A program made the position numbers and the translations under genes. The notes beneath the pieces were generated by a model. It was not told the DNA's origin. It saw only the letters and a list, made by a program, of their open reading frames with translations, and did no database searches. DNA of 64,000 bases from Paeniglutamicibacter gangotriensis Lz1y (lineage in GTDB: Bacteria > Actinomycetota > Actinomycetes > Actinomycetales > Micrococcaceae), in NCBI RefSeq assembly GCF_000348945.1, contig NZ_AOCK01000001.1:310001-374000 (forward strand), written 5' to 3'. Positions 1 through 64,000 of the stretch are shown here, piece after piece. Within the stretch, counting starts at the first letter, position 1, and the number at the start of each line of letters is the position of its first letter.

Positions 1-1026
1 CGCGCCCGCGAGGTCTTCGACTCGGTGGAGCTGATCCCGCGGATCCTGCACGGCACCGCCGAACCGGACCTCAGCACCGCCATCGCCGGGGAAGCCTCCG
101 CATTGCCCTTCGGCATCGCCCCGACCGGGTTCACCCGCTTTATGCACGCCGAGGGGGAGACCGGGGCCGTGCGCGCAGCGGCCGCCGCCGGCATCCCGTT
201 CTCGCTGTCCACCATGGGCACCCGGTCCTTGGAGGAAGTAGCAGCAGCGGCCCCGGAGTCCCGGCGCTGGTTCCAGCTCTACCTGTGGAAGGACCGCGAG
301 AAATCCCGTGCACTGCTGCAGCGCGCCGCAGCAGCGGGCTATGACACCTTGTTGGTCACCGTCGACACCCCGGTGGCCGGACAGCGCCTGCGCGATGTGC
401 GCAACGGCATGGTCATCCCGCCCAAACTGAACTTCAAGACGGTGCTGGACGCCTCCTACCGCCCCGAATGGTGGTTCAACTTCCTGACCACCGATTCGCT
501 GAAGTTCGCTTCGCTGTCCAACAGCGCCACAGATCTGCCCACGCTGATCAACTCGATGTTCGACCCGACGCTCTCCTTCGCGGACTTGGAGTGGATCCGC
601 TCCATCTGGGACGGGCAGCTCTTTGTCAAGGGCGTGCTCACCGCCCAGGACGCGCGCAAGTCCATCGATGCAGGGGCCGACGGTCTGGTGGTCTCCAACC
701 ACGGCGGACGCCAGTTGGACCGCGCACCGGTCTCCTTCGAAGCGCTCGCCGAGGTGCGTGCCGAGGTGGGCGATCAGGTTGAGCTGATCATGGACTCGGG
801 CATCATGTCCGGGGCGGACATTGTCGCCGCGCTCTGTGCCGGTGCGGACTTCGTTCTGATCGGACGGGCCTACCTCTACGGCCTGATGGCCGGAGGCGAG
901 CAGGGCGTGGAGCGGGTCATCGAGCTGTTGGCCGAAGAAATCAGGGTCAACATGCAGTTGATGGGTGCCGCGACGATCGCGGACCTGGGCCCGGAACTGA
1001 TCCGCCGGCGGCCCGGGGGCGAATAG
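1..1026 (+). CDS. alpha-hydroxy-acid oxidizing protein (FMN-dependent), 5' end outside window
   Basis: The reading frame is open from base 1, so the true start lies upstream; 341 codons are visible. The protein belongs to the FMN-dependent L-lactate dehydrogenase/glycolate oxidase family, which oxidises 2-hydroxy acids to 2-oxo acids on a TIM barrel. Visible family signatures are QLYLWKDR, the LLVTVDTPVAGQRLRD segment, and SNHGGRQLD near base 694, which carries the catalytic His and a flavin-contacting Arg. A phosphate-binding IMDSGIMSG and an IGRAYLYGL segment follow. The C-terminal end looks complete and ends in TAG. Family identity is secure. The substrate (lactate, glycolate, mandelate or another 2-hydroxy acid) cannot be read from the sequence. 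Confidence 0.9.
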   Translation, partial: RAREVFDSVELIPRILHGTAEPDLSTAIAGEASALPFGIAPTGFTRFMHAEGETGAVRAAAAAGIPFSLSTMGTRSLEEVAAAAPESRRWFQLYLWKDREKSRALLQRAAAAGYDTLLVTVDTPVAGQRLRDVRNGMVIPPKLNFKTVLDASYRPEWWFNFLTTDSLKFASLSNSATDLPTLINSMFDPTLSFADLEWIRSIWDGQLFVKGVLTAQDARKSIDAGADGLVVSNHGGRQLDRAPVSFEALAEVRAEVGDQVELIMDSGIMSGADIVAALCAGADFVLIGRAYLYGLMAGGEQGVERVIELLAEEIRVNMQLMGAATIADLGPELIRRRPGGE

Positions 1027-1060
1027 GGGCGCATGGCTCGGTGCCGGTAGACTGGCGGGC

Positions 1061-1633
1061 GTGCCTGCAGTAAAAATCCCCGCAACCATTGCCGCCGAAG
1101 TAGCAGCCCCCGTCATGGGGCGCGCCGCGACCGCCGCAGGTTTCGCGCTCTTGTCCATTTTCTGGCCCTCCGCAACCAATCAGGTGCTGGCCTACTCGCT
1201 GGCTGCCTTCATGGTGATCAGCTCCAAATTCATCTGGGACTACGCCAGTGCTCCCAGTGCCCCGAAATCGGTGCGCGGACCGTACGCAGTGGCCGCAGTG
1301 GCGATGATCATCGCCGGGCTGGTGATGGCATTCCGGCCCGAGACGCTGGTAGTTGCGATCGCCGCGGCAGCCGCGTGGATCCTTGCCGGGCTGCTGGAAA
1401 TCCTGGTGTTCGTGAAGCACCGCAACGCATTTGCCCCCTACCGTGACCAGCTGGTCACCGGGTTCGTGTCGTTGGGCGTCGGAGGATCGCTGTTGCTGGG
1501 ACTCGATCTGGACGCTCACGGTCTGTTGGGCTTGGCCGGTGGAGGAGCGATCATCCTGGCGGTGTTCGAACTGATTTCCGCGTTCGGGCTGCGTCATGCG
1601 GCCAAGGAACCCGAGCCCGGGCTTTGGAGTTAG
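1061..1633 (+). CDS. small multi-pass membrane protein of unknown function
   Basis: 190 residues from a GTG start, 34 bases after the preceding oxidase. I do not recognise a family. Hydropathy by eye suggests about six membrane segments, separated by short basic or polar loops such as EVAAPVMGRAA and KHRNAFAPYRDQ. It resembles many actinobacterial small integral membrane proteins with no assigned role. The start lacks a clear SD, so it could be leaderless or begin a few codons later. The next gene starts 38 bases downstream on the same strand, so the two may be co-transcribed. Function: unknown. Confidence 0.7.
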   Translation: MPAVKIPATIAAEVAAPVMGRAATAAGFALLSIFWPSATNQVLAYSLAAFMVISSKFIWDYASAPSAPKSVRGPYAVAAVAMIIAGLVMAFRPETLVVAIAAAAAWILAGLLEILVFVKHRNAFAPYRDQLVTGFVSLGVGGSLLLGLDLDAHGLLGLAGGGAIILAVFELISAFGLRHAAKEPEPGLWS

Positions 1634-1671
1634 ACTAGATGTTGAACCAAAAACTTGTAGGAGGGCCTTCC

Positions 1672-1977
1672 GTGGGCAACAACCCAGCCGAGCAGAAAAA
1701 ATCTTGGCAGCAGAGCATCAAGGCGCCGCTGTCCTTCTCCTTGGTCATGGCCATTATCGCCGGAGTCATCGCGACGATTTCCGCAACCGGCGGGTCCGAA
1801 AACCCGCTGCGGATCGACATCGGCCTCATCGCCTTCGGCGTAGCATTTGTCGCCTGCCTGCTGGTCATCTCCGTGATGACCATGGCCGGCAAGGAAAATC
1901 CAGAGGAAATGGGCACTGGATCGGGCATCAACCGCGCCTCTGCCACTCCGGATGAGAAGCCAGAGACCAAGAAATAA
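1672..1977 (+). CDS. small two-TM membrane protein, unknown function
   Basis: 101 residues. I chose the GTG at 1672 because an AGGAGGG sequence lies about six bases upstream (1659-1665). An in-frame ATG at 1639 has no SD. The N-terminus is polar (GNNPAEQKKSWQQ), followed by two hydrophobic segments: SFSLVMAIIAGVIATISA and a second around IGLIAFGVAFVACLLVISVM. The C-terminal tail is charged and polar. The pattern is that of a helical hairpin protein with both ends on one side of the membrane. A strong intrinsic terminator follows at 2006-2045. No family or function recognised. Confidence 0.65.
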   Translation: MGNNPAEQKKSWQQSIKAPLSFSLVMAIIAGVIATISATGGSENPLRIDIGLIAFGVAFVACLLVISVMTMAGKENPEEMGTGSGINRASATPDEKPETKK

Positions 1978-2005
1978 GGGAGACGGACATCCTCCGTTCC
2001 TGTTG

Positions 2006-2045
2006 AACGTCGCCGCCCGGGTTTGCCCGGGCGGCGACGTTGTTT
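2006..2045 (+). terminator. strong intrinsic terminator
   Basis: A perfect 16-bp stem (2006-2021 pairs with 2026-2041) closes a four-base loop TTTG and is followed by GTTT. It lies 29 bases after the stop of the gene ending at 1977 and before the start at 2094, so it should separate the two transcription units. Confidence 0.8.
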
Positions 2046-2093
2046 AACGACGCGATCGGGATCCTGCGTGGGTTCCAAGGACCAGGAAGAATC

Positions 2094-2531
2094 ATGGCAG
2101 CCGAACAAGCGACTCCGGGAGGGAAACTGGCCGGGTGGTTGGTGGTCGGCGGGCTTCTGGTCGGTGTGCTGGTGTTTGTGGCATTGCCGTTCATTGCGGG
2201 CGTGGGCCTGAGCGTCATGATCCATGGGGCAGGAGCGATCAGGGATGGCGCACTGCCCTGGATCGTGCCGATCTGTGTGCTGGCATTGATCAGCGTCATG
2301 ATGATGGACTCGCTGGCCGAGGCGATCATCCAGCGGCTGGTACCGGGAAACAAGATGGCCGCGCAGCTGCTTGGCTTCGCGGCAGCTCTAGGGGGCATCA
2401 CGCTGGCCTACGGGCGTTTCTTTGTCGACATCCTGCCCGCGCTGACCGGGGCATTCATCTCAGCCTTGGGGCTGTTGGTCTTCATTCCCATGATCAAGCG
2501 CTCGGAGCGGACCTTCCGGACCAGAGGTTAG
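2094..2531 (+). CDS. small multi-pass membrane protein, unknown function
   Basis: 145 residues from ATG 2094, chosen because AGGA (2084-2087) sits just upstream. An earlier in-frame ATG at 2040 falls inside the terminator hairpin. About four hydrophobic segments are visible, starting with LAGWLVVGGLLVGVLVFVALPF and ending with ISALGLLVFIPM, then a basic tail KRSERTFRTRG. No catalytic or transport motif is recognisable. It is the third consecutive small membrane protein here. Function unknown. Confidence 0.65.
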   Translation: MAAEQATPGGKLAGWLVVGGLLVGVLVFVALPFIAGVGLSVMIHGAGAIRDGALPWIVPICVLALISVMMMDSLAEAIIQRLVPGNKMAAQLLGFAAALGGITLAYGRFFVDILPALTGAFISALGLLVFIPMIKRSERTFRTRG

Positions 2532-2604
2532 TTCCTCCCGCTCCCCGGTGCGGGCCGGGCGGCGGGAGCTCTTCACTCGTCCGGGCCGGCCGGGCAGCGC
2601 CTAA

Positions 2605-2934
2605 CTAGAGTGCCGGTTCGGCGCCGTCGCGTCCGCCCCAGCGGTCCAGGAACTCGTCGTGCCCCAAATCCTCCAAATCGGAGCGCACCATGGCCACCAG
2701 AGATTCGGCCTCCTCGATGCTGCCGGCGTTGATGCGCAGCACCTCGGCGTCGTTGTCGATCCGGTGGACCACTACGGCTGCTCCAACGGCATCGGATCCG
2801 TCTCCACCGAAGAAGGCGTCCACCAGGCCCGCGGCCCAGCGGGTGGCGGCGCGCATCGGGCCGTCATTGGATTTTTCCAGGTCGACTTCGTATTCCTCGG
2901 ATGCATGTTGCTGCGGGATTTCTTCGCTGTTCAC
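2605..2934 (-). CDS. conserved hypothetical acidic protein
   Basis: 109 residues, GTG start at 2934 with a strong GGAGGAGG SD five bases upstream. The protein is soluble and acidic: a Glu-rich N-terminus (NSEEIPQQHASEEYEVDLEKS), a central AAVVVHRIDNDAEVLRINAGS stretch predicted to be beta-rich, and a helical C-terminus (EEAESLVAMVRSDLEDLG). No cysteine, signal peptide or membrane segment is present. I do not recognise the family. It precedes the CGNR regulator by 61 bases on no shared operon that can be proven, although both lie on the minus strand. Confidence 0.65.
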   Translation of the reverse strand: MNSEEIPQQHASEEYEVDLEKSNDGPMRAATRWAAGLVDAFFGGDGSDAVGAAVVVHRIDNDAEVLRINAGSIEEAESLVAMVRSDLEDLGHDEFLDRWGGRDGAEPAL

Positions 2935-2994
2935 GGGGTCCTCCTCCGATCGGCGGGCCGAATGCCTTTTCGTCCCTTTGGCTCCAGTGTATGT

Positions 2995-3549
2995 TCAGAG
3001 ACCCGATTTTTGCTGGGATTTACGTTGCCGATATGCGCGCACGTGCTCGCGGTTGGCGCAGTTGCCGGTGTCGCAGTAGCGCTTGGACCGGTTACGTGAC
3101 AGATCCAGCAAGACCGCCTCGCAGTCGCTGGCGGCGCAAGTCCTGAGCCTGCTCAACTCCGCTGAACGCAGCACATCGACCAGGGCCATCGCGGCTTCCA
3201 CGGCCATGCGTTCGCTGAGTGGGGCCTCGGGGGTGGTCGCGTGGATGTGATAGTTCCAGCCGTCGTGCCTGATCAGCTGGGGTAGGGCGCGCGCTGTGCG
3301 CAGGATGTTGTTGACGGCCTCGACGGCTTGGTCCTCGTCGAGCACCCAGATTTCGCCCAGTTGGGAGCGCAACTGGCGGACCGAACGAAGCTCCGCGTCG
3401 TTGCGCGTACGTGAACCGGTGAACCCTTGCTCATTGAGGAACTCCTCGAGGTCTGCAGAGGTGAGCAACGCGTCCGTCTCGGCGATGGCGGTGTTGATGA
3501 GCGCCACGACGGTGCCCAACGAGGCTTCCGTGTCAGGGGCAAAGATCAA
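2995..3549 (-). CDS. CGNR zinc-finger / ABATE-domain transcriptional regulator
   Basis: 184 residues. I place the start at TTG 3549 because AGGAG lies five bases upstream and the sequence then reads LIFAPDTEASLGTVVALINT, the usual N-terminus of ABATE-domain proteins. A TTG at 3594 has no SD. The family pairs an N-terminal ABATE (stress-induced ligand-binding-like) domain with a C-terminal CGNR zinc finger: here RTCAASDCEAVLLDLSRNRS, then RYCDTGNCANREHVRAYRQR, with four Cys and a basic DNA-contacting helix. The conserved CGNR reads CANR. Probable soluble transcription factor; target unknown, possibly the divergent EamA exporter gene. Confidence 0.8.
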   Translation of the reverse strand: MIFAPDTEASLGTVVALINTAIAETDALLTSADLEEFLNEQGFTGSRTRNDAELRSVRQLRSQLGEIWVLDEDQAVEAVNNILRTARALPQLIRHDGWNYHIHATTPEAPLSERMAVEAAMALVDVLRSAELSRLRTCAASDCEAVLLDLSRNRSKRYCDTGNCANREHVRAYRQRKSQQKSGL

Positions 3550-3700
3550 TGTGACTCCTGTGTGGCTACGGGGATTGACGGATGAACCGGGCAAGATCTA
3601 GTGTCATGAGCATACCGAACTTTACTCCTGACAGTCGATTTGGCATCCATGGCCACTCCTACGTCGGATTCCGCCAAGACCCACCAGGGAGCGTTACCCC

Positions 3701-4669
3701 GTGCCACGCGAAGAGATCACCACGCACCGGCTTCAGCCTGAGCCAGTGGCAACAAGCCCGCGCGCCCCGCGACTGGGCGGCGTCGGAGTCGCGCTGTTCT
3801 CCTCCGCCGTCTTCGGCGTCTCCGGTTCCTTCGCCAAGGCATTGCTGGAGGCCGGGTGGAGTCCTGCCGCGGCGGTGACCCTGCGCATGGCCGGGGCTGC
3901 CCTGGTTTTGCTGGTTCCCACGCTGCTGGTGATGCGCGGCAAGTGGCCGCTGATCGCTTCCAATTGGAAGTCGATCCTGCTCTTTGGGCTCTTCGGGGTT
4001 GGCGCCTGCCAGTTCTTCTACTTCTTGGCCGTCGAACGCCTCGATGTCGGGGTCGCGCTGCTTTTGGAGTACCTAGCACCGGTGCTCATCGTGCTTTTTC
4101 TCTGGATCAGGTTCCGCAAGAGCCCCAAGGCCATGACCATCGGTGGCGCCTTGCTCTCGCTGGCCGGCCTGGTGCTGGTGCTTGACCTGGCCGGGGACAC
4201 CAAGGTGGACCCGATCGGAGTGCTCTGGGGCCTGGGCGCAGCGGTGGGCCTGGTGGTCTATTTCTTCGTCAGCGCGCGAGTTGATGGCGCGCTGCCGCCG
4301 ATCGTGTTGGCCTCCGGGGGATTGCTGGTGGGGGCCGGAACCATGGGGTTGCTGGCGCTTTGCGGCCTGGTGCAGATGAAGATGACCTTTGTCCCGGTGC
4401 GGTTGGCGCAGTGGGAAACCCAGTGGTGGGTGGCACTGGGCGGGTTGGTGATTTTCTCCACCGTGCTGGCCTACGTCTCCGGGATCATGGCCGCCCGCGC
4501 GCTCGGCTCGAAACTGGCGTCGTTCATTTCGTTGACAGAGGTGCTTTTTGCCGTGTTGTGGGCGTGGCTCTTGCTGGGCCAGCTGCCCGCGGGGATCCAA
4601 TTGCTAGGAGGCGTGCTGATTGTTGGCGGCGTGCTGTTGGTACGCGCCGATGAGATGCGTAGCCCGTAG
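3701..4669 (+). CDS. EamA/DMT-superfamily transporter
   Basis: 322 residues from GTG 3701, with an AGGGA about ten bases upstream. After a polar 25-residue N-terminus it shows ten hydrophobic segments arranged as two EamA repeats (roughly residues 25-160 and 175-315). Each repeat carries the family's short helix pairs, for example GVFGVSGSFAKALLEAGWSP at the first helix and ISLTEVLFAVLWAWLLLGQ near the end. Drug/metabolite exporters of this type move small metabolites or amino acids across the cytoplasmic membrane; the substrate is unknown. It is divergent from the CGNR regulator gene, a possible regulatory pair. A bidirectional terminator follows. Confidence 0.88.
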   Translation: MPREEITTHRLQPEPVATSPRAPRLGGVGVALFSSAVFGVSGSFAKALLEAGWSPAAAVTLRMAGAALVLLVPTLLVMRGKWPLIASNWKSILLFGLFGVGACQFFYFLAVERLDVGVALLLEYLAPVLIVLFLWIRFRKSPKAMTIGGALLSLAGLVLVLDLAGDTKVDPIGVLWGLGAAVGLVVYFFVSARVDGALPPIVLASGGLLVGAGTMGLLALCGLVQMKMTFVPVRLAQWETQWWVALGGLVIFSTVLAYVSGIMAARALGSKLASFISLTEVLFAVLWAWLLLGQLPAGIQLLGGVLIVGGVLLVRADEMRSP

Positions 4670-4698
4670 CGCGGGGAATGCGCCCCGGAAACGGACAA

Positions 4699-4746
4699 AA
4701 CGGTGTGCCGCCCCGTGGTTGGTGAAACCACGGGACGGCGCACCGT
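4699..4746. terminator. bidirectional terminator between convergent genes
   Basis: A long near-perfect hairpin: AACGGTG-GCCG-CCCGTGGTT on the left pairs with AACCACGGG-CGGC-CACCGTT on the right, with small mismatches. It is AT-flanked on the left (ACAAAA). It sits between the EamA gene (+) and copA (-) and can serve both. Confidence 0.75.
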
Positions 4747-4768
4747 TCAGACCCTAATGTCGGGCGAG

Positions 4769-7078
4769 CTACTTGCGCCCGAAGGTGCGCAGACGCAGCG
4801 AGTTGGCAACCACCAGCACCGAGCTGGCGGCCATTGCCGCACCGGCGAGCATCGGGTTCAGGAAACCCAAGGCAGCAATCGGGATGCCGGCGGTGTTGTA
4901 GGCGAAAGCCCAGAACAGGTTCGTCTTGATGGTGCGCAGCGTCTTGCGGGAGAGCTCGATCGATTGGACGACCTGCGCCAGGTCGTTGCCCATGATGGTC
5001 AGGTCGGCCGCCTCGATGGCGACGTCGGTGCCCGATCCCATGGCGATGCCCAGGTCGGCCTGTGCCAGTGCCGGTGCGTCGTTCACGCCGTCACCGACCA
5101 TGGCAACGACCCGGCCTTCGCTCTGCAGCTTGCGTACTGCCTGGGCCTTGCCCTCAGGGAACACGTCGGCAAAGACGTCTTCGGAGGCGATACCGACCTT
5201 CTGCGCCACCTGTTTGGCCACCGCAGCGTTGTCGCCGGTGAGCAGCACCGGGCGCAGTCCAAGCTCCCGGAGCCGGGCAATGGCCGAGGCAGAGGATTCC
5301 TTGATGGTGTCGGTCAGGTTGACCAGTCCGGCGAAGACGCCGTCGATACCCACCATGATGGAGGTAGCGCCGGTGGCCTGCGCCGCACTCAAATTCTCAC
5401 GGTTCGACTTGGTAAGTTCGATGCCGTTCTCCTTGAGCCAGCTTTCCCGGCCCGCCACCACCGATTGTCCATCGACCGTGGCGCGCACGCCGCCGCCGGG
5501 TGCAGAGCCGAAGTCCGTCGACTCTGCCAGTGGATCCGTGGCGCGTGCCGCGGCCACAATGGCGTGGGCGATGGGGTGCTCGGAACCGGATTCCACGGCG
5601 CCGGCCAGGGCCAGCACCATCTCGGAGGTGAACCCGGTTGCCGGTGAAACGGAGGTCACCGCGAGATTTCCTTCGGTCACGGTTCCGGTTTTATCAAGCA
5701 GCACGGTATCGATCTTGCGGGTGTCCTCAAGGACCTGCGGCCCGCGGATCAGAATGCCCAGCTGGGCCCCGCGCCCGGTTCCGACCAAGAGCCCGATCGG
5801 CGTCGCCAACCCCAAAGCACATGGGCAGGCGATGACCAGCACGGCCACGGCGGCGGTGAACGCCGAGTGCAGGTCGCCGGAGAGAACCATCCAGAGCACG
5901 AAGGTCAGTGCGGCGATCAACAGCACGATCGGCACGAAAACCGACGAGATCTTGTCCGCGAGCCGGGCGATCGGTGCCTTGCCGGTCTGCGCCTCGGACA
6001 CCAGCCTGCCCATTTGCGCCAGCGTAGTATCCGTTCCGACGCGGGTGGCACGCACCAGCAGTCGACCGGAGGCGTTGATGGTGGCGCCGATGACGGTGTC
6101 GTCCGGGCCCACCTCCACGGGCACCGATTCACCGGTGACCAGGGCGGTATCTACGGCCGAGTGACCCGTGACGACAAAGCCGTCGGTAGCGATCTTCTCC
6201 CCGGGGCGCACCACGAACTCGTCGCCGGGCACCAGCTCGGCTGCGGGGATCTTCACTTCGATACCGTCGCGCAGCACCACGGCTTCCTTCGCACCCAGGT
6301 CCAGCAGCGTCTTCAGCGCGTCGCCGGCCTTCGACTTGGAGCGGGCCTCCAGCCAGCGGCCCAGCAGCAGGAACGTGGCAACCACTCCGGCGGTCTCGAA
6401 GTACAGCGCGTGTTCGCTCATCGCCATGCCGGTATGCGCGGTGATGTTCGGGTCCAGCAGCAGCTGCCAAAGAGAGAAGAAGTAAGCGGCCAGCACACCG
6501 ATGGATACCAAGGTGTCCATGGTCGAGGCCAGGTGCCGTGCATTGATGGCGGCGGCACGGTGGAAGGGCCAAGCCGACCAGAAAGTTACGGGCGTAGCCA
6601 ACACCAGGGCCACCCACCCCCAGTGCGGGAACTGTGCCCCGGGAATCATCGAGATGACGAACAACGGAGTCGTAAATATCGCGGCGATGACCAGTCGTTT
6701 CTTCAGGTCGCTGCCGGCCGGTTGCGCGGCATGGTTCATGCCTCGCACCTTGCGCTCCGAAGCGGGCTGCTCCGGCGCTGACGGTGCCGTGCCCGCGGGG
6801 GAGGTCTCCGGTGCGGCGGGTGCAGCTGGCGCATACCTATCGACCTTCAGTGCCGCCTGGTATCCGGCGGATTCGACGGTGGCAATGATCTGCTCATCGC
6901 TCACGCTTGTCGGGACGGTGATTCGCGCCGATTCGAGCGGCAGGTTGACCAGCGCCTCGACGCCGTCGATCTTGCCGAGTTTGCGTTCGACCCTGCCCAC
7001 GCACGAAGCGCACGTCATGCCCTGGATATCCAGTTCAATGATGCGTTGGTTAGTGGGGAAGGCGGTGTCGTTGCTCAT
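4769..7078 (-). CDS. copA: copper-exporting P1B-type ATPase CopA
   Basis: 769 residues. Start ATG 7078 follows AGGAAC; a longer in-frame extension to 7291 is rejected because it overlaps copZ. Order of domains: one N-terminal HMA domain with GMTCASC (Cys23, Cys26), a Pro/Ala linker, membrane helices, actuator loop TGES (about 315), ion-binding CPC (Cys418-Pro-Cys420), phosphorylation motif DKTGT (Asp462), SEHP of the nucleotide domain and GDGVNDAPAL of the hinge. CPC with the HMA Cys pair is characteristic of Cu(I) export. It is the last gene of csoR-copZ-copA and should be induced by copper through release of CsoR. Silver transport is possible. Very secure. Confidence 0.97.
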   Translation of the reverse strand: MSNDTAFPTNQRIIELDIQGMTCASCVGRVERKLGKIDGVEALVNLPLESARITVPTSVSDEQIIATVESAGYQAALKVDRYAPAAPAAPETSPAGTAPSAPEQPASERKVRGMNHAAQPAGSDLKKRLVIAAIFTTPLFVISMIPGAQFPHWGWVALVLATPVTFWSAWPFHRAAAINARHLASTMDTLVSIGVLAAYFFSLWQLLLDPNITAHTGMAMSEHALYFETAGVVATFLLLGRWLEARSKSKAGDALKTLLDLGAKEAVVLRDGIEVKIPAAELVPGDEFVVRPGEKIATDGFVVTGHSAVDTALVTGESVPVEVGPDDTVIGATINASGRLLVRATRVGTDTTLAQMGRLVSEAQTGKAPIARLADKISSVFVPIVLLIAALTFVLWMVLSGDLHSAFTAAVAVLVIACPCALGLATPIGLLVGTGRGAQLGILIRGPQVLEDTRKIDTVLLDKTGTVTEGNLAVTSVSPATGFTSEMVLALAGAVESGSEHPIAHAIVAAARATDPLAESTDFGSAPGGGVRATVDGQSVVAGRESWLKENGIELTKSNRENLSAAQATGATSIMVGIDGVFAGLVNLTDTIKESSASAIARLRELGLRPVLLTGDNAAVAKQVAQKVGIASEDVFADVFPEGKAQAVRKLQSEGRVVAMVGDGVNDAPALAQADLGIAMGSGTDVAIEAADLTIMGNDLAQVVQSIELSRKTLRTIKTNLFWAFAYNTAGIPIAALGFLNPMLAGAAMAASSVLVVANSLRLRTFGRK

Positions 7079-7139
7079 GGGTCCGTTCCTGGGTGGGCCG
7101 CTGCTGGCGAAAGCGCCCTGCGGCGTCGAGTTGGCGGGC

Positions 7140-7463
7140 TTAGGCGTCGGCGGGGACGACGGTGTAGCCGGCCTCCGCGACCGCTTGGGTGAGGATCGCA
7201 GGATCCACCGGCGCGCTGGTGGTGACGGTGGCCGTGGAAGTTCCTCCGGCGGAGAGAATGACCTCGACGTCGGTAACGCCGTCGACTTCACGAAGCTCCT
7301 CGGTCACGGAGGAAACGCAGTGTCCGCAGGTCATGCCGTCGATCTTCAGGGTGGTCTGGTTCTGGGTCATGGTGTCCTCCGGTCGCATGGTGATGGTGAG
7401 TCCTGAATTATCGGTGTCGCCGCAGCCGCAGCCGCCGCAACCGCAGCTTGATGTTTCGCTCAT
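7140..7463 (-). CDS. copZ: copper chaperone CopZ-like, with optional Cys-rich N-terminal cap
   Basis: 107 residues from ATG 7463, or 76 residues from an in-frame ATG at 7370. Both starts have a good SD (AGGAG before 7463, GGAGGA before 7370). The shorter form is a standard HMA domain with IDGMTCGHCVSSV and should pass Cu(I) to CopA. The longer form adds about 31 residues with CGCGGCGCG, a cluster of five Cys. It lies 61 bases upstream of copA in the same operon. The HMA assignment is secure. Whether the cap is made, and whether it binds extra copper, is inference. Confidence 0.9.
   Translation of the reverse strand: MSETSSCGCGGCGCGDTDNSGLTITMRPEDTMTQNQTTLKIDGMTCGHCVSSVTEELREVDGVTDVEVILSAGGTSTATVTTSAPVDPAILTQAVAEAGYTVVPADA
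7370..7381 (-). promoter_or_regulatory. second ribosome binding site and start inside copZ
   Basis: GGAGGACACC then ATG (start at 7370) inside the copZ frame. With the upstream SD before 7463 this allows two protein forms, with and without the Cys-rich cap. Confidence 0.6.
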
Positions 7464-7527
7464 GGTGGTTCTCCTGGGGGTCGGGATCAGTGGGTAGGGG
7501 ATCAGTGCGGAGTTCAGTGCCGCGGTC

Positions 7528-7857
7528 TCAGCGAAGCAGTCGGCCGATGGCCGTGGTGACCTCTGCGACCTTCTCGTTCACATGGCTGCGGTCACCGGTT
7601 TCGATGGATTGCGTTGCGGCGTTGACCACACAATGTGCGACGTGGTCTTCGACAAGGCCGAGACTGACCTTGTGCAGGGCCGCGTTGATCGCCGAGATCT
7701 GGGTGAGGATGTCGATGCAGTACTTTTCCTCGTCGACCATCTTGCTCACCCCGCGAACCTGCCCCTCAATGCGGCTCAATCGTTTCAGCAGGGCATTTTT
7801 GTTGGCTGTATATCCGTGATCAACGTGGGTATCCACGGCGGCGGCAATGTTCTCCAT
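7528..7857 (-). CDS. csoR: CsoR-family copper-sensing transcriptional repressor
   Basis: 109 residues from ATG 7857. All-helical DUF156 protein. The copper ligands of the W-X-Y-Z fingerprint are present with canonical spacing: Cys47 (EEKYCID), His72 and Cys76 (DHVAHC), i.e. C-x24-H-x3-C. A basic KRLSRIEGQVRGV segment near the N-terminus is the DNA-contacting region. Apo-CsoR represses, and Cu(I) binding releases DNA. It is first in the operon with copZ and copA. Two CsoR-type palindromes and a near-consensus promoter lie directly upstream, with almost no leader, so autoregulation is expected. An in-frame extension to 7959 would run through these operators and is rejected. Confidence 0.95.
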   Translation of the reverse strand: MENIAAAVDTHVDHGYTANKNALLKRLSRIEGQVRGVSKMVDEEKYCIDILTQISAINAALHKVSLGLVEDHVAHCVVNAATQSIETGDRSHVNEKVAEVTTAIGRLLR

Positions 7858-7864
7858 GACACCA

Positions 7865-7892
7865 ATAATACCCCTGAGGGGTATCTTGTCAA
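7865..7892 (-). promoter_or_regulatory. csoR-copZ-copA promoter
   Basis: Reading the minus strand: TTGACA (7892-7887), a 16-base spacer, TATTAT (7870-7865), then seven bases to the csoR ATG at 7857. The predicted transcription start falls at or next to the ATG, so the csoR message is probably leaderless. Confidence 0.75.
7868..7884. promoter_or_regulatory. CsoR operator 1 (in promoter spacer)
   Basis: Perfect palindrome ATACCCC-TGA-GGGGTAT, the standard CsoR operator pattern. It fills the -35/-10 spacer and overlaps the -10 box. Confidence 0.85.
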
Positions 7893-7893
7893 C

Positions 7894-7908
7894 TACCCCC
7901 TGGGGGTA
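7894..7908. promoter_or_regulatory. CsoR operator 2
   Basis: Perfect palindrome TACCCCC-T-GGGGGTA immediately upstream of the csoR -35 box, and close to the promoter of the divergent femAB-like gene. Confidence 0.8.
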
Positions 7909-7918
7909 TGCGCTGGGA

Positions 7919-7946
7919 TTGGCCCTCAAGTCTTCGTTGCTATGCT
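7919..7946 (+). promoter_or_regulatory. probable promoter of the FemAB-like gene
   Basis: TTGGCC (7919-7924), 16-base spacer, TATGCT (7941-7946), seven bases before GTG 7953. This implies a leaderless message. It is weaker than the csoR promoter. Confidence 0.45.
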
Positions 7947-7952
7947 GTCCCG

Positions 7953-9098
7953 GTGACACAGAACCAGCTTTCGCTCCGCACCATCACCTCCACCGAACAC
8001 AATTCGTTTCTCGACGGCCGCCCGGGAGTCAGTTTCCTGCAGCGCCCCGAGTGGGCCCGCGTCAAGGGTGGTTGGGGATCCGAATCGCTGGGCTGGTTCA
8101 ATGACGATGAACTTGTGGGAGCCGCACTGGTCCTGCACCGCGCGGCCCCGGTCATCGGCCACACCTTGGCCTACCTGCCAGACGGACCCGTCGTGGACTG
8201 GGCAGACAACGGCACCGATGCCGTCCTAAAGCCGATGATTGAGCACTTCCGCAAGCGCAAGGTCTTCCTGGTTCGCATGGGACCGGGGCTGATGCGCAAC
8301 ACCTGGCCTGCCGCCGACGCACGCAAGGCGCTTTCCGGCGGTGAGCACAAGCTCATGCCTGAACTCGAGGTCTCGAGCCATGACGCCAGGGCCGAGGAGC
8401 TAGCGGCCGAGCTCGCCTCAGCGGGCTGGACCAAGCAGGAAGTTAACGAGGACTTTGCCGCGGGCCAGCCGGAGTTCGTGGCACGCATCCCACTGATCGA
8501 TGCACAAGGCAACGCGCTGGAACTGGACGGAGTGCTGGCGCAATTCGCGCAGACCGCGCGCAGCGAAACGCGCAAGGGCGCCCGCGGACCACTGGAGATC
8601 CAGATCGGCACGGCCGATGACATGGAGCGTTTCCACGAACTGTACCGAGAAACCGCGGACCGCAACGAGTTCTCCGGTCGGCCAGCCAGCTACTTCAGCA
8701 CCATGATGAACGAACTCAACACCGCGGTCCCGGGGTCCTGCACCCTGTATTTCGCGGTGCACGAGGGCGTCGACCTGGCCACGGCCATCCGCGTCCGCAG
8801 CGGCAACCTGGCCTGGTACCTCTACGGTGCCTCCAGCTCCGCCGAACGCAAGCTCTTCGCGCCCAAGGCGCTGGTGCACCGAATGATTACCGACTCGTTG
8901 GCCGAGGGATGCATTTACCTGGACCAGGGCGGGGTCTCTGCCACGCTGGACAAGGCCCATCACCTCTCCGGACTGACCCACTTCAAAACCTCCATGGGCT
9001 GTGACATCGTGCAGACCCTGGGCGAATGGGACCTTCCGTTGAATAAACCGTTGGCATGGGGCTTCAACAAATACATGGCCATGCGGGACCGCGGTTAA
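7953..9098 (+). CDS. FemAB/FemX-family peptidoglycan bridge aminoacyltransferase
   Basis: 381 residues from GTG 7953; the ATG at 7908 is inside a CsoR operator and is rejected. The family uses aminoacyl-tRNA to add amino acids to the lipid II stem-peptide Lys, through two GNAT-like halves. Supporting segments are an N-terminal region with FLQRPEWARVKGGWG and WFNDDELVGAALVLHRAAP, a central KGARGPLEIQ region with FHELYRETADRNEFSGRP, and a C-terminal WYLYGASSSAERKLFAPK and HLSGLTHFKTSMGCD. These are typical of FemAB proteins. The next gene, an ATP-grasp ligase, may add a further bridge residue. The amino acid transferred is unknown; L-Ala would fit Micrococcaceae with Ala-Glu bridges. Confidence 0.85.
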   Translation: MTQNQLSLRTITSTEHNSFLDGRPGVSFLQRPEWARVKGGWGSESLGWFNDDELVGAALVLHRAAPVIGHTLAYLPDGPVVDWADNGTDAVLKPMIEHFRKRKVFLVRMGPGLMRNTWPAADARKALSGGEHKLMPELEVSSHDARAEELAAELASAGWTKQEVNEDFAAGQPEFVARIPLIDAQGNALELDGVLAQFAQTARSETRKGARGPLEIQIGTADDMERFHELYRETADRNEFSGRPASYFSTMMNELNTAVPGSCTLYFAVHEGVDLATAIRVRSGNLAWYLYGASSSAERKLFAPKALVHRMITDSLAEGCIYLDQGGVSATLDKAHHLSGLTHFKTSMGCDIVQTLGEWDLPLNKPLAWGFNKYMAMRDRG

Positions 9099-9138
9099 GA
9101 GCCTGCCGCCATCCGGCCCGTGCGATAGGTTTGAACCC

Positions 9139-10419
9139 ATGAGTATTTCCGATTCACAGCCCTTCGTTCCCGTCATCCTCGGAGGGGACATTGGCACCTA
9201 CTCGCTGGCCCGAGAATTCCACGAAGCCTACGGAATCACCAGCGTGGGGGTTCCAGCCGGCGGCAACGGCGTCATCGATAACTCGGTGGCACTTGAGCTA
9301 CGCCCGGCCGGCAGCATCTTGGACGAGGACCGCGTTGTTGCGCACCTGCTGGCCCTCGGCAAGGAACTGACGAACGACGGCGCAAACCCGAGGCCATTGC
9401 TGCTCTGCGGATCCCTCGACCTGCACGTCATGCTGATCACCCGGCGCCGCGCGGAACTTGAGGTGTACTTCACGATTCCCTACGTGCCGCTCGAAATGAT
9501 GGAACAAGCGGCCCTCAAAGAGAACTTCTACGCACTATGCACGCGTTTAGGCATCCCGCACCCGTTCACCGTCTCCTACGATCCGGCCACGGCCCCTGAA
9601 CTGCTTCCAGCTGACTTACCGTTCCCGCTGATCGGGAAGCCTTCGGATTCCTCCACCTGGATTACTGCAAAGTTTGCCGGCAAACAGAAGATCCACACCA
9701 TCAATTCCCACGCCGAATTGATGGATCTGCTGGGCAGGATCCAGGCCAGCGGCTACGCCGAGCCTTATATTCTGCAGGAACTCATCCCCGGTGGGGACAG
9801 CAACATGCGCCTATGCACCTACTTCTCTTCGCAGGACGGAACCGTGCAGTTCGCCGGCTACGGGGAGGTCGTGGTGGAGGAGCACTCGCCACTGGTGCTG
9901 GGCAACTCCGCGGCCATCGTCACCGCTGTGGACTCGGAGGTCATCGATCACGGACGCCGTCTGCTGGAGGAACTGGGCTGGACAGGTTTCTCGATGTTCG
10001 ATGCGAAGCTCGACCCACGCGACGGTGTCATCAAGTTCTTCGAACTGAACCCCCGGCTGGGCCGAAATCATTACTACCTCACCGCTGCGGGTGCCAACGC
10101 CGCACGCTTCTACGTGCGTGAATACCTGGGTGCCGAATTCGACTCCACGGACCTTGAACCGGGCATCGTGCGTACCGATGGACACGGCGTGAAGGTGCTG
10201 GCCGTCGAGCACCTCTATACGGTGCTCCCGCACCACTTGCTGCGCCGCTTCTTGGACTCGGAGGTCGGGGCGAAGGCTGCGGCCCTGCTCAAGGCAGGCA
10301 AAGTCTCCAACCCGTTGCGTTACAGTGCAGAAAAGCACCCGAAGCGGAAGCTCTTCGTGCTGTTGAACTCCGTGAACCACTACCGAAAGTACAAGGCCTT
10401 CCCTCCGCGAACGCCCTAA
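9139..10419 (+). CDS. ATP-grasp carboxylate-amine ligase, possible bridge amino-acid ligase
   Basis: 426 residues, ATG 9139. N-terminal alpha/beta region (PVILGGDIGTYSLAREFHEAYG) followed by an ATP-grasp fold: a KENFYALCTRLGIPHP linker, nucleotide-binding PLIGKPSDSSTW and YILQELIPGGDSNM, and the metal-binding FFELNPRLGRNHYYLTAAG near residues 307-325. ATP-grasp enzymes activate a carboxylate as acyl-phosphate and join it to an amine. It follows the FemAB-like gene by 40 bases on the same strand. ATP-grasp enzymes of the AslFm type add a D-amino acid to the stem-peptide lysine in enterococci, so a peptidoglycan cross-bridge role (for example adding Asp or Glu) is a reasonable inference. No SD; possibly leaderless. 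Confidence 0.75.
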   Translation: MSISDSQPFVPVILGGDIGTYSLAREFHEAYGITSVGVPAGGNGVIDNSVALELRPAGSILDEDRVVAHLLALGKELTNDGANPRPLLLCGSLDLHVMLITRRRAELEVYFTIPYVPLEMMEQAALKENFYALCTRLGIPHPFTVSYDPATAPELLPADLPFPLIGKPSDSSTWITAKFAGKQKIHTINSHAELMDLLGRIQASGYAEPYILQELIPGGDSNMRLCTYFSSQDGTVQFAGYGEVVVEEHSPLVLGNSAAIVTAVDSEVIDHGRRLLEELGWTGFSMFDAKLDPRDGVIKFFELNPRLGRNHYYLTAAGANAARFYVREYLGAEFDSTDLEPGIVRTDGHGVKVLAVEHLYTVLPHHLLRRFLDSEVGAKAAALLKAGKVSNPLRYSAEKHPKRKLFVLLNSVNHYRKYKAFPPRTP

Positions 10420-10438
10420 TGGCCGTGGGATCCCGTAG

Positions 10439-10501
10439 TGCCTCATGTCAATGTGCTCGCCAAATGAGTACCGCGTGCCTCATCAAAAATGCTCGCGAAA
10501 T
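10439..10501 (+). repeat. left terminal inverted repeat with duplicated end motif
   Basis: Outer copy TGCCTCATGTCAATGTGCTC (10439 on) and inner copy TGCCTCATCAAAAATGCTCG (10476 on), each continuing into GCNAAAT. Both are matched in inverted orientation at the right end. Confidence 0.75.
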
Positions 10502-10505
10502 CCCG

Positions 10506-11711
10506 TCAGGCAATCCTGGTTTGTGACCGGGTCTTCAGGGCCGCCAGCCGGATGAGTTCCCCCTGGATATTGTTGATCTCCTTGGTCATTTTTGCCAGGT
10601 CAGTGGCCACGTAGGTTTCCGTCATTCTCTGGCGTTCGGGCGGCAGCATGATCCCGGTGTCCTTCACTCGGTCCGCCGGGGTGCGCGGGGCGTCGTAGTC
10701 GCGGGTGTGTCGCCCGGTGGCAGTGAGCCTGTATCCGATGGCTTTCTTGGTCGGCAGGAACAGGTTCTTGCGCAGGTTCACCAGCGGCCACAAACGGTTC
10801 AGCAGGGCCAGCTCGGTCGGGGTGTCGTAGCGGTAGTTGAACGCGCTGCGCCGCACGATATCCCCATTTTTCTGCTCCACGAACGGGTTGTCGTTTGAGT
10901 GGTGGGGACGGGATCTGGTCATCCGAATATTGTGTTCCTTGGCCCACGTGGTTACGGCATAATTGAGGAATTCTGATCCGTTGTCGACGTGCGCTCTGTC
11001 GATCGGAAAGGGGAATTCTGAGCGGATCTCCTCCAGCGCCAGAACAATCCATTTGGCGGCCTTGTTCTTCACCGAACGGTTCACCGTCCACCCGGTGAAG
11101 GTGTCGGTGACGGTGAGCGTGAAAGCGTATTCGCCCTTGGCGGTGAGACCGCAGTGGGCGACGGTATCGATGGCCACCAGCCCGGGTTGTCGGTCGATCA
11201 CCGGGATGCGAGTCATGATGGGAATCGCCTGCCGGTACTGGTTTTTGGTGGAGTGAGTGGTGGAGATTCCATCCGGTTGCAACTGGGCTTTATAGGGCTT
11301 TAGGAGCCGGTCGATCGTCGCGGGGCTGATGGCCAGCAGCTGCTCACGCACCAGTGGTCCGTAGCGGCCGCGTACCGGGCCGAAGGACCCCCTCCCGGCA
11401 TGGGATTCCATGTTGTCCAGGGTCGACGCCATGGCAGCGGCTAGGTATTTGCCGCATGGCCGGTCCGCGATCAGCCAGACCCGTTGTAGGACCTTCAGGG
11501 TGTCGTAGCCGTAGGAGGGTGAGCGGGGTTTGTGTTTCACTGCGGAAGCCGGCCCGCGTCGCTTGAGGGCGTTATTTAGTTGCCGTCGGGCGTTGGCCCG
11601 GGACCAACCGATCTCGGCTTGGAGCCGGTCCAGGATCACGCCCCTAGCCTTCTTTGAAGCCCGCGAGTATGCGGTTGCTTCTTTCTTGGTGATCTCCCGA
11701 CGCGCAGACAT
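10506..11711 (-). CDS. IS transposase with integrase-type (DDE) catalytic core
   Basis: About 401 residues from ATG 11711; in-frame starts at 11729 and 11780 are also possible, the last lying inside the terminal repeat. N-terminal helix-turn-helix region (TKKEATAYSRASKKARGVILD), then an rve-type core: VAIDTVAHCG (first Asp), RAHVDNGSEFLN (second Asp) and NDNPFVEQKNGDIVRR (Glu). The RPHHSNDNPFVEQKN signature is common in integrase-core transposases of about 400-430 residues. I cannot assign the ISfinder family safely; ISNCY- or IS481-related types are candidates. The reading frame is intact, so the element may be active. Confidence 0.9.
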   Translation of the reverse strand: MSARREITKKEATAYSRASKKARGVILDRLQAEIGWSRANARRQLNNALKRRGPASAVKHKPRSPSYGYDTLKVLQRVWLIADRPCGKYLAAAMASTLDNMESHAGRGSFGPVRGRYGPLVREQLLAISPATIDRLLKPYKAQLQPDGISTTHSTKNQYRQAIPIMTRIPVIDRQPGLVAIDTVAHCGLTAKGEYAFTLTVTDTFTGWTVNRSVKNKAAKWIVLALEEIRSEFPFPIDRAHVDNGSEFLNYAVTTWAKEHNIRMTRSRPHHSNDNPFVEQKNGDIVRRSAFNYRYDTPTELALLNRLWPLVNLRKNLFLPTKKAIGYRLTATGRHTRDYDAPRTPADRVKDTGIMLPPERQRMTETYVATDLAKMTKEINNIQGELIRLAALKTRSQTRIA

Positions 11712-11767
11712 CGTCAACCCATAATCCATCCCTCCAGCACACCAAGGTGCCCGGTAGTACACCAGAG

Positions 11768-11829
11768 ATTTCGCGAGCATTTCTCAAATGAGGCACGCAC
11801 CTCGTTTGGCGAGCACTTTAGATGAGTCA
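11768..11829 (-). repeat. right terminal inverted repeat with duplicated end motif
   Basis: In inverted orientation the inner copy (11768-11795) reads TGCCTCATTTGAGAAATGCT then CGCGAAAT. The outer copy (11801-11829) reads TGACTCATCTAAAGTGCTCG then CCAAACGAG. Confidence 0.75.
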
Positions 11830-11896
11830 ACACGGATCCTAGTGATCGATGCGTGCTGGGCGTAGAGTGTGGCTACCGGACCACGCAGGAGGACAA

Positions 11897-12064
11897 ATGA
11901 GCGACTACAAGGTATACACGGATGCCGAGCGCGCGTCGTATCTATCCCCTGCTTGTGAGCGTTGCGGGCAACGCCGGCATATTGTGTGGGAAGACCGCGG
12001 CGAGGACAAAGCCCACTGGTTGCCGCGCGATGCCGGATGCACTAACGAGGCTTGCACGGCCTGA
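11897..12064 (+). CDS. small Cys-containing protein (possible zinc ribbon)
   Basis: 55 residues from ATG 11897 with an excellent AGGAGG SD (starting at 11888). Sequence features: CERCGQ and a later CTNEAC, giving four Cys as two CxxC-like pairs (CxxC and Cx4C) around a WEDRGEDKAHW loop. This could bind one zinc ion. No signal peptide or membrane segment. It follows the insertion sequence directly. Family not recognised. The good SD and the paired Cys make a real gene likely despite the small size. Confidence 0.6.
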   Translation: MSDYKVYTDAERASYLSPACERCGQRRHIVWEDRGEDKAHWLPRDAGCTNEACTA

Positions 12065-12192
12065 CTATTCGCCGTCTCGGGAACGACGCCGCGTTGCCTG
12101 TTGCGCGACTATTGTGTTGCCCCGGCCATGGCGAAATACCGCGCCCGCAGTGTGGTTCCAGCAGCGCGCCGCTCGAGTGGCTGCGACTGGAC

Positions 12193-12609
12193 TCAGGTGC
12201 CCGGCGTGACCGACATATCCATCCAGCCGACTTCCCATTCGTGCCCGTCCGGATCTAGGAATGCAACCGAGTACATGCCTGGGAACTCTTCGGCGGCCTC
12301 GCGATAGATGGTCCCGCCGCTTGCCAAGGCACGTTTGGAAAACTCATCGACTTCTTCGCGGGTTTCCCCGCTGATGGCATTGAGGACCTCTCGTGGGCCG
12401 GCGCCATATGCAGGCTCGTCGCCGTTGCGAAGGAACGATGAATAGAACGTCTCGGTGAGCACCATGACCCAGATGGTTTCGGTAATCTTCCAGGAGCTGG
12501 CGACTTCGTTGGAAAAATCCTTGTTCTTTTCGAAGCCGAGCCCGGAGTAGAAGGTATCCGAGGCTGCGAGGTCTTTGGTGGGCAGATTGACGTAAAGCAT
12601 GCGGGCCAT
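12193..12609 (-). CDS. VOC-superfamily (glyoxalase/dioxygenase-fold) protein
   Basis: 138 residues, ATG 12609 with an AAGGAC SD. Two beta-alpha-beta-beta-beta units: MLYVNLPTKDLAASDTFYSG LGFE at the N-terminus and SVAFLDPDGHEWEVGWMD at the C-terminus. This matches the VOC proteins often annotated as glyoxalase or extradiol dioxygenase. The C-terminal DPDGHEWEVGWMD has the usual metal-ligand Glu. A conserved subgroup with LYVNLPVKDL and this ending is widespread in bacteria with no proven substrate. It has no operon partner here. Confidence 0.85.
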   Translation of the reverse strand: MARMLYVNLPTKDLAASDTFYSGLGFEKNKDFSNEVASSWKITETIWVMVLTETFYSSFLRNGDEPAYGAGPREVLNAISGETREEVDEFSKRALASGGTIYREAAEEFPGMYSVAFLDPDGHEWEVGWMDMSVTPGT

Positions 12610-12949
12610 GGGGACTGTCCTTCTACTTGAGTGGAGCCTGAGCGGCTGCGGGAGGGCTTCCCGAACCTATGATCCGTGGCTATCCGTACGGAGGCAATAG
12701 GAAAATCAGCAAAAAATCGAAGAGGTTCCAACTTCCTTCGGTGTTCTTCGCACGTAGCTACCTTGGCGTTGTTGAGGGGAACCTCGGGCGCCGAGATTCG
12801 GACGCGGGAACTGGCGGGACGGGTGCGTTGTGGGGTTCAACCGGGAGGATTTCTCCCCTAAGCTGGGAGTCGGATCGTGAACGGCGTCACTTGGGGCGCC
12901 GTCAGGGCTCCCATGCGTGGGAATTCCTGATCTCTGTGGAAGGCGAAAG
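12610..12949. other. intergenic region, no gene supported
   Basis: Between two divergently transcribed genes. Short open frames here have no SD and no recognisable composition. Presumably it holds the promoters of the VOC gene (-) and the GAF regulator (+). No clear palindrome was found. Confidence 0.5.
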
Positions 12950-14263
12950 ATGGCACTGATGTCTCCGGCCTCACTGGCCCTGCAGCGCCGTGCGTTGGCG
13001 GCACACGAGTCGTTGGACACCGGCGCAGGGGCCGAAGGAGCCTGGCAGCTGAGGGACGTGGTCCGCGAATCCTGGCTGCGCTCGCTGGAATACAAGGACG
13101 CGTCCGCGTCCAACGCCGACACGGTGCTCAGCGACCAGGACCTGCGTGTTCTGCGCATGGCGTCGCCTTTGCGCCTGGTACTTCCGGTCTTTGACAGCCT
13201 GCTTCTGGAGCCAACGCGAGATGCCAAACTCATTTTGGCCATCGGGGACCCCAGTGGTCGCCTTCTTTGGGTCAAGGGCGAGAGTCAGGTGCTGCGGGAA
13301 GCTGAGTCTATGGCATTTGTCCCAGGGGCGGATTGGTCTGAGCGTACCGTCGGCACCTCTGCTCCGGGCACTGCATTGGTCACCGGTGGCGGCGTGCAAG
13401 TGGCAGGTGCAGAACACTTCGACCCCATCGCCCACCGTTGGAGTTGCACGGCAGTGCCTATCCATGCGCCCGACACCGGGGAAATACTGGGCGTCATTGA
13501 CATCACCGGCGGAGCCGATGCCGTCGCCGCCCATTCACTGGCACTGTTGAAAGCTGCCGTTGCTGCGGCCGAATCCGAGTTGAGGTGGCACCAAGAACAC
13601 TTCGAACCGACGCGTAGGAGCATTGCGGTGTCTGCCGCCCGGAGCGCCCCGAAACTTGAGACATTTGAAGAGACTGAGCTTCTGGTGACCCGGGGTAGCG
13701 GCGCCGAGTTGCGTCGTGGCGAACGTCGCGTAGAGCTCAGTGCTCGGCACGCAGAACTGCTGGTGCTCCTGAGCTGGCACCGGCACGGGCTCAGTGGCGA
13801 GCAGCTCGTGGAACTGCTGCACCTCAATCCGGATGCGGCCGATCTGGGTACGTTGCGGGCGGAGCTGGTCCGTTTGCGGAAGGTGATTTCAGACTTTGAC
13901 GAATCATTGGTTCCTCGATCGCGTCCCTACCGGCTGGAGAAGGTTCCACGCTGCGATGCCTGGGAAGTCATCAAGGCCATTGAAAGCGGCGATCTGGATG
14001 GCGCGCTCAACAACTACTTAGGCCCGGTGCTGCCACGCTCCGTGGCTCCCGGAATCGGGGAGATCCGCGACGAAGTGTTCGCGGTCCTGCGCCAGGCCAT
14101 GTTGCAGGATGGCAGCGACGGACAGCTGATCCGGTTCCTTGAACTACCCGAGGTGCAGGACGACGAAGAGGTGCTGGGCACCGCGTTGCAGGTGTTGCCT
14201 GCCCGTTCCCCGCACCGTGCACTGGTCGTGGCGGCTCTGGAGCGGATCGAATCCCGCCGTTAG
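12950..14263 (+). CDS. GAF-domain transcriptional regulator with C-terminal winged helix
   Basis: 437 residues from ATG 12950 (GGAAGG upstream). The N-terminal part, with LRDVVRESWLRSLEY and LVLPVFDSLL, resembles the sensory half of AcoR-like activators. A GAF domain follows around 60-210 (LILAIGDPSGRLLWVKG; WSERTVGTSAPGTALVTG; WSCTAVPIHAPDTGEILGVIDITGG). There is no AAA+ sigma-54 module. Instead the C-terminus (about 245-340) has ELSARHAELLVLLSWHRHGL and TLRAELVRLRKVISDF, which look like an OmpR/BTAD-type winged helix. Homologues of this architecture accompany aldehyde dehydrogenase genes in Actinobacteria, so it probably regulates the dehydrogenases at 16.3-19.1 kb. The effector is unknown. 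Confidence 0.75.
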   Translation: MALMSPASLALQRRALAAHESLDTGAGAEGAWQLRDVVRESWLRSLEYKDASASNADTVLSDQDLRVLRMASPLRLVLPVFDSLLLEPTRDAKLILAIGDPSGRLLWVKGESQVLREAESMAFVPGADWSERTVGTSAPGTALVTGGGVQVAGAEHFDPIAHRWSCTAVPIHAPDTGEILGVIDITGGADAVAAHSLALLKAAVAAAESELRWHQEHFEPTRRSIAVSAARSAPKLETFEETELLVTRGSGAELRRGERRVELSARHAELLVLLSWHRHGLSGEQLVELLHLNPDAADLGTLRAELVRLRKVISDFDESLVPRSRPYRLEKVPRCDAWEVIKAIESGDLDGALNNYLGPVLPRSVAPGIGEIRDEVFAVLRQAMLQDGSDGQLIRFLELPEVQDDEEVLGTALQVLPARSPHRALVVAALERIESRR

Positions 14264-16026
14264 TCGGTGAAGAGGGGTGGGGTGTAGCCGGAAGTACGCA
14301 ATTCCGGATGCCAATGAAGATTCCGTTCCGGCTCTCCCCGAGGCTGACCCGCCTGCCCGATCACAAACGGGATCCCATTGATCATTTTCAGCGTGATCAA
14401 CCCGGCATGCACCATCGCATGATGATGAGCACAACAACTAGAACCATTATTAACACTAGTCAGACCACCTTCCAGCCACGGCTTCACATGATGAGCCTCA
14501 TTAGTGGACGCCGGCCGTCGACAACCCGGAACCACACAACCACGATCACGAATCGCGATGGCCTTGCGCTGAGCCGAGGAGAAACTCCTGGCCTCCCGGC
14601 CCAGATCCAAAATCTCCCCCGCACCACCGAGCACCACCGGAAGTAAATCTCCGGTGCAGGCCAAGCGGCGGATGTTCGCCGCCGAAATCGGGAGCCCGTG
14701 ATCGGTGATCCCCGCGTCTTCGCATTGACCCAACAGGGCCTGATAACCGATCAACACCCCGATCCGCACCCGCATGCCTCCGGATTCGGGGACACCGGTA
14801 CCATTCAACGTCCCGCTGACTGCCGCGATCACCCCATCTAAGAGCAATTGCGGGCTAGTGCGTGGATCTCGGGTATCCGACCATGTTGCGGTCGCGCCAG
14901 CATGGTTGGTGGTTGCGCCGTTGACGGTGGTGGCAGGAACCCCACCGACCCATTCGCTGCGCGGCACATCGGCCGGATCGGTACCCGGAGCCACCGCCCA
15001 CGCAGGGGCCGGAGCCCCGACGAAGGAACCCCCAGCATCCCCAGCCTGACCAGCCTCACAGGTAGTCCCGTTCCCGTTACTGTTGCTTTTACTGCTGGTG
15101 GTGGAGGCAGACGTTGGTGGAAGCTTCGTGGAACGAGGATTGGTCCAGGCCTCACCGAAAGCTTGGAGCGTTTCCGAATCGATCGGGTCGCAGCGCATCA
15201 GATACTCATCAAATCCGTCGCGGTGACCTCGGAAGAACATGCCGCGTTTGGCGATGATCTGCTCATCGGTCAGCGGTGCCCCGTTTTCGGCCAGAAACGT
15301 GCCCCAGTCGGTCAGGGCCTTGCGAGAATCTTTAGGCTCCCGGGTCTGGGCCTCATGGGCTAGGTCTTCTTCGATGACCGCTGAGAGCTTCGAGGCATCC
15401 GGGCGGTCGGCAAGACGCGGACCCATCGCTTCTAATCCTCCGGCCAACGAAGCCAGCGTTCCCACATCCGCCGTTCCATCGGCTGCGGCCTTCGCCAACA
15501 CCGGGAACAGTGGCGCCATCGGATCAGGAGTGTCGGTATCAGTGCCGGTGTCGGCTGCGAGAACCTGAGTGGGTGTGGGGGCTGGGGCGACCAGTAACCG
15601 GGAGCCATTGAGCCGGCGGCGGGCCTCGGTCGCGGAAATATGCAGGTGCCCCTGCATCCACGAGGCAGTATTGCGGTGGGGACTCATCCCCGAACACATA
15701 CGCTCCACCGGAACCCTGGCGGTGCCGTCGGCCAGGGATTGCGGGTCAGCGGCCAGGGCGTCAATGTCCGTGGCGGTTTGTGGATCCAGCCGGTGTATCT
15801 GGTTCGCGTCGGCAACAAATACGGTCTGCAGCTGGCGGTAGGCAATCGCCCGGTTTCCCTGCTCGAGCAGGCCCAAAACCACTGCGGAGGAAGCAGCATC
15901 TAGGTCCAAGGATTCTAGGTCAGCACCGGCGGCACGCAGCTGAAGCACCGCGGTGGCAAGATGCCGGACCGCGGTGTCGGTGGCGGCCTGCCTCGTGGGG
16001 CGGGCCGTGAAGCTGGGTGTGTCCAT
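14260..16026 (-). CDS. DUF222 / HNH endonuclease domain protein
   Basis: 588 residues, ATG 16026. The N-terminal and central part is a long helical DUF222 region. The C-terminus carries an HNH nuclease motif: CVVPGCRRPASTNEAHHVKPW, then LTSVNNGSSCCAHHHAMVH, with a Cys4-like zinc site and the catalytic His pair. A low-complexity Ser/Asn/Gly linker (about 310-330) splits the two halves. The family occurs in many copies in actinobacterial genomes and its role is uncertain: nicking nuclease, mobile-element passenger or defence are all suggested. Its stop overlaps the stop of the convergent GAF regulator gene by four bases. Confidence 0.9.
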   Translation of the reverse strand: MDTPSFTARPTRQAATDTAVRHLATAVLQLRAAGADLESLDLDAASSAVVLGLLEQGNRAIAYRQLQTVFVADANQIHRLDPQTATDIDALAADPQSLADGTARVPVERMCSGMSPHRNTASWMQGHLHISATEARRRLNGSRLLVAPAPTPTQVLAADTGTDTDTPDPMAPLFPVLAKAAADGTADVGTLASLAGGLEAMGPRLADRPDASKLSAVIEEDLAHEAQTREPKDSRKALTDWGTFLAENGAPLTDEQIIAKRGMFFRGHRDGFDEYLMRCDPIDSETLQAFGEAWTNPRSTKLPPTSASTTSSKSNSNGNGTTCEAGQAGDAGGSFVGAPAPAWAVAPGTDPADVPRSEWVGGVPATTVNGATTNHAGATATWSDTRDPRTSPQLLLDGVIAAVSGTLNGTGVPESGGMRVRIGVLIGYQALLGQCEDAGITDHGLPISAANIRRLACTGDLLPVVLGGAGEILDLGREARSFSSAQRKAIAIRDRGCVVPGCRRPASTNEAHHVKPWLEGGLTSVNNGSSCCAHHHAMVHAGLITLKMINGIPFVIGQAGQPRGEPERNLHWHPELRTSGYTPPLFTD

Positions 16027-16208
16027 GAGCCCATGATGCGCCGATCGGTACCCGTCGTGCGGCCCGAATGAGCAAATGTGGGGGGAAGTGAAACCACGAA
16101 AAGGCCCCGATGGGCCCCCTTGGTGGGATGAGAATCAGGAAGTCTTACCTGTTCTCGGGCGGGTATTCCGATGGCTCTTGGTACGAAGTTGATGGTGTTC
16201 CGAGGAAT

Positions 16209-16226
16209 GCAACGTTGCCGCAACGT
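16209..16226. promoter_or_regulatory. GCAACGT inverted/direct repeats upstream of aldehyde dehydrogenase
   Basis: GCAACGTTGC (16209-16218, a perfect palindrome) is followed at once by CGCAACGT, and ACGTTGC-C-GCAACGT (16212-16226) is also a perfect inverted repeat. Candidate operator for the GAF regulator encoded nearby. Confidence 0.45.
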
Positions 16227-16229
16227 GCC

Positions 16230-16245
16230 TGTGAGTAGGCTCACA
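16230..16245. promoter_or_regulatory. CRP/GlxR-type site upstream of aldehyde dehydrogenase
   Basis: TGTGA-GTAGGC-TCACA matches the cAMP-receptor consensus TGTGA-N6-TCACA perfectly, 45 bases before the ATG at 16291. Confidence 0.65.
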
Positions 16246-16290
16246 CTAAGTAGCAAGTTCACCACCCTCAATAGTTTCCAAGGAGTCGTC

Positions 16291-17814
16291 ATGACGGTTT
16301 ACGCCAACCCCAACACCGAAGGTTCGCTCGTCAACTTCAAGTCCCGTTATGAGCACTACATCGGTGGTCAGTGGGTGGCTCCGGTCAAGGGCCAGTACTT
16401 CGAGAACATCACCCCGATCACGGGCAAGGGCTTCTGTGAGGTCGGCCGCGGCACCGCCGAGGACATCGAAGCAGCACTAGACGCAGCAGAGGCTGCGGCC
16501 GGGCCGTGGGGCAAGACCAGCCCCGCCGAACGTGCGGTGATCCTGAACAAGATCGCCGATCGCATGGAAGAGAACTTGGAGATGCTGGCCGTCGCCGAGA
16601 CCTGGGACAACGGCAAGGCGGTCCGCGAGACCATCAACGCCGACATGCCGCTGGCCATCGACCACTTCCGCTACTTCGCCGGAGCCATTCGCGCCCAAGA
16701 AGGCGGCCTGTCGCAGATCGACGAGCACACCACCGCGTACCACTTCCATGAGCCGCTCGGCGTGGTTGGCCAGATCATCCCCTGGAATTTCCCGATCCTG
16801 ATGGCGGTCTGGAAGCTGGCCCCGGCGCTGGCAGCGGGCAACGCCATCGTGCTCAAACCGGCCGAGCAGACCCCGGTCTCGATCCTAGTGCTGATGGAAT
16901 TGATCGGCGACCTGCTCCCGGCCGGCGTGCTGAACGTCGTCAATGGCTTCGGGGTGGAGGCAGGCAAGCCGCTGGCCTCAAACAAGCGCATCCGCAAGAT
17001 CGCGTTCACCGGAGAGACCACCACCGGCCGGCTGATCATGCAGTACGCCTCGGAAAACCTGATCCCGGTCACCCTGGAGCTCGGCGGCAAATCGCCGAAC
17101 ATTTTCTTCGAGGACGTCGCCGATAAGGATGACGCGTTCTACGACAAGGCCAAGGAAGGCTTCACGATGTTCGCGCTGAACCAGGGCGAAGTCTGCACCT
17201 GCCCCTCGCGCGCACTGATCCAGGAATCCATCTACGATTCCTTCATGCCCGAGGTCATCAAGCGCACCGAGGCCATCAAGCTGGGCAACCCGCTGGACAC
17301 CGACACCATGATGGGCGCCCAGGCCTCCAATGACCAGCTGGAAAAGATCCTTTCCTACCTGGACATCGGCAAGGCCGAGGGCGCCAAGGTGCTCACCGGC
17401 GGCGGGCGTGCGGAACTTGGCGGGGACCTTGAAGGCGGCTACTACGTGCAGCCGACCATCTTCGAGGGCCACAACAAGATGCGCATCTTCCAGGAGGAGA
17501 TCTTCGGCCCCGTCGTCTCGGTTGCGAAGTTCTCCGGCTACGACGATGCGATCGAGATCGCCAACGACACCCTGTACGGGCTGGGCTCGGGAGTGTGGAG
17601 CCGCAACGGCAACACCGCCTACCGCGCCGGTCGCGACATCCAAGCCGGACGCGTCTGGGTCAACCAATACCACGCCTACCCGGCGCACTCGGCCTTCGGC
17701 GGCTACAAGTCCTCGGGCATCGGACGTGAGAACCACCTGATGATGCTCGATCACTACCAGCAGACCAAGAACCTGCTCGTCTCCTACTCGGAGGACAAGC
17801 TCGGCTTCTTCTAA
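16291..17814 (+). CDS. NAD-dependent aldehyde dehydrogenase (acetaldehyde type)
   Basis: 507 residues from ATG 16291 (AAGGAG seven bases upstream); a longer in-frame extension to 16171 crosses the operator region. Typical ALDH: NAD-binding [20 protein letters not shown] and FTGETTTGR, general base Glu in LELGGKSPN, catalytic Cys in [11 protein letters not shown]. The length and the NQGEVC signature match the AldA/ExaC acetaldehyde dehydrogenases found with an alcohol dehydrogenase and a DUF779 gene, as here. It likely oxidises acetaldehyde or other short aldehydes to acids in the cytoplasm. Regulation by the GAF protein and by a CRP/GlxR homologue is suggested by upstream sites. Confidence 0.93.
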
Positions 17815-18036
17815 ACCGGTTACGCCCGGACCGGGGCCGGCGGCAGCGACGCCGCCTTCCCCGGCCCGGACGGCCACCACGGCACCCACTGCAAACCCTT
17901 TGCAGCGATGAGCCATGCAACGACCCCCTGCAGCACTCTTTCCACCCCTTCCGCGGCGGCGCGGGATCGGGGTCTGGCACCGGCGACGGTGCATCCCCCT
18001 GTGCCCGCGTCACCGCACCAAGCAAAGGAAACAACC

Positions 18037-19062
18037 ATGAGCACCATGCGCGCAGCCATCGTCAAGAAATTCGGCGACGAACTCACCCTCGAGACAGTCC
18101 AGATTCCCGAGCCCGGCCCGGGCCAGGCTCTGGTGAAGGTCATCGCCTCCGGGGTTTGCCACACCGACCTGCATGCCGCCCAGGGCGACTGGCCGGTCAA
18201 GCCGAATCTTCCGTTGATCCCCGGCCACGAGGGTGTGGGATACGTGGAGAAGATCGGCGCGGGAGTCACCGAGGTCAAGGTCGGCGACCTGGTCGGCAAC
18301 GCCTGGCTGGCCAATGCCTGTGGCAATTGCGAATATTGCCGCACCGGATGGGAGACCCTGTGCGAGTCCCAGGAGAACGGCGGCTATTCCACCAACGGCT
18401 CCTTCGGCGAGTACATGCTGGTGGAAGCGAAGTTCGCCGCCCACATCCCCGAGGGCGCGGATCCGTTTGAGATCGCCCCGGTGCTCTGCGCAGGCGTCAC
18501 CGTCTACAAGGGCCTGAAGCAGTCAGAGGTGCGCCCCGGCCAGTGGGTCGTCATCTCCGGCATCGGCGGGCTGGGCCACATCGCCGTGCAGTACGCGGTG
18601 GCGATGGGCATGCGCGTGATTGCCGTGGATGTGGCAGAGGAAAAGCTGGCCCTGGCCCGCAGCCACGGCGCGGAAATCACCGTCAACGCCTTTGCCGAGG
18701 ATCCGGCCGAGGCCATCCAGAAGGCCGTTGGCGGCGCACACGGCGTGCTGGTCACCGCGGTGCACCCCGCGGCGTTCGGCCAGGCCATCTCGATGACGCG
18801 TCGCGGCGGGACCATCGTTTTCAACGGCCTGCCGCCGGGTGAATTCCCCGCCCCGATCTTCGACATCGTGCTCAAGGGCCTGACCATCCGCGGTTCGATC
18901 GTCGGCACCCGGCAGGACATGATCGAGGCGCTGGAATTCTATGCGGCAGGCAAGATCAAGCCGACGTTCCACACCCGCCCGCTCGAGGATGTCAACGCAG
19001 TGCTCGACGAGATGGTCCACGCCAAGATCGACGGCCGGGTGGTCATCGACTACGCGAAGTAG
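18037..19062 (+). CDS. adhP: zinc-dependent alcohol dehydrogenase AdhP-type
   Basis: 341 residues from ATG 18037 (AAAGGA upstream); an in-frame extension to 17908 has no SD. Medium-chain dehydrogenase: catalytic zinc ligands in GVCHTDLHAAQGDWP and PGHEGVGYVEKIG, structural zinc Cys cluster CGNCEYCRTGWETLC, and Rossmann motif GIGGLGHIAVQYA. This matches bacterial ethanol-preferring AdhP (propanol/ethanol dehydrogenase). It lies 222 bases after the aldehyde dehydrogenase, and together they convert a primary alcohol to the acid. The GC-rich spacer may form a hairpin at about 17826-17875, so partial uncoupling is possible. Confidence 0.93.
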   Translation: MSTMRAAIVKKFGDELTLETVQIPEPGPGQALVKVIASGVCHTDLHAAQGDWPVKPNLPLIPGHEGVGYVEKIGAGVTEVKVGDLVGNAWLANACGNCEYCRTGWETLCESQENGGYSTNGSFGEYMLVEAKFAAHIPEGADPFEIAPVLCAGVTVYKGLKQSEVRPGQWVVISGIGGLGHIAVQYAVAMGMRVIAVDVAEEKLALARSHGAEITVNAFAEDPAEAIQKAVGGAHGVLVTAVHPAAFGQAISMTRRGGTIVFNGLPPGEFPAPIFDIVLKGLTIRGSIVGTRQDMIEALEFYAAGKIKPTFHTRPLEDVNAVLDEMVHAKIDGRVVIDYAK

Positions 19063-19229
19063 CACTCCGGCGCGCACCTGAGGCGTCAAGACCTCCCCGC
19101 CTCCCCTGGAACCAGGAGGCAGGGCTAGCAACACCGGTTCTGCACCTTCCGCCCGGACGCGTACCGCCAAGACGCTTCCGGGCGGTGGTGTCTGTGCAGC
19201 AGTACCCAAAGAGCAGAGGGAGTAACACC

Positions 19230-19643
19230 ATGGACAGCGTCATTGAATCGAAGCCGAAGATCCCGGGGGAGGAGTTCTCCCGGGTGGCACTCACGCCGGA
19301 GGCCAGCGATTTGCTGCGCCTGCTCTGGGGGCAGCACGGGCCGCTGATGTTCCACCAGTCTGGTGGCTGCTGCGATGGCTCCTCGCCGATGTGTTTCCCG
19401 GCCGGGGAATTTAAGACCGGGGATGCCGATGTGCTGCTGGGGACCTTCGAGCTTCCCGATGCCGACGGCGGCACCCTGGGGGAGTTGGACTTCTGGATGA
19501 GCCGTGAGCAATTTGAGTACTGGAAGCACACCAAGCTCACAGTCGATGTGGTGCCGGGGCGCGGATCGGGATTCTCCGTTGAAGCGCCCGAAGGAAAGCG
19601 CTTCCTGATCCGTAGCGAGATCATTGCGTTCCCCGGGCAGTAA
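19230..19643 (+). CDS. DUF779 domain protein
   Basis: 137 residues from ATG 19230 (GAGGGAG upstream). The conserved core HQSGGCCDGSSPMCFPAGEF contains the Cys-Cys and Cys residues typical of DUF779, followed by ELDFWMSREQFEYWKHT and a beta-rich end. DUF779 genes are very often directly linked to acetaldehyde dehydrogenases, as here, and are thought to assist aldehyde metabolism; the biochemical role is not established. The Cys residues could bind a metal. Probably co-expressed with the two dehydrogenase genes. Confidence 0.88.
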   Translation: MDSVIESKPKIPGEEFSRVALTPEASDLLRLLWGQHGPLMFHQSGGCCDGSSPMCFPAGEFKTGDADVLLGTFELPDADGGTLGELDFWMSREQFEYWKHTKLTVDVVPGRGSGFSVEAPEGKRFLIRSEIIAFPGQ

Positions 19644-19741
19644 ACCTCGTTAGTGGTCCTGTTGGAGCCCCGAAAGTGGCTCTTTGGGGCTCGGTTCGCA
19701 TGTTTGTGGGCCGTAGGCGGGGTGTAACATGCCGATGCGAG

Positions 19742-19757
19742 AGTGACCAGCATCACA
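19742..19757. promoter_or_regulatory. CRP/GlxR-like site upstream of ectABCD
   Basis: AGTGA-CCAGCA-TCACA matches 9 of the 10 fixed positions of TGTGA-N6-TCACA. It lies 174 bases before the ectA ATG at 19931, in the 287-base gap after the DUF779 gene. Confidence 0.45.
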
Positions 19758-19930
19758 ATCAGCTCACGTAATATAACAAAACGGTAACGGTATCTAGGGG
19801 TGTCTTTAGGCCCCTGCTGACCCCGACGCATCCCTAGTAGCCCTTGGGATCCCCCCGTGCGCGACACCCTACCCGTCGGGACCCGAATCCTGTCAAATCC
19901 GCAGTACCCGGGGTTGTATTCTCCTGTCAT

Positions 19931-20494
19931 ATGACTACGTTGGAATGGATGGTTGAAGAACTCGAAAACACAATGTCCGAGGCAACATTCCGCCAACCAG
20001 CAGTAACCGATGGCAAAACCCTGTGGCAGATGGCCACAGATAGCCAAGTGCTGGATGTAAACACGTCGTACGCGTACCTTTTGTGGTGCCGCGACTTCGC
20101 TCAGACGTCGATTATCGCCGAGATCGATGGCGTCACGGCCGGTTTCATCACCGGTTACCTGCGCCCCGACGCCCCAGGAACACTCATGGTGTGGCAAGTC
20201 GCTGTGGGAGCTGACTTCCAGCAGCGAGGCCTAGCCGCGTCGATGCTCGACGAGCTGGCTACACGCTGCGGCGTCGAAGAAGTCGAGACCACTGTCACGG
20301 ATGACAACGCGCCCTCCAACCGGCTTTTCACGCGCTTCGCCGAACGGCACGAAGCCCAGATGACCCGCACCGCGCTGTTCACCCCGGAGATGTACCCGGA
20401 CGCTCACGACACCGAATTCCTGTACAGGATCGGCCCGCTGAACCGCGGCAGCAATATCTCGATGCCAGAGCTGGCAACAGCAGGCAGCCGCTAA
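19931..20494 (+). CDS. ectA: L-2,4-diaminobutyrate N-acetyltransferase EctA
   Basis: 187 residues from ATG 19931, or 173 from the in-frame ATG at 19973. No good SD is present before 19931, and a TATTCT -10-like box (19917-19922) makes a leaderless start plausible. GNAT fold: the acetyl-CoA loop is in VWQVAVGADFQQRGLAASMLDEL, followed by TTVTDDNAPSNRLFTRFAE, which is typical of EctA. It acetylates L-2,4-diaminobutyrate from EctB to N-gamma-acetyl-diaminobutyrate, the ectoine precursor. First gene of ectABC(D). Confidence 0.95.
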   Translation: MTTLEWMVEELENTMSEATFRQPAVTDGKTLWQMATDSQVLDVNTSYAYLLWCRDFAQTSIIAEIDGVTAGFITGYLRPDAPGTLMVWQVAVGADFQQRGLAASMLDELATRCGVEEVETTVTDDNAPSNRLFTRFAERHEAQMTRTALFTPEMYPDAHDTEFLYRIGPLNRGSNISMPELATAGSR

Positions 20495-20613
20495 CAGTGC
20501 CACCGCGTGCAATCGCAGCATCGATTGCCGCCCCCCAAAACCCATAAACCTCCGCGGCTGGTGCCTTCCCCGGTTCCGCCGCAGCTTAGTCATACCTATT
20601 GAAGGGAAAGACC

Positions 20614-21882
20614 ATGAGCAATATTTTTGAAACTCTTGAGTCCGAAGTCCGCACTTATTCACGTAGCTGGCCCGTCGTGTTCACCCACGCCAGCGGCGCC
20701 ACACAGACCGATGAGAACGGACGCGAGTACCTCGACTTCTTCTCCGGCGCCGGCGCGCTGAACTACGGGCACAACAACCCGGTATTGACCGCACCACTGC
20801 TGGAGTACCTGGCCAGCGGAGCCGTCGTGCACTCGCTTGACATGATGACCCCGGCCAAGCGCGAATTCCTAGAGACGTTCCAGGAACTGATCCTCAAGCC
20901 GCGCCACCTTGACTACAAGGTCATGTTCCCCGGCCCGACAGGAACCAATACCGTGGAGGCCGCACTGAAGCTGGCCCGCAAGGTCACCGGGCGTCAGCAC
21001 ATCCTTTCGTTCACCAACGCGTTCCACGGCATGACCTTGGGTGCGCTGTCGGTGACCGGCAACTCGCTTAAGCGCAAGGGCGCCGGCATCCCGCTGACCA
21101 ACAGCTCAAAGATTCCGTACGACGACTACTTCGATGGCACCACCGCCGACTTCATGTGGCTGGAGCGCATCCTGGACGACTCGGGCTCCGGCGTGGACAA
21201 GCCGGCCGCAGTCATCGTGGAAACGGTGCAGGGCGAAGGCGGACTGCGTGCAGCCCGTACCGAGTGGCTCCGTAGCCTCTCGGCACTGCTCAAGCGCCAC
21301 GAAATCTTGCTGATTGTCGACGACGTCCAGGCCGGTTGCGGCCGTACGGGCACCTTCTTCAGCTTCGAAGAAGCCGGCATTGAGCCGGACATCGTGTGCG
21401 TGTCCAAGTCGATCTCCGGCTACGGACTGCCGATGGCCCTGACGCTCTTCCACCCGGAACTCGATGTCTGGGAGCCGGGCGAGCACAACGGAACCTTCCG
21501 CGGAAACAACCCGGCCTTCGTCACGGCCACCGCGGCACTGCGCGCCTACTGGGCGGATGACAAGTTCGAGAAGCAGCTGGCCGGCACCATCGCCACCCTG
21601 CACACCGGACTTGAAAAGATCGCCGGTAGCGTCGAGGGCGCGGGCGTCCGCGGCCGCGGCCTGCTGGCCGGAGTCATCTTCAAGGATCTGGAGATCGCCT
21701 CGAAGGTTGCCGCAGAGGCCTTCGCCAACGGCCTGCTGGTGGAAACCTCAGGTCCCGAGGACGAAGTCGTGAAGATCATGCCGCCGCTGAACGTCACCGA
21801 TGAGCAGCTGGCCCGCGGCCTGGAAATTCTTGCTGCTGCGGTACGCACCGCCGTCGAGTCCTCGACGCTGGCCCACGCGTAG
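20614..21882 (+). CDS. ectB: diaminobutyrate-2-oxoglutarate transaminase EctB
   Basis: 422 residues from ATG 20614 (GAAGGGA upstream). Class III PLP transaminase: [35 protein letters not shown], the [21 protein letters not shown] aspartate region, and the PLP-binding Lys in [13 protein letters not shown]. It converts L-aspartate semialdehyde and glutamate to L-2,4-diaminobutyrate, the first committed ectoine step. It lies 119 bases after ectA and 47 before ectC. Confidence 0.96.
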
Positions 21883-21929
21883 CCTGCAGCACCACCCAAC
21901 ACACCCCACTACTTTCCGGAGGACACCAC

Positions 21930-22334
21930 ATGCTGGTTACTAACCTGAACGACCTGAACGATACCGACCGCGACATCAAGTCGGAGACCTGGCGCAGCCG
22001 CCGCATGGTGCTGGCAGGCGAAGGCGTCGGCTTCTCCTTCCACGACACCGTGATCTACGCCGGAACCACTTCGACGTTCCACTACGCCAACCACATCGAG
22101 GCCGTGTACTGCGTCCAGGGTGAAGGCACGCTGACCAACGAAGTAACCGGCGAAGTGCACGATCTGCGCGACGGCACCATGTACCTGCTGGATGGCAACG
22201 AGAAGCACACCGTGCGCGCCACCACAGAGCTGCGTATGGCCTGCGTCTTCAACCCGCCGGTGACCGGCCGCGAGATCCACGACGAAAACGGCGTTTACCC
22301 GCTGATCGTGGAGGACACCGCTAAGGTTTCCTAA
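21930..22334 (+). CDS. ectC: L-ectoine synthase EctC
   Basis: 134 residues, ATG 21930 with GGAGGA SD. Cupin fold with [23 protein letters not shown] followed by [11 protein letters not shown], and [21 protein letters not shown], the conserved ectoine-synthase pattern and metal-site region. It cyclises N-gamma-acetyl-diaminobutyrate to ectoine, the compatible solute. A strong hairpin follows before ectD. Confidence 0.97.
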
Positions 22335-22401
22335 CCCATAAACGGGGGCCTAGCCCCCCAAGATTTGCCTGCACCCCCTACACAGGGGTTTAGGTTCTAC
22401 G

Positions 22402-22440
22402 AAGTGCCGGCACCCACAAAGGGCCGGCACTTTGTCGTTT
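22402..22440 (+). terminator. intrinsic terminator-like hairpin between ectC and ectD
   Basis: A perfect 10-bp stem AAGTGCCGGC (22402-22411) / GCCGGCACTT (22423-22432) with an 11-base loop, followed by TGTCGTTT. A smaller GGGGGCC/CCCCC hairpin precedes it at about 22346. Likely partial termination before ectD. Confidence 0.65.
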
Positions 22441-22484
22441 GCGCGACATGGCGCAGCGAAGTTGCAACCGAGGAGGAAACGAGA

Positions 22485-23384
22485 ATGACGGAGACCTTGC
22501 GTCGCCACCACGATACGTATCCAACACGAACAGGGCGCCACGACACGGTGCTTGACCGCCCGGGCCCGGTGGTCCGGGGAAGTGCTGCCGACGGACCGAT
22601 CGACGCACAAACCCTGCAGGGTTTCGAGTCCAAGGGCTACCTGTCCGTTGAGAGGCTGGTCGGGCCAGAAGAGCTTGATCTCTTGCGGGCCGAACTGGCC
22701 AGGATGTCCCAAGACCCGGGCGTGCGGGCCGACGAGCGGACAGTCATCGAGGCGAAGTCCCGGCAGGTGCGCTCGATCTTCGATGTGCACCGCACCAGCG
22801 AAATCTTCAAAAAGATCGCCAACGACCCGCGCGTGGTCCAGAGAGCCCGGCAGATTCTGGGCTCGGAGGTGTACATCCACCAGTCGCGGGTGAACTTCAA
22901 GCCGGGCTTCGAGGGCAAGGAATTCTCCTGGCACTCGGACTTCGAGACCTGGCATGCTGAGGATGGCATGCCCTCCCCGCGGGCGGTGAGCATCTCGATC
23001 TCGCTGACGGATAACTATTCGTTTAATGGGCCGCTGATGATCATGCCCGGATCGCACCATCGGTACGTCTCCTGCGGTGGCGAAACCCCAGAGGACAACT
23101 ACAAGTCATCGCTGATCATGCAGGGCGCCGGAACCCCTGACAAGCAGACGCTGACCCGCTTCGCCGACGACTACGGGATCGACGTGCTTGAGGGCAAGGC
23201 CGGAGGGGCGGTGATGTTCGATTCGAACGCCATGCACGCCTCGAACGGGAATGTGAGCCCGTACCCGCGCTCGAACATCTTCATCGTGTTCAACAGCGTG
23301 GAAAACACCTTGGTGGAACCGTTCGGGGCCGCCGAACCGCGCCCCGACTACATCGGCGTGCGGGACTTCACCCCGGCCGGTTAG
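22485..23384 (+). CDS. ectD: ectoine hydroxylase EctD
   Basis: 299 residues from ATG 22485 (GAGGAGG eight bases upstream). Fe(II)/2-oxoglutarate dioxygenase: the HxD...H iron triad appears in FSWHSDFETWHAEDGMP and DSNAMHASNGN, with the 2-oxoglutarate-binding region FIVFNSVENTLVEPFG. The signature FSWHSDFETWHAEDGMP is diagnostic for EctD. It converts ectoine to 5-hydroxyectoine. It is separated from ectC by a terminator-like hairpin, so it may be expressed at a lower or separately set level. Confidence 0.96.
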   Translation: MTETLRRHHDTYPTRTGRHDTVLDRPGPVVRGSAADGPIDAQTLQGFESKGYLSVERLVGPEELDLLRAELARMSQDPGVRADERTVIEAKSRQVRSIFDVHRTSEIFKKIANDPRVVQRARQILGSEVYIHQSRVNFKPGFEGKEFSWHSDFETWHAEDGMPSPRAVSISISLTDNYSFNGPLMIMPGSHHRYVSCGGETPEDNYKSSLIMQGAGTPDKQTLTRFADDYGIDVLEGKAGGAVMFDSNAMHASNGNVSPYPRSNIFIVFNSVENTLVEPFGAAEPRPDYIGVRDFTPAG

Positions 23385-23400
23385 GCCAGGTACCGCGGTG

Positions 23401-23838
23401 TCAGGGCCGTTCCCAGGACTCGATGTCCCCGGGGACGGCCCTGAACGCAGGGTGCAGCTGAAGCGGGTCCGCCGCGGCAAGCACCGCCTCACGCTCTGGA
23501 TCGCGTACCGCCAGTTTGCGCAGCAGGTGCCCGCGTTCGTACTCGAGCTGGCCGGTAGTCACCGGCAGTAAGTCGAGCGGATCCTGTGCCAGCGGGACCA
23601 CGATCAGGGCGCGGTTGAAGTTGTAGCCGCGCGCATCGGCTTCCCGGGCAACACCCTCCAAATAGTTTCCCACCGCCGCCAGCGGATCCGAGGTAGCGCG
23701 GAAGCGTTGAAGCTGCGGGTGATTCCGGTAGCCGGAAGTCTGCCCAGCCAGCACCTTCTGTGCCAGCAGGCTCTCGCGCCAGCAGGCGAGCAGCCCCTTG
23801 GTGTCCAGATATCGGGGGTGCAGACTCCACAGGCGCAT
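23401..23838 (-). CDS. pyrimidine dimer DNA glycosylase (T4 endonuclease V type)
   Basis: 145 residues, ATG 23838. N-terminal MRLWSLHPRYLDTKGLLACWRE matches the Pyr_excise family, where the exposed N-terminal residue acts as catalytic nucleophile after Met removal. LLAQKVLAGQTSGYRNHPQLQRF is also a conserved segment. The family removes UV-induced pyrimidine dimers or is of related fold; several bacterial homologues are uncharacterised. It is convergent with ectD (16 bases between stops) and has no operon partner. Confidence 0.82.
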   Translation of the reverse strand: MRLWSLHPRYLDTKGLLACWRESLLAQKVLAGQTSGYRNHPQLQRFRATSDPLAAVGNYLEGVAREADARGYNFNRALIVVPLAQDPLDLLPVTTGQLEYERGHLLRKLAVRDPEREAVLAAADPLQLHPAFRAVPGDIESWERP

Positions 23839-23937
23839 TCACTCATCCTAGTGACGCACACGCACCGCAGTTGTGCATCCGCCCCGGGCGGCGTAAACAA
23901 CTGCGAACTTCGGACATGGCTCTGGTGCAATGGAGCC

Positions 23938-24369
23938 ATGAATGATGACATGATGCCGGACCCGGACCGGGCAGTTGCCGTGGCGATGGAACTGCGCTGG
24001 TCGGACCAGGATGCTCTGGGACATGTGAACAACGCCCGGATCATCACCCTCATGGAAGAGGCACGGATCCGCTGGATGCGCGGCGGGGAATCCAACAAGC
24101 GCTTCGGCTTCGGGACCGTGGTGGCTTCGCTGCAGGTCGACTACCTGCGCCCGCTGCACTACGGGCCGGACTTTTTGATCCGGCTCGGCACGGTGCGCAT
24201 CGGCACCAAGTCCTTCACCGTCCGCCTCGTGGGGATGCAGCACGGAGTGAAGGTCTTTGACGGCACCACGGTGATGGTGCCGTTGGCCGAAGACGGGGTT
24301 TCCTCCCGCGCCCTGGACCAGGACGAACGCAGCTGGCTGGAAGACTCGGTGGTCTCGGCCAAGGCTTGA
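23938..24369 (+). CDS. acyl-CoA thioesterase, hotdog fold (4HBT)
   Basis: 143 residues from ATG 23938 (GGAG upstream). The motif LRWSDQDALGHVNNARIITLMEEAR is the 4HBT/FadM hotdog signature, with the catalytic Asp near the start; VDYLRPLHYGPDFLIRLGTVR follows. It hydrolyses acyl-CoA thioesters in the cytoplasm; chain length or aromatic preference is not readable. It stands alone; an in-frame extension to 23707 overlaps the divergent glycosylase gene and is rejected. Confidence 0.87.
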   Translation: MNDDMMPDPDRAVAVAMELRWSDQDALGHVNNARIITLMEEARIRWMRGGESNKRFGFGTVVASLQVDYLRPLHYGPDFLIRLGTVRIGTKSFTVRLVGMQHGVKVFDGTTVMVPLAEDGVSSRALDQDERSWLEDSVVSAKA

Positions 24370-24559
24370 GTACAGCTCGGTCCAGCATTGTCCGGCGGTC
24401 GAACAGCCCGCGTATGCTTTTCGACCCGGTCCAGGCGAGGTTGGCGGTATCGTGCGTTCGATCTTTTTAGGATCGTGCAAGGCTACGTGATCTTTGCCTG
24501 CCGCCATCTCGCGTTGAGTGGATCCACGGAATTGGTGCTCAGAGGAAACCCGATTGGTT

Positions 24560-24966
24560 AAACCCGTGGGCTTACGGAGGTAATCACGTCGTGTTCTATG
24601 CGGAGTTTCCCCTGATGGTGTGTTCCACCAGATTGGTTCCCAAACCCAATGGGCCCGATTGCGTGCCTCCCACCGGTCGATAAGCATCGCCGCGGGATTA
24701 TCTGAGGCATGCAGTTCTGCGATGCGTTTGGCTGTGCGCTTGCGGTCTTGGCCGCGGAGCCCCGCGAGACGATGGCGATGCGGCACCCGCGAAAAGCCCA
24801 GCCGCGAATGTTCGCACAGCGGCCGGTGCAAGTCACTGCGGAATTCGAGGTCCTCGATATGCCAGTCGCTCCCGACCTCGTAGGCTTTGAGATTTCGTTG
24901 CTGAATCAGGGTGGGTACGTGTCGCTCGGTCACGCCGAGCGCTTTGTTTGCTTCCGGATCCTTCAT
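24560..24966 (-). pseudogene. degraded HTH (excisionase-like) DNA-binding protein remnant
   Basis: From ATG 24966 the minus strand reads KALGVTERHVPTLIQQRNLK, then AYEVGSDWHI: an excisionase/MerR-like helix-turn-helix as in 'helix-turn-helix domain' proteins whose next segment is rich in Arg and Leu (here RPLCEHSRLGF). Further on, RKRTAKRIAELHASDNPAAM resembles the linker of the same family. The frame then runs without a sensible end into the thioesterase region, and another frame continues the composition. This looks like a gene broken by frameshifts. The 735 bases between 24370 and 25104 hold no other supported gene. Confidence 0.4.
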
Positions 24967-25104
24967 GACACAGGTATACCAATGGCGTATTGGCGGCGAT
25001 CGAAGCTTACGTCCTCGTGTAGTGCAAACCGGGTCGCGTTCCGGCTTGTTCGATACACTGTCACCGAGATCCGACCGCAAACTAGGGGAGGGAAAATACG
25101 CTCG

Positions 25105-25893
25105 ATGGCCAATGCAGCACCAAGAAAAGCACGCGATTCCTCGACCGCTCCGGTAACCGCCGATTCGGTGACCTGGAGGAGCCTCGAAGTGTTGGGGGCC
25201 TTCGACGCCGAACATCCGCAGTTGTCACTCAGTGAGATTGCCCGCAGGACAGGGTTGCCACTCGCAACGGCGCACCGGCTGTCCGGGGAACTCCTGCGCT
25301 GGGGCGCGTTAGGCAAAGATCAGAACAAGTTCGTCATCGGGCAACGGCTGTGGCAAATCGGTCGGCTGGCACCGGTGCAACAGGACATCGCTGAGCTGGC
25401 TTCCCCCTACATGCAGGACGTCTTGTTCGTGACACAAAACGTTGTCAACCTCTTTATCCTCGACCGTGAAGCGGTACTGCTGCTCGAGCGCATTTCGGGC
25501 ACGCGCGCCGGCTCGCCCTTCCGCCGCGTAGGCTCGCATCTGAGCTTGCATGCCAGTGCAGCAGGAAAAATCATGCTCGCCCACATTGGCATGGATTTGT
25601 TGCCGGAGGCGACCAAGCTGAAGGCCGTCACCGACCACACCATCGTGGACAGGCAGGATCTGGAAACCGAGATCAGACGAGTGCGCCAGCAGGGTTTTGC
25701 CACAACCAGCCAGGAAAGCGGACTGGATAACTACGGGCTTGCGGTTCCCATCCAGTTGCCGACCGGCCGCGTGGTGGCGGCGCTCGGCGTGGTGTCGCAG
25801 GGGCAAGCTCCATCGATCGGCAGTGTGGTTCCGGTGCTGCGCATTGCGGCTCGCGGCATCGCCCGCAGCCTGGCCCGTTCCGAAATGATCTGA
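25105..25893 (+). CDS. IclR-family transcriptional regulator
   Basis: 262 residues from ATG 25105 (GGAGGG at about 25087). N-terminal winged helix (about 20-85): SLEVLGAFDAEHPQLSLSEIA, then ARRTGLPLATAHRLSGELLRWG. C-terminal effector domain with RVGSHLSLHASAAGKIMLAH, TTSQESGLDNYGLAVPIQL and VVAALGVVS. An in-frame extension to 24709 runs through the pseudogene and is rejected. It precedes, on the same strand, the reductase-P450-MFS operon, which it probably controls in response to an aromatic acid. A candidate operator lies just after its stop (25907-25922). Confidence 0.92.
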   Translation: MANAAPRKARDSSTAPVTADSVTWRSLEVLGAFDAEHPQLSLSEIARRTGLPLATAHRLSGELLRWGALGKDQNKFVIGQRLWQIGRLAPVQQDIAELASPYMQDVLFVTQNVVNLFILDREAVLLLERISGTRAGSPFRRVGSHLSLHASAAGKIMLAHIGMDLLPEATKLKAVTDHTIVDRQDLETEIRRVRQQGFATTSQESGLDNYGLAVPIQLPTGRVVAALGVVSQGQAPSIGSVVPVLRIAARGIARSLARSEMI

Positions 25894-25906
25894 GCGGAAA
25901 CTACGC

Positions 25907-25922
25907 TTTCCATTGGTTGGAA
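25907..25922. promoter_or_regulatory. candidate IclR operator, copy 1
   Basis: TTTCCATTGGTTGGAA: an imperfect palindrome (TTCCA-TTGGT-TGGAA) in the gap before the reductase gene. 13-14 of 16 bases recur at 32565-32580. Confidence 0.5.
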
Positions 25923-26015
25923 GGGATCGCAGACTCTGTGTTGTGCCCCACCTAATATCAATGGTGTGGCCCGGCTCAACCTGATCGGGTCAGCAAGTTT
26001 CAAGGAGTTATTGGC

Positions 26016-26981
26016 ATGACGCAGCTATCTGAGCGACTCGACGTTGTTGTCGCGGATGTCGACCACGTGGCCGATCGCGTGGTTTCCCTCGTGCTTAGCC
26101 GTATCGACGGCGAAGAGTTCCCTTCGTGGGAACCCGGTGCACACATCGACGTCTATCTCGGCGACGGGTTCACTCGCCAGTACTCCCTGTGCTCTTCCCG
26201 CGAGGATCGAGACATCCTGCGCATAGGGGTGCTTCACGTGCCAGATTCGCGCGGTGGCTCCCAGCGGGTGCACGAAAATCTGGTCATGGGTGCGCCTCTG
26301 GCCATCTCAGCGCCGCGCAACAATTTTCCGCTCGTAGAATCGCGGAAATACCTGTTCATTGCTGGCGGCATCGGCATCACCCCGATCATCCCCATGTTGG
26401 AAGAAGCCGAGGCCAAGGGCAGGGACTGGCGGTTGGTCTACGGCGGGCGATCGCGCGACACGATGGCCTTCGGCCAGGCGCTCGAAGACAAATATGGTTC
26501 AAACAAAGTGAACCTCTATGCCGAGGACGAAGTGGGACGCTTGGACCTACAGGAAATCTTGGGCATGCCTAGGGCACATATGCTCGTTTACGCCTGCGGC
26601 CCCGGGGGCATGCTCAGCGCCATCGAGGACTTTTGCATGGGTTGGCCCCCTGGAGCCCTGCATCTGGAACGCTTCACTGCCGACACTCTCGGTGCCGGAT
26701 CCGTCAGTGAACCCTTCGAAGTCGAATTGGCGCGCTCCGGGCGCACCGTCAAGGTGGAAACCACGGAGACGATTCTCGACGCCGTCGAAAAAGTCGGGGT
26801 GCGCATCCTGTCCTCCTGCCGGGCCGGATTGTGCGGCACCTGTGAAACCCGGGTCATCTCCGGGACACCCGATCACCGGGACGCGGTACTGACCCAAGCG
26901 GACAAAGACGCCAACGACGTCATGCTTCCATGCGTCTCCCGTTCCGCCGCCGGATGCGGCCGACTCATCCTCGACCTCTAG
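26016..26981 (+). CDS. phthalate-dioxygenase-reductase-type oxidoreductase (probable P450 reductase)
   Basis: 321 residues, ATG 26016 with AAGGAG eight bases upstream. Three domains in order: flavin-binding barrel (about 5-105) with RQYSLCSS, NAD-binding domain (about 106-225) with YLFIAGGIGITPIIPML and YACGPGGML, and a C-terminal plant-type 2Fe-2S ferredoxin with Cys268, Cys273, Cys276 and Cys306 (SCRAGLCGTC, LPCVS). This is the order of class IA phthalate dioxygenase reductases, which carry electrons from NADH through FMN and 2Fe-2S. A P450 gene follows after 21 bases, so it is the likely single-protein redox partner. Vanillate demethylase reductase (VanB) belongs to the same family, but no VanA-type oxygenase is present here. 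Confidence 0.92.
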   Translation: MTQLSERLDVVVADVDHVADRVVSLVLSRIDGEEFPSWEPGAHIDVYLGDGFTRQYSLCSSREDRDILRIGVLHVPDSRGGSQRVHENLVMGAPLAISAPRNNFPLVESRKYLFIAGGIGITPIIPMLEEAEAKGRDWRLVYGGRSRDTMAFGQALEDKYGSNKVNLYAEDEVGRLDLQEILGMPRAHMLVYACGPGGMLSAIEDFCMGWPPGALHLERFTADTLGAGSVSEPFEVELARSGRTVKVETTETILDAVEKVGVRILSSCRAGLCGTCETRVISGTPDHRDAVLTQADKDANDVMLPCVSRSAAGCGRLILDL

Positions 26982-27002
26982 CACGCAAGGAGCCCATCTT
27001 CC

Positions 27003-28205
27003 ATGAGCACTCCCACCATTGAACCTGCAGTCTTCTCCGGGGATCCGTACAGCGAGAAGCACCTGCTGGATCCATACCCCTTCCTGGCATCGCTGCAGGA
27101 GGCAGGACCTGTGTCCTGGCTGGAATCCCAGCAGACCTATGCCGTAGTCGGCTACGCGGAAGTCTACGAAGTCCTCACCGATTTCGAGACCTATGTGTCC
27201 TCCGGCGGTTTGGGTCCGCGTGATATCCGCAAGGATGATGGCTGGCGCCCGCCGAGCATCCTAGAATCCGATCCGCCGATCCACACGTTGATGCGTCGTG
27301 CGCTGACCGGTGTCATCAATCCCGGCACGGTGCGCGCGCTTCGTGGAGACTTCACGGCTCCCGCGGTCACGCTCGTCGACGAGCTGTCTCGTCGCCCGGG
27401 CTTCGACGCGATCAAGGACCTGGCGGAAAAGTACCCGATCCAGGTGTTCCCGGACGCTGTGGGCATCCCGATGGAAGGACGCGAGCACCTGCTGCCCTAC
27501 GGCAACATGGTTTTCAACGCCTTCGGTCCCGAAAACTATATCTATCACCAGGCCTTCGCCGAGGGCGATGAGCACGCACGCGTGGTCATGAACGCCTGCA
27601 AGCGCGAGTCGCTGACCGACGACGGCTTCGGCGCGGGCATCTGGGCCAAGGTTGAAGAAGGCTTGATCACCGAGGACCAGGCCGCGTTGCTGGTCCGGGC
27701 ACTGCTCTCGGCCGGGGTTGACACCACCATCTTCGGGATCGGCAACACCCTGGCAGTGCTTGCCCGTCACCCGGCAGCCTGGGCGCGCCTGCGCAAGGAA
27801 CCGTCGCTGGCCAAGTTCGCGATCGACGAGGCGTTGCGCTTGGAATCCCCGTTCCAGAAGTTTCACCGCACCACCACCGTTGACACGGTGCTGGGTGGGG
27901 TCGATATCCCGGCAGGCTCCAAGGTCCAGCTCTTCATTGGGGCAGCCAACCGGGATCCGAAGAAATGGGGTGCGGATGCCAACGAGTTCTCGCTGGAACG
28001 CTCCTCGTCCGGCCACGTTGCCTTCGGTATGGGCCTGCACCAGTGCGTCGGGCAGCCGATCGCACGCCTTGAAATGGAAATTGTCCTGCAACAAATGCTG
28101 GAAAAGATTCACACCCTGGAACTGGATGGCGAACCAACGCCGATCCTGCACAATGTCTTGCGGGGCTTCGAATCAATGCCGGTACGCATCACCACCGGAA
28201 GCTGA
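27003..28205 (+). CDS. cytochrome P450, CYP199-like (probable aromatic O-demethylase)
   Basis: 400 residues, ATG 27003 (AAGGAG nine bases upstream). I-helix AGVDTT (237-242), K-helix ExxR (Glu276-Arg279), heme-binding FGMGLHQCVGQPIARLE with Cys348. Soluble bacterial class. The HVAFGMGLHQCVGQ form and the N-terminal half resemble CYP199A enzymes, which O-demethylate or hydroxylate para-substituted benzoates such as 4-methoxybenzoate. Context supports this: an adjacent PDR-type reductase, an MFS transporter, and further on pobA and pca genes that would use the product 4-hydroxybenzoate or protocatechuate. The guaiacol demethylase (GcoA/CYP255) alternative is less likely because its partner has a different domain order. 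Substrate is inference. Confidence 0.9.
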   Translation: MSTPTIEPAVFSGDPYSEKHLLDPYPFLASLQEAGPVSWLESQQTYAVVGYAEVYEVLTDFETYVSSGGLGPRDIRKDDGWRPPSILESDPPIHTLMRRALTGVINPGTVRALRGDFTAPAVTLVDELSRRPGFDAIKDLAEKYPIQVFPDAVGIPMEGREHLLPYGNMVFNAFGPENYIYHQAFAEGDEHARVVMNACKRESLTDDGFGAGIWAKVEEGLITEDQAALLVRALLSAGVDTTIFGIGNTLAVLARHPAAWARLRKEPSLAKFAIDEALRLESPFQKFHRTTTVDTVLGGVDIPAGSKVQLFIGAANRDPKKWGADANEFSLERSSSGHVAFGMGLHQCVGQPIARLEMEIVLQQMLEKIHTLELDGEPTPILHNVLRGFESMPVRITTGS

Positions 28206-28257
28206 CCATTCGGCTTCGGTCCATACCTACCCCTCACTTCAGTCTCGGAGTTACGCC

Positions 28258-29625
28258 ATGACACTCGATTCACGACCGCGCCCAAAAACTGCGCAGGATG
28301 ACCCGGCGCAGTGGACCCCTGCGAAGCGCAAGCGCTACGGCTGGCTGATCACCATTGCGCTGCTGGTGCTGATGATGATCAGCTGGGCAGACAAGGCGAT
28401 CCTGGGCATCGTGGCCGTCCCATTGATGCGGGATTTGAACATCACCCCGCAGCAGTTCGGCCTCCTGGGATCCGCGGTGTTCATGCTCTTCGGCGTGGCC
28501 CAGTTCGTGGCGGCTCCGATCGCCAACAAGGTTAAGTCCAAGTGGATCTTGCTGGTGTTGTGCCTGATCTGGTCTGTTGCCCAGGTGCCGATCTTCGTCT
28601 TCGCTTCATTGCCGGCACTGTGGGCCAGCAGGTTGATCCTAGGTGCAGGCGAGGGACCGCTGGCTCCGGTGACCATGCACGCGGTGTACAAGTGGTTCCC
28701 CGCCAAACGCTCGGCCACCCCTGCCGCGGTCGCATCGGCCGGCGTTACCCTCGGCGTGGTGGCCTTCGCCCCGGTGCTGGCGTGGATCAACGCCGAGTTC
28801 GGCTGGAAGTCGACGTTCATCTTCCTCGCCGTCATCGGTGTGATTTGGTCGTTGATCTGGCTGGCCATCGGCAAGGAGGGCCCCTATACCTCGATGCAGG
28901 CCGAGCGGGACATTGAAGGGCAACGCGACGAGCCGCTGGATTCTGCGCTGGTGCAGGCCTCAGACACCCCCGTGCGGTACCTGCGTTCGTTCATGACGCC
29001 CAGCTGGATTCTTGCCGTGCTCTGCTCGTTCCTAGGGTATTGGACCTTCACTGTCGCCACCACGTGGCTGCCTGCCTACTACGAACAGTCCATGGGCATG
29101 AGCACCCAACAGGCCGGTTCGTTGATCGCGCTGCCGGCCATCTGGGGCTTCGTCGCCACCATCGGGTTGAGCTGGTTGACAGAGTTCCTGGTCAACCGGG
29201 GTGCGTCGACGCGCAAGGCCCGCGGAGTGGTCCTGGGCGCCGCGGCTACGGCATCCGGTTTGCTGGTGGTGCTGGGAACACTGGTGCAGAACGATGTGCT
29301 CGCGGTGGTGTGCTTTATGTTCGGTTTCGGCACGGCCCCGGCGCTCTTCGCGGTGACCTACCTAGTGGCAGCCGAGATGACCACCATCCAGCAGCGCGGA
29401 GCGGTCCTGCAGATCACCAACGCCTTCTTGACCGCCGGCGGACTGGTGGCCCCAATGTTCGTCGGGTTCATGGTGGGTGCAGCCACGACCCCGGACAGCG
29501 GCTACCTCGCAGCCTTCTCGATCACTGGCGGCGCGCTCGCTGTGTGCGGTGTGCTGTCGATGCTCTTTATCAACCAGCAGCGAGACAGGGCCAAGCTCGG
29601 CTTAGACATCAAAACCGTGGTCTGA
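28258..29625 (+). CDS. MFS transporter, probable aromatic acid/organic anion carrier
   Basis: 455 residues from ATG 28258 (CGGAG upstream); an in-frame extension into the P450 gene is rejected. Twelve hydrophobic segments; an Arg/Lys-rich N-terminus and the segment AGEGPLAPVTMHAVYKWFPAKR between TM4 and TM5 are typical of the anion:cation/ACS family. Located 52 bases after the P450 gene, it probably imports the P450 substrate. A double terminator follows, ending the operon reductase-P450-MFS. Confidence 0.88.
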   Translation: MTLDSRPRPKTAQDDPAQWTPAKRKRYGWLITIALLVLMMISWADKAILGIVAVPLMRDLNITPQQFGLLGSAVFMLFGVAQFVAAPIANKVKSKWILLVLCLIWSVAQVPIFVFASLPALWASRLILGAGEGPLAPVTMHAVYKWFPAKRSATPAAVASAGVTLGVVAFAPVLAWINAEFGWKSTFIFLAVIGVIWSLIWLAIGKEGPYTSMQAERDIEGQRDEPLDSALVQASDTPVRYLRSFMTPSWILAVLCSFLGYWTFTVATTWLPAYYEQSMGMSTQQAGSLIALPAIWGFVATIGLSWLTEFLVNRGASTRKARGVVLGAAATASGLLVVLGTLVQNDVLAVVCFMFGFGTAPALFAVTYLVAAEMTTIQQRGAVLQITNAFLTAGGLVAPMFVGFMVGAATTPDSGYLAAFSITGGALAVCGVLSMLFINQQRDRAKLGLDIKTVV

Positions 29626-29640
29626 GTACTCTGACAATAA

Positions 29641-29720
29641 GGTGCCGCGGGGCTTCCCGCGGCACCACCTGCCTTCGTTCGCACCCCGGTCACCCGGGAG
29701 GCGAACGAAGGCATTTGTTG
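29641..29720 (+). terminator. tandem terminator hairpins after the P450 operon
   Basis: First hairpin: 11-bp perfect stem (29641-29651 with 29656-29666), loop GCTT. Second: 13-bp stem (29670-29682 with 29701-29713) followed by TTTGTTGTCTT. Confidence 0.8.
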
Positions 29721-30071
29721 TCTTAGCCGGTGCGGTTCCCTTGGACCGGCCGCTACGGGGAGCCGACGTCGAACCGCGGAGGGAAAAGCCACCTCCCGAT
29801 CGGCTGCAAATCTACCGAGGGATTGGGCATGTCTCTCCCACTGACGGATCTGGAACAAAACCCGGGCCGGAGCGGATCGCATTCACCGGCACGCGTCGCT
29901 TTCCTCGGGATCTCGGGGTGGGGTGCACTGCGGTACCCCAGTCGGGGTGGTCCGGTGCAACGTCATTGGAGACCAGCCGCCGAAGATCTGAGGCCGCTGT
30001 GGGCGCGCGGCCCGGACCACTTGGGCAACGTATGACTCGCTCGTGACCGGGCCACCCCGCAAGAAGGCCCC
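29721..30071. other. intergenic region, no gene supported
   Basis: Between two convergent units. Several short frames exist on both strands, but none has an SD with plausible protein composition (Arg/Pro-rich, no family). I see nothing to call. Confidence 0.5.
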
Positions 30072-30110
30072 CCGTCGGTTTCTCCCCAGGGGAGAAACCG
30101 ACGGAGGGCC
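30066..30110 (-). terminator. terminator after the metallo-hydrolase gene
   Basis: A 14-bp perfect stem (30072-30085 with 30091-30104), loop CCAGG, extended by GGCCC/GGGCC, lying about 40 bases beyond the minus-strand stop at 30148. Confidence 0.75.
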
Positions 30111-30147
30111 TCGGTGTACGGTGCCGGCCTGCGGGCTTGTCCGCTGG

Positions 30148-31080
30148 CTAGACGAGGGCCTCCACGGTCGCGGGGGCACGGCCCACGGCGAAGCGCCGGC
30201 CGCTGGTCGCCACGGTGATATCGCCGGTGTAGGTTGAAGCCGCTGCGCTCTTCCACTCTTCGGGGGTGGAGACGCCGGCGAAGTGCGACAGGACCAATGA
30301 CCGGGCACCGGCTAGGGTGGCGATGCGTCCCGCGCCCTCGGCGGAGGTGTGCGAGAGGCGCTGGTGGTCCAAGAACGCCGGGCTGAAGTTGCCGCGCTTG
30401 AAGAAGTCCAGATTGACGGCCTCGTGAACTAATATATCGGTGTCACGCGCCAAGTTCGCAAGAGCCTCGCACTCGGCAGTATCTCCGGAGAAGGTGACGG
30501 ATCCGTAGGCGGTGTCAAAGCGAAAAGCCAGCGCAGGGAAGATGGGTGGGTGCTTGACCAGCACCGCGGTGACCTTGACCAGCTCGTCTTGGTAAACGGT
30601 GAAAATCTCAGTACTGCCCGGGGCCGGTACCTCAATCTCACGCGCCTTCACCATCTCCCTGAGTACCGGTCGAGCCTCATCGGTGGCACGAATATCGGCA
30701 TCATAGGAATAGGCGGCCAGCGTGTGTTCGACCATGGCAGCGGTGCCGGAGAGCGAGGACCCTCGCGGGTGGGTCGGATCCTGGCCCGGGCCCAGGATCT
30801 CGATGGGTGCGGTGAAGCCGTCCACCGGTGCCCCCCAGTTCCACAGTAGGAAGGCCGGAAGCTCGACGACATGGTCCGAATGCAGGTGGGTGACGAAGCC
30901 GGCACGGAAGTTTTTTCCGCGCAATCCGGCCTCGTGGACGGCACGCGTAGCGCCGAGCCCGAAGTCGATCATGTAGAAGGTGTCTTCCACACGCAGGGCG
31001 CTGGCGATGCCGTCCTCGGTACCCCGGATGGCGGGGCCTGCGGCGGTGCCGAGGGTGATGAGTTCAAACGGAGAATCCAC
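30148..31080 (-). CDS. MBL-fold metallo-hydrolase (RNase Z/arylsulfatase-like type)
   Basis: 310 residues from GTG 31080, chosen because GAAAGG lies nine bases upstream; ATG 31113, which overlaps the aldehyde dehydrogenase stop, is an alternative. Metal-binding FVTHLHSDHVVELPAF (HxHxDH), a later FSGDTAECEALANLA Asp region, VHEAVN, and C-terminal LVLSHFAGV. The N-terminal FELITLGTAAGPAIRG is common in metallo-hydrolases related to ribonuclease Z. It is downstream of, and coupled to, the aldehyde dehydrogenase gene. No member with this neighbourhood has a function known to me; a lactone- or ester-cleaving step in aromatic breakdown is speculative. Confidence 0.85.
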   Translation of the reverse strand: MDSPFELITLGTAAGPAIRGTEDGIASALRVEDTFYMIDFGLGATRAVHEAGLRGKNFRAGFVTHLHSDHVVELPAFLLWNWGAPVDGFTAPIEILGPGQDPTHPRGSSLSGTAAMVEHTLAAYSYDADIRATDEARPVLREMVKAREIEVPAPGSTEIFTVYQDELVKVTAVLVKHPPIFPALAFRFDTAYGSVTFSGDTAECEALANLARDTDILVHEAVNLDFFKRGNFSPAFLDHQRLSHTSAEGAGRIATLAGARSLVLSHFAGVSTPEEWKSAAASTYTGDITVATSGRRFAVGRAPATVEALV

Positions 31081-31105
31081 GTCCGGGTGCCTTTCGGTGG
31101 TGATG

Positions 31106-32485
31106 CTACGCATGGGTGCGGGCATTGATGGTGCGGGTTTCGAGGTATTCGTCCAGGCCGTAGCGGCCTCGTTCGCGGCCCACCCCGGAAGCCTTCCATC
31201 CGCCGAAGGGAGCGTCGAGCTCCACCACGGTGTGCTGGTTGACCCACACGGTGCCGACTTCCAAGGTGGAGGCCAGTGTGTAGGCGCGGTCCTCATCCGG
31301 GGTCCAGAGCGACGCTCCGAGCCCGAATTCCTGCCCGTTGAGCATTTCGATCAGGGCATGCTCGTCGTTGTAGGAAACGATCGGCAGAGCGTTGCCGAAC
31401 TGCTCCTCGTCGACCAGGGTCATGCCGTCGCTGGCGTCGGCGATGACGGTGGGCGCTAGGAAATGGCCGGGAAGCTCGGTGCCGCGGTCGTTGCCGTGCG
31501 CGATCCTGGCGCCGGCGCCGGTGGCCTGGGTGATCATGGAGCGCACGGTCTCCAGCTGGGCCGCATTGTGCATCGGTCCCATGGTGGTGGATTCGTCAAT
31601 CCCGTGTCCCAGAACGTGGGTGGCGGCTTCTGCACTAATTGCCTCGGTGAGTTCGGAAGCCAATGCCTGCGGGACATAAACGCGTTTGACTGCCATGCAA
31701 ACCTGACCGGCGTTGCGGAAAGCGCTGGCCACGATGCCACGGGCGGTGGTGCGGATATCCGCGTCGGGCAGGACGATCGCCGGGTCATTGCCGCCCAGTT
31801 CTAGGGTGACTCGCTTGACGCCCTGCAGTGCCTGGGTTGCCACGGAGATGCCGACATCGGTGGAGCCGGTGAAGGAGATCTTGCGGACCCCGGGAAGCGA
31901 GCTCAGCGCGACGTTGACGGTGCGCCGCGAGCTAGTGCGGACCTGTGCCACATGCGGTGGTAGCACCTCATTGAGTAACCCGATGAGCGCGATGGTGGAC
32001 AGCGGGGTGCTGGGGGAGGGCTTGGTGATCACGGTGCAGCCGGCGGCCAGCGCCGGGGCCAACTTCACCGCGAGCAGGGAGACGGGGAAGTTCCATGGAG
32101 TGATGGTGCCGACCAGGCCCACGGGCCGGTGGTGCACCTGCAGGTGCCGTCCGGCGCGCTCGGGCAGCAACTCCGTCTCATCCCAGGCCAGAGTCGCGTA
32201 GTAGTCGAAGAGGTCGGCCGCAACCAGGAACTCTGCCCTGGCCTCGCGCAGAGGCTTGCCCTGTTCGCGGCTGAGCAAGGTTCCCAGTTCGGTGGCGCGG
32301 GCACGGATGAGCCCGGCAGCTTGCTTGAGGTTCTCGTTACGTGCGGCGCGGTCCGCGCTCCAGGCCCGTGCGGCCTCGGTGGCGGAGGCGATGGCCCTCA
32401 CCACGTCAGCTTCGGTGTGCTGAGGCGCCGAACCGACAAGTTCGAGGGTCGCGGGATCGAAAACGTCGTAGGTTGGTGTGGTCAT
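31106..32485 (-). CDS. aldehyde dehydrogenase (aryl-aldehyde type)
   Basis: 459 residues, ATG 32485 (AAAGG eight bases upstream). Shorter than typical ALDHs because the N-terminal extension is reduced. Signatures: [47 protein letters not shown] with the catalytic Glu, and the catalytic Cys in FRNAGQVCMAVKRV. Likely oxidises an aromatic or alkyl aldehyde (vanillin, coniferaldehyde or benzaldehyde type) to the acid with NAD(P). It is followed in the same direction by the metallo-hydrolase and is divergent from the coniferyl alcohol dehydrogenase-like gene, which suggests consecutive oxidation of alcohol and aldehyde. Confidence 0.88.
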   Translation of the reverse strand: MTTPTYDVFDPATLELVGSAPQHTEADVVRAIASATEAARAWSADRAARNENLKQAAGLIRARATELGTLLSREQGKPLREARAEFLVAADLFDYYATLAWDETELLPERAGRHLQVHHRPVGLVGTITPWNFPVSLLAVKLAPALAAGCTVITKPSPSTPLSTIALIGLLNEVLPPHVAQVRTSSRRTVNVALSSLPGVRKISFTGSTDVGISVATQALQGVKRVTLELGGNDPAIVLPDADIRTTARGIVASAFRNAGQVCMAVKRVYVPQALASELTEAISAEAATHVLGHGIDESTTMGPMHNAAQLETVRSMITQATGAGARIAHGNDRGTELPGHFLAPTVIADASDGMTLVDEEQFGNALPIVSYNDEHALIEMLNGQEFGLGASLWTPDEDRAYTLASTLEVGTVWVNQHTVVELDAPFGGWKASGVGRERGRYGLDEYLETRTINARTHA

Positions 32486-32564
32486 CGGGCTGGCCTTTCA
32501 AAAAGCGAATTCACAGGTGATGCGAATCCAAGCATTCCCGAACCAGCGACTGGACCCAATAATG

Positions 32565-32580
32565 TTTCCATTGGATGAAA
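32565..32580. promoter_or_regulatory. candidate IclR operator, copy 2
   Basis: TTTCCATTGGATGAAA, between the divergent ALDH and SDR genes. It matches the 25907-25922 motif at 14 of 16 positions, differing at T/A and G/A near the end. Confidence 0.5.
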
Positions 32581-32696
32581 GCCATCTGGTTCCGCCGACC
32601 GGGTAGTCACCAGACTAGAATCTGGCGGGCAGCGCGGTTTGCTGTCTGCCAGTGCCGAACCAATAACTCTTATTCAAGCTTGCCGAGGGACACACC

Positions 32697-33491
32697 ATGA
32701 ACCAGCCCAACCTACCCGTCGTTGTCACAGGTGCGGCCTCCGGAATCGGAGCTGCCACCGTGGCACTACTACGCGCCCAGGGAACCTCCGTGATCGGTGT
32801 CGACAGGTCCATCCCAGATTCTTTTGATGGCGAGTTTGTACAGGGAGACCTTGGCACGGCCATGGGCGTCGCCCAGGCTGCCGAGGCAATCGGCGCGCTG
32901 GCCCCCGCTGGTATTGCGGGCCTGGCCAACATTGCCGGAGTACCAGGAACTGCACCATGGCGCACTGTGCTGAACGTCAACGTCTTTGGTGTGCGCGATC
33001 TGACGCGTGCGCTTGTGCCGCGCTTGGAGAGGGGCTCCGCCGTTGTGAACTTGGCCTCCTCGGTTGCCTGGGATTGGCACGGGCAGGCCGCGGAACTCGG
33101 TGCGTTTGCGCTGGCCGCGGATCGAGAGACAGCGCTGGCCGCCGTGGCCGCATCCATCGAGGCCTCGGGAGAGTCTTACCTTTTCTCTAAACAGTGCGTG
33201 ATGCTGCTGACAGGCGAGCTGGCGGCGGAGAACCTGCGCGCCGGGATTCGGGTAAATTCGGTGAGCCCAGGCCCGGTGCAGACTCCGATCCTCAACGATT
33301 TCAAAGCCGATCACGGTGCGGCGAAGGTCGAGGGCGCAGCTGCCTTGCTCGGCCGTTTCGGTGAACCGGAGGACATCGCCGACGTCGTCGTATTCTTGCT
33401 CTCAGAGCAGTCTCGCTGGGTCAATGGAACAGACGTGCGAGTGGACGGCGGGCTGACCGCGTACCGCACCAGCAACGTGGTCTCAGCCTAG
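32697..33491 (+). CDS. SDR oxidoreductase, coniferyl-alcohol-dehydrogenase-like
   Basis: 264 residues, ATG 32697 (GAGGG upstream). Classical SDR fold: nucleotide motif TGAASGIGAATVALL, NIAG stabilising motif, catalytic Ser in NLASSVAWDW, and YLFSK as the YxxxK (Tyr in GESYLFSKQCVMLLTGE). The spacing and the ESYxFSKQCV segment resemble coniferyl-alcohol dehydrogenase and 3-alpha-hydroxysteroid dehydrogenase/carbonyl reductase relatives. NAD(P)-dependent oxidation of aryl or allylic alcohols to aldehydes is likely, feeding the ALDH encoded divergently. Substrate assignment is by homology pattern and context only. Confidence 0.85.
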   Translation: MNQPNLPVVVTGAASGIGAATVALLRAQGTSVIGVDRSIPDSFDGEFVQGDLGTAMGVAQAAEAIGALAPAGIAGLANIAGVPGTAPWRTVLNVNVFGVRDLTRALVPRLERGSAVVNLASSVAWDWHGQAAELGAFALAADRETALAAVAASIEASGESYLFSKQCVMLLTGELAAENLRAGIRVNSVSPGPVQTPILNDFKADHGAAKVEGAAALLGRFGEPEDIADVVVFLLSEQSRWVNGTDVRVDGGLTAYRTSNVVSA

Positions 33492-33513
33492 CTAGGCAGG
33501 AAGCGGCTCGGGC

Positions 33514-35022
33514 CTAGCCCAGATGCCCGGCCATGCGTTGGTGCATGGCCGCGCTTGCCTCGTTCAGACCGGTGATCTGCACGTTTTTACCCCCGGCCTC
33601 GTACTTCGCGGTGATGGCCTCCAGCGCCGCCAGGGTGGAGACGTCCCATAGGTGCGATGCGTGCATGTCGATGATGATGTGGCCCGGGTCCAGGGCGTAT
33701 TGGAACTGGGTGTAGAGGTCATTGGACGAGGCAAAGAAGAGCTCACCGTTGACTGTATAAGTAGCGGTTTCTCCGGTGGCATCCAGCGTGCGTGTGACCG
33801 TGACGAAGTGCGCCACGCGGCGTGCGAAAAGCACCATCGCGGCCAGCACCCCGGCACCCACGCCAACGGCAAGGTTGTGGGAGAAGACCGTGGCCAGCAC
33901 CGTGATGAGCATGACCGCGGTTTCGCTCTTGGGCATCCGTCGCAGTGTGGAGGGACGGATGGAATGCCAGTCGAACGTCGCCCACGACACGAAGACCATC
34001 ACCGCCACCAGCGCCACCATGGGGATCAGCGCGACCACGTCGCCGAACACCACCACCAGCAGCAGCAGGAAGGCGCCGGCCAGGAACGTGGAGATCCGGG
34101 TGCGGGCCCCGGAGGCTTTCACGTTGATCATCGTCTGGCCGATCATCGCGCACCCGCCCATGCCGCCGAAAAAGCCGGTGACCATGTTTGCCACGCCTTG
34201 GCCCCACGCCTCGCGGGTCTTGTTGGAACGGGTGTCGGTGATGTCGTCGACCAGCTTGGCAGTCATCAGGGATTCGAGCAGCCCGACGAAGGCGACAGCC
34301 AATGCGTAGGGAGCAATGATCTTGAAGGTCTCGAAATCCGGCGGGATCTGCGGGAAGAAGAGCTCGGGCAGGCTCGAGGGCAGTTCGCCCTTGTCGCCCA
34401 CGGTCGGCACCGCGATGGACGCGAGGACCGTGACCAGTGTGAGCACCACGATCGCGACCAGCGGGGCGGGCACCACCGTGGTGATCCGCGGCAGCCCGAA
34501 GACGATCAACAGGGCCAGTCCCAGCAGCGGGTATGCCAGCCAAGGCACGTTCATGAGCTCGGGCAGCTGGGCAATGCACACCAGGATCGCCAGCGCATTC
34601 ACGAACCCGACCATGACCTGGCGGGGGATGAAGCGCATCAGCTTGGCCACGCCCAGCACCGCCAGCAGCACCTGGAAGACGCCCGCTAGAAGGATCGCCG
34701 CGACCAGGTAATGCACGCCATGGCTTGCCACCAAGGGGGCGATCACCAGGGCCACGGCGCCCGTGGCAGCCGAAATCATCGCGGGGCGTCCGCCGACAAA
34801 CGCAATGCTCACCGCCATGGTGAAGGCGGAGAACAGGCCCACGCGCGGGTCGACCCCGGCGATGATGGAGAACGCAATGGCCTCGGGGATCAGCGCGAGG
34901 GCCACCACCAGCGCGCCGAGGATCTCGACGCCCAGCAGCTTGGGGGAGCGCAGGGCGCGCAACACCGACTGTCGTTCCAGGGGCGTCGGCGCAATGGCCG
35001 GGGTGGCGGGCAGGGAAGGCAT
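33514..35022 (-). CDS. SulP-family inorganic anion transporter with STAS domain
   Basis: 502 residues, ATG 35022. N-terminal region with many membrane segments, including the family motif IPEAIAFSIIAGVDPRVGLFSAF and GGMGGCAMIGQTMINVKASGA, and a C-terminal STAS domain (about 405-500) with VNGELFFASSNDLYTQF, then IIDMHASHLWDVSTLAALEAI. SulP proteins carry sulfate, bicarbonate or other anions; the GGMGGCAMIGQ form is found in bacterial sulfate and bicarbonate types. It is convergent with the SDR gene and divergent from the LuxR regulator gene. Substrate not determinable. Confidence 0.93.
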   Translation of the reverse strand: MPSLPATPAIAPTPLERQSVLRALRSPKLLGVEILGALVVALALIPEAIAFSIIAGVDPRVGLFSAFTMAVSIAFVGGRPAMISAATGAVALVIAPLVASHGVHYLVAAILLAGVFQVLLAVLGVAKLMRFIPRQVMVGFVNALAILVCIAQLPELMNVPWLAYPLLGLALLIVFGLPRITTVVPAPLVAIVVLTLVTVLASIAVPTVGDKGELPSSLPELFFPQIPPDFETFKIIAPYALAVAFVGLLESLMTAKLVDDITDTRSNKTREAWGQGVANMVTGFFGGMGGCAMIGQTMINVKASGARTRISTFLAGAFLLLLVVVFGDVVALIPMVALVAVMVFVSWATFDWHSIRPSTLRRMPKSETAVMLITVLATVFSHNLAVGVGAGVLAAMVLFARRVAHFVTVTRTLDATGETATYTVNGELFFASSNDLYTQFQYALDPGHIIIDMHASHLWDVSTLAALEAITAKYEAGGKNVQITGLNEASAAMHQRMAGHLG

Positions 35023-35385
35023 GGGTGGTTCCGTTCAAGGTAGCAGCGAAGACGCACAGGTATCGTGCCTGCCATGGTTCGCGCGAAGCGCCACCAAGAG
35101 CGGGATGAGCGCGCACTGCGAGGGGGAGACAGGACCAATACTAAATCAGCGACCCGATACCCGATGCGAACAGTGTCCAAGGACGCAACATTTTCCGGTT
35201 TCGCCCGGTCCGCATGGGACGGGGCGAGACTTGGCAGCGGCCTCCCGGGCTTCACGGAAAAATAATCTAGAATTGGAATTTGATATTCCAATGAGGTGCC
35301 CGGGTCAGCACGTTTCCTGCTTGTTGACTGGCGGTAGCGCCTTGTCAGCAGGGCTTCGCTCCACGGGAAGCCATGAAAGGAAACC
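35023..35385. other. divergent intergenic region between SulP and LuxR genes
   Basis: No gene is supported. It should hold promoters for both genes, and contains an 8-bp inverted repeat at 35272-35292. Confidence 0.5.
35272..35292. promoter_or_regulatory. inverted repeat upstream of the LuxR-type regulator
   Basis: Perfect arms ATTGGAAT and ATTCCAAT around a five-base spacer TTGAT, in an AT-rich patch about 95 bases before ATG 35386. Candidate operator; the binding protein is unknown. Confidence 0.45.
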
Positions 35386-37710
35386 ATGGGCCAGGGCGTC
35401 GCATCGCCAACGCAGAATGCCCATCCTGCGTTGGCGCGTTTCGCCGCGTGGGAACAGGACGGGTCCCGGCTCCTGTTGATCAGGGCGGCGGCAGGCACCG
35501 GCCGGCGCTTATTTGCACGTTCCTGGGTTGGTGGACGTCGCGGTGAGGTCCATGACTGGTCCGGAAACCACCTCGACGAGGTGGCTGAACTCGAAACCTT
35601 GGCCATGCGGATGCACCGGGAGGCGGATCTGCATGCGGCCGTCATCCTGCCGCCCTCCGCCCCGCTGTGGGATCTTGCCTCGGTTGCCCCGTTCGTGCTT
35701 GCCGAGCAGCATGACCTGCTGCTGGACGCCCGGGAAATCGCGCAGCTGGCGGAACCCGGCCGGCCGATCGACCCGGATCAGGCCCGTGCCATCCATGAAC
35801 TGTGCGGCGGGTGGCTCGGCGCGGCCCGGGTCCTTGCCGCGGAGCCGGGGGGCCACGCCCGGGCCCAGCACCTGATCCGCACCGGCCTGGCGCCGTGGTT
35901 GCGCCACCACGATCCCCGCGGGGAACTCTCAGAGGCGGCGTTCCTCCCCCAGCTCGATGCGCAAACGGTTGAGGCTTTCTTCGGGCAGGTCTCACCGGAG
36001 GTGCATGTGATGGAGGACCTGTCCCGGGCCGGGCTTGTGCAGGCCGATGGAAGCGGCGGGTGGATGATGCCGGCGCTGGTGCGGCAGGTGCTCATGGAAC
36101 GTGTCGGGTTGCTTGGCCGTGAACGCATTGGCGCCTTGGAACAAGGCGCCGTCGATGCGATGGCGGAGACCAGCGGGGTGGGTCCCGCGCTGAAGGCTGC
36201 CGTGGACGGGCGCCGGTGGCCGGCAATCCTGAACCTGCTGCTGGAAAAGTGGGTCGACATGTTCATGGCCAACCCCAAGCACCTGGCTGCGGTGGCCGCC
36301 AAGGTGCCGCGCTTTGTCTCCGGGCAAACGCACTACATGCGGGTGGGACTGAGGATCCTCGGATCCGCCGGCAAGGACGGGATGGTCCTGCACCTTCCGT
36401 CCCTGGCGCCCGATTACTCCACCGACAGCACCGCCCAGCGCTTGCGCGAGGACACCGAGCGGCTCTACCGCACTCCAAACGCCCGGGCCCTGACCATCGG
36501 CATGCTGGAGATATCGCACCTGCGCTTGGCGGGATTGTATGAGGAGGCAGGTGGCGCCGCCCAGCGGCTGCGCGAAGCGCTGTCCCGGGGACTCGACACC
36601 CAGCGGCTGAACCCGTCCTTGGCGGCGCTCGTCGAGTTCCACTCCGGCCTGACACTGCACCTGGCCGGGTGCGATGCCGAGGCGGTGAGGGCCTACGAGA
36701 CGGGCTTCCGCCTGGCGCAAGCCTCGGGCAAGGCCTTCCTGGTGGCCGATGTTGCCGGGAAGCTGGCGTTGTTCCACGCACTGGAAGGAAATGGCGACTC
36801 GGCGCGGAGATGGCTTGCGGAACACGAAGCCGCGATTGCCCAGGTCGGGTGGGGCAGGAAGATGATCGCGCACACGGCCACGCTGGCACGCGCCTTCCTG
36901 GATGTGGCCGACCTGCGTTTCGGCGAGGCTGCGCGGGAGCTGGACGGGCTTCCCCAAACCCCCGGCAACGACGAATTCTGGTCCGTGCATGCCTATTTGC
37001 TGGTCATGCAGTCCCTTCAAGGCGCCAGCCCGGAGTCGGCGCGCAGGCTCATCGATGCGTGGCGCACCGAGCGCCGCTACGCCTGTGCCGCACCGTTGGC
37101 GGACCGTTTGCTCGACGAGGCGCTGCTGCTGGCAGAAATCATCGAGGCGGGTGGTTGCCCGTCGAGGCACGCGGGTGCACGGGTGCATCCGGCGCTGGTG
37201 GCGTTCGGACACCTGGTGGGAGGGGAACCCGACAAGGCGCTCACGATGTTGCGCGGGCAGCAGAAAGCACCCGCGACGCGGCGCTGGGAGGGGTTTGCGC
37301 TGTTCCTGGACGTTGCGGCGCGGAATCCCGGTCCGCCCAGGGTGCTGGTGCTGCAGCAACTCAAAGAGCAACGTGGGCAGCGGATGAACCTCGTGGAGAT
37401 TGCCCTGTTGCGCATGATCCCGGGTTGGGCCGATGTCGCCGGCGGGCTGCAGTTGGAGCCGGAAGAGCTCGACAGGCTTGAAATGGTTGCGGCACCTGTT
37501 CGGGGCACCGGAACTCGCCGCCCGGTGCTGACGCCGCGGGAGCAAGAGGTCCTGCGGCAATTGCGGATGGGCATGAGCCGGCGGGAAATCGCTGAAGCCG
37601 GATTCAGGTCGGAAAACACCGTCAAGACCCAGATCCGCAGCCTCTACCGGAAGCTTGGGGCCACGGATGTGGCGCAGGCGCTGGAGCATGCGCGGGAGCG
37701 GGGAATCTAG
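35386..37710 (+). CDS. large LuxR-family (MalT/LAL-like) transcriptional regulator
   Basis: 774 residues, ATG 35386 (AAGGA upstream). The C-terminal LuxR DNA-binding domain is clear (about 710-770): LTPREQEVLRQLRMGMSRRE, IAEAGFRSENTVKTQIRSLY, RKLGATD. The middle is alpha-helical and TPR-like (SGLTLHLAGCDAEAVRAYETG). The N-terminus resembles an ATPase region, but the P-loop equivalent reads RAAAGTGRRLFARSW where GxxxxGKT is expected, so nucleotide binding is doubtful. It is encoded 363 bases from the divergent SulP gene and before an aromatic-acid MFS gene. Targets unknown. Confidence 0.87.
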   Translation: MGQGVASPTQNAHPALARFAAWEQDGSRLLLIRAAAGTGRRLFARSWVGGRRGEVHDWSGNHLDEVAELETLAMRMHREADLHAAVILPPSAPLWDLASVAPFVLAEQHDLLLDAREIAQLAEPGRPIDPDQARAIHELCGGWLGAARVLAAEPGGHARAQHLIRTGLAPWLRHHDPRGELSEAAFLPQLDAQTVEAFFGQVSPEVHVMEDLSRAGLVQADGSGGWMMPALVRQVLMERVGLLGRERIGALEQGAVDAMAETSGVGPALKAAVDGRRWPAILNLLLEKWVDMFMANPKHLAAVAAKVPRFVSGQTHYMRVGLRILGSAGKDGMVLHLPSLAPDYSTDSTAQRLREDTERLYRTPNARALTIGMLEISHLRLAGLYEEAGGAAQRLREALSRGLDTQRLNPSLAALVEFHSGLTLHLAGCDAEAVRAYETGFRLAQASGKAFLVADVAGKLALFHALEGNGDSARRWLAEHEAAIAQVGWGRKMIAHTATLARAFLDVADLRFGEAARELDGLPQTPGNDEFWSVHAYLLVMQSLQGASPESARRLIDAWRTERRYACAAPLADRLLDEALLLAEIIEAGGCPSRHAGARVHPALVAFGHLVGGEPDKALTMLRGQQKAPATRRWEGFALFLDVAARNPGPPRVLVLQQLKEQRGQRMNLVEIALLRMIPGWADVAGGLQLEPEELDRLEMVAAPVRGTGTRRPVLTPREQEVLRQLRMGMSRREIAEAGFRSENTVKTQIRSLYRKLGATDVAQALEHARERGI

Positions 37711-37815
37711 GGCCTCCCGCACTCCTGCCGCAGCCCGATGCAAGGGTGCCCCGGGGTCCGCCCGGAGCGAAGTCGGATGCGCCGGAGCACATGGGTACGA
37801 GGTTGCGATGTATGT

Positions 37816-37830
37816 ATAGATTTTTTCTAT
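37816..37830. promoter_or_regulatory. AT-rich inverted repeat upstream of the aromatic MFS gene
   Basis: ATAGA-TTTTT-TCTAT in an AT-rich stretch of the 238-base gap before 37949. Candidate operator. A TTGACC box lies nearer the gene at about 37925. Confidence 0.3.
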
Positions 37831-37948
37831 GTGTGGTGCACGCCGCATCTATTGGACAAGATAATGCGGGCTTAGGCACACTGGGTGGTGATGGGTGCCA
37901 TAGATCTCTTGGTTCCCTAACGTCTTGACCTAAGGTTCCACACACTCC

Positions 37949-39175
37949 ATGAAATCCACCCGCAATAAATGGATCGTTGCCCTGTGCTGGCTGACGGTCG
38001 TCTTCGAGGGCTTCGACATCGTCGCCCTCTCCGCTTCGATTCCGCAGCTGATCGATACCTCGTACGCCGGCATCACGGCGCTTGATGCGACCTTCATCGC
38101 CACGATTTCACTGGTTGGCGTCGGTGCCGGCGCCGTGCTGATCGGCCCGATCTCCGACCGCTTCGGCCGCCGCGTCCCCTTGATGATCTGCGTGCTGGTC
38201 TTCTCGGTCTTCACAATCCTCTTCCCTCTGATGCCCACCATCGCCCTGCTGGCGACCGTGCGCATGATTGCGGGTCTGGGCATGGGGGCATGCATGCCCG
38301 TGGCCATCACCATGATGCAGGAAGCCGCGGCCTCCAACGCCCGTGCGCACTCCGCGACCATCACGATGACCGGCTACCACGTCGGCGCCGTGGCCGCCTC
38401 GCTCTTCGCGATCCTGGCCCACGCCGACTGGCACCTGCTCTTTTACATCGGCGGCGCGCTGGGCCTGGTGGTGCTCCCGTTCATGTGGGCCAAGCTGCCC
38501 GAGACCCATGCCGTGGGCCTCAAGGACATTGGCACCAAGGCACCAAAATCCAGCATGGCGACGCTGTTCACCGGAGGGCTTGCCCGCTCGACCATCGGCC
38601 TCTGGGTAGCGGCCTTCATGGGCCTGCTGCTGGTCTACGGGCTGAACACCTGGCTGCCGCAGCTGATGCGCGGCGCCGGATACAACGTCGCGGATTCCCT
38701 GGTGCTGCTGCTGATCCTCAACGTCGGCGCGATCGCCGGGTTGCTGCTCGGAGGACGCATCGCGGACAAGCGCGGCGTCAAGGGCACCACGATGTTCTGG
38801 TTCACCTCCGCCGCGGTGCTGCTGGCGCTGCTGAGCATCCGGATGGAAAGCCAGTTGCTGCTCAACGGCGTGGTCCTGGTGACCGGCTTCTTCGTCTTCT
38901 GTGCGCAGGTGCTGGTCTACGGATTCGTCGGCTACATCTACCCCAAGCATGTGGTGGGCACCGGCATGGGCATGGTGGCGGGCGTGGGACGGCTGGGAGC
39001 CATTGCCGGCCCGGGCCTGACCGGCCTGTTGGTGGCCAGCGGCCACGCCTACCCGTGGGGCTTCTACCTCTTCGCCGGGGCGGCGTTGCTGGGCATGCTC
39101 GCCGTGGCCATCATCCCCAAACCGGCAGCGCAGAAGGACGTCGACGAGCCGGTGCTTGAAACCCAGGAGGCGTAG
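37949..39175 (+). CDS. MFS transporter, aromatic acid:H+ symporter (AAHS) family
   Basis: 408 residues, ATG 37949. Twelve membrane segments. TM1 has the family signature CWLTVVFEGFDIVALSASIPQL with the Asp needed for aromatic acid uptake, and loop 2-3 has GPISDRFGRR. Family members include PcaK, BenK and VanK, importers of 4-hydroxybenzoate, protocatechuate, benzoate or vanillate. It stands between a LuxR regulator and a LysR regulator and probably supplies the protocatechuate pathway. No clear SD. Which acid is carried is unknown. Confidence 0.92.
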   Translation: MKSTRNKWIVALCWLTVVFEGFDIVALSASIPQLIDTSYAGITALDATFIATISLVGVGAGAVLIGPISDRFGRRVPLMICVLVFSVFTILFPLMPTIALLATVRMIAGLGMGACMPVAITMMQEAAASNARAHSATITMTGYHVGAVAASLFAILAHADWHLLFYIGGALGLVVLPFMWAKLPETHAVGLKDIGTKAPKSSMATLFTGGLARSTIGLWVAAFMGLLLVYGLNTWLPQLMRGAGYNVADSLVLLLILNVGAIAGLLLGGRIADKRGVKGTTMFWFTSAAVLLALLSIRMESQLLLNGVVLVTGFFVFCAQVLVYGFVGYIYPKHVVGTGMGMVAGVGRLGAIAGPGLTGLLVASGHAYPWGFYLFAGAALLGMLAVAIIPKPAAQKDVDEPVLETQEA

Positions 39176-39230
39176 GCGCGTTTTCCCGGGCGGGATCCGC
39201 GGCCTGGGATGCGATCCCGATAGTCACCAG

Positions 39231-39289
39231 GGGGCGTGTTTCCCCGGGGATTCGCTGGTGCGAATATCCCGGGGACTGCGCCCCTTTTT
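39231..39289 (+). terminator. strong intrinsic terminator
   Basis: Long stem from GGGGCG (39231) to CGCCCC (39284), with an inner CCCCGGGGATTCG / CGAATATCCCGGGG hairpin, followed by TTTTT. It ends the AAHS transporter transcript. Confidence 0.85.
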
Positions 39290-39312
39290 CGTGCCCGGGA
39301 AGCGGCAAAGGC

Positions 39313-40230
39313 TCAGTGCAGCGCCGGACCCAGCGCCGAAGGCATCTCGCGCAGTGCCTCGCGCACCAGCTCGCGGAACCAGAGCACCGGCCCGCTCGCG
39401 GCGATCTTGTGATCGGTGTAGAGGTCGACGGAGAAAGCGGGACTGTCCACCGGAAGCTCGCGGTGGACCAGGGGCCACTGCCGGCAAAAGCGCTCGGCGA
39501 TCTCCAGCGGGACCACGGAGGCCAGCGAGGATTCCAGCTGCACCGAGGGCAGCACGGAGAAGTGGTGCACACGCAGTGCCGTGCGCAGCGAGATCCCCGA
39601 TTCGCCCAGCCGCTCCTCGATCTGGCCGTGCCCGGCAGTGGGGTCGATGGTCACGAACCCCAGTGCGTCGAATTGCTTGTGCGTGAGCTTGCCCTGTTTC
39701 GGTGCCATGGCGCGCGGCAGCAGGCAAACGTACCTGTCCTTGGTCACTGCCTCGCGCCGCGCGCCGCCGCCGAGCACCAGCGAGGTCAGCGCGGCGTCGA
39801 CGTGGCCGTGGGCCAGCCAGTGCGGGATATGCCCGACAGTCATGGGCACCGATTCGAGGTTGGCGGCCGGTGCCAGCGCGGTCAGGCGGGCCATGATCGG
39901 CGGCAGGAAGATGACCTCGCCGATGTCCGAGAGGCAGATGCGGAAGGTGCGCCGCGTGGTGGCCGGATCGAAGGCGGCGTTCGAGTCAACGGCCGCATCG
40001 ATGTTGTCCACCGCGGTGCGAAAGACCTGGAAGAGTTCGTTGGCGCGGGCAGTGGGTTCGAGTCCGCCGGGGCCGCGGACAAAGAGAGGGTCGCCCAATT
40101 GGGTCCGGAGCCTGGCCAGCGTGTGCGAGACCGTCGGCTGGGTCAGCGAGAGTTCCTGTGCCGCTCGGGTGACGCTTCGGGCCTCGTAGATTTCCAGGAA
40201 GGTGCGCAAGAGATTCAGGTCCATGCTCAT
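39313..40230 (-). CDS. LysR-family transcriptional regulator
   Basis: 305 residues, ATG 40230 (a second ATG two codons on). N-terminal winged helix (about 1-65): LNLLRTFLEIYEARSVTRAA, QELSLTQPTVSHTLARLR, TQLGDPLFVRGPGG. The effector-binding domain follows. It is divergent from a benzaldehyde-type dehydrogenase gene with a 199-base gap, the usual layout for a LysR regulator and its target. Inducer unknown, likely an aromatic acid or aldehyde. Confidence 0.93.
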   Translation of the reverse strand: MSMDLNLLRTFLEIYEARSVTRAAQELSLTQPTVSHTLARLRTQLGDPLFVRGPGGLEPTARANELFQVFRTAVDNIDAAVDSNAAFDPATTRRTFRICLSDIGEVIFLPPIMARLTALAPAANLESVPMTVGHIPHWLAHGHVDAALTSLVLGGGARREAVTKDRYVCLLPRAMAPKQGKLTHKQFDALGFVTIDPTAGHGQIEERLGESGISLRTALRVHHFSVLPSVQLESSLASVVPLEIAERFCRQWPLVHRELPVDSPAFSVDLYTDHKIAASGPVLWFRELVREALREMPSALGPALH

Positions 40231-40429
40231 GCGCCCACTCTATCGAAGTGATCGATGATCGATTGCGCGTGGAATCGTTGGACCGATGCGCGGCCCTGGC
40301 ATAGCCTGGGGGTGGGGCGGGTCACACGCGGGGCGGACGGCAAGGGGAAGCGCCGCACGTGATGATTCCACGCCCCGCCGGCCCGCGCCGGAACGCCGCA
40401 TCCATGCCCACCAGAAAAGGAACCACAAA

Positions 40430-41890
40430 GTGCCACTGCTTGAAGAATCACTCTGGAACTCGAAGATCAACATCAACGGCTGGGTTGCAGGCAGCGCCGG
40501 CACCCAGGATATCGTGGAACCGGCCACCGGGAAGGTGATCGGTGCCCTCGGAGTGGCATCGGCCGAAGACGTGCTGCGGGCCTCCAGCGCAGCGGCCAAG
40601 GCTCAGGTCGACTGGGCGGCGAAGAAGCCCGAGGAACGGGCTGCCGTGCTGCGCAAGGCTGGCCTGCTCTGGGAAGAGCACGCCGAAGAGATCAACGACT
40701 GGTTGGTGCGCGAGTCCGGCGGCATTCCCGCCAAGGCGGAGTTGGAAACGCACACGGCGGCCAACGAATGCTACGAGGCCTCCGCGCTCCCGTCGCTGCC
40801 CGCCGGAGACGTGCTGACCACCAACCATGACCGCTGGTCCTTTGCCCGGCGCCGTCCGGTGGGCGTCGTCTCGGTGATCGCGCCGTTCAACTTCCCGCTG
40901 ATCTTGGGCATCCGTGCCGTCGCTCCGGCACTGGCCTTGGGCAACGCGGTGCTACTTAAGCCGGACCCGCGCACCTCGGTCTGTGCCGGCGTATCCATCA
41001 TGCGAATCTTCGAGGAGGCAAGTCTACCCGAGGGCCTGCTGCACCTGTTGCCCGGCGGTGCTGAGGTCGGCGCCGCGGTGGTCGAGGCCCCCGAGGTTCG
41101 GGTTATCGCGTTCACCGGTTCCACCGCCGCAGGGCGCAAGATCGGTCAGAGCGCCGCCCGGCTGCTCAAGCGCGCACACCTCGAGCTGGGAGGGAACAGC
41201 GCCATGATCGTGCTGCCCGGGGCCGACCTTGCCAAGGCGGCGTCCGCCGCCGCGTTCGGATCCTTCATGCACCAGGGGCAGATCTGCATGGCTACCGGCA
41301 GGCACATCGTGCACCAGGACATCTATGAAGACTATGTGGCGGCGTTGGCCGACAAGGCAAAGAACCTGCCGATGGGCGATCCGAAGTCCGGCACAGTGGC
41401 CATTGGACCGGTCATCGACGGGCAGCAACTGGAACGGATCGACTCCATGGTGCAATCCGCGGTGTCTGGCGGAGCGCGGCTGGCTGCCGGTGGGGTCCGC
41501 GGAGAGGGCTGGTTCTACCCGCCCACGGTGCTGGCGGACCTTGACCCGGAACACGATGCCTGGAAGGAAGAGATCTTCGGTCCCGTCGCACCGGTGCGCA
41601 GCTTCTCCACTATCGATGAGGCCGTCGAGATGGCCAACGCCTCGAGCTACGGGCTCTCGGTGTCCATCCTCGGTGACGTGGGCATGGCCATGAAGATCGC
41701 CGACCGGGTCGACTCGGGCAAGGTCCATATCAATGAACAGACCGTCTCGGACGAGCCCAACTCCCCGTTCGGCGGGGTCAAAGACTCGGGCAACGGCGGG
41801 CGCATCGGTGGGGCGGCTGCCAATATGGAGGCCTTCACCGAGACCCAGTGGCTGACCATGCGCCCGGAGATCGCGCCGTACCCGTTCTAG
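40430..41890 (+). CDS. benzaldehyde-type aldehyde dehydrogenase
   Basis: 486 residues from GTG 40430 (AAAGGA upstream); an in-frame extension to 40286 crosses the promoter region and is rejected. Signatures: APFNFPLILGIRAVAPALAL, FTGSTAAGRKIG, LELGGNSAMIVLPGADL with the base Glu, and HQGQICMATGRH with the catalytic Cys. This form (HQGQICM) is found in benzaldehyde, vanillin and salicylaldehyde dehydrogenases. It should oxidise an aromatic aldehyde to the benzoic acid. Divergent from the LysR gene, and followed by a strong terminator. Confidence 0.9.
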   Translation: MPLLEESLWNSKININGWVAGSAGTQDIVEPATGKVIGALGVASAEDVLRASSAAAKAQVDWAAKKPEERAAVLRKAGLLWEEHAEEINDWLVRESGGIPAKAELETHTAANECYEASALPSLPAGDVLTTNHDRWSFARRRPVGVVSVIAPFNFPLILGIRAVAPALALGNAVLLKPDPRTSVCAGVSIMRIFEEASLPEGLLHLLPGGAEVGAAVVEAPEVRVIAFTGSTAAGRKIGQSAARLLKRAHLELGGNSAMIVLPGADLAKAASAAAFGSFMHQGQICMATGRHIVHQDIYEDYVAALADKAKNLPMGDPKSGTVAIGPVIDGQQLERIDSMVQSAVSGGARLAAGGVRGEGWFYPPTVLADLDPEHDAWKEEIFGPVAPVRSFSTIDEAVEMANASSYGLSVSILGDVGMAMKIADRVDSGKVHINEQTVSDEPNSPFGGVKDSGNGGRIGGAAANMEAFTETQWLTMRPEIAPYPF

Positions 41891-41908
41891 ACCACGCCAT
41901 GTAATGGG

Positions 41909-41955
41909 GTTCGGCTGCCGCCCGGTGATTGATCGGGCGGCAGCCGAACTGTCTT
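41909..41955 (+). terminator. strong intrinsic terminator
   Basis: A perfect 16-bp stem (41909-41924 with 41934-41949), nine-base loop GTGATTGAT, followed by TGTCTT. It ends the benzaldehyde-type dehydrogenase transcript. Confidence 0.85.
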
Positions 41956-42059
41956 GCCACGTTCGGGGCCGCCGGACAATTGTCCACCCGCGTTCGATCG
42001 GGTCCTGGCGGAACCTGCCTTCGGGGAATGGCAGGGCCGGCGGGACCGTTGAAGGGGGC

Positions 42060-42701
42060 ATGACAACCATCGGAATCATCGGAGCAGGACATATCGGATC
42101 CCAGATCGCCCGTAAGGCCGTGGAACTGGGATACGACGTCGTCATCGGCAACTCTCGCGGGCCGGAAACCCTCGCGGACCTGGTGGCCGAACTTGGACCG
42201 CGGGCGCGTGCCGCCACCGCGGCCGAGGCAGGGGCAGCGGGCGACTTCGCGGTCGTCACCATCCCGTTGAAGAACTACAAGGACCTCCCCGCCGCGGAGC
42301 TGGCAGGGAAGGTCGTGATCGACACGATCAACTACTATTTCGAACGCGACGGGCATGTCGCTGCCTTGGATACCGGCGAGGCCACCACCTCGGGGCTGGT
42401 GCAGCAACACCTGAAGGAATCGAAAGTGGCCAAGGGCTTCAACCACATCCCGGCCAGAGACATCACCACGGCAGGAACGCCGAGCGGACGCGAAAACCGT
42501 CGTGCGCTGGCCACCGCCAGCAACCACGAGGACGCCACGGAACTGGTCACACGGTTCTACGACGAGTTCGGCTTCGACACCGTGAACATCGGCCCGCTGT
42601 CCGAAAGCTGGAAGGTGGAACGTGACCGTCCCGCCTATGTGGTGCGGCAAAATGTGCAAGAGCTGCGGGAGAATCTGGCTAAGGCGGCACGGCTTCCATA
42701 G
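42060..42701 (+). CDS. NADPH-dependent F420 reductase-type Rossmann protein
   Basis: 213 residues from ATG 42060 (GAAGGGGG upstream). N-terminal Rossmann motif TIGIIGAGHIGSQIARKAVE followed by VVIGNSRGPETL, a basic/Ser pattern that selects NADP. Homologous to F420:NADPH oxidoreductase-like and NADP oxidoreductase proteins, many of which do not use F420. A C-terminal FGFDTVNIGPLSESWKVERD is a common ending. Actual substrate unknown. It is monocistronic by position. Confidence 0.85.
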   Translation: MTTIGIIGAGHIGSQIARKAVELGYDVVIGNSRGPETLADLVAELGPRARAATAAEAGAAGDFAVVTIPLKNYKDLPAAELAGKVVIDTINYYFERDGHVAALDTGEATTSGLVQQHLKESKVAKGFNHIPARDITTAGTPSGRENRRALATASNHEDATELVTRFYDEFGFDTVNIGPLSESWKVERDRPAYVVRQNVQELRENLAKAARLP

Positions 42702-42797
42702 TTCCTGGCAGTCTGACCGCGAATTGCCGCAGCGTTTGATCGACCCTGTATAACGGTCGTGGCCGAGCCGAAAAGCCTGCTTACTTCTTGTAGGCTC

Positions 42798-43757
42798 TCA
42801 ACTCAAGACGTTGAGCGGTGTTCCTGCCACCCACGCGGCAATGTCGCGGACCGCGTCGGTGTAAAAGATGCTGAACTGTTCTTCGGTCACGTAGCCCAGG
42901 TGCGGGGTGGCAATCACCCCGGGGGTTTGTAACAGGTGGTGGTTCGCAGGCAGCGGCTCGACATCAAAGACGTCGAGGGCCGCCAGCGACGGGGCGCCGG
43001 AGCCCAGCGCGGCAACCAATGCGTCCTCATCGATGATGGCGCTGCGCGAGGTGTTGACCAGGATCGAACCGGACCGCATCGCTCCGAGTTCCTGGGCCCC
43101 GACCACCGCGGTGGTGCGCTCGGAGAGTTTCAAATGAATGGAGAGCACGTCGCTGCGGGCAAAGAGTTCTTCCTTGGCCACCAGCTCGACCCCGGCTTCG
43201 GCTGCCCTGGCGGCGGACAGGTTCTGGCTGTGGGCGATGACCTCCATCCCGAAGGCCCGACCGATCCCTGCGACCTGGGCCCCTACCTTGCCCAATCCGT
43301 AGACCCCGAGGGTGTGCCCCGCCAGCCCGGTGCCCAGCGTTTGCTGCCAGGGCTGGTCAATGGCCCGGGGTCGGGATGCCGAGAGCAGCTCCACATCCAG
43401 TCGGCGGGCAGCGGCCAGGATCAATGCCCAGGTGTGTTCGGCGGTGGCGGCCAGACTGCCAGAGGTCCCACACACCGTGATGCCCTGATCCCTGGCAGCG
43501 TCTAGGTCGATGGCGGCATTGCGCATGCCGGTGGTGACCAGCAGTTTCAGCTTCGGGAGCGCTTGCAGTCTTTCGGCGGTGAACGGGGTGCGTTCGCGCA
43601 TCGCCACCACCACGTCGAAATCTTGCAAGGCCTGGCAAACCGCATCGTCTCCGTGCCCGAGGAACCCGGAGAAGAAGACCGTCTCTGCGGGCAGCGATCC
43701 CCAATCGGCCAGGGTGCGGGCAACGTTTTGGTAGTCATCAAGGACGGCTATGCGCAT
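42798..43757 (-). CDS. D-2-hydroxyacid dehydrogenase family protein
   Basis: 319 residues from ATG 43757. Rossmann region TLGVYGLGKVGAQVAGIGRAFG, followed by the catalytic Arg (VNTSRSAIIDEDAL), Glu (DVFDVEPLP) and His (TPHLGYVTEE) in the expected order. The family reduces 2-oxo acids or oxidises D-2-hydroxy acids (glycerate, lactate, phosphoglycerate or other). It has no clear partner; it lies in the same direction as the following NmrA-like gene but is separated by 217 bases. Confidence 0.9.
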   Translation of the reverse strand: MRIAVLDDYQNVARTLADWGSLPAETVFFSGFLGHGDDAVCQALQDFDVVVAMRERTPFTAERLQALPKLKLLVTTGMRNAAIDLDAARDQGITVCGTSGSLAATAEHTWALILAAARRLDVELLSASRPRAIDQPWQQTLGTGLAGHTLGVYGLGKVGAQVAGIGRAFGMEVIAHSQNLSAARAAEAGVELVAKEELFARSDVLSIHLKLSERTTAVVGAQELGAMRSGSILVNTSRSAIIDEDALVAALGSGAPSLAALDVFDVEPLPANHHLLQTPGVIATPHLGYVTEEQFSIFYTDAVRDIAAWVAGTPLNVLS

Positions 43758-43974
43758 GGCTTCATCATAGGGTGTGCGGCGCCGCGTGCGGTGGAAAGCC
43801 GGCTGCCACATGAGAGCCGGTCAAACCGACCGCGGGAGAAAACGGTCATGGGATTGGTCGAGGCGTTGCTGAGCGGGCGGAGGGGACGGCATTTCCTGCC
43901 CGCCAGCGGGAGCATCGTCGGTGGCGCACCACGGTGGTGCCGGGACCATCCGGATGCGGTTGCCACCTGCGGGG

Positions 43975-44853
43975 TCAGGCCAGTTGCATGGCCATTTCAT
44001 CGGCGGCGGCCCGAACCGCCTCACCCAGCGTCGTGGCCGGCCGGCCGATCAAGCTGGCCAGTGCGTTGCCCTCAACAAGCAGTTCACCGCGGGCGATGCC
44101 CCTGTCGCTGTCGGCCAGGATCGTCGCAAAGTACGCGGGGACCCCGGCGCCGATCAGCAGGTGGGAGAAGTCTTCCTCCGGCAGGTCCTGGTAGACCACC
44201 TTCTGGCCCGTGGCGGTGCCTACCTCGCGGGCCAGATCGCCCAGGGTGAACGATTCCTCCCCGCCTAGCTCATACACCGCGTCCGCCTGGTCGTCAGCGA
44301 GAAGGACGGCCGCGGCCGCCTGGGCCAAGTCGGCCCGGGAGGCGCCGTTGAGCCTGCCGTCGCCCGCGCTGCCGAAGACCGAGCCGTGCCGCAGATATCC
44401 CTGAAGCTGTTCGGTGTAGTTCTCTAGGTACCAGCCGTTGCGCAACAAGGCGTAGGGGATCCCTGAATTGCGAAGTGCCCGTTCGGTCTGCTGATGGTCG
44501 GTGGCCAGCGCCATGGTGTTGGTGTCGGCATGGGGGATGCTGGTGTAGACCAGCAGCTGGACTCCCGCGTCCTTGGCCGCATCGATGACATCGAGGTGAT
44601 GGGCCACGCGCGGGCCCGGCTCAGTGCCGGAGACCAGCAGTGCCTTTTCGACGCCGACAAATGCCTCGCGCAGCGACGTCGGGTCGGAGTAGTCCATGGT
44701 GCGGGCCTGGACCCCGAGCAGGGCGAGTTCGGCCAATCTTTCCGGGTTCCGGCCCCCTGCGACGATCTGTCCGGCGGGAATGTCGCGCTCGAGGAGCGCT
44801 TCAACTACGAGGCGGCCGAGCCTGCCGGTGGCGCCGGTGACGAGGATTTTCAT
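43975..44853 (-). CDS. NmrA-type SDR oxidoreductase (quinone oxidoreductase QorB-like)
   Basis: 292 residues from ATG 44853 (AAAGGAAAC upstream). Atypical SDR with MKILVTGATGRLGRLVVEAL and the later IPHADTNTMALATDHQQTERALR, YALLRNGWYLENY, features of the QorB/azoreductase-like NmrA family. NADPH-dependent reduction of quinones or azo compounds is the family activity. It is divergent from an HxlR regulator gene with a 102-base gap, a common pairing in which HxlR responds to quinones or reactive electrophiles. Confidence 0.88.
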   Translation of the reverse strand: MKILVTGATGRLGRLVVEALLERDIPAGQIVAGGRNPERLAELALLGVQARTMDYSDPTSLREAFVGVEKALLVSGTEPGPRVAHHLDVIDAAKDAGVQLLVYTSIPHADTNTMALATDHQQTERALRNSGIPYALLRNGWYLENYTEQLQGYLRHGSVFGSAGDGRLNGASRADLAQAAAAVLLADDQADAVYELGGEESFTLGDLAREVGTATGQKVVYQDLPEEDFSHLLIGAGVPAYFATILADSDRGIARGELLVEGNALASLIGRPATTLGEAVRAAADEMAMQLA

Positions 44854-44955
44854 GGGGTTTCCTTTCGCGGAAGTAATGTCTGTCACCCATCACAACCGCG
44901 GAGTCGGGATGATGCTTCCCAAAAGAGAGTACGCACTTTAAGGTAAGGTGCTTTT

Positions 44956-45363
44956 ATGACTGCACCCGCCGGCTTCCACCCATCCGCAGTTTCTGCGGCA
45001 ACCCTTGTCCTTCAGGCCGATTGCCCTAGCAGGACCGTGCTTGACCACGTGACCAGCAAGTGGGGCGTGCTGATCCTGGTGTCGTTGGAATCGGGGCCGC
45101 AGCGCTGGAGCGAATTGCGTCGCCGGGCCGAGGGGATCAGCGAAAAGATGCTGGCCCAGACCCTCAGGACCCTGGAAGGCGATGGCTTCATCCATCGCGA
45201 CGCCCAACCCATCATTCCTCCCCGCGTCGACTACAGCCTCACCGCACTGGGAGCCGAATTGGTGCAACGCCTGCTGCCCCTGGTCACCTGGATCGGTGAG
45301 CACGCGGATGACATCATCGCCTCGACGGCCGTTGGCCCAGACAAGGTTTCGGCCACGAGCTGA
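44956..45363 (+). CDS. HxlR-family winged-helix regulator
   Basis: 135 residues, ATG 44956. CPSRTVLDHVTSKWGVLILVSL contains the conserved N-terminal Cys that senses electrophiles in QorR/YodB/HypR-type HxlR proteins. ELRRRAEGISEKMLAQTLRT, then LEGDGFIHRDAQP, form the winged helix. It probably represses the divergent QorB-like gene and itself, and releases DNA upon Cys modification by quinones or aldehydes. Such stress is expected during aromatic catabolism. Short direct repeat AAGGTAAGGT just upstream (44941-44948). Confidence 0.87.
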   Translation: MTAPAGFHPSAVSAATLVLQADCPSRTVLDHVTSKWGVLILVSLESGPQRWSELRRRAEGISEKMLAQTLRTLEGDGFIHRDAQPIIPPRVDYSLTALGAELVQRLLPLVTWIGEHADDIIASTAVGPDKVSATS

Positions 45364-45369
45364 GACGAG

Positions 45370-45411
45370 AACGGGCCCGGGACAATTCGGCTGAATCGTC
45401 CCGGGCCCGGT
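45370..45411. terminator. bidirectional terminator between HxlR gene and pcaC
   Basis: 12-bp stem (45372-45383 with 45398-45409) extended inward by ATTC/GAAT with one mismatch; loop GGCT. It serves the convergent genes. Confidence 0.75.
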
Positions 45412-45432
45412 GCCTGATTAGTGGCAGGAGCC

Positions 45433-45840
45433 CTAGCTAGCGTTCTGCGCTTCGTATTCGGCCAGAACCCGCTTGCCGATACCGAACGCGGTGTTGGCCG
45501 CCGGCACCGAGCAATAGATGGCCGATTGCAGGAAGACTTCCTTGATCTCCTCGGCAGTCATCCCGTTGCGCAGGGCCGCGTGGACGTGCATTTCCAGCTC
45601 TTCCCAGTAACCGCCGGCGATCAACGCGGTCAGCGTGATGGCGCTGCGGGTGGTGCGCGGCAGTCCCTCGCGGGTCCAGATGGTGCCCCACGCGTAGCGG
45701 GTGATCATTTCCTGGAACTCGTCGGTGAAGTTGGTGGAATTCACCGTGGCGCGTTCAACGTGTTCGGCACCCAGGACCTGTTTGCGGACCTCAAGACCCG
45801 CGTCGTAGGTGTCGCCGGGCAGGCGGGATGAGTCAGTCAT
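45433..45840 (-). CDS. pcaC: 4-carboxymuconolactone decarboxylase PcaC
   Basis: 135 residues, ATG 45840. Small AhpD-like helical protein: RKQVLGAEHVERATVNSTNFT, TRYAWGTIWTREGLPRTTRS, HVHAALRNGMTAEEIKEVFLQ, the PcaC pattern with conserved His. It decarboxylates 4-carboxymuconolactone to 3-oxoadipate enol-lactone. Its ATG overlaps the pcaD stop by four bases (45837-45840). PcaC is separate from PcaD, unlike the fused PcaL of many actinobacteria. Last gene of pcaBDC. Confidence 0.96.
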   Translation of the reverse strand: MTDSSRLPGDTYDAGLEVRKQVLGAEHVERATVNSTNFTDEFQEMITRYAWGTIWTREGLPRTTRSAITLTALIAGGYWEELEMHVHAALRNGMTAEEIKEVFLQSAIYCSVPAANTAFGIGKRVLAEYEAQNAS

Positions 45841-46652
45841 GCGGTTTTCTCCTGGGAAACGGAAGCGAAGAATTCAAGCAACAGTGCGGCGGTTGCCGCC
45901 GGGTCCTCGGCCGGGGCCAAATGCGCGGCGGTGTAGACGGTGGCCGCCTGGGCGTTCGGGGCATGCTCGGCGATGAACTGGGCATCGGTCGGCGGGCAAA
46001 CCGAGTCGTGGGCTCCGGCGATAGCCAGGATCGGGTCGTTCATGCCGGCCAGGGATTCGCGCAGGTCGTATCCTGCCAGTGCGGCACAGGCGTGGGCGTA
46101 GGAGAACCGATCGGCGTCCTGCAGGTTGTGCAACAGGTCGGTGGACACCACGGGGTTGGCCTCGATGAAGCCCGGGGCGAACCAGCGCTCGGCCGATCCG
46201 GCGACGACCACCGGGGTGCCGGCCTTGGCCACGAGCTCGGCACGCTCGGCCCAGCCCTCGGGGGAGCCGATCTTGGCAGCGGAACAGATGACCGAGAGTC
46301 CGGCGAAGACGCCCGGGAAGTCGTTGGCCAGCTGCAGTGCGATGGCCCCGCCAATGGAGACACCCGCGTAGAACAGCGGGGTCCCGGCCGGCACGACCCC
46401 GTCGGTTTCCAGTGCCTGGAGCATGTTGATAACACCGGAGGCGAGTTCGGCCATGGAGAAGTCTTCGGTGGAGGGCGCGGAGGCGTCGTGGCCGGGCAGA
46501 TCCCAAGCCACGAGCTGGTAGTGCTCCTTCAGGTACGGCACTGCTGGTCCCCAGAGGGCCAGCGAGCCGGTGCCCAGCGAGGGGCCCAGCACGAGGGTGG
46601 GTTTGCCTGCTGCACCGTGGAGCAGGGACGGGGTCAATGTGGGAATGCTCAT
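45837..46652 (-). CDS. pcaD: 3-oxoadipate enol-lactonase PcaD
   Basis: 271 residues, ATG 46652, overlapping the pcaB stop by four bases. Alpha/beta-hydrolase: nucleophile Ser in YAGVSIGGAIALQL, an AWDLPGHDAS strand, and a C-terminal His in AAHLAPAEDP. It opens 3-oxoadipate enol-lactone to 3-oxoadipate. It is coupled on both sides to pcaB and pcaC, so the three proteins should be made in fixed ratio. Confidence 0.95.
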   Translation of the reverse strand: MSIPTLTPSLLHGAAGKPTLVLGPSLGTGSLALWGPAVPYLKEHYQLVAWDLPGHDASAPSTEDFSMAELASGVINMLQALETDGVVPAGTPLFYAGVSIGGAIALQLANDFPGVFAGLSVICSAAKIGSPEGWAERAELVAKAGTPVVVAGSAERWFAPGFIEANPVVSTDLLHNLQDADRFSYAHACAALAGYDLRESLAGMNDPILAIAGAHDSVCPPTDAQFIAEHAPNAQAATVYTAAHLAPAEDPAATAALLLEFFASVSQEKTA

Positions 46653-48058
46653 GCGTGGTTCCAATCGTTGAAGTCGTCGCGGATGCTGTTGATGAAATCG
46701 GTGGCCGAGCCGAGGTAGCCGGCGGGGTCCAACAAGTCATCGAGGAACAGCTTGTTGTCCATATCCGAGGGCAGGACCCCCTGCAGCAAGGTGCGCAGCG
46801 GGGTGCCGGTGGCCAGGGATTCGAGGACGAGGCCCTGCACAGCTGCCTTGCCGCCATCCACCAGCGGGGCGGCGACGGCCAGAATGCGCTCGGAGACCAA
46901 AAGGTCCCCGGATAATGCCATGTTCCGGGCCATAGCCTCGAGGTGGACCTGCAGGCCGGAGGCCAGTACACGGGCGTGGTGCGCGGCTCCGCCGGCCAGC
47001 CGCAACAGCTCGCGCAGCGCGGCCCACTCGGAATGCCAGCCGCCGTCGGGACGCTCGTCCACCGCGGTGCCGGCGGCGGTGTAGAGCGTTGCCAGGTGTC
47101 CGGGGGCGGAAAGTGCACTATTGCGCAGCAATACTGAGTGCACGGGGTTGCGTTTTTGTGGCATCGCCGAGGAACCGCCCTTGCCCGCCTCATGGGGTTC
47201 GGACAGTTCGCCGATTTCCGGACGGGCCGCGGTGAGTACATCGGCGCCGAAGGTGCCGGCAGCGGCAACCACCGAGCCCAGTGCGGAGCCGAGCCCGAGC
47301 ACCGGTTCGCGCACGGTATGCCACGGAGTGCGCGGTGCGGACAATCCCAGCTCGGTGGCCAGCGCCGTGGTGAGTTCGGCGGCACGCTCGGCCAATCCGT
47401 GGTCGGACTTGTAGGGCAGCGAGGTACCCAGTCGTTGGTGCAGCGAGGCGAGGGTGCCCACGGCTCCGCCCCATTGCACGGGCAACGAGGCCGCGCTTGT
47501 CTCTAGTCGGCGCCCGGCGGCAACCAGCCCCGCCAGCCAGTTGGCGGCTCGCAGCCCAAAGACCGTGGGAAGCGCGTGCTGGGTCAGTGAACGGGCGACG
47601 CACACGGTGCCCTGATGTGTGTGGGCCAGCTCGGACAGGGCCGCGGCGGCACCAATCAGGTCCGTACGAATCAGCGCGATGGCCCGGGAGGCCATGAGCA
47701 TCAGCGCGCTGTCGATGATGTCCTGGCTGGTGGCCCCGCGGTGCAGGGCGGTGGCGGCGGTGGAGGGCGCTCCGGTAGCGGTGAGGCGTGCGCGCATCAT
47801 GGACAGCAGCGGGATCAGCGCGTTGGCGCCATCGGGTCCCTGGTCTGCCAGCTCGGCCAGGTCATAGTGCTCGACGTGTGCGATGGCCGCAACGGCTGCC
47901 GCGTCGGCGGCGGTGCACAACCCGGCGTCGGCCTGGACCTTGACCCAGGCAGATTCGACGTCGAGCATCCCCTGGACGAAGGCAGCATCACTGGCTGCTT
48001 CGGCCACAGGGGTTGCGGCCCAAGCGGGGGTCAACAATCCGTAATCGACCGGGTACAT
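46649..48058 (-). CDS. pcaB: 3-carboxy-cis,cis-muconate cycloisomerase PcaB
   Basis: 469 residues from ATG 48058. ATG 48070 directly abuts AAGGAG, too close to be used well; 48058 is 12 bases from it. Aspartase/fumarase superfamily signature GGSSAMPQKRNPVHSVLLR, with AWVKVQADAG and LHRGATSQDIIDSALMLM. It converts 3-carboxy-cis,cis-muconate to 4-carboxymuconolactone. It follows pcaG after about 190 bases containing a GC-rich palindrome. Confidence 0.95.
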   Translation of the reverse strand: MYPVDYGLLTPAWAATPVAEAASDAAFVQGMLDVESAWVKVQADAGLCTAADAAAVAAIAHVEHYDLAELADQGPDGANALIPLLSMMRARLTATGAPSTAATALHRGATSQDIIDSALMLMASRAIALIRTDLIGAAAALSELAHTHQGTVCVARSLTQHALPTVFGLRAANWLAGLVAAGRRLETSAASLPVQWGGAVGTLASLHQRLGTSLPYKSDHGLAERAAELTTALATELGLSAPRTPWHTVREPVLGLGSALGSVVAAAGTFGADVLTAARPEIGELSEPHEAGKGGSSAMPQKRNPVHSVLLRNSALSAPGHLATLYTAAGTAVDERPDGGWHSEWAALRELLRLAGGAAHHARVLASGLQVHLEAMARNMALSGDLLVSERILAVAAPLVDGGKAAVQGLVLESLATGTPLRTLLQGVLPSDMDNKLFLDDLLDPAGYLGSATDFINSIRDDFNDWNHA

Positions 48059-48143
48059 TCGGTGGTGCATCTCCTTGGACGGTGGGGGCCCGGCGGATCC
48101 GTGGAAGCGCTCGGGAAAGGCTGTGCGGGGGATGAACCCCCAA

Positions 48144-48159
48144 AACCCCCGCGGGGGTT
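48144..48159. promoter_or_regulatory. GC-rich palindrome between pcaG and pcaB
   Basis: AACCCCCGCGGGGGTT, a perfect 16-base palindrome in the 189-base gap (48059-48247). It may be an attenuator, terminator or operator; no T-tract follows. Confidence 0.4.
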
Positions 48160-48247
48160 AGGAGCCGTCGAATCCATCATCCCAATTCGGGAGCGGAAAA
48201 GGCGAGTCCCGCCGCACGCGGGGGTCATCTAGTGGTGCTTCAGAGGG

Positions 48248-48841
48248 CTAGTCCTCGCGCGGGTAGGCCAGGAACACCGTCTCATCTTCGCCCTGCAGGG
48301 AAACATCGAAGCGCAGCGACCCGTCGGCTTCGCGGGTGGCGATCATCGAGGCGCGGCTCTTGGCATCCAGTGAGGAAAGTAGCGGATCATTGGCCAGCGC
48401 CGCGGTGTCCTCGGGCAGGTAGATGCGCGTGAACAGGCGGTTGAGCAGGCCGCGGGCAAAGACCGTGAGCATGATGAACGGCGCCTTGCCTGCTTCTGTG
48501 GCCCCGGGGTTCAGGGTGGTGAAGGTGTAGTGCCCGGCGTTGTCCACCGCGGTGCGGCCCCACCCTGTGAAGGTGTAACCATCGCGCACCAGCGAGCCGT
48601 CCTTCGAGACGACGTTGCCTTCTTCGTCGGGTTGCCAGATTTCTAACAGGGCGTCGGGGATTAGGGCGCCTGCACCGTCGGTGACGTTTCCGTGCAGGCG
48701 CACCGAGCCGGGACGTGCCTGGTTGACCAGCTCGTTGTCCTTCTCATAGGGAAGGGCGTAACCGTAGAACGGGCCGATGGTCTGTCCCGGGGTGGGAGCC
48801 AGCTTCAGGGCTGGGGCGGAGGTGTGTGCTGCCTGAGTCAT
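48248..48841 (-). CDS. pcaG: protocatechuate 3,4-dioxygenase alpha subunit PcaG
   Basis: 197 residues, ATG 48841, sharing one base with the pcaH stop (TAATG). Intradiol dioxygenase fold, PTPGQTIGPFYGYALPYEKD, DALLEIWQPDEEGN, FARGLLNRLFTRIYLPEDTA, typical for the catalytically inactive alpha subunit that forms (alpha-beta)n complexes with PcaH. A longer in-frame extension into pcaH is rejected. Confidence 0.96.
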   Translation of the reverse strand: MTQAAHTSAPALKLAPTPGQTIGPFYGYALPYEKDNELVNQARPGSVRLHGNVTDGAGALIPDALLEIWQPDEEGNVVSKDGSLVRDGYTFTGWGRTAVDNAGHYTFTTLNPGATEAGKAPFIMLTVFARGLLNRLFTRIYLPEDTAALANDPLLSSLDAKSRASMIATREADGSLRFDVSLQGEDETVFLAYPRED

Positions 48842-49674
48842 TAGTGATCTCCCTCTTCGTCTTCCATCCAGGTCCGGTTTGAACCGGTCAATACGATGTC
48901 CCAGTTGTAACCGGTGGCCCATTCGTGGGACGTGATCGAGTGGTCGTAGGTGGCCACCAGACGATTGCGTGCCTCGGCGTCGGTGATCGACTGGTAGATC
49001 GGGTCTAGCGAGAACAGCGGGTCGCCCGGGAAGTACATCTGGGTGATCATCCGCTGAGTGAAGTCGGTGCCGAAGAGCGAGAAGTGGATATGCGCCGGGC
49101 GCCAGGCGTTGTGGTGGTTCTTCCACGGGTACGGTGCCGGCTTGATGGTGGTGAAGGAGTATTCACCGTTCTTTCCGGTGATCGCGCGTCCGACGCCGGT
49201 GAAGTTCGGGTCGATCGGGGCTGGGTGCTGGTCACGCTTGTGGATGTAGCGTCCGGCGGCGTTGGCCTGCCACACCTCGATGAGCTGGCCGGCCACCGGG
49301 CGTCCGTCGCCGTCGAGCACGCGTCCGGCCACCACGATGCGCTCGCCGATCGGCTCGCCATTGTGCTGGATGGTCAGATCGGATTCCAGGGTGTGTACGT
49401 CGCGCTCGCCGAAGGCGGGGGAGTAGAGCTCGATGGTTTCCGGGTCCACGTGGTGCAGGTTCTTGGTGGGGTGGCGCAGCAGCGAGGAGCGGTAGGGGGC
49501 GAAATCGAGGCGCGGTTGCGTCTCGGCTTTGACGCCTGCGGCCAGGGATTTTTGGTAGCCGACTTGGATATCGCTGATCTCGGCGCTCATGGATTCCTGC
49601 GAGACGGCGGTGGCTGCTGGATCCAAGCTCGGGGATTGATTGGAGGTCTTCGACGATGCGGTTTCGGTGCTCAC
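48841..49674 (-). CDS. pcaH: protocatechuate 3,4-dioxygenase beta subunit PcaH
   Basis: 277 residues from GTG 49674, chosen because AAAGGAG lies six bases upstream. The beta subunit holds the non-heme Fe(III): Tyr in NAAGRYIHKRD, Tyr in PAPYPW and the two His in RPAHIHFSLFG. It cleaves protocatechuate between the hydroxyls to 3-carboxy-cis,cis-muconate. It is preceded by pobA at 57 bases on the same strand; pobA makes its substrate. Confidence 0.97.
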   Translation of the reverse strand: MSTETASSKTSNQSPSLDPAATAVSQESMSAEISDIQVGYQKSLAAGVKAETQPRLDFAPYRSSLLRHPTKNLHHVDPETIELYSPAFGERDVHTLESDLTIQHNGEPIGERIVVAGRVLDGDGRPVAGQLIEVWQANAAGRYIHKRDQHPAPIDPNFTGVGRAITGKNGEYSFTTIKPAPYPWKNHHNAWRPAHIHFSLFGTDFTQRMITQMYFPGDPLFSLDPIYQSITDAEARNRLVATYDHSITSHEWATGYNWDIVLTGSNRTWMEDEEGDH

Positions 49675-49730
49675 TGCGGGCTCCTTTCGGGGAGGCGGGG
49701 TGGTATGTGGTGAAAGTGTGGGGCGACGAG

Positions 49731-50921
49731 CTAGGAGTGCGGCCAACCGGTGTAGGACTCGGCCAGGTACTGCTGCCCGAAGCGAGAGGACGTCACGGTG
49801 TCGAGCTCGCCCAAGGCGCGCTTGGCCATGAACGGATCGGCATCCACCGGGGTGTGCAGCATCGAGGTCATCCAGTAGGAGAAGTTCTGTGCCTTCCATA
49901 CGCGCTTCAGCGCCAGGTCGGAGTATCCGTGCAGCAGGGTCGAATTCTGGGTGGAGTAGTAGGAGTCGATGGCTTCGAAGAGCACCTTGACGTCGGCGAA
50001 GGCGAGGTTCAGGCCCTTGGCGCCGGTGGGCGGGACGGTGTGCCCGGCGTCCCCGATCAGGAACATCCGGCCGTGCGAGAGCGGTTCGCGGACAAAGGAG
50101 CGGAACTTCAGCACCGTCTTGTCGAAGATGTTTCCGGTCTTGAGGGTGAATCCGTCGGGCCCGTCAACGCGGCGCTGCAGCTCGGACCAGATCCTGTCCT
50201 CGCTCCACGCATCCACGTCCTCGTTCGGGTCGCACTGGAAGTACATGCGCTGGACGGTCTCGGAGCGCTGGGAGATCAGTGCGAAGCCGTGCGGGGAGTT
50301 GGCGTAGATGAGCTCCGGTGCGCTCTTCGGGGCCTCGGTGAGGATGCCGAACCAGGCGAAGGGGTACTCGATCTTGAAGTCCTGGGTGCCGGGAACGGCG
50401 CGGCGGCAGAAAGACCGTGAGCCGTCGGCGCCGACCAGGATGTCGCAGTGCACCTCGAAGTCGGTGCCTGTGGCGTCGGTGAAGTGGAACTTCGGGGTTT
50501 CGGTTTCCAGGTCGAAGACCGCCGTGACCTCGGAGGAGTAGCGCACGTCTCCGTTATCGCGTTTCCGGGCCGCGGCCAAGTCGACGAAGACCTCGTTCTG
50601 CGCGTAGAGGGTGACCGTTGCATCGACCAGGTCGGTGAAGTCCAGCGGGTGGGATTCGCCGTTGAAGCGCAGGTCGATACCCTCGTGTTCGTCGCCGTGG
50701 GTGAGTACCCGGCCGTCGACCCCGGAATCGGTGAGCATCTTGACCGATCCGGCCTCGAGGATGCCGGCGCGGTGGGTGTTGCGGATGGTCTCGTGGTCGC
50801 GGGATTCCACCACGAGGTTTTCGATGCCGTTCTTGGCCAGAAGGTGCGAGAGCATCAGTCCCGCCGGGCCGCCGCCGACGATGCCGACCCGGGTTTTGAT
50901 GATGGTGCGCGCTGTGGCCAT
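49731..50921 (-). CDS. pobA: 4-hydroxybenzoate 3-monooxygenase PobA
   Basis: 396 residues, ATG 50921. Flavin monooxygenase: FAD-binding GIVGGGPAGLMLSHLLAKNG, the GADGSRSFCRRAVPG (DG motif), GDAGHTVPPTGAKGLNLAFAD (GD motif), and RAGILEAGSVKMLTDSGV, which is specific for PobA. It hydroxylates 4-hydroxybenzoate to protocatechuate with NAD(P)H and O2. The pyridine-nucleotide preference is not determinable from the sequence. First gene of pobA-pcaHG(-BDC), with an operator-like palindrome upstream at 51064-51078. Confidence 0.97.
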   Translation of the reverse strand: MATARTIIKTRVGIVGGGPAGLMLSHLLAKNGIENLVVESRDHETIRNTHRAGILEAGSVKMLTDSGVDGRVLTHGDEHEGIDLRFNGESHPLDFTDLVDATVTLYAQNEVFVDLAAARKRDNGDVRYSSEVTAVFDLETETPKFHFTDATGTDFEVHCDILVGADGSRSFCRRAVPGTQDFKIEYPFAWFGILTEAPKSAPELIYANSPHGFALISQRSETVQRMYFQCDPNEDVDAWSEDRIWSELQRRVDGPDGFTLKTGNIFDKTVLKFRSFVREPLSHGRMFLIGDAGHTVPPTGAKGLNLAFADVKVLFEAIDSYYSTQNSTLLHGYSDLALKRVWKAQNFSYWMTSMLHTPVDADPFMAKRALGELDTVTSSRFGQQYLAESYTGWPHS

Positions 50922-51063
50922 GAGTGGATCGTGTTCCTTTGCTGCGTGGGGTTCCGGGGCGGCACGGGCACGTCGCTGTGCCGAGGGGTACGCCGCGGGG
51001 AACCCGGAGTATGGGGTATCTGACTCAAGTGTGTGGGTTGGCCCACGACAAACACATGCCGCG

Positions 51064-51078
51064 TCTCATTGAATGAGA
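51064..51078. promoter_or_regulatory. palindromic operator candidate upstream of pobA
   Basis: TCTCATT-G-AATGAGA, perfect 7-bp arms, 143 bases upstream of the pobA ATG. It is the kind of site bound by IclR- or GntR-type regulators of pob/pca genes. Confidence 0.55.
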
Positions 51079-51156
51079 ATATGTTGGGTGGGTGCCGACC
51101 GCGCCGAGTGCCCGGCGGACTCTGGATTCGCGCAGCGGCCCGAGTGATCGGCGGTT

Positions 51157-52206
51157 TCAGGTGCCGTAAAGAGTGACGGCGGTGGCCTTGAGAACGAAGT
51201 AGGCCTCCGTGCCGGGGACCAGCCCGAGGTCGGCCAACGCGGCAGGGGTGATGTCCGCGGCCAGCTCGCCGGCCCGCACCCGGATGGCATCCCCGTGCGG
51301 TTCCAAATCGGTGATCGCGGCGCGAAGCATGTTCCTCGGGCTGCCGTCGTGCGGCGGATCCAGATACACCGAGACCGCCGCGGGACGGAACGCCGCCGCC
51401 GCAGGGCCACCTGGTGGGAGCTGTTCCTCCGCGGTACCGGTGATAAGCCCGTAGCGGGTTTCGACCCCCTCGGCCCGGGCGGTGCCGGTGAGCAGGTTCA
51501 ACCCGGCCAGCCCCGCGGCAAAACCGGAGCGCGGCCTGTTCAGCACCTCGCGGGTGGCCCCGGCCTCGGACACCTGCCCGTCCTCCATGACGATGACCGA
51601 ATCTGCGAGCATCAGGGCATCAAGCACATCGTGGGTGACGATGATGGCGTTGCGGTCGGCCAGCACGTGCTTCAGCAGCCGGCGCATCAGGGGGGCGGCA
51701 TGGATGTCCAGGGCGGCCATGGGCTCATCAAGCAGCAATAGGTCCGGCCCCGCAGCAAGCGCCCGGGCCACCGCGACGCGTTGGGCCTGGCCTCCGGAGA
51801 GCTCGCCGGGGCGACGGTCCGCCAGCAGTTCGGTGTCGGTGGCCGCCAGCCAGTGTCGTGCGATGCTCCGAGATTCGGCCTTCGAAACACCCGTCGAACG
51901 CGGTCCGAAGGCAACATTCTCCAGGGCGTTCAGATGCGGGAAGAGCAGCGGGTCCTGGGCCAGCAGGGCCGTGCCGCGTGCGTGCGGGGCCAACCAGCGG
52001 TCCGGTGTGGAAGAAAAATCGAAGAGGGTGCGCCCGTTCAGGGTCGCCGATCCCGCATCGGGTTTCAGCAACCCCGCGATCACCGAGAGCAAGGTGGACT
52101 TGCCGGCGCCGTTGGGTCCCAGCACCGCCAGCGTCTCACCCGGGGCCATATCCAGTGCGATGTTGAAATTGCGTGCCTCCAGCGAGGCTTCGACTTGGAG
52201 GCTCAT
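51157..52206 (-). CDS. modC: molybdate ABC transporter ATP-binding protein ModC
   Basis: 349 residues from ATG 52206; a longer in-frame extension into modB is rejected. ABC core: Walker [14 protein letters not shown]-loop [13 protein letters not shown] signature [15 protein letters not shown], Walker [14 protein letters not shown]-loop [10 protein letters not shown]. The C-terminus (about 285-349) is a TOBE/Mop domain. It energises molybdate or tungstate uptake. It overlaps modB by four bases. Confidence 0.93.
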
Positions 52207-53021
52207 CGGGTGGCCCGCGCAAGGTGAGGCAACCGAGGGGATCGGTAGGACAGGGCCACGACGATCACGGCAACGGCCACCAACACCAGAGAAAGCGCCA
52301 CCGCGGCATCGGCATCGGTTTCCCGTTGCAGATAAATTTCCAGGGGAAGAGTCCGGGTGACGCCCTGGAGCGAACCGGCAAAGGTCAGGGTGGCGCCGAA
52401 TTCCCCCAGGCTGCGGGCGAAGGAAAGCACGGCTCCCGAAGCCAGACCGGGAAGGACCATCGGCAAGGTCACCCGGCGCAGCACCGTGGTGGGCCGGGCG
52501 CCGAGTGTCGCGGCCACCGCCTCGTACCTTCCCCCGGCGGTGCGCAGGGCACCTTCGAGGCTGACCACCAGAAAGGGCAGGGCCACGAAGGTCTGGGCCA
52601 AGACGACAGCGACTGTGGAAAACGCGATCTGGATGCCGGCCATTTCGAGACTGCTGCCCAGCAATCCCTGGCGCCCGAAGGTGTAGAGCAGGGCGATGCC
52701 GCCCACCACCGGCGGCAACACCAGGGGCAGCAGGACAAAGGCGCGCAGCAGGCGTTGACCCCGAAAATTGCCGCGGGCCAACACCAAGGCCAGCGGGACT
52801 CCGAGGATGATGCACAAGGCGGTGCTGGCCGCCGAGGTGCGCAACGACAGGCCCAACGCGGCAAGCGAAGCCTCTGAGGTGATCAGCGGAATGAACTCGG
52901 ACCAGTTGACCTTGGCCACCATGCCAAGAAGCGGAAGTATGACAAAGAGAGCGCCCACCGCCGCGAACACATAAAGCCAGCGGGGGACCGCGGTGTATCC
53001 GCTTCCGCTACGACGAAACAT
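52203..53021 (-). CDS. modB: molybdate ABC transporter permease ModB
   Basis: 272 residues, ATG 53021. Five or six membrane segments and the cytoplasmic EAA loop for ModC coupling, [21 protein letters not shown]. It lies three bases after modA and overlaps modC by four. Homologous to ModB and CysT permeases. Confidence 0.93.
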
Positions 53022-53024
53022 CCC

Positions 53025-53819
53025 CTAGCTCCGCGGGGTTCCGAAGCCGGCGGCGGAGAGCATCTTTTGGCCCTCCGGACCCGTGACCGAGGCGATGAAC
53101 GCATCGGCCAGCTTCTGATTGGAGCTGGTGCCCACGGTGGCAATCGGATAGCTGTTCACCGCGGCGGAAGACTCGGGGAACTCGATGCCCTTCACCTGGT
53201 CTCCGGCAGCCAGCACGTCGGTGACGTACACCAGCCCGGCGTCTGCTTCCCCGCTTCGCACCTTGCCCAACACATCGGTGACCGAGGATTCCTCGCTGAC
53301 CGGAGTCAGTACGAGGCGCGCTGCTTCCTCGATGGTCTTGGTTGCCGCCCCGCAGGGGACCTGCGGGGCGCAGATGACAACCTTGAGTTCGGGTTTGGTG
53401 AGGTCGGCCAGGGAAGAAACCTCGGCGGGGTTGGCCGGGGGAACAACGATCTGCAAGGTATTGGTCGCAAAGTCTATCGGGGTCCCGGCCACGAGGTCCG
53501 CATCGGCCAACTTGGTCATGTTTCGCTCGTCGGCCGAGGCAAAGACGTCCGCCGGAGCTCCGGCAATGATTTGGGTGACCAGATCGGAGGAGCCGGCAAA
53601 GCTCAGCTTAATCTCGGTGCCCGGGTGCTGCGCTTCGAAATCGGCGGCCAACTCGGTGAAGGGGCCGTTCAGAGAGGCCGCGGCAAATACGGTGATTTCA
53701 CCAGTTGGGCCGGAAATCGAGGTATCGGGGGTGTTGGTTTCCGCTGCGCAGCTGGCCAGTGAAACGGTCAGTGCCGCGCAGATGAACAGGGCTGCCGCAC
53801 TTCTTCCCAGGCGGTTCAT
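53025..53819 (-). CDS. modA: molybdate-binding lipoprotein ModA
   Basis: 264 residues, ATG 53819. Lipoprotein signal with lipobox LASC (Cys24), then a type II periplasmic-binding fold: GEITVFAAASLNGPFTELAADFE and FAGSSDLVTQIIAGAPADVFASAD, which contain the Ser/Ala oxyanion-binding residues, and LVYVTDVLAAGDQVKGIEFP. It binds molybdate outside the membrane and delivers it to ModB. Its start overlaps the stop of the HTH-Mop regulator by four bases. Confidence 0.94.
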   Translation of the reverse strand: MNRLGRSAAALFICAALTVSLASCAAETNTPDTSISGPTGEITVFAAASLNGPFTELAADFEAQHPGTEIKLSFAGSSDLVTQIIAGAPADVFASADERNMTKLADADLVAGTPIDFATNTLQIVVPPANPAEVSSLADLTKPELKVVICAPQVPCGAATKTIEEAARLVLTPVSEESSVTDVLGKVRSGEADAGLVYVTDVLAAGDQVKGIEFPESSAAVNSYPIATVGTSSNQKLADAFIASVTGPEGQKMLSAAGFGTPRS

Positions 53820-54226
53820 ATCGCGGCCGGTCCCTGCGGGGATTCGATGATGACGGTGGTGGCTTTAACGACTGCCGTGGCGATGGAGCCTAGCTTGAGG
53901 TCCAATTCGCGGGCGGCTTCGCTGCTCATCAGCGAGACAACCCGGAAGGGGCCGCATTGCAACTCGACCTGTGCCATGACGGTGTCCATCGTGATGCCGG
54001 TGACCAACCCGACGAACCTGTTGCGCGCGGAAGAACCGATGCGCGAGGGATTATCCGGCAGCTGGGCCTGGTTGCGTGCCAGTTGGGCCAGCTCGAGTCC
54101 GTCCACAGCCAGGCGCCCCGATGCGTCCTTGAATGGAGTCAGATTTCCGTTCTCGGTCCAACGGCGGATGGTGTCGTCGCTGACTCCTAAGAAGCGGGCG
54201 GCTTCGGACACACGGATCTTTGTCAT
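53816..54226 (-). CDS. HTH-Mop (TOBE) regulator, ModE-like function
   Basis: 136 residues from ATG 54226; the in-frame extension to 54325 has no SD. N-terminal excisionase/MerR-like helix-turn-helix (RVSEAARFLGVSDDTIRRWT, then ENGNLTPFKDASGR), followed by a single Mop/TOBE domain (about 68-132): NRFVGLVTGITMDTVMAQVE and ATAVVKATTVIIES, which binds molybdate. This is a compact actinobacterial molybdate-responsive regulator, smaller than the two-Mop ModE. It is translated together with modABC, and an inverted repeat lies upstream (54274-54293). Confidence 0.85.
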   Translation of the reverse strand: MTKIRVSEAARFLGVSDDTIRRWTENGNLTPFKDASGRLAVDGLELAQLARNQAQLPDNPSRIGSSARNRFVGLVTGITMDTVMAQVELQCGPFRVVSLMSSEAARELDLKLGSIATAVVKATTVIIESPQGPAAI

Positions 54227-54273
54227 ATCCACATAATGCCTCATATGCGGAAGCTTTGGCGTAATTCCGAAGC

Positions 54274-54293
54274 AAATACGAGAATTTGTATTT
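54274..54293. promoter_or_regulatory. inverted repeat upstream of mod operon
   Basis: AAATAC, eight bases, GTATTT, 48 bases upstream of ATG 54226 on the transcribed side. Candidate operator of the HTH-Mop protein. Confidence 0.45.
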
Positions 54294-54410
54294 CTCTGCA
54301 AGGCTGGTTGGGTCGATTCGGGCACGTTGCCCAGTGCCCAGGGGCTTCCCGATGAAGGGCGATCGTACGTTTGGGTTTCCTGGACGATAGTTGCAATGTC
54401 CGGTGCAGGG

Positions 54411-54878
54411 TTACTGCGGGAAAGCTATCCGAGCCAGCAGCTCACGCAGGGTCTCTTTCTCGGATTTGCTCAAGTTCGCCATGGCAATATCCTCGCCCTC
54501 CGCGGTGGCCACGCGAGCCTTCTTGTAGAGCTGCATGCCTTCGTTCGTGCAGGTGATGACCTTGGAGCGACGGTCGTTGGGATCGGCAGCGCGCCCGACC
54601 AGCCCCCGACTTTCCAGCTCGTCCACGAGCGGCACGATCTGGCTCGGATCCAGCAAGAGGAATTCGGCCAGTTCGCGCTGGGTGGGTGCCATGCCGCTGC
54701 AGGCGAGGGAAAGTACAGAGTAGGAGCGAACCTTCAGCCCCAGGGGACCGAGGAGCTTGTTGGCACGCGCGGAACCCAGTGAGCGGTTCCGGGCCGTGAG
54801 GAACTCTATTTCCCCTGCCAATTCGCTGGCCAGGAAGCGGTCAATGGTATTCGTGGTGGTGCCCGGCTTGGTCGCCAT
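54411..54878 (-). CDS. phdR: MarR-family regulator (PhdR/CouR-like)
   Basis: 155 residues, ATG 54878 (GAAGGG upstream). Winged helix: MAPTQRELAEFLLLDPSQIV, PLVDELESRGLVGRAADPND, with RRSKVITCTNEG as the wing. It is divergent from the phenylpropanoid operon, as are PhdR in Corynebacterium glutamicum and CouR in Rhodococcus jostii, which repress such operons and release DNA on binding hydroxycinnamoyl-CoA. A palindromic site overlaps the predicted operon promoter (54908-54927). The symbol is by analogy. Confidence 0.83.
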   Translation of the reverse strand: MATKPGTTTNTIDRFLASELAGEIEFLTARNRSLGSARANKLLGPLGLKVRSYSVLSLACSGMAPTQRELAEFLLLDPSQIVPLVDELESRGLVGRAADPNDRRSKVITCTNEGMQLYKKARVATAEGEDIAMANLSKSEKETLRELLARIAFPQ

Positions 54879-54907
54879 GGTGTCGCCCTTCGAGATCGAT
54901 AAGAAAC

Positions 54908-54927
54908 TTAATCGTTGACTTTATCAA
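54908..54927. promoter_or_regulatory. candidate MarR operator
   Basis: TTAAT...ATCAA-type inverted repeat (54908-54927), overlapping the -35 box TTGACT of the operon promoter. Consistent with repression by the divergent MarR protein. Confidence 0.5.
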
Positions 54928-54943
54928 GAGTTTACGTTGTTAT
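54915..54943 (+). promoter_or_regulatory. predicted promoter of the phd-like operon
   Basis: TTGACT (54915-54920), 17-base spacer, TGTTAT (54938-54943), then about 40 bases to the first start at 54983. Confidence 0.55.
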
Positions 54944-54982
54944 GTATGTAGCAAGGTTCCCACGACCGGGTCGGAGGGAGCA

Positions 54983-55939
54983 ATGAACACCCTTGAAGGA
55001 GCAGACATGTCACTGGCTGGAAAAGTTGCAATAGTTACCGGCAGCGGCCGTGGCCTCGGCCTGAGCTACGCCCAAGAATTGGCCCGCCAGGGTGCGGCAG
55101 TGGTCATCAACGATGTCGACGCAGACGTGGCAGCCGAGGCAGTTTCCTCGATCACCACAGCAGGCGGCAAAGCAGTATCCGTCGTCGCGCCCGTCGGTTC
55201 CACCGAAACCGCCAAGGCACTGGTTGCCTCCGCGGTGGAGAACTTCGGTCGCCTGGACATCTTGGTCACCAACGCCGGGGTACTGCGCGACAAGTCGATC
55301 CTTAAGATGAGCGACGAAGACTTCGATCTGGTCATCAACGTGCACCTGCGTGGAACCTTCACCTGCGTCCGCGAAGCCTATGGCTACTTCAAGGAAAACA
55401 ATATCGCCGGACGCATCATCACCATCGGTTCGCCCACGGGCCAGCGCGGTAACTTTGGCCAGACCAACTACGCAGCCGCCAAAGCCGGAATCGTGGGAAT
55501 GGTCCGCACCTGGGCCATTGAAATGAAGCGCGCCGGTATCACCGTCAACGCCGTGATCCCGGTGGCAGCCACCGCCATGACCAAGACCGTCCCCTTCTTC
55601 GCCAAGGCCGTCGAGGCCGACGAGCGCGGCGAGGCCATGCCGGACTTCTTCCGCAAGGAACTGGGTTTCGGTACCGCCGACGACGTCGCTGGACTGATCG
55701 CATTCCTCGCCTCGGAAGAGGCGGGCAATATCACCGGCCAGGCGATCGGTGCCGGAGGGGACCGCCTGCAGCTGTGGAGCCACCCGGAAGCCATAGCTTC
55801 CGAATTTCACGACGGCGGCTGGGATTACGCGACCTTGCAGGAACAGTTCGGTACGCTCTTTGGCGAGAAGTTGCAGTCCGTCGGCGAGCAGTTCCCTGAG
55901 CTGCCGGCCGAGCTGCAGCCCGAACCAGCAGCTAAGTAG
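54983..55939 (+). CDS. phdB: SDR 3-hydroxyacyl-CoA dehydrogenase, PhdB-like
   Basis: 318 residues from ATG 54983; a second in-frame ATG at 55007 also has its own SD (GGAGGG before 54983, AAGGAG before 55007). Classical SDR: VTGSGRGLGLSYAQELARQG, NAG motif, Ser in ITIGSPTGQRG, YAAAK. The C-terminal extension of about 50 residues (HDGGWDYATLQEQFGTLFGE) is longer than in simple SDRs. By gene order it matches PhdB, which oxidises the 3-hydroxy-3-phenylpropionyl-CoA formed by hydration of a hydroxycinnamoyl-CoA to the 3-oxo compound. First gene of the operon. Confidence 0.87.
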   Translation: MNTLEGADMSLAGKVAIVTGSGRGLGLSYAQELARQGAAVVINDVDADVAAEAVSSITTAGGKAVSVVAPVGSTETAKALVASAVENFGRLDILVTNAGVLRDKSILKMSDEDFDLVINVHLRGTFTCVREAYGYFKENNIAGRIITIGSPTGQRGNFGQTNYAAAKAGIVGMVRTWAIEMKRAGITVNAVIPVAATAMTKTVPFFAKAVEADERGEAMPDFFRKELGFGTADDVAGLIAFLASEEAGNITGQAIGAGGDRLQLWSHPEAIASEFHDGGWDYATLQEQFGTLFGEKLQSVGEQFPELPAELQPEPAAK

Positions 55940-55960
55940 TAAGGGATACCGGGTTAGAAA

Positions 55961-56854
55961 ATGAGCGTTCGCTACGAATCCAACATCGATCTCAACGCAA
56001 TCACCGCGATCGACATGCATGTACACCTCGAGGTCGATGACTGCGGGCACAAGGCCATGCCGGAAGACCTGTTCGAGGCCTCTGCGGCGTACTTCAAATC
56101 CGCTGAGCGCACCCCGTCGGTGGATCGGGTCGCAGAGGTTTATCGCGAGGCGAAGATGGCCGCGGTGTTGTTCACCGTTGACGCCCGCACCGCACTGGGT
56201 CACGAGCCGAACTCCATCGATGACCTGGTCGCCGGGGCGGCACGCAACAACGATGTGCTGATCCCCTTCGGTTCAGTGGACCCGCGCACCGGCCCGGCAG
56301 CGATCACCGAAGCCAGGCGCCAAGCGGACGTGCTGGGTGTGCGTGGTTTCAAATTCCACCCCTCACTGCAGGGCTTCGACCCGTCGTCGGCGGAATTTTA
56401 CCCCTTGTGGGAGGCGCTTCAGGAACTCGGGTTGCCGTGCATCTTCCATACCGGGCAGAACGGGATGGGCGCGGGGCTTCCCGGCGGGCGTGGCATCAAG
56501 CTGCGCTACTCCAACCCGCTGTTGCTCGACGACGTCGCTGCCGACTTCCCGGGGTTAACCATCATCATGGCCCACCCCTCGGTGCCGTGGCAGGACGAGG
56601 CAAACTCGATCGCCACCCACAAGGCCAACGTGTTCATCGACCTTTCCGGGTGGAGCCCAAAGTACTTCCCGGCCTCCTTGGTGAAGATGAGCAACAACGT
56701 CCTTGCTTCCAAGGTGCTCTTCGGCACCGATTACCCTCTGATCACCCCCGCGAAATGGCTGGCTGCCTTTGCCGATTTGCCGTTGAAGGACGAAGTGCGC
56801 CCCCGGATCCTCAAGGACAACGCGGTACGGGTGCTGGGACTGGACGGGTCATGA
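55961..56854 (+). CDS. phdC: amidohydrolase-2 family protein, PhdC-like
   Basis: 297 residues, ATG 55961. Metal-binding HxH near the start (AIDMHVHLEVDD), RGFKFHPSLQGF, CIFHTGQNG, AHPSVPWQDE and GTDYPLITP. This is the ACMSD/amidohydrolase-2 fold, with a Zn-type site. In the C. glutamicum phd and Rhodococcus cou systems the amidohydrolase-like protein cleaves the 3-oxo-3-arylpropionyl-CoA, giving the aromatic acid. Gene order SDR-amidohydrolase-ACAD-MaoC matches phdBCDE exactly. Its stop overlaps the start of the next gene by four bases. Confidence 0.85.
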   Translation: MSVRYESNIDLNAITAIDMHVHLEVDDCGHKAMPEDLFEASAAYFKSAERTPSVDRVAEVYREAKMAAVLFTVDARTALGHEPNSIDDLVAGAARNNDVLIPFGSVDPRTGPAAITEARRQADVLGVRGFKFHPSLQGFDPSSAEFYPLWEALQELGLPCIFHTGQNGMGAGLPGGRGIKLRYSNPLLLDDVAADFPGLTIIMAHPSVPWQDEANSIATHKANVFIDLSGWSPKYFPASLVKMSNNVLASKVLFGTDYPLITPAKWLAAFADLPLKDEVRPRILKDNAVRVLGLDGS

Positions 56855-58038
56855 CCGATTTCTGCCCCAGCGACCAATACAGTTTCGCCAGGCTGCTCAC
56901 CGACGCCGAACGCGCGGCGCTGCTGCGCCTGCGCGCGGTACTTGATGAACATGTCCGCCCGGTTCTCAGCGACCATTGGGAGCGTGGGGAATTCCCCGAA
57001 GCGATCATCGACCCACTGGTTCAGCTGGATCTGATGCGCCCGGCCGAGGTACTGGCCGCCGGCGAAAAGGTCCGTGGCCTCTTTGACGGCTTCAGGAACT
57101 TCGAACTGGCGCGCGTCGATGCCTCGGTAGTCACCTTCTACAATGCCCAGTCCGGGCTGTTCCGCACCGCCGTGAACCTCGGCGGCAGCCCCGAACAGGT
57201 AGCCGAACTGGATCCGCTGATCGCTTCCTACGCCTACAAGGGCGTCTTTGCCCTGACCGAACCCGAGCACGGCTCGGACATCGCCGGGGGACTTGATACG
57301 CGGGCCACCTTCGTGCCGGGCACCGACGGTGGGCACTGGGTGATCAACGGCGCCAAACGCTGGATCGGTGGCGCAGCCCAGGCCGACGTGCTGGCGGTCT
57401 TCGCCCGCGACACCGCGGACAGCAAGGTCAAATGCTTCCTAGTACCCACCGACGCGCCGGGCCTGACGATGAGCAAAATCGAACGTAAGACCTCGTTGCG
57501 GATCATGCAGAACGCCGACATCGAGCTGAAAGATGTGTCGGTACCGGCCTCGGCACGGCTGGCAAACATCAACTCCTTCGCCGACGTCGCGGCCTGCCTG
57601 CGCAATATGCGCTCGGACGTCGCCTGGATCGCCGCGGGGACCGCAGCGGGCGCCTACGAGGCGGCACTGAAATACGTCACCGAGCGACAGCAGTTCGGCA
57701 AACCCTTGGCTTCCTTCCAGTTGATCCAGGAAAAGCTGGCCACCATGCTCACCAACGTCACCGCGTCGCTGGCCATGGTCGTCAGCCTGACCCAGGCGCA
57801 GGACGAGGGCATCTACAAGGACGAGAACTCGGCCATGGCGAAGATGTTCACTGCGCGCATGCTGCGCCAGACCGCCGCCCTGGCCCGGGAAGTCTGCGGA
57901 GGCAACGGCATCGTGCTCGACTACGACGTGGCCCGTTTCCATGCCGACGCAGAAGCCATCTATTCCTACGAGGGCACCGACGAGATCAATGCGTTGATCC
58001 TCGGCCGGGCCATCACCGGCATCGGGGCCTTCCGTTAG
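56851..58038 (+). CDS. phdD: acyl-CoA dehydrogenase, PhdD-like
   Basis: 395 residues from ATG 56851 (ATGA overlap with the amidohydrolase). ACAD fold: TEPEHGSDIAGGLDTRA, WVINGAKRWIGGAAQADVL, RQQFGKPLASFQLIQEKLATM, and the catalytic base Glu in YSYEGTDEINALILGRAITG. The glutaryl-CoA-dehydrogenase-like ending with YEGT is typical. It likely dehydrogenates arylpropionyl-CoA (dihydrocinnamates) to cinnamoyl-CoA. FAD-dependent; the electron acceptor is presumably electron-transfer flavoprotein, not encoded here. Confidence 0.88.
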   Translation: MTDFCPSDQYSFARLLTDAERAALLRLRAVLDEHVRPVLSDHWERGEFPEAIIDPLVQLDLMRPAEVLAAGEKVRGLFDGFRNFELARVDASVVTFYNAQSGLFRTAVNLGGSPEQVAELDPLIASYAYKGVFALTEPEHGSDIAGGLDTRATFVPGTDGGHWVINGAKRWIGGAAQADVLAVFARDTADSKVKCFLVPTDAPGLTMSKIERKTSLRIMQNADIELKDVSVPASARLANINSFADVAACLRNMRSDVAWIAAGTAAGAYEAALKYVTERQQFGKPLASFQLIQEKLATMLTNVTASLAMVVSLTQAQDEGIYKDENSAMAKMFTARMLRQTAALAREVCGGNGIVLDYDVARFHADAEAIYSYEGTDEINALILGRAITGIGAFR

Positions 58039-58108
58039 CGGGCTCGACGCCCCCCCGATTGTTTTTCCTTATGTTTCAAGACCAACCACTTTAGAAGGAG
58101 TACCCATC

Positions 58109-58564
58109 ATGGGCCAGACAGTTCTTTCCTACGAGCAGCTCGCAACCGCCGCCGGCACCGACCTGGGCTACAGCGAATTCCGCACCGTCACCCAGGAGCA
58201 GGTCAACACGTTCGCGGATGCGACAGATGACCACCAGTGGATCCACACCGACCCGGAAAAAGCCAAGGATGGACCCTTCGGTGGACCGATCGCCCACGGC
58301 TACCTCTCGCTGAGCCTGCAGATCGCGTTCTGGTCAGAGCTCTTTGACGTCACCGGTGTCTCCACCCGCGTCAACTACGGGCTGGACAAGGTCCGCTTCC
58401 CCTCGCCGGTACCGGTGGGCGCGAAGATTCGCATGAAGGCACAGATCGCGGAGGTCGAAGAGGTTAAGGGCGGTTATCAGATCGCCGTGGACCAGGTCGT
58501 CGAGGTTGAAGGCGCACCGAAGCCGGCCGTGGTTTCCCGCGGCATCTACCGCTTCTACGCCTAG
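58109..58564 (+). CDS. phdE: MaoC-like enoyl-CoA hydratase, PhdE-like
   Basis: 151 residues, ATG 58109 with AAGGAG SD. Hotdog fold with FADATDDHQWIHTDPEKAK, containing the Asp and His of the R-hydratase motif, and GGPIAHGYLSLSLQI. It likely hydrates cinnamoyl-CoA to 3-hydroxy-3-arylpropionyl-CoA. It fits the fourth position of phdBCDE. A hairpin and a CRP-like site lie after it. Confidence 0.87.
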   Translation: MGQTVLSYEQLATAAGTDLGYSEFRTVTQEQVNTFADATDDHQWIHTDPEKAKDGPFGGPIAHGYLSLSLQIAFWSELFDVTGVSTRVNYGLDKVRFPSPVPVGAKIRMKAQIAEVEEVKGGYQIAVDQVVEVEGAPKPAVVSRGIYRFYA

Positions 58565-58572
58565 AAAACGTC

Positions 58573-58612
58573 TTAACGGTCGGGAACCCGAGAGGGTTTT
58601 CCCGGCCGTTGC
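58573..58612 (+). terminator. possible weak terminator after the MaoC gene
   Basis: AACGG-(T)-CGGGAACCC pairs with GGGTTTTCCCG-(G)-CCGTT with a small bulge and one GU pair. There is no T-tract after it, so it may only dampen read-through to the SBP gene. Confidence 0.35.
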
Positions 58613-58720
58613 CGTATCCGCGTTCGGGTGAATCGCGCGATCTATCGTCACATTCAGAAGTTCACGCTTTAGAAAACGACAACTATTGATTTCTTCAACG
58701 ATTAAGCTTAGATTGTCGTA

Positions 58721-58736
58721 TGTGGCAGGGGTCACA
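58721..58736. promoter_or_regulatory. CRP/GlxR-like site upstream of the first substrate-binding protein
   Basis: TGTGG-CAGGGG-TCACA, 9 of 10 fixed positions of TGTGA-N6-TCACA, 57 bases before ATG 58794. Confidence 0.45.
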
Positions 58737-58793
58737 ATAACTCGCGGTTGGGGCATAGTCGCCTGGGCCATCATTTTTCACCAAGGAGCATTC

Positions 58794-59792
58794 ATGAAGA
58801 AGCGTCTGTCTACCATTTTCGCCGGGGCATCGATTGCGGCGCTCGCCTTGACCGGATGCGGCCAGGGCTCGCCCTCGGGCTCTGGATCCACCGACGAAGC
58901 CTCGTCCGGCGGATCCGACGCAAGTGGACTGACCAAGGTCGTCGTCGGGGTCCTACCCATCGCTCCTTCGGTAGCTGTGAAGTACGGAATCGACAACGGC
59001 ATCTTTGAAAAGCACGGCCTTGATATCGAGCTGACCACCAGCTCCGCCGGCGCAGCAATGCTCCCGGCAGTTTCCACCGGTGATTTGAACTTCGCCGTTG
59101 GCAACCCGCTCTCGGTACTGACCGCAGTGGACAAGGGTCTGGACATGAAGATCGTCTCAGGATACTCGGACTCCAAGGCCGAGGGCGATGACATCAATGG
59201 TGTGGTCGTGCGCGGCGATTCGGGCATCAAGACCTTTGCGGATCTGGCCGGCAAGACCACGTCGGTCAATGCCCTCAAGACCCAGGGTGACCTGACCATC
59301 ATGGAATCCGCCGCCATCGACGGCGGGACCCCGGGCGACCTGAAATTCTCCGAGATGCCCTTCCCGGACATGGAGGCTCAGCTTGATCGCAAGAACGTGG
59401 ATGGGGTGTGGTTGCCGGAACCGTTCCTGTCCAAGGCCCTAGCCAACTCGGATAATGAGCTGCTGGGCTACCCAAACCAGAAGGCCATTCCAGGCCTACC
59501 GACCATGGTCAGTTTCACCAGCGGCAAGTTCGCTGAGGAAAAGCCTGAGGTCGTCGCCGACTTCAAGGCAGCCATGACAGAAACCCTCGCCGCCGCCGAA
59601 GATGACCAGACCGGGGCCAAAGCCCTGCTGCCGGAGTTCATGAAGATGGACCCCAAGGTCGCTGAGACCCTCAAGATGGAAACTTGGGACGGCGCGGTTC
59701 CCACGGAGCAGCTGAGCAAGCTGGCGGAACTCGCCGCAGAGCACAAGTTCCTGTCCAAAGCACCGGACGTCGACGCCATGACGGTCAAATAA
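58794..59792 (+). CDS. ABC transporter substrate-binding lipoprotein (NMT1/SsuA-like), copy 1
   Basis: 332 residues from ATG 58794 (CAAGGAG upstream). Lipoprotein signal ending in LTGC (Cys22), then a Gly/Ser-rich tether and a type II binding fold of the nitrate/taurine/thiamine-precursor type: VGVLPIAPSVAVKYGIDNGI, STGDLNFAVGNPLSVLTAVD, FPDMEAQLDRKNVDGVWLPE. Located between the MaoC gene and the CoA-ligase gene, without its own permease; the shared permeases are 2.6 kb downstream. Expected ligand: a hydroxycinnamate or arylpropionate. Followed by a stable hairpin. Confidence 0.9.
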   Translation: MKKRLSTIFAGASIAALALTGCGQGSPSGSGSTDEASSGGSDASGLTKVVVGVLPIAPSVAVKYGIDNGIFEKHGLDIELTTSSAGAAMLPAVSTGDLNFAVGNPLSVLTAVDKGLDMKIVSGYSDSKAEGDDINGVVVRGDSGIKTFADLAGKTTSVNALKTQGDLTIMESAAIDGGTPGDLKFSEMPFPDMEAQLDRKNVDGVWLPEPFLSKALANSDNELLGYPNQKAIPGLPTMVSFTSGKFAEEKPEVVADFKAAMTETLAAAEDDQTGAKALLPEFMKMDPKVAETLKMETWDGAVPTEQLSKLAELAAEHKFLSKAPDVDAMTVK

Positions 59793-59816
59793 TCCTGAGA
59801 ACAAACGTACGAAAAG

Positions 59817-59842
59817 GTGTGCCGGCCTTGGGGCCGGCACAC
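59817..59842 (+). promoter_or_regulatory. stable hairpin after the first substrate-binding protein gene
   Basis: A perfect 11-bp stem (59817-59827 with 59832-59842), loop TTGG, no T-tract. Hairpins in this position often raise the level of the binding-protein message over downstream genes. Confidence 0.55.
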
Positions 59843-59857
59843 GCGAAAGGCACCCCC

Positions 59858-61402
59858 ATGCATAATCAAGGACTCGGCGGCTGGATCCACAAGCGACGCA
59901 TCAAGTCGCAGCACCACGCAGCAGTCATCGAGGGCGAGAAGTCCCTGAGCTATGCGCAGCTAGCAACCCGCATCGACAAGCTGGCCAACGCACTTCGCCA
60001 GTTGGGTGTGGAGAAGGGAAGCAGAGTTGCCTACTTGGGCAACAACCATTCCGCCTTCCTTGAAACTCTCTTTGCCGCCGGCGGCATCGGCGCGATCTTC
60101 GTCCCGCTCAACACCCGGCTCACTCCACGCGAACTGAACTACGCGTTGACCGACTCCGGCAGCACCGTGCTGATCAGCTCGGCCTCCCTTGACGACCTGG
60201 CTCAGGCAGCCAAGGCCGACAGCCCCGTGGTGCACCATCTGGTGCTGGCCAATGAGCCGGGCGCCGACTCGGACTATGAACGGGCACTGTCGAACGCGGA
60301 CGCCGGATACCAGGACGTTGCGGTGGAGCACGAGGATCCTGCCATCATCCTGTACACCTCCGGAACCACCGGGCAGCCCAAGGGCGCGGTGCTGACCCAC
60401 GGGAACATGACCTGGAATTCGCTGAACGTCTTGGTCGACTACGACGTGACCAGCGATTCGAAGGCCCTGATGATCGCACCGATGTTCCATGTTGCCTCTC
60501 TGGGCATGGGCGCTCTGCCGACACTGCTCAAGGGCGGCACCCTGGTGCTGCAGGATCGCTTCGAGCCCTCCGCGGTGCTCGCGGCGATCGAACACCACTC
60601 GATCACCTCGCTCTCCGGGGTCCCGACCACTTATCAGCTGCTGGCCGAGCATCCCGCCTGGGCCACCACCGACATTTCCTCGCTGCGCATGCTCACTTGC
60701 GGCGGATCCGCCGTCCCGATGCGTGTGCTTGAGGCCTACGAACGGCGGAACCTAGGGTTCTCCGGCGGCTATGGCATGACCGAGACCGCTCCGGGGGTCA
60801 CCTCCCTGCAGGCCGAGCGTTCCCGTTCCAAGGCCGGATCGGCCGGGCTGGCGCACTTCTTCACCGATGTGAGGATCGTTGATCCGGTCGGGAACGAGCT
60901 GCCGGCCGGTGAAGCCGGCGAAATCCTGATCTCGGGGCCGAACGTGATCAAGGAATACTGGCAACTGCCCGAGGCCAGCGAGGTGGCCTTCATCAACGGA
61001 AACTGGTTTCGCTCCGGGGACATGGGGTATCTGGATGAGGAAGGCTTCCTCTACATCTCCGACAGGCTCAAGGACATGATCATCTCCGGTGGGGAAAACA
61101 TCTATCCCGCAGAGGTCGAACAGGCCATCATGGAATTGGACGGGGTGGGTTCGGTGGCGGTCATCGGCGTCCCGGATGAGAAATGGGGTGAGGTGCCGCG
61201 GGCCATCGTAGTCCCGGTCGAGGGGGCGGAGATCACCGCGGAAGAAATCAAGGAACATCTGGCCGGGAGGCTGGCCCGATACAAGATCCCCCGAACGGTA
61301 GTGCTCACCGACGACTTTCCACGCACCGCCAGCGGCAAGATCCGCAAGACCGATCTGCGCAAGACATTCGGCGGTTCCACACCGCCGGCACACATCCTGT
61401 AA
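59858..61402 (+). CDS. phdA: AMP-forming acyl-CoA synthetase (hydroxycinnamate-CoA ligase, PhdA-like)
   Basis: 514 residues from ATG 59858; an in-frame extension to 59684 overlaps the SBP gene. ANL superfamily: P-loop-like LYTSGTTGQPKGAVLTHGN (about 165-185), GYGMTETAP, SGDMGYLDEEGFLYISDR, and the C-terminal catalytic Lys in PRTASGKIRKTDLRK. It activates a carboxylic acid to the CoA thioester. Position in a phdBCDE-type operon suggests p-coumarate, caffeate, ferulate or 3-arylpropionates. It sits between two binding-protein genes, coupling uptake and activation. Substrate not proven. Confidence 0.9.
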   Translation: MHNQGLGGWIHKRRIKSQHHAAVIEGEKSLSYAQLATRIDKLANALRQLGVEKGSRVAYLGNNHSAFLETLFAAGGIGAIFVPLNTRLTPRELNYALTDSGSTVLISSASLDDLAQAAKADSPVVHHLVLANEPGADSDYERALSNADAGYQDVAVEHEDPAIILYTSGTTGQPKGAVLTHGNMTWNSLNVLVDYDVTSDSKALMIAPMFHVASLGMGALPTLLKGGTLVLQDRFEPSAVLAAIEHHSITSLSGVPTTYQLLAEHPAWATTDISSLRMLTCGGSAVPMRVLEAYERRNLGFSGGYGMTETAPGVTSLQAERSRSKAGSAGLAHFFTDVRIVDPVGNELPAGEAGEILISGPNVIKEYWQLPEASEVAFINGNWFRSGDMGYLDEEGFLYISDRLKDMIISGGENIYPAEVEQAIMELDGVGSVAVIGVPDEKWGEVPRAIVVPVEGAEITAEEIKEHLAGRLARYKIPRTVVLTDDFPRTASGKIRKTDLRKTFGGSTPPAHIL

Positions 61403-61417
61403 GGACACCGAAACAGC

Positions 61418-62392
61418 ATGAAAAACAAACTCACACTCGCAGTTGCAGCATTGGGGATTCTGGCACTGAGCGCTTGCGGATCAGGCTCGCCTAGTGGTGG
61501 CGCCGATAGCTCCGCCGATGCCGGGGGAGACCTGGAGAAGATCACCGTGGGCGTGATCCCGATCGTTGACACCGCCCCGATCTTCCTCGGGGATTCTAAG
61601 GGCTTCTTTGAAGAGGAAGGCCTAGACCTAGAAATCCAGACCGCCACCGGCGGATCGGCGATCGTTCCCGGAATCCAGTCCGGAAGCTACGACTTCGCCT
61701 TCTCCAACTACGTTTCGCTCATGGTCGCCAACGACAAGGGCCTGAACATGAAGGTCGTCGCCAACGGCGTCACCACCACCGGGGACGCGGACACCGACTT
61801 CGGTGCCGTGGTGGTCACCGACGACTCGCCGATCAAGACTCCGAAGGACCTGGCCGGAAAGAAGGTCTCGGTCAACAACCTCTCCAACATCGGAGACATC
61901 ACCGTTTCCCAGGTGGTCAAGGACGATGGCGGAGACCCCAGCACCGTTGATTTCGTCGAGGTCCCGTTCCCGGATGCCCCGGCAGCACTGGAAAACGGCA
62001 TCGTGGACGCCGCATGGATCCTTGATCCCTTCCTCGTCCAGTCACTGGGTGATGGGGCACGGGTGGTCAGCAACAACTTCGTGGACTTCGACCCTGAACT
62101 GGACATCGCCGGGTACTTCACCTCCGCCGAGAAGGTCAGCACGGAACCCGAACAGACAGCCAAGTTCCAGCGTGCCATGAACAAGTCGCTTGAATACGCG
62201 CAGGAGCATCCTCAGGAGGTCCGCGACATCGTGGGCACCTACACCAAGATCGACGCGGACACCCGCGAGGAACTTGTGCTGCCGCGCTACCGCGTAGACA
62301 TCAACACCGAGGCTGCACAGAAGCTCGGCGACGCCGCCCAGGAATTTGGTGCCATCACCAAGCCCGTTGACCTCGAAACCCTGTTGCCATGA
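61418..62392 (+). CDS. ABC transporter substrate-binding lipoprotein (NMT1/SsuA-like), copy 2
   Basis: 324 residues, ATG 61418. Lipobox LSAC (Cys20). Same fold and similar sequence to the protein encoded at 58794, for example VGVIPIVDTAPIFLGDSKGF and SGSYDFAFSNYVSLMVANDKG, FPDAPAALENGIVDAAWILDP. It overlaps the first permease gene by four bases, so it is the binding protein most tightly tied to the permeases. The two paralogues may widen ligand range. Confidence 0.9.
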   Translation: MKNKLTLAVAALGILALSACGSGSPSGGADSSADAGGDLEKITVGVIPIVDTAPIFLGDSKGFFEEEGLDLEIQTATGGSAIVPGIQSGSYDFAFSNYVSLMVANDKGLNMKVVANGVTTTGDADTDFGAVVVTDDSPIKTPKDLAGKKVSVNNLSNIGDITVSQVVKDDGGDPSTVDFVEVPFPDAPAALENGIVDAAWILDPFLVQSLGDGARVVSNNFVDFDPELDIAGYFTSAEKVSTEPEQTAKFQRAMNKSLEYAQEHPQEVRDIVGTYTKIDADTREELVLPRYRVDINTEAAQKLGDAAQEFGAITKPVDLETLLP

Positions 62393-63228
62393 CCCAAATG
62401 ACTGAATCGTCGACGCGGGCCGCGGCGAAGGTGAAAGTCTCCCGTGCGCCCTCCAAGGGTTGGCCGAAGTGGGTGCTGGGTCTGATCGGCATCGTGGTGT
62501 TCCTGGGTTTCTGGGAGCTGATGCCGATCCTGGGGGTGGTGCAGGCCAAGTACCTGCCCCCGGCCTCCGAGGTCATCGCGGCCCTCATCGCAGATCTGGG
62601 CTTCACCGCGTTCTGGGTTGCCGTGGGCGACACCCTGCTGGCCTGGGCCATCGGCTTGGTCATCGCGGTGGTTGCCGCGTTGATACTGGGATTGGTCATT
62701 GGGATGTCGCCGTTCCTGCGCCGTTTCAGCAACTCGAGCATTGAATTCCTGCGTCCGATCCCTTCGGTGGCATTGATTCCGTTGGCGGTGTTGCTCTTTG
62801 GCATCAAGATCGAGTCCTCGCTGCTGCTGATCGTCTACGCGTGCTTCTGGCAGGTGCTGATCCAGGTGCTCTACGGGGTGGCTGATGTGGACAACGTGGC
62901 CATGCAGACCGCGAAGTCCTACGGGTTCTCCTATGTGCAGCGGGTCCGGGACGTCGTGTTCCCCACGATGCTGCCGTACCTGATGACAGGTATCCGGTTG
63001 GCTGCCTCGGTGGCGCTGATCCTGGCGATCACCGCGGAGCTGCTGATCGGTTCCCCGGGGTTGGGTCGGGAAATTGCCCTGGCCCAGTCCGGTGGAGCGA
63101 TTTCCGGGATGTACGCGCTGATCCTGGCGACCGGATTCCTTGGGGTGGCGATCAACTCGGTGACGCGGATAGTTGAGAAGCGGGTCCTGTCCTGGCACCC
63201 GTCGGTTCGCGGGGAGGCAACGGTATGA
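62389..63228 (+). CDS. ABC transporter permease (NitT/TauT type), first
   Basis: 279 residues, ATG 62389 overlapping the binding-protein stop by four bases. Six membrane segments and the coupling EAA loop region AKSYGFSYVQRVRDVVFPTM. Typical SsuC/TauC-like permease. The N-terminus has a basic cytoplasmic lead (RAAAKVKVSRAPSKGWPK). Probably works as a heterodimer with the next permease. Confidence 0.92.
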   Translation: MTQMTESSTRAAAKVKVSRAPSKGWPKWVLGLIGIVVFLGFWELMPILGVVQAKYLPPASEVIAALIADLGFTAFWVAVGDTLLAWAIGLVIAVVAALILGLVIGMSPFLRRFSNSSIEFLRPIPSVALIPLAVLLFGIKIESSLLLIVYACFWQVLIQVLYGVADVDNVAMQTAKSYGFSYVQRVRDVVFPTMLPYLMTGIRLAASVALILAITAELLIGSPGLGREIALAQSGGAISGMYALILATGFLGVAINSVTRIVEKRVLSWHPSVRGEATV

Positions 63229-63998
63229 AAACCCTGAAATCTGTTGGCTACCTGCTCGGGTTGCCCGTCATTTTGCTGCTCTGGTGGTGGATCGGGACCT
63301 CTGGGGAAGCGAACTTCTTCGTCCCCACGCCCGCGAAGCTGGTGACCACGTTCATCGACACCTGGTTCGGGGAGCGGATGCTCACCGACGTTTTGCCGAG
63401 CATCATGCGCCTGGTGGTCGGGGTGTTGGCCGCGATCGTGCTGGGCATCGTGCTGGGACTCGCGGTGGGGTTGAACCGTACGATGCGTGCGGTGACCGAG
63501 CCGGTCTTCGAGTTCTTCCGTGCGCTGCCGCCACCGGTGTTGGTTCCGGTGTTGATGCTGTTGGTGGGCATCAACGACGGGATGAAAATCGCGGTGATCA
63601 TCTCCGGCTGTGTCTGGCCGGTACTGCTGAACACCATCGAGGGCGTGCGTTCCATCGATCCGGTGCAGAACGAAACCTCCAAGTCCTACGGGATCACCGG
63701 ATTCTCCCGGATCCGTTATCAGATTCTTCCCTCGGCAACCCCGACCATTATGGCCGGGGTCCGCCAGGCACTGTCCATCGGGTTGATCCTGATGGTCATC
63801 TCCGAAATGTTTGCCTCGTCCTCCGGGCTGGGATTCACCATCGTGCAGTTCCAGCGGTCCTTCGCGGTCCCGGAAATGTGGTCCGGCATCGTGGTGTTGG
63901 GGTTGATCGGTGTGGCCCTGTCCTTTATTTTCCAATGGGTTGAACGGCGCGTGCTGCGCTGGTACCACGGCCTGAAAGAGGTTGAAAATGCAGTCTGA
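63225..63998 (+). CDS. ABC transporter permease (NitT/TauT type), second
   Basis: 257 residues, ATG 63225 overlapping the preceding stop by four bases. Six hydrophobic segments; EAA loop TSKSYGITGFSRIRYQILPSA. It completes the membrane part of the importer. The following gene starts at 63988 in another frame. Confidence 0.92.
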   Translation: MKTLKSVGYLLGLPVILLLWWWIGTSGEANFFVPTPAKLVTTFIDTWFGERMLTDVLPSIMRLVVGVLAAIVLGIVLGLAVGLNRTMRAVTEPVFEFFRALPPPVLVPVLMLLVGINDGMKIAVIISGCVWPVLLNTIEGVRSIDPVQNETSKSYGITGFSRIRYQILPSATPTIMAGVRQALSIGLILMVISEMFASSSGLGFTIVQFQRSFAVPEMWSGIVVLGLIGVALSFIFQWVERRVLRWYHGLKEVENAV

Positions 63999-64000
63999 GA
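63988..64000 (+). CDS. next gene of the importer operon, only its start is in the window
   Basis: ATG 63988 lies ten bases before the permease stop, preceded by AAGAGG. Only four codons are visible. By operon logic an ABC ATP-binding subunit is expected here; the sequence itself cannot show this. Confidence 0.35.

Follow-up and report, generated by a model that had tools for sequence, protein, structure and literature searches.

We find that a complete ABC importer of the NitT/TauT class, which is better known from sulfonate uptake, lies downstream of hydroxycinnamate pathway genes in the window (the whole stretch of 64,000 nucleotides analysed) and just past its end. It probably brings hydroxycinnamates (coumarate, ferulate, and their kin) to this cou/phd-type side-chain pathway and forms, in this genome, part of a CouR-like regulon, a reading to which we give a probability of roughly 77%. 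The new observation is that a CouR-type box precedes the first binding-protein gene as well as standing at the promoter of the pathway. How bacteria take up the lignin-derived acids that they use has received little study, especially in Gram-positive soil bacteria. If the reading holds, a high-affinity, ATP-driven hydroxycinnamate importer in Micrococcaceae would account for their ability to scavenge such acids when these are scarce. It would also provide a ready-made importer for strain engineering, and proteins currently annotated as sulfonate or taurine transporters would deserve re-examination. The genes and sites, in window numbering, are the following.

54411-54878, minus strand: MarR-family regulator, CouR-like, 155 aa, divergent from the pathway genes
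54907-54927, minus strand: putative CouR-type operator 1, in the marR/SDR intergenic region, matching TTGATNNNNTCAACGATTAAG
54983-55939, plus strand: SDR dehydrogenase of the cou/phd-type pathway (adh_short_C2, 164.2 bits); gene order conserved
55961-56854, plus strand: CouO/PhdC-like amidohydrolase (Amidohydro_2, 184.0 bits), with matches in 66 of 149 genomes of the family
56851-58038, plus strand: acyl-CoA dehydrogenase-like enzyme (Acyl-CoA_dh_1, 117.6 bits)
58109-58564, plus strand: MaoC-like hydratase (MaoC_dehydratas, 96.8 bits)
58686-58706, plus strand: putative CouR-type operator 2, ahead of the importer unit and BP1; the 12-mer TCAACGATTAAG is common to both operators
58794-59792, plus strand: binding protein 1 (BP1), NMT1-type lipoprotein, 332 aa, lipobox LTGC (PF09084, 68.2 bits)
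59817-59842, plus strand: perfect 11-bp inverted repeat between the BP1 and CoA ligase genes, with no T run on the plus strand
59858-61402, plus strand: hydroxycinnamate CoA ligase, feruloyl-CoA-synthetase-like, 514 aa, between BP1 and BP2
61418-62392, plus strand: binding protein 2 (BP2), NMT1-type lipoprotein, 324 aa, lipobox LSAC (PF09084, 136.6 bits)
62389-63228, plus strand: permease 1 (BPD_transp_1, 79.9 bits), ATGA overlap with BP2
63225-63998, plus strand: permease 2 (BPD_transp_1, 89.3 bits), ATGA overlap with permease 1
63988-64851, plus strand: ABC ATPase (ABC_tran, 122.4 bits; L009:13988-14851), of which only 63988-64000 is inside the window
66703-67728, past the window end, likelier start 66730: third binding protein (BP3), following a divergent ligM gene

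The first-pass annotation had described two NMT1/SsuA-like lipoproteins on either side of a CoA-ligase gene, followed by two permeases with ATGA overlaps. Gene coordinates and Pfam matches (cut-offs of 20.5 bits for NMT1, PF09084, and 26.4 bits for BPD_transp_1) confirm this arrangement, with all importer genes on the plus strand. The ATPase gene starts inside permease 2 and straddles the window end, so the importer is complete. Its NMT1 binding proteins, BPD_transp_1 permeases, and ABC ATPase also bear out the proposed NitT/TauT class. A gap of 229 bp separates the maoC-like gene from BP1 and gives the latter an upstream region of its own; the importer unit is probably read as one transcript. 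The pathway genes lie upstream of the importer, and the cou/phd gene set (CoA ligase, SDR, acyl-CoA dehydrogenase-like, MaoC-like, and amidohydrolase) is present together as judged by domain families and the solved relatives of the ligase. The best of the latter are 8weu, deposited as a fatty-acyl-CoA synthase (528.8 bits), and 8wev, a feruloyl-CoA synthetase (528.0 bits).

The best solved relatives of the MarR-family regulator are 3fm5 and 5cyv (92.6 bits each), both of them CouR of R. jostii RHA1 (PMC4737184). The same source gives the CouR box as cATTGA-N5-TCAATg and the effector of CouR as p-hydroxycinnamoyl-CoA. Besides this CouR-like regulator, the window holds paired TTGA half-sites with a 5-bp spacing, one pair at the promoter of the pathway and one ahead of the importer, and the candidate box before BP1, of the type TTGA-N5-TCAA, reads tATTGA-TTTCT-TCAACg. 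At up to 3 mismatches, TTGATNNNNTCAACGATTAAG has two matches in the 64 kb, against 0.04 expected in shuffles. Genome-wide, the looser operator pattern TTGAYNNNNTCAAYG matches 24 times, a count in which three sites figure on both strands, against 3 for the reversed-pattern control; since these matches mostly have G+C-rich spacers, single matches elsewhere were not taken as members of the regulon. No promoter-like site turned up when 54700-59900 was scanned for sigma-70 promoters.

In the mechanism that we propose, the BP1 and BP2 lipoproteins would capture aromatic acids outside the membrane and pass them to the common pair of permeases 1 and 2, with the single ATPase driving transport inward. 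The CoA ligase encoded between the receptors would trap the acid as a CoA ester. This ester may then free the MarR repressor from both operators, to which it is predicted to bind, and uptake and catabolism would be switched on together.

The first-pass annotation had tied its reading to a conserved linkage with the pathway genes, and a neighbourhood survey found this linkage again in different genera of the family, as well as in a few genomes outside it. Relatives of permease 2 (at least 300 bits) occur in 49 of the 149 genomes of the family, and 47 of these 49 also encode the pathway amidohydrolase, on the same contig in 38 genomes and within 30 kb in 33. For BP1, relatives at the same threshold (at least 300 bits) were found in 46 genomes, all 46 with the amidohydrolase, and 41 of the 57 copies are within 10 kb. 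Of 60 pathway loci, 37 contain a binding protein. In ten of the other 23, an MHS-type MFS carrier is encoded on the same strand as the pathway, and nine of these ten carriers directly follow maoC, in the slot otherwise taken by the binding protein. The BP1 clade (67 tips, support 1.0) has a maoC-like gene at 6 kb or less in 57 of the 67 cases, many of the loci having been sampled through the pathway. The BP2 clade has a support of 0.0 in the tree.

The CouR-type box recurs as well; the counts that follow exclude the window locus and, like those above, treat loci without adjustment for kinship. A box precedes the SDR gene in 67 of 72 loci of relatives. Before pathway-linked units containing the ABC core, it was found within 300 bp in 17 of 28 cases (11 without) and within 450 bp, a width picked only after the 300 bp result was known, in 21 of 28 (7 without). 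Control genes carry it in 2 of 351 cases. Among controls that bear a promoter, it occurs in 2 of 92 for the 300 bp width (Fisher test against the core units, kinship ignored: 1.6e-11) and in 2 of 91 for 450 bp (2.2e-15). The recurrent linkage and the operator, present in the window and before 17 of the 28 other pathway-linked units, thus support the proposal that this is an importer for hydroxycinnamates, its probable substrates. Away from the pathway the picture differs: among 16 family core units sampled there, 12 have a first gene without a box, and this lowers our confidence in the hydroxycinnamate reading. The four with a box (L182-L185) belong to a single genus and all start with BP1; hence the core is not bound to a CouR-type regulon everywhere, and we rejected that idea. 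Outside the family, 12 of 15 core stretches have no nearby pathway gene and 14 have no box at the core. The recount of unlinked units took in three of the four with a box; the other, L183, is cut by a contig end yet shows the box. In another locus (L177) the box stands before BP2 instead of the first gene.

As for known uptake systems, PhdT and CouT, the latter encoded by the transporter gene couT, are MFS transporters, and CouP of R. palustris is of a branched-chain-amino-acid-like kind. The earlier statement that the known phd/cou systems use MFS carriers stands to the extent that PhdT is described as a phenylpropanoid permease (PMC10576375), that couT belongs to the CouR regulon (PMC4737184), and that MFS carriers of the MHS kind occupy the same slot in relatives. 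The cou/phd systems of R. jostii RHA1 and C. glutamicum have in common with the present one a CoA ligase, side-chain enzymes including the amidohydrolase (CouO catalyses the last step in RHA1; PMC4737184), a MarR repressor (CouR/PhdR), and CouR-type boxes, found also before couT as they are before the importer here. The difference lies in transport, which falls to CouT and PhdT there and, by our reading, to an ABC importer of the NitT/TauT class and its two binding proteins here. CouPSTU of R. palustris likewise belongs to the ABC importers; its binding protein takes coumarate, ferulate, caffeate, and cinnamate, and its genes lie in a CouR-controlled cluster (PMC3610893, PMC3223731). BP1 and BP2, in contrast, match NMT1-related families and none of CouP's kind: only NMT1, NMT1_2, OpuAC, and Phosphonate-bd were matched (Pfam, E up to 0.001), and no protein named CouP is among the solved relatives listed.

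Closer in class are OphFGH (phthalate, Burkholderia) and SsuABC of Pseudomonas putida, both placed in the TauT family (PMC3223731). With PatDABC (phthalate esters, R. jostii), they are ABC systems for the uptake of aromatics, like the importer proposed here, but their ligands are phthalates or sulfonates, and the available text on them makes no mention of CouR-type control. A point against our reading comes from R. palustris, where the five tested proteins of the same class as BP1 and BP2 (COG0715) took asparagine, malate, citrate, guanine, or thiamine-like compounds, whereas aromatics were bound by proteins of other classes (PMC3223731). The first-pass annotation had not seen a pairing of this importer class with hydroxycinnamates or arylpropionates described. 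For hydroxycinnamates, no NitT/TauT importer was found described in the titles and abstracts among the matches listed (most subscription journals being outside coverage), but TauT importers of other aromatics, phthalate and aromatic sulfonates, are in print (PMC3223731).

That the system imports sulfonates, taurine, or thiamine precursors and stands in the cluster by chance is hardly credible. The nearest curated name for the binding proteins is SsuA_fam, their solved relatives include taurine, sulfonate, nitrate, and THI5-like proteins, and the binding proteins, permeases, and ATPase have the same Pfam domains as those of SsuABC and TauABC. However, BP2 (112.1 bits), BP1 (95.2), and BP3 (129.4) all score under the SsuA_fam cut-off of 163.5 and far under the taurine cut-offs, and the best named relatives of the permeases (SaoP/TauC/SsuC) and of the ATPase (SaoA/TauB) likewise stay under equivalog cut-offs. 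Moreover, both the linkage and the box recur near the pathway in relatives. SsuABC and TauABC also have single permease genes, SsuC and TauC, where there are two different ones here. We also consider it very unlikely, if slightly less so, that MFS carriers do most of the uptake, the same acids entering also through the ABC system as a scavenging or partly redundant route. Six of the 37 pathway loci with a binding protein (L065-L070) carry in addition an MHS carrier on the opposite strand, divergent from the pathway (L074 gives a weak match), for which reason we dropped the idea that the ABC system strictly replaces the MFS carrier. These six loci, and an aromatic-acid MFS carrier in the P. gangotriensis genome about 8-10 kb past the window end (L008:8236-9612), speak for a major part of MFS carriers, but 30 of the 37 show no MHS match within the fetched stretch, so that, in these stretches, an MHS carrier is not a general partner nearby.

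More weight, though still a minor one, goes to a core that serves as a general importer of aryl carboxylates, with BP1 and BP2 taking products of the benzoate type or further aryl acids from plants (vanillate, protocatechuate, or phthalate-like compounds) and hydroxycinnamates as a minor ligand. In the same genome, a gentisate-type cluster (L007) has a close relative of the core next to it. Other close relatives adjoin ring-hydroxylating dioxygenase plus PdxA clusters on two plasmids, or tannase-family ORFs with a LigK aldolase (L216), and one is found near a relative of catechol 2,3-dioxygenase (L210). BP3 adjoins ligM and vanAB-like genes, and the unboxed cores away from the pathway point in the same direction. 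Against this, the candidate operator before BP1 is of the CouR type, for which p-hydroxycinnamoyl-CoA serves as effector, the box is found at none of 17 BP3 relatives and at one of 27 orphan binding proteins, and BP1 and BP2 stand on either side of a feruloyl-CoA-synthetase-like ligase gene.

The hydroxycinnamate reading may be part of a broader arrangement. Receptors outnumber cores (170 listed clade receptors versus 51 cores) and are at least twice as many as the cores in 44 of 49 genomes, which suggests a common core. We tentatively propose, at somewhat less than even odds, that one permease/ATPase core, under CouR-like control where it lies in a hydroxycinnamate cluster, works with a set of interchangeable lipoprotein receptors that differ in the plant aryl acid they recognize: hydroxycinnamates for BP1 and BP2, methoxybenzoates for BP3 beside ligM/vanAB, and others for many orphans across the genome. 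If so, new aromatics would be gained by copying a receptor gene, not a transporter.

Two local features were also considered. An apparent in-frame TGA in the amidohydrolase genes of four order-level genomes was rejected, being the normal final stop codon. The gap between BP1 and the CoA ligase gene, which holds the inverted repeat listed above, folds (59793-59862) with a z-score of -1.97.

The first-pass annotation had proposed that a NitT/TauT-class importer ends the window, with genes for two NMT1-type binding proteins (BP1 and BP2), a CoA ligase and two permeases joined by ATGA overlaps, and all of these were found as stated. The ATPase gene starts at 63988, within the gene of permease 2, and ends at 64851, just past the window (C1:310001-374000, in a genome of 4.32 Mb and 20 contigs). 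The importer is therefore complete. Relatives of BP1 with 87-89% identity occur in Paeniglutamicibacter terrestris, P. quisquiliarum, P. sulfureus and P. psychrophenolicus, among others, which places the host in or very close to that genus. Upstream of the importer, on the same strand, lie SDR, amidohydrolase (AH), acyl-CoA dehydrogenase-like and MaoC-like genes, which we take to be the same four enzyme kinds as phdBCDE. The top solved relatives of the CoA ligase are 8weu (528.8 bits) and 8wev (528.0 bits, named feruloyl-CoA synthetase), the next one scoring 344.8 bits. Those of the divergent MarR regulator are 3fm5 and 5cyv (92.6 bits; next 42.3), both identified as CouR in PMC4737184, which also describes CouO of RHA1 as the amidohydrolase of the last step of side-chain removal. 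PMC5948850 gives phdBCDE as the phenylpropanoid pathway of Corynebacterium glutamicum.

The same 12-mer, TCAACGATTAAG, occurs in the marR/SDR and in the maoC/BP1 intergenic region, and a longer pattern, TTGATNNNNTCAACGATTAAG, has two exact matches in the window, with 0.04 expected when up to three mismatches are allowed. We counted CouR-type operators (TTGA-N5-TCAA, the box) near the pathway in 73 loci, the window locus excluded; loci were deduplicated by hand, gene starts were estimated from reference lengths and the counts are uncorrected for shared ancestry. The box was present in the upstream 300 bp of 67 of 72 SDR genes, 17 of 28 genes that open a core unit (a unit with the permeases and ATPase), 16 of 58 CoA ligase genes and 4 of 18 MHS-type MFS carrier genes. 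Because it sits slightly further up in four permease-led units, a width of 450 bp was also tried, giving 21 of 28 core units. Control genes of the same loci, many of them inside operons, have the box in 2 of 351 cases. Among promoter-likely controls (VanA, PadR, LigM, MFS and third binding protein, BP3, genes, plus orphan binding proteins elsewhere), the counts are 2/92 at 300 bp and 2/91 at 450 bp, and the comparison with core units gives Fisher p-values of 1.6e-11 and 2.2e-15, respectively, kinship being ignored.

Away from the pathway, we considered 16 core units among loci L157-L196 that lie off pathway genes or outside the 20-kb pathway stretches, some of them only 15-26 kb off the pathway (e.g., L173, L174, L177). 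Three have the box at their first gene (L182, L184, L185). It is also seen in L183, where the contig end truncates the upstream region. The L182-L185 units come from one genus (genomes G104, G037, G135, G084), have BP1 as first gene, and their genomes carry the box at the SDR gene (L078, L095, L090, L088). The other 12 of the 16 units have no box at the first gene; in L177 one precedes BP2. Hence, the box goes with BP1 and with units linked to the pathway, and the core as such can lie outside the CouR-type regulon.

Across 149 genomes of the family, counting the window's own, we found matches to BP2 in 62 (E<=1e-20), AH in 66 (1e-30), permease 2 in 59 (1e-50) and BP1 in 51 (1e-30). With the threshold set at 300 bits, 49 genomes hold 51 permease 2 copies between them; AH is present in 47 of these genomes and alone in 19 more (Fisher 8.9e-21), the two genes sharing a contig in 38 genomes and lying at most 30 kb apart in 33. 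At the same threshold BP1 has 57 copies in 46 genomes, all with AH, and 41 of the 57 lie within 10 kb of it. From 59 of the remaining 65 AH genomes we retrieved 60 pathway loci, of which 37 contain a binding protein of the group, an arrangement seen in named Arthrobacter, Cryobacterium and Nesterenkonia loci. In 10 of the 23 loci without one, the pathway strand encodes an MHS carrier (nine directly downstream of maoC, L104 upstream), and in two more the opposite strand does (L061, L105); several reach a contig end soon after maoC (L101, L103). Among the binding-protein loci, six (L065-L070) encode an MHS carrier on the strand opposite the pathway and L074 has a weak match, the fetched stretches of 30 of the 37 showing none. 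In Arthrobacter loci L127-L130, L132, L135, L136 and L141, BP1 and the CoA ligase are present, with SDR/MaoC-like genes in some and no listed match to the AH or acyl-CoA dehydrogenase references; a variant side-chain pathway is possible there.

At the level of the order, 248 genomes gave matches to permease 2 in 20 and to AH in 35 (both at 1e-60). Among the 15 core-containing stretches retrieved from outside the family (L197-L210, L216), three have pathway genes within 15 kb (L197-L199, L199 with ligase and AH only) and one has the box at the core (L197); L216 contains one box, which lies away from the core. No pathway genes were found near the core in the other 12. Therefore, the hydroxycinnamate tie characterises this family and a few others and does not extend to every homologue.

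Core relatives also adjoin other aromatic pathways, in examples picked as high-ranking matches rather than as a random sample. A second core in the same genome (L007, C14:1000-20000, 1745-17875; permease 2 71% identical) neighbours cupin dioxygenase, fumarylacetoacetate-hydrolase-like, FAD monooxygenase and CoA-ligase genes, as named from their translations, and we read this cluster as gentisate-type. Two plasmids, one from Paenarthrobacter aurescens TC1 and one from Arthrobacter crystallopoietes, carry relatives (BP2 55% identity) next to ring-hydroxylating dioxygenase and PdxA genes, presumably in terephthalate-like clusters. Others adjoin a gentisate-type cluster of Rhodococcus antarcticus and a hydroxyphenylpropionate/hydroxycinnamate hydroxylase gene of Variovorax. 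In L216 (3559-14749), a pair of neighbouring tannase-family ORFs accompanies the core, together with a LigK aldolase (302.5 bits against a cut-off of 179) and a gene that by our reading encodes an amidohydrolase; this may be a same-type importer for gallate. At plasmid match H21 (26% identity), ring-hydroxylating dioxygenase genes follow the permeases at a distance of about 3 kb; by reading, no aromatic cluster was recognised at plasmid match H7. Eight order-level neighbourhoods were listed and some neighbours scanned in seven, revealing aromatic enzymes in L216 and L210 (a catechol 2,3-dioxygenase relative), a PaaX-like regulator in L205, an amidohydrolase in L202, and no aromatic-type genes among the scanned neighbours of L201, L206 and L209.

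Receptors outnumber cores: the 49 genomes with permease 2 at 300 bits or more have at least 170 listed receptors (about 186 bits or more to BP2, or at least 300 bits to BP1) versus 51 cores, 220 at a looser E limit of 1e-20, and in 44 of the 49 the receptors are at least double the cores in number. For 27 of the 49 receptors in L157-L196, the nearest 6 kb on either side contain no core gene. The BP1 clade (67 tips, support 1.0) has 57 tips within 6 kb of a maoC-like gene, many of its loci having been fetched via a pathway gene, and 13 of the 31 tips in the BP3 clade (support 0.845) have a LigM relative no more than 6 kb away. We infer that one permease is shared by several receptors; distant cores below our thresholds could serve some. 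BP3 itself lies past the window end, beyond a divergent gene scoring 895.3 bits against the LigM model (vanillate/3-O-methylgallate O-demethylase; cut-off 580), in the following block:

C1:374001-394000 (L008), 1023-9612: methoxy-aromatic block with ligM, BP3, methylenetetrahydrofolate-reductase-like, VOC, PadR and vanAB-like genes and an aromatic-acid MFS carrier

The Rieske oxygenase and reductase genes near BP3 are vanAB by our reading, and the MFS carrier scores 334.4 bits to TIGR00895, under its cut-off of 418.55. Since none of 17 BP3 relatives has the CouR-type box, BP3 may be under a regulator other than the CouR-like one.

Importer class and proposed substrate are each already known. 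PMC3223731 places OphFGH (phthalate) and SsuABC of Pseudomonas putida in the TauT family and has RPA1789 (CouP) binding coumarate and ferulate; against an aryl-acid reading, it also reports that the five tested R. palustris COG0715 proteins bound asparagine, malate, citrate, guanine or thiamine-like compounds, the binders of aromatics belonging to other classes. Other sources describe CouP as binding coumarate, caffeate and ferulate with nanomolar affinity (PMC3610893), PatDABC as a proven phthalate-ester importer (PMC13188901), PhdT as a phenylpropanoid permease (PMC10576375), aromatic-transporter knowledge as coming mostly from Gram-negative bacteria (PMC6486533), and the PhdR mechanism and a ferulate transcriptome naming other transporters (PMC7593625, PMC9701309). 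Among the papers listed in our literature searches, we found no NitT/TauT importer for hydroxycinnamates described. With each part known and the combination undescribed there, the system is therefore a variant of known importers, and what is new is the combination of class and proposed substrate, its CouR-type operator and the receptor surplus.

Between the BP1 and CoA ligase genes lies a perfect 11-bp hairpin (59817-59842) which, as the + strand has no T run, may set the BP1-to-ligase mRNA ratio rather than end transcription. Further upstream, on the - strand at 51157-54325, is what we take, by reading, to be a modABC-like ABC importer of molybdate, accompanied by a small helix-turn-helix gene of molybdenum-binding type. 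The pca/pob genes lie on one side of this stretch and the hydroxycinnamate genes on the other.
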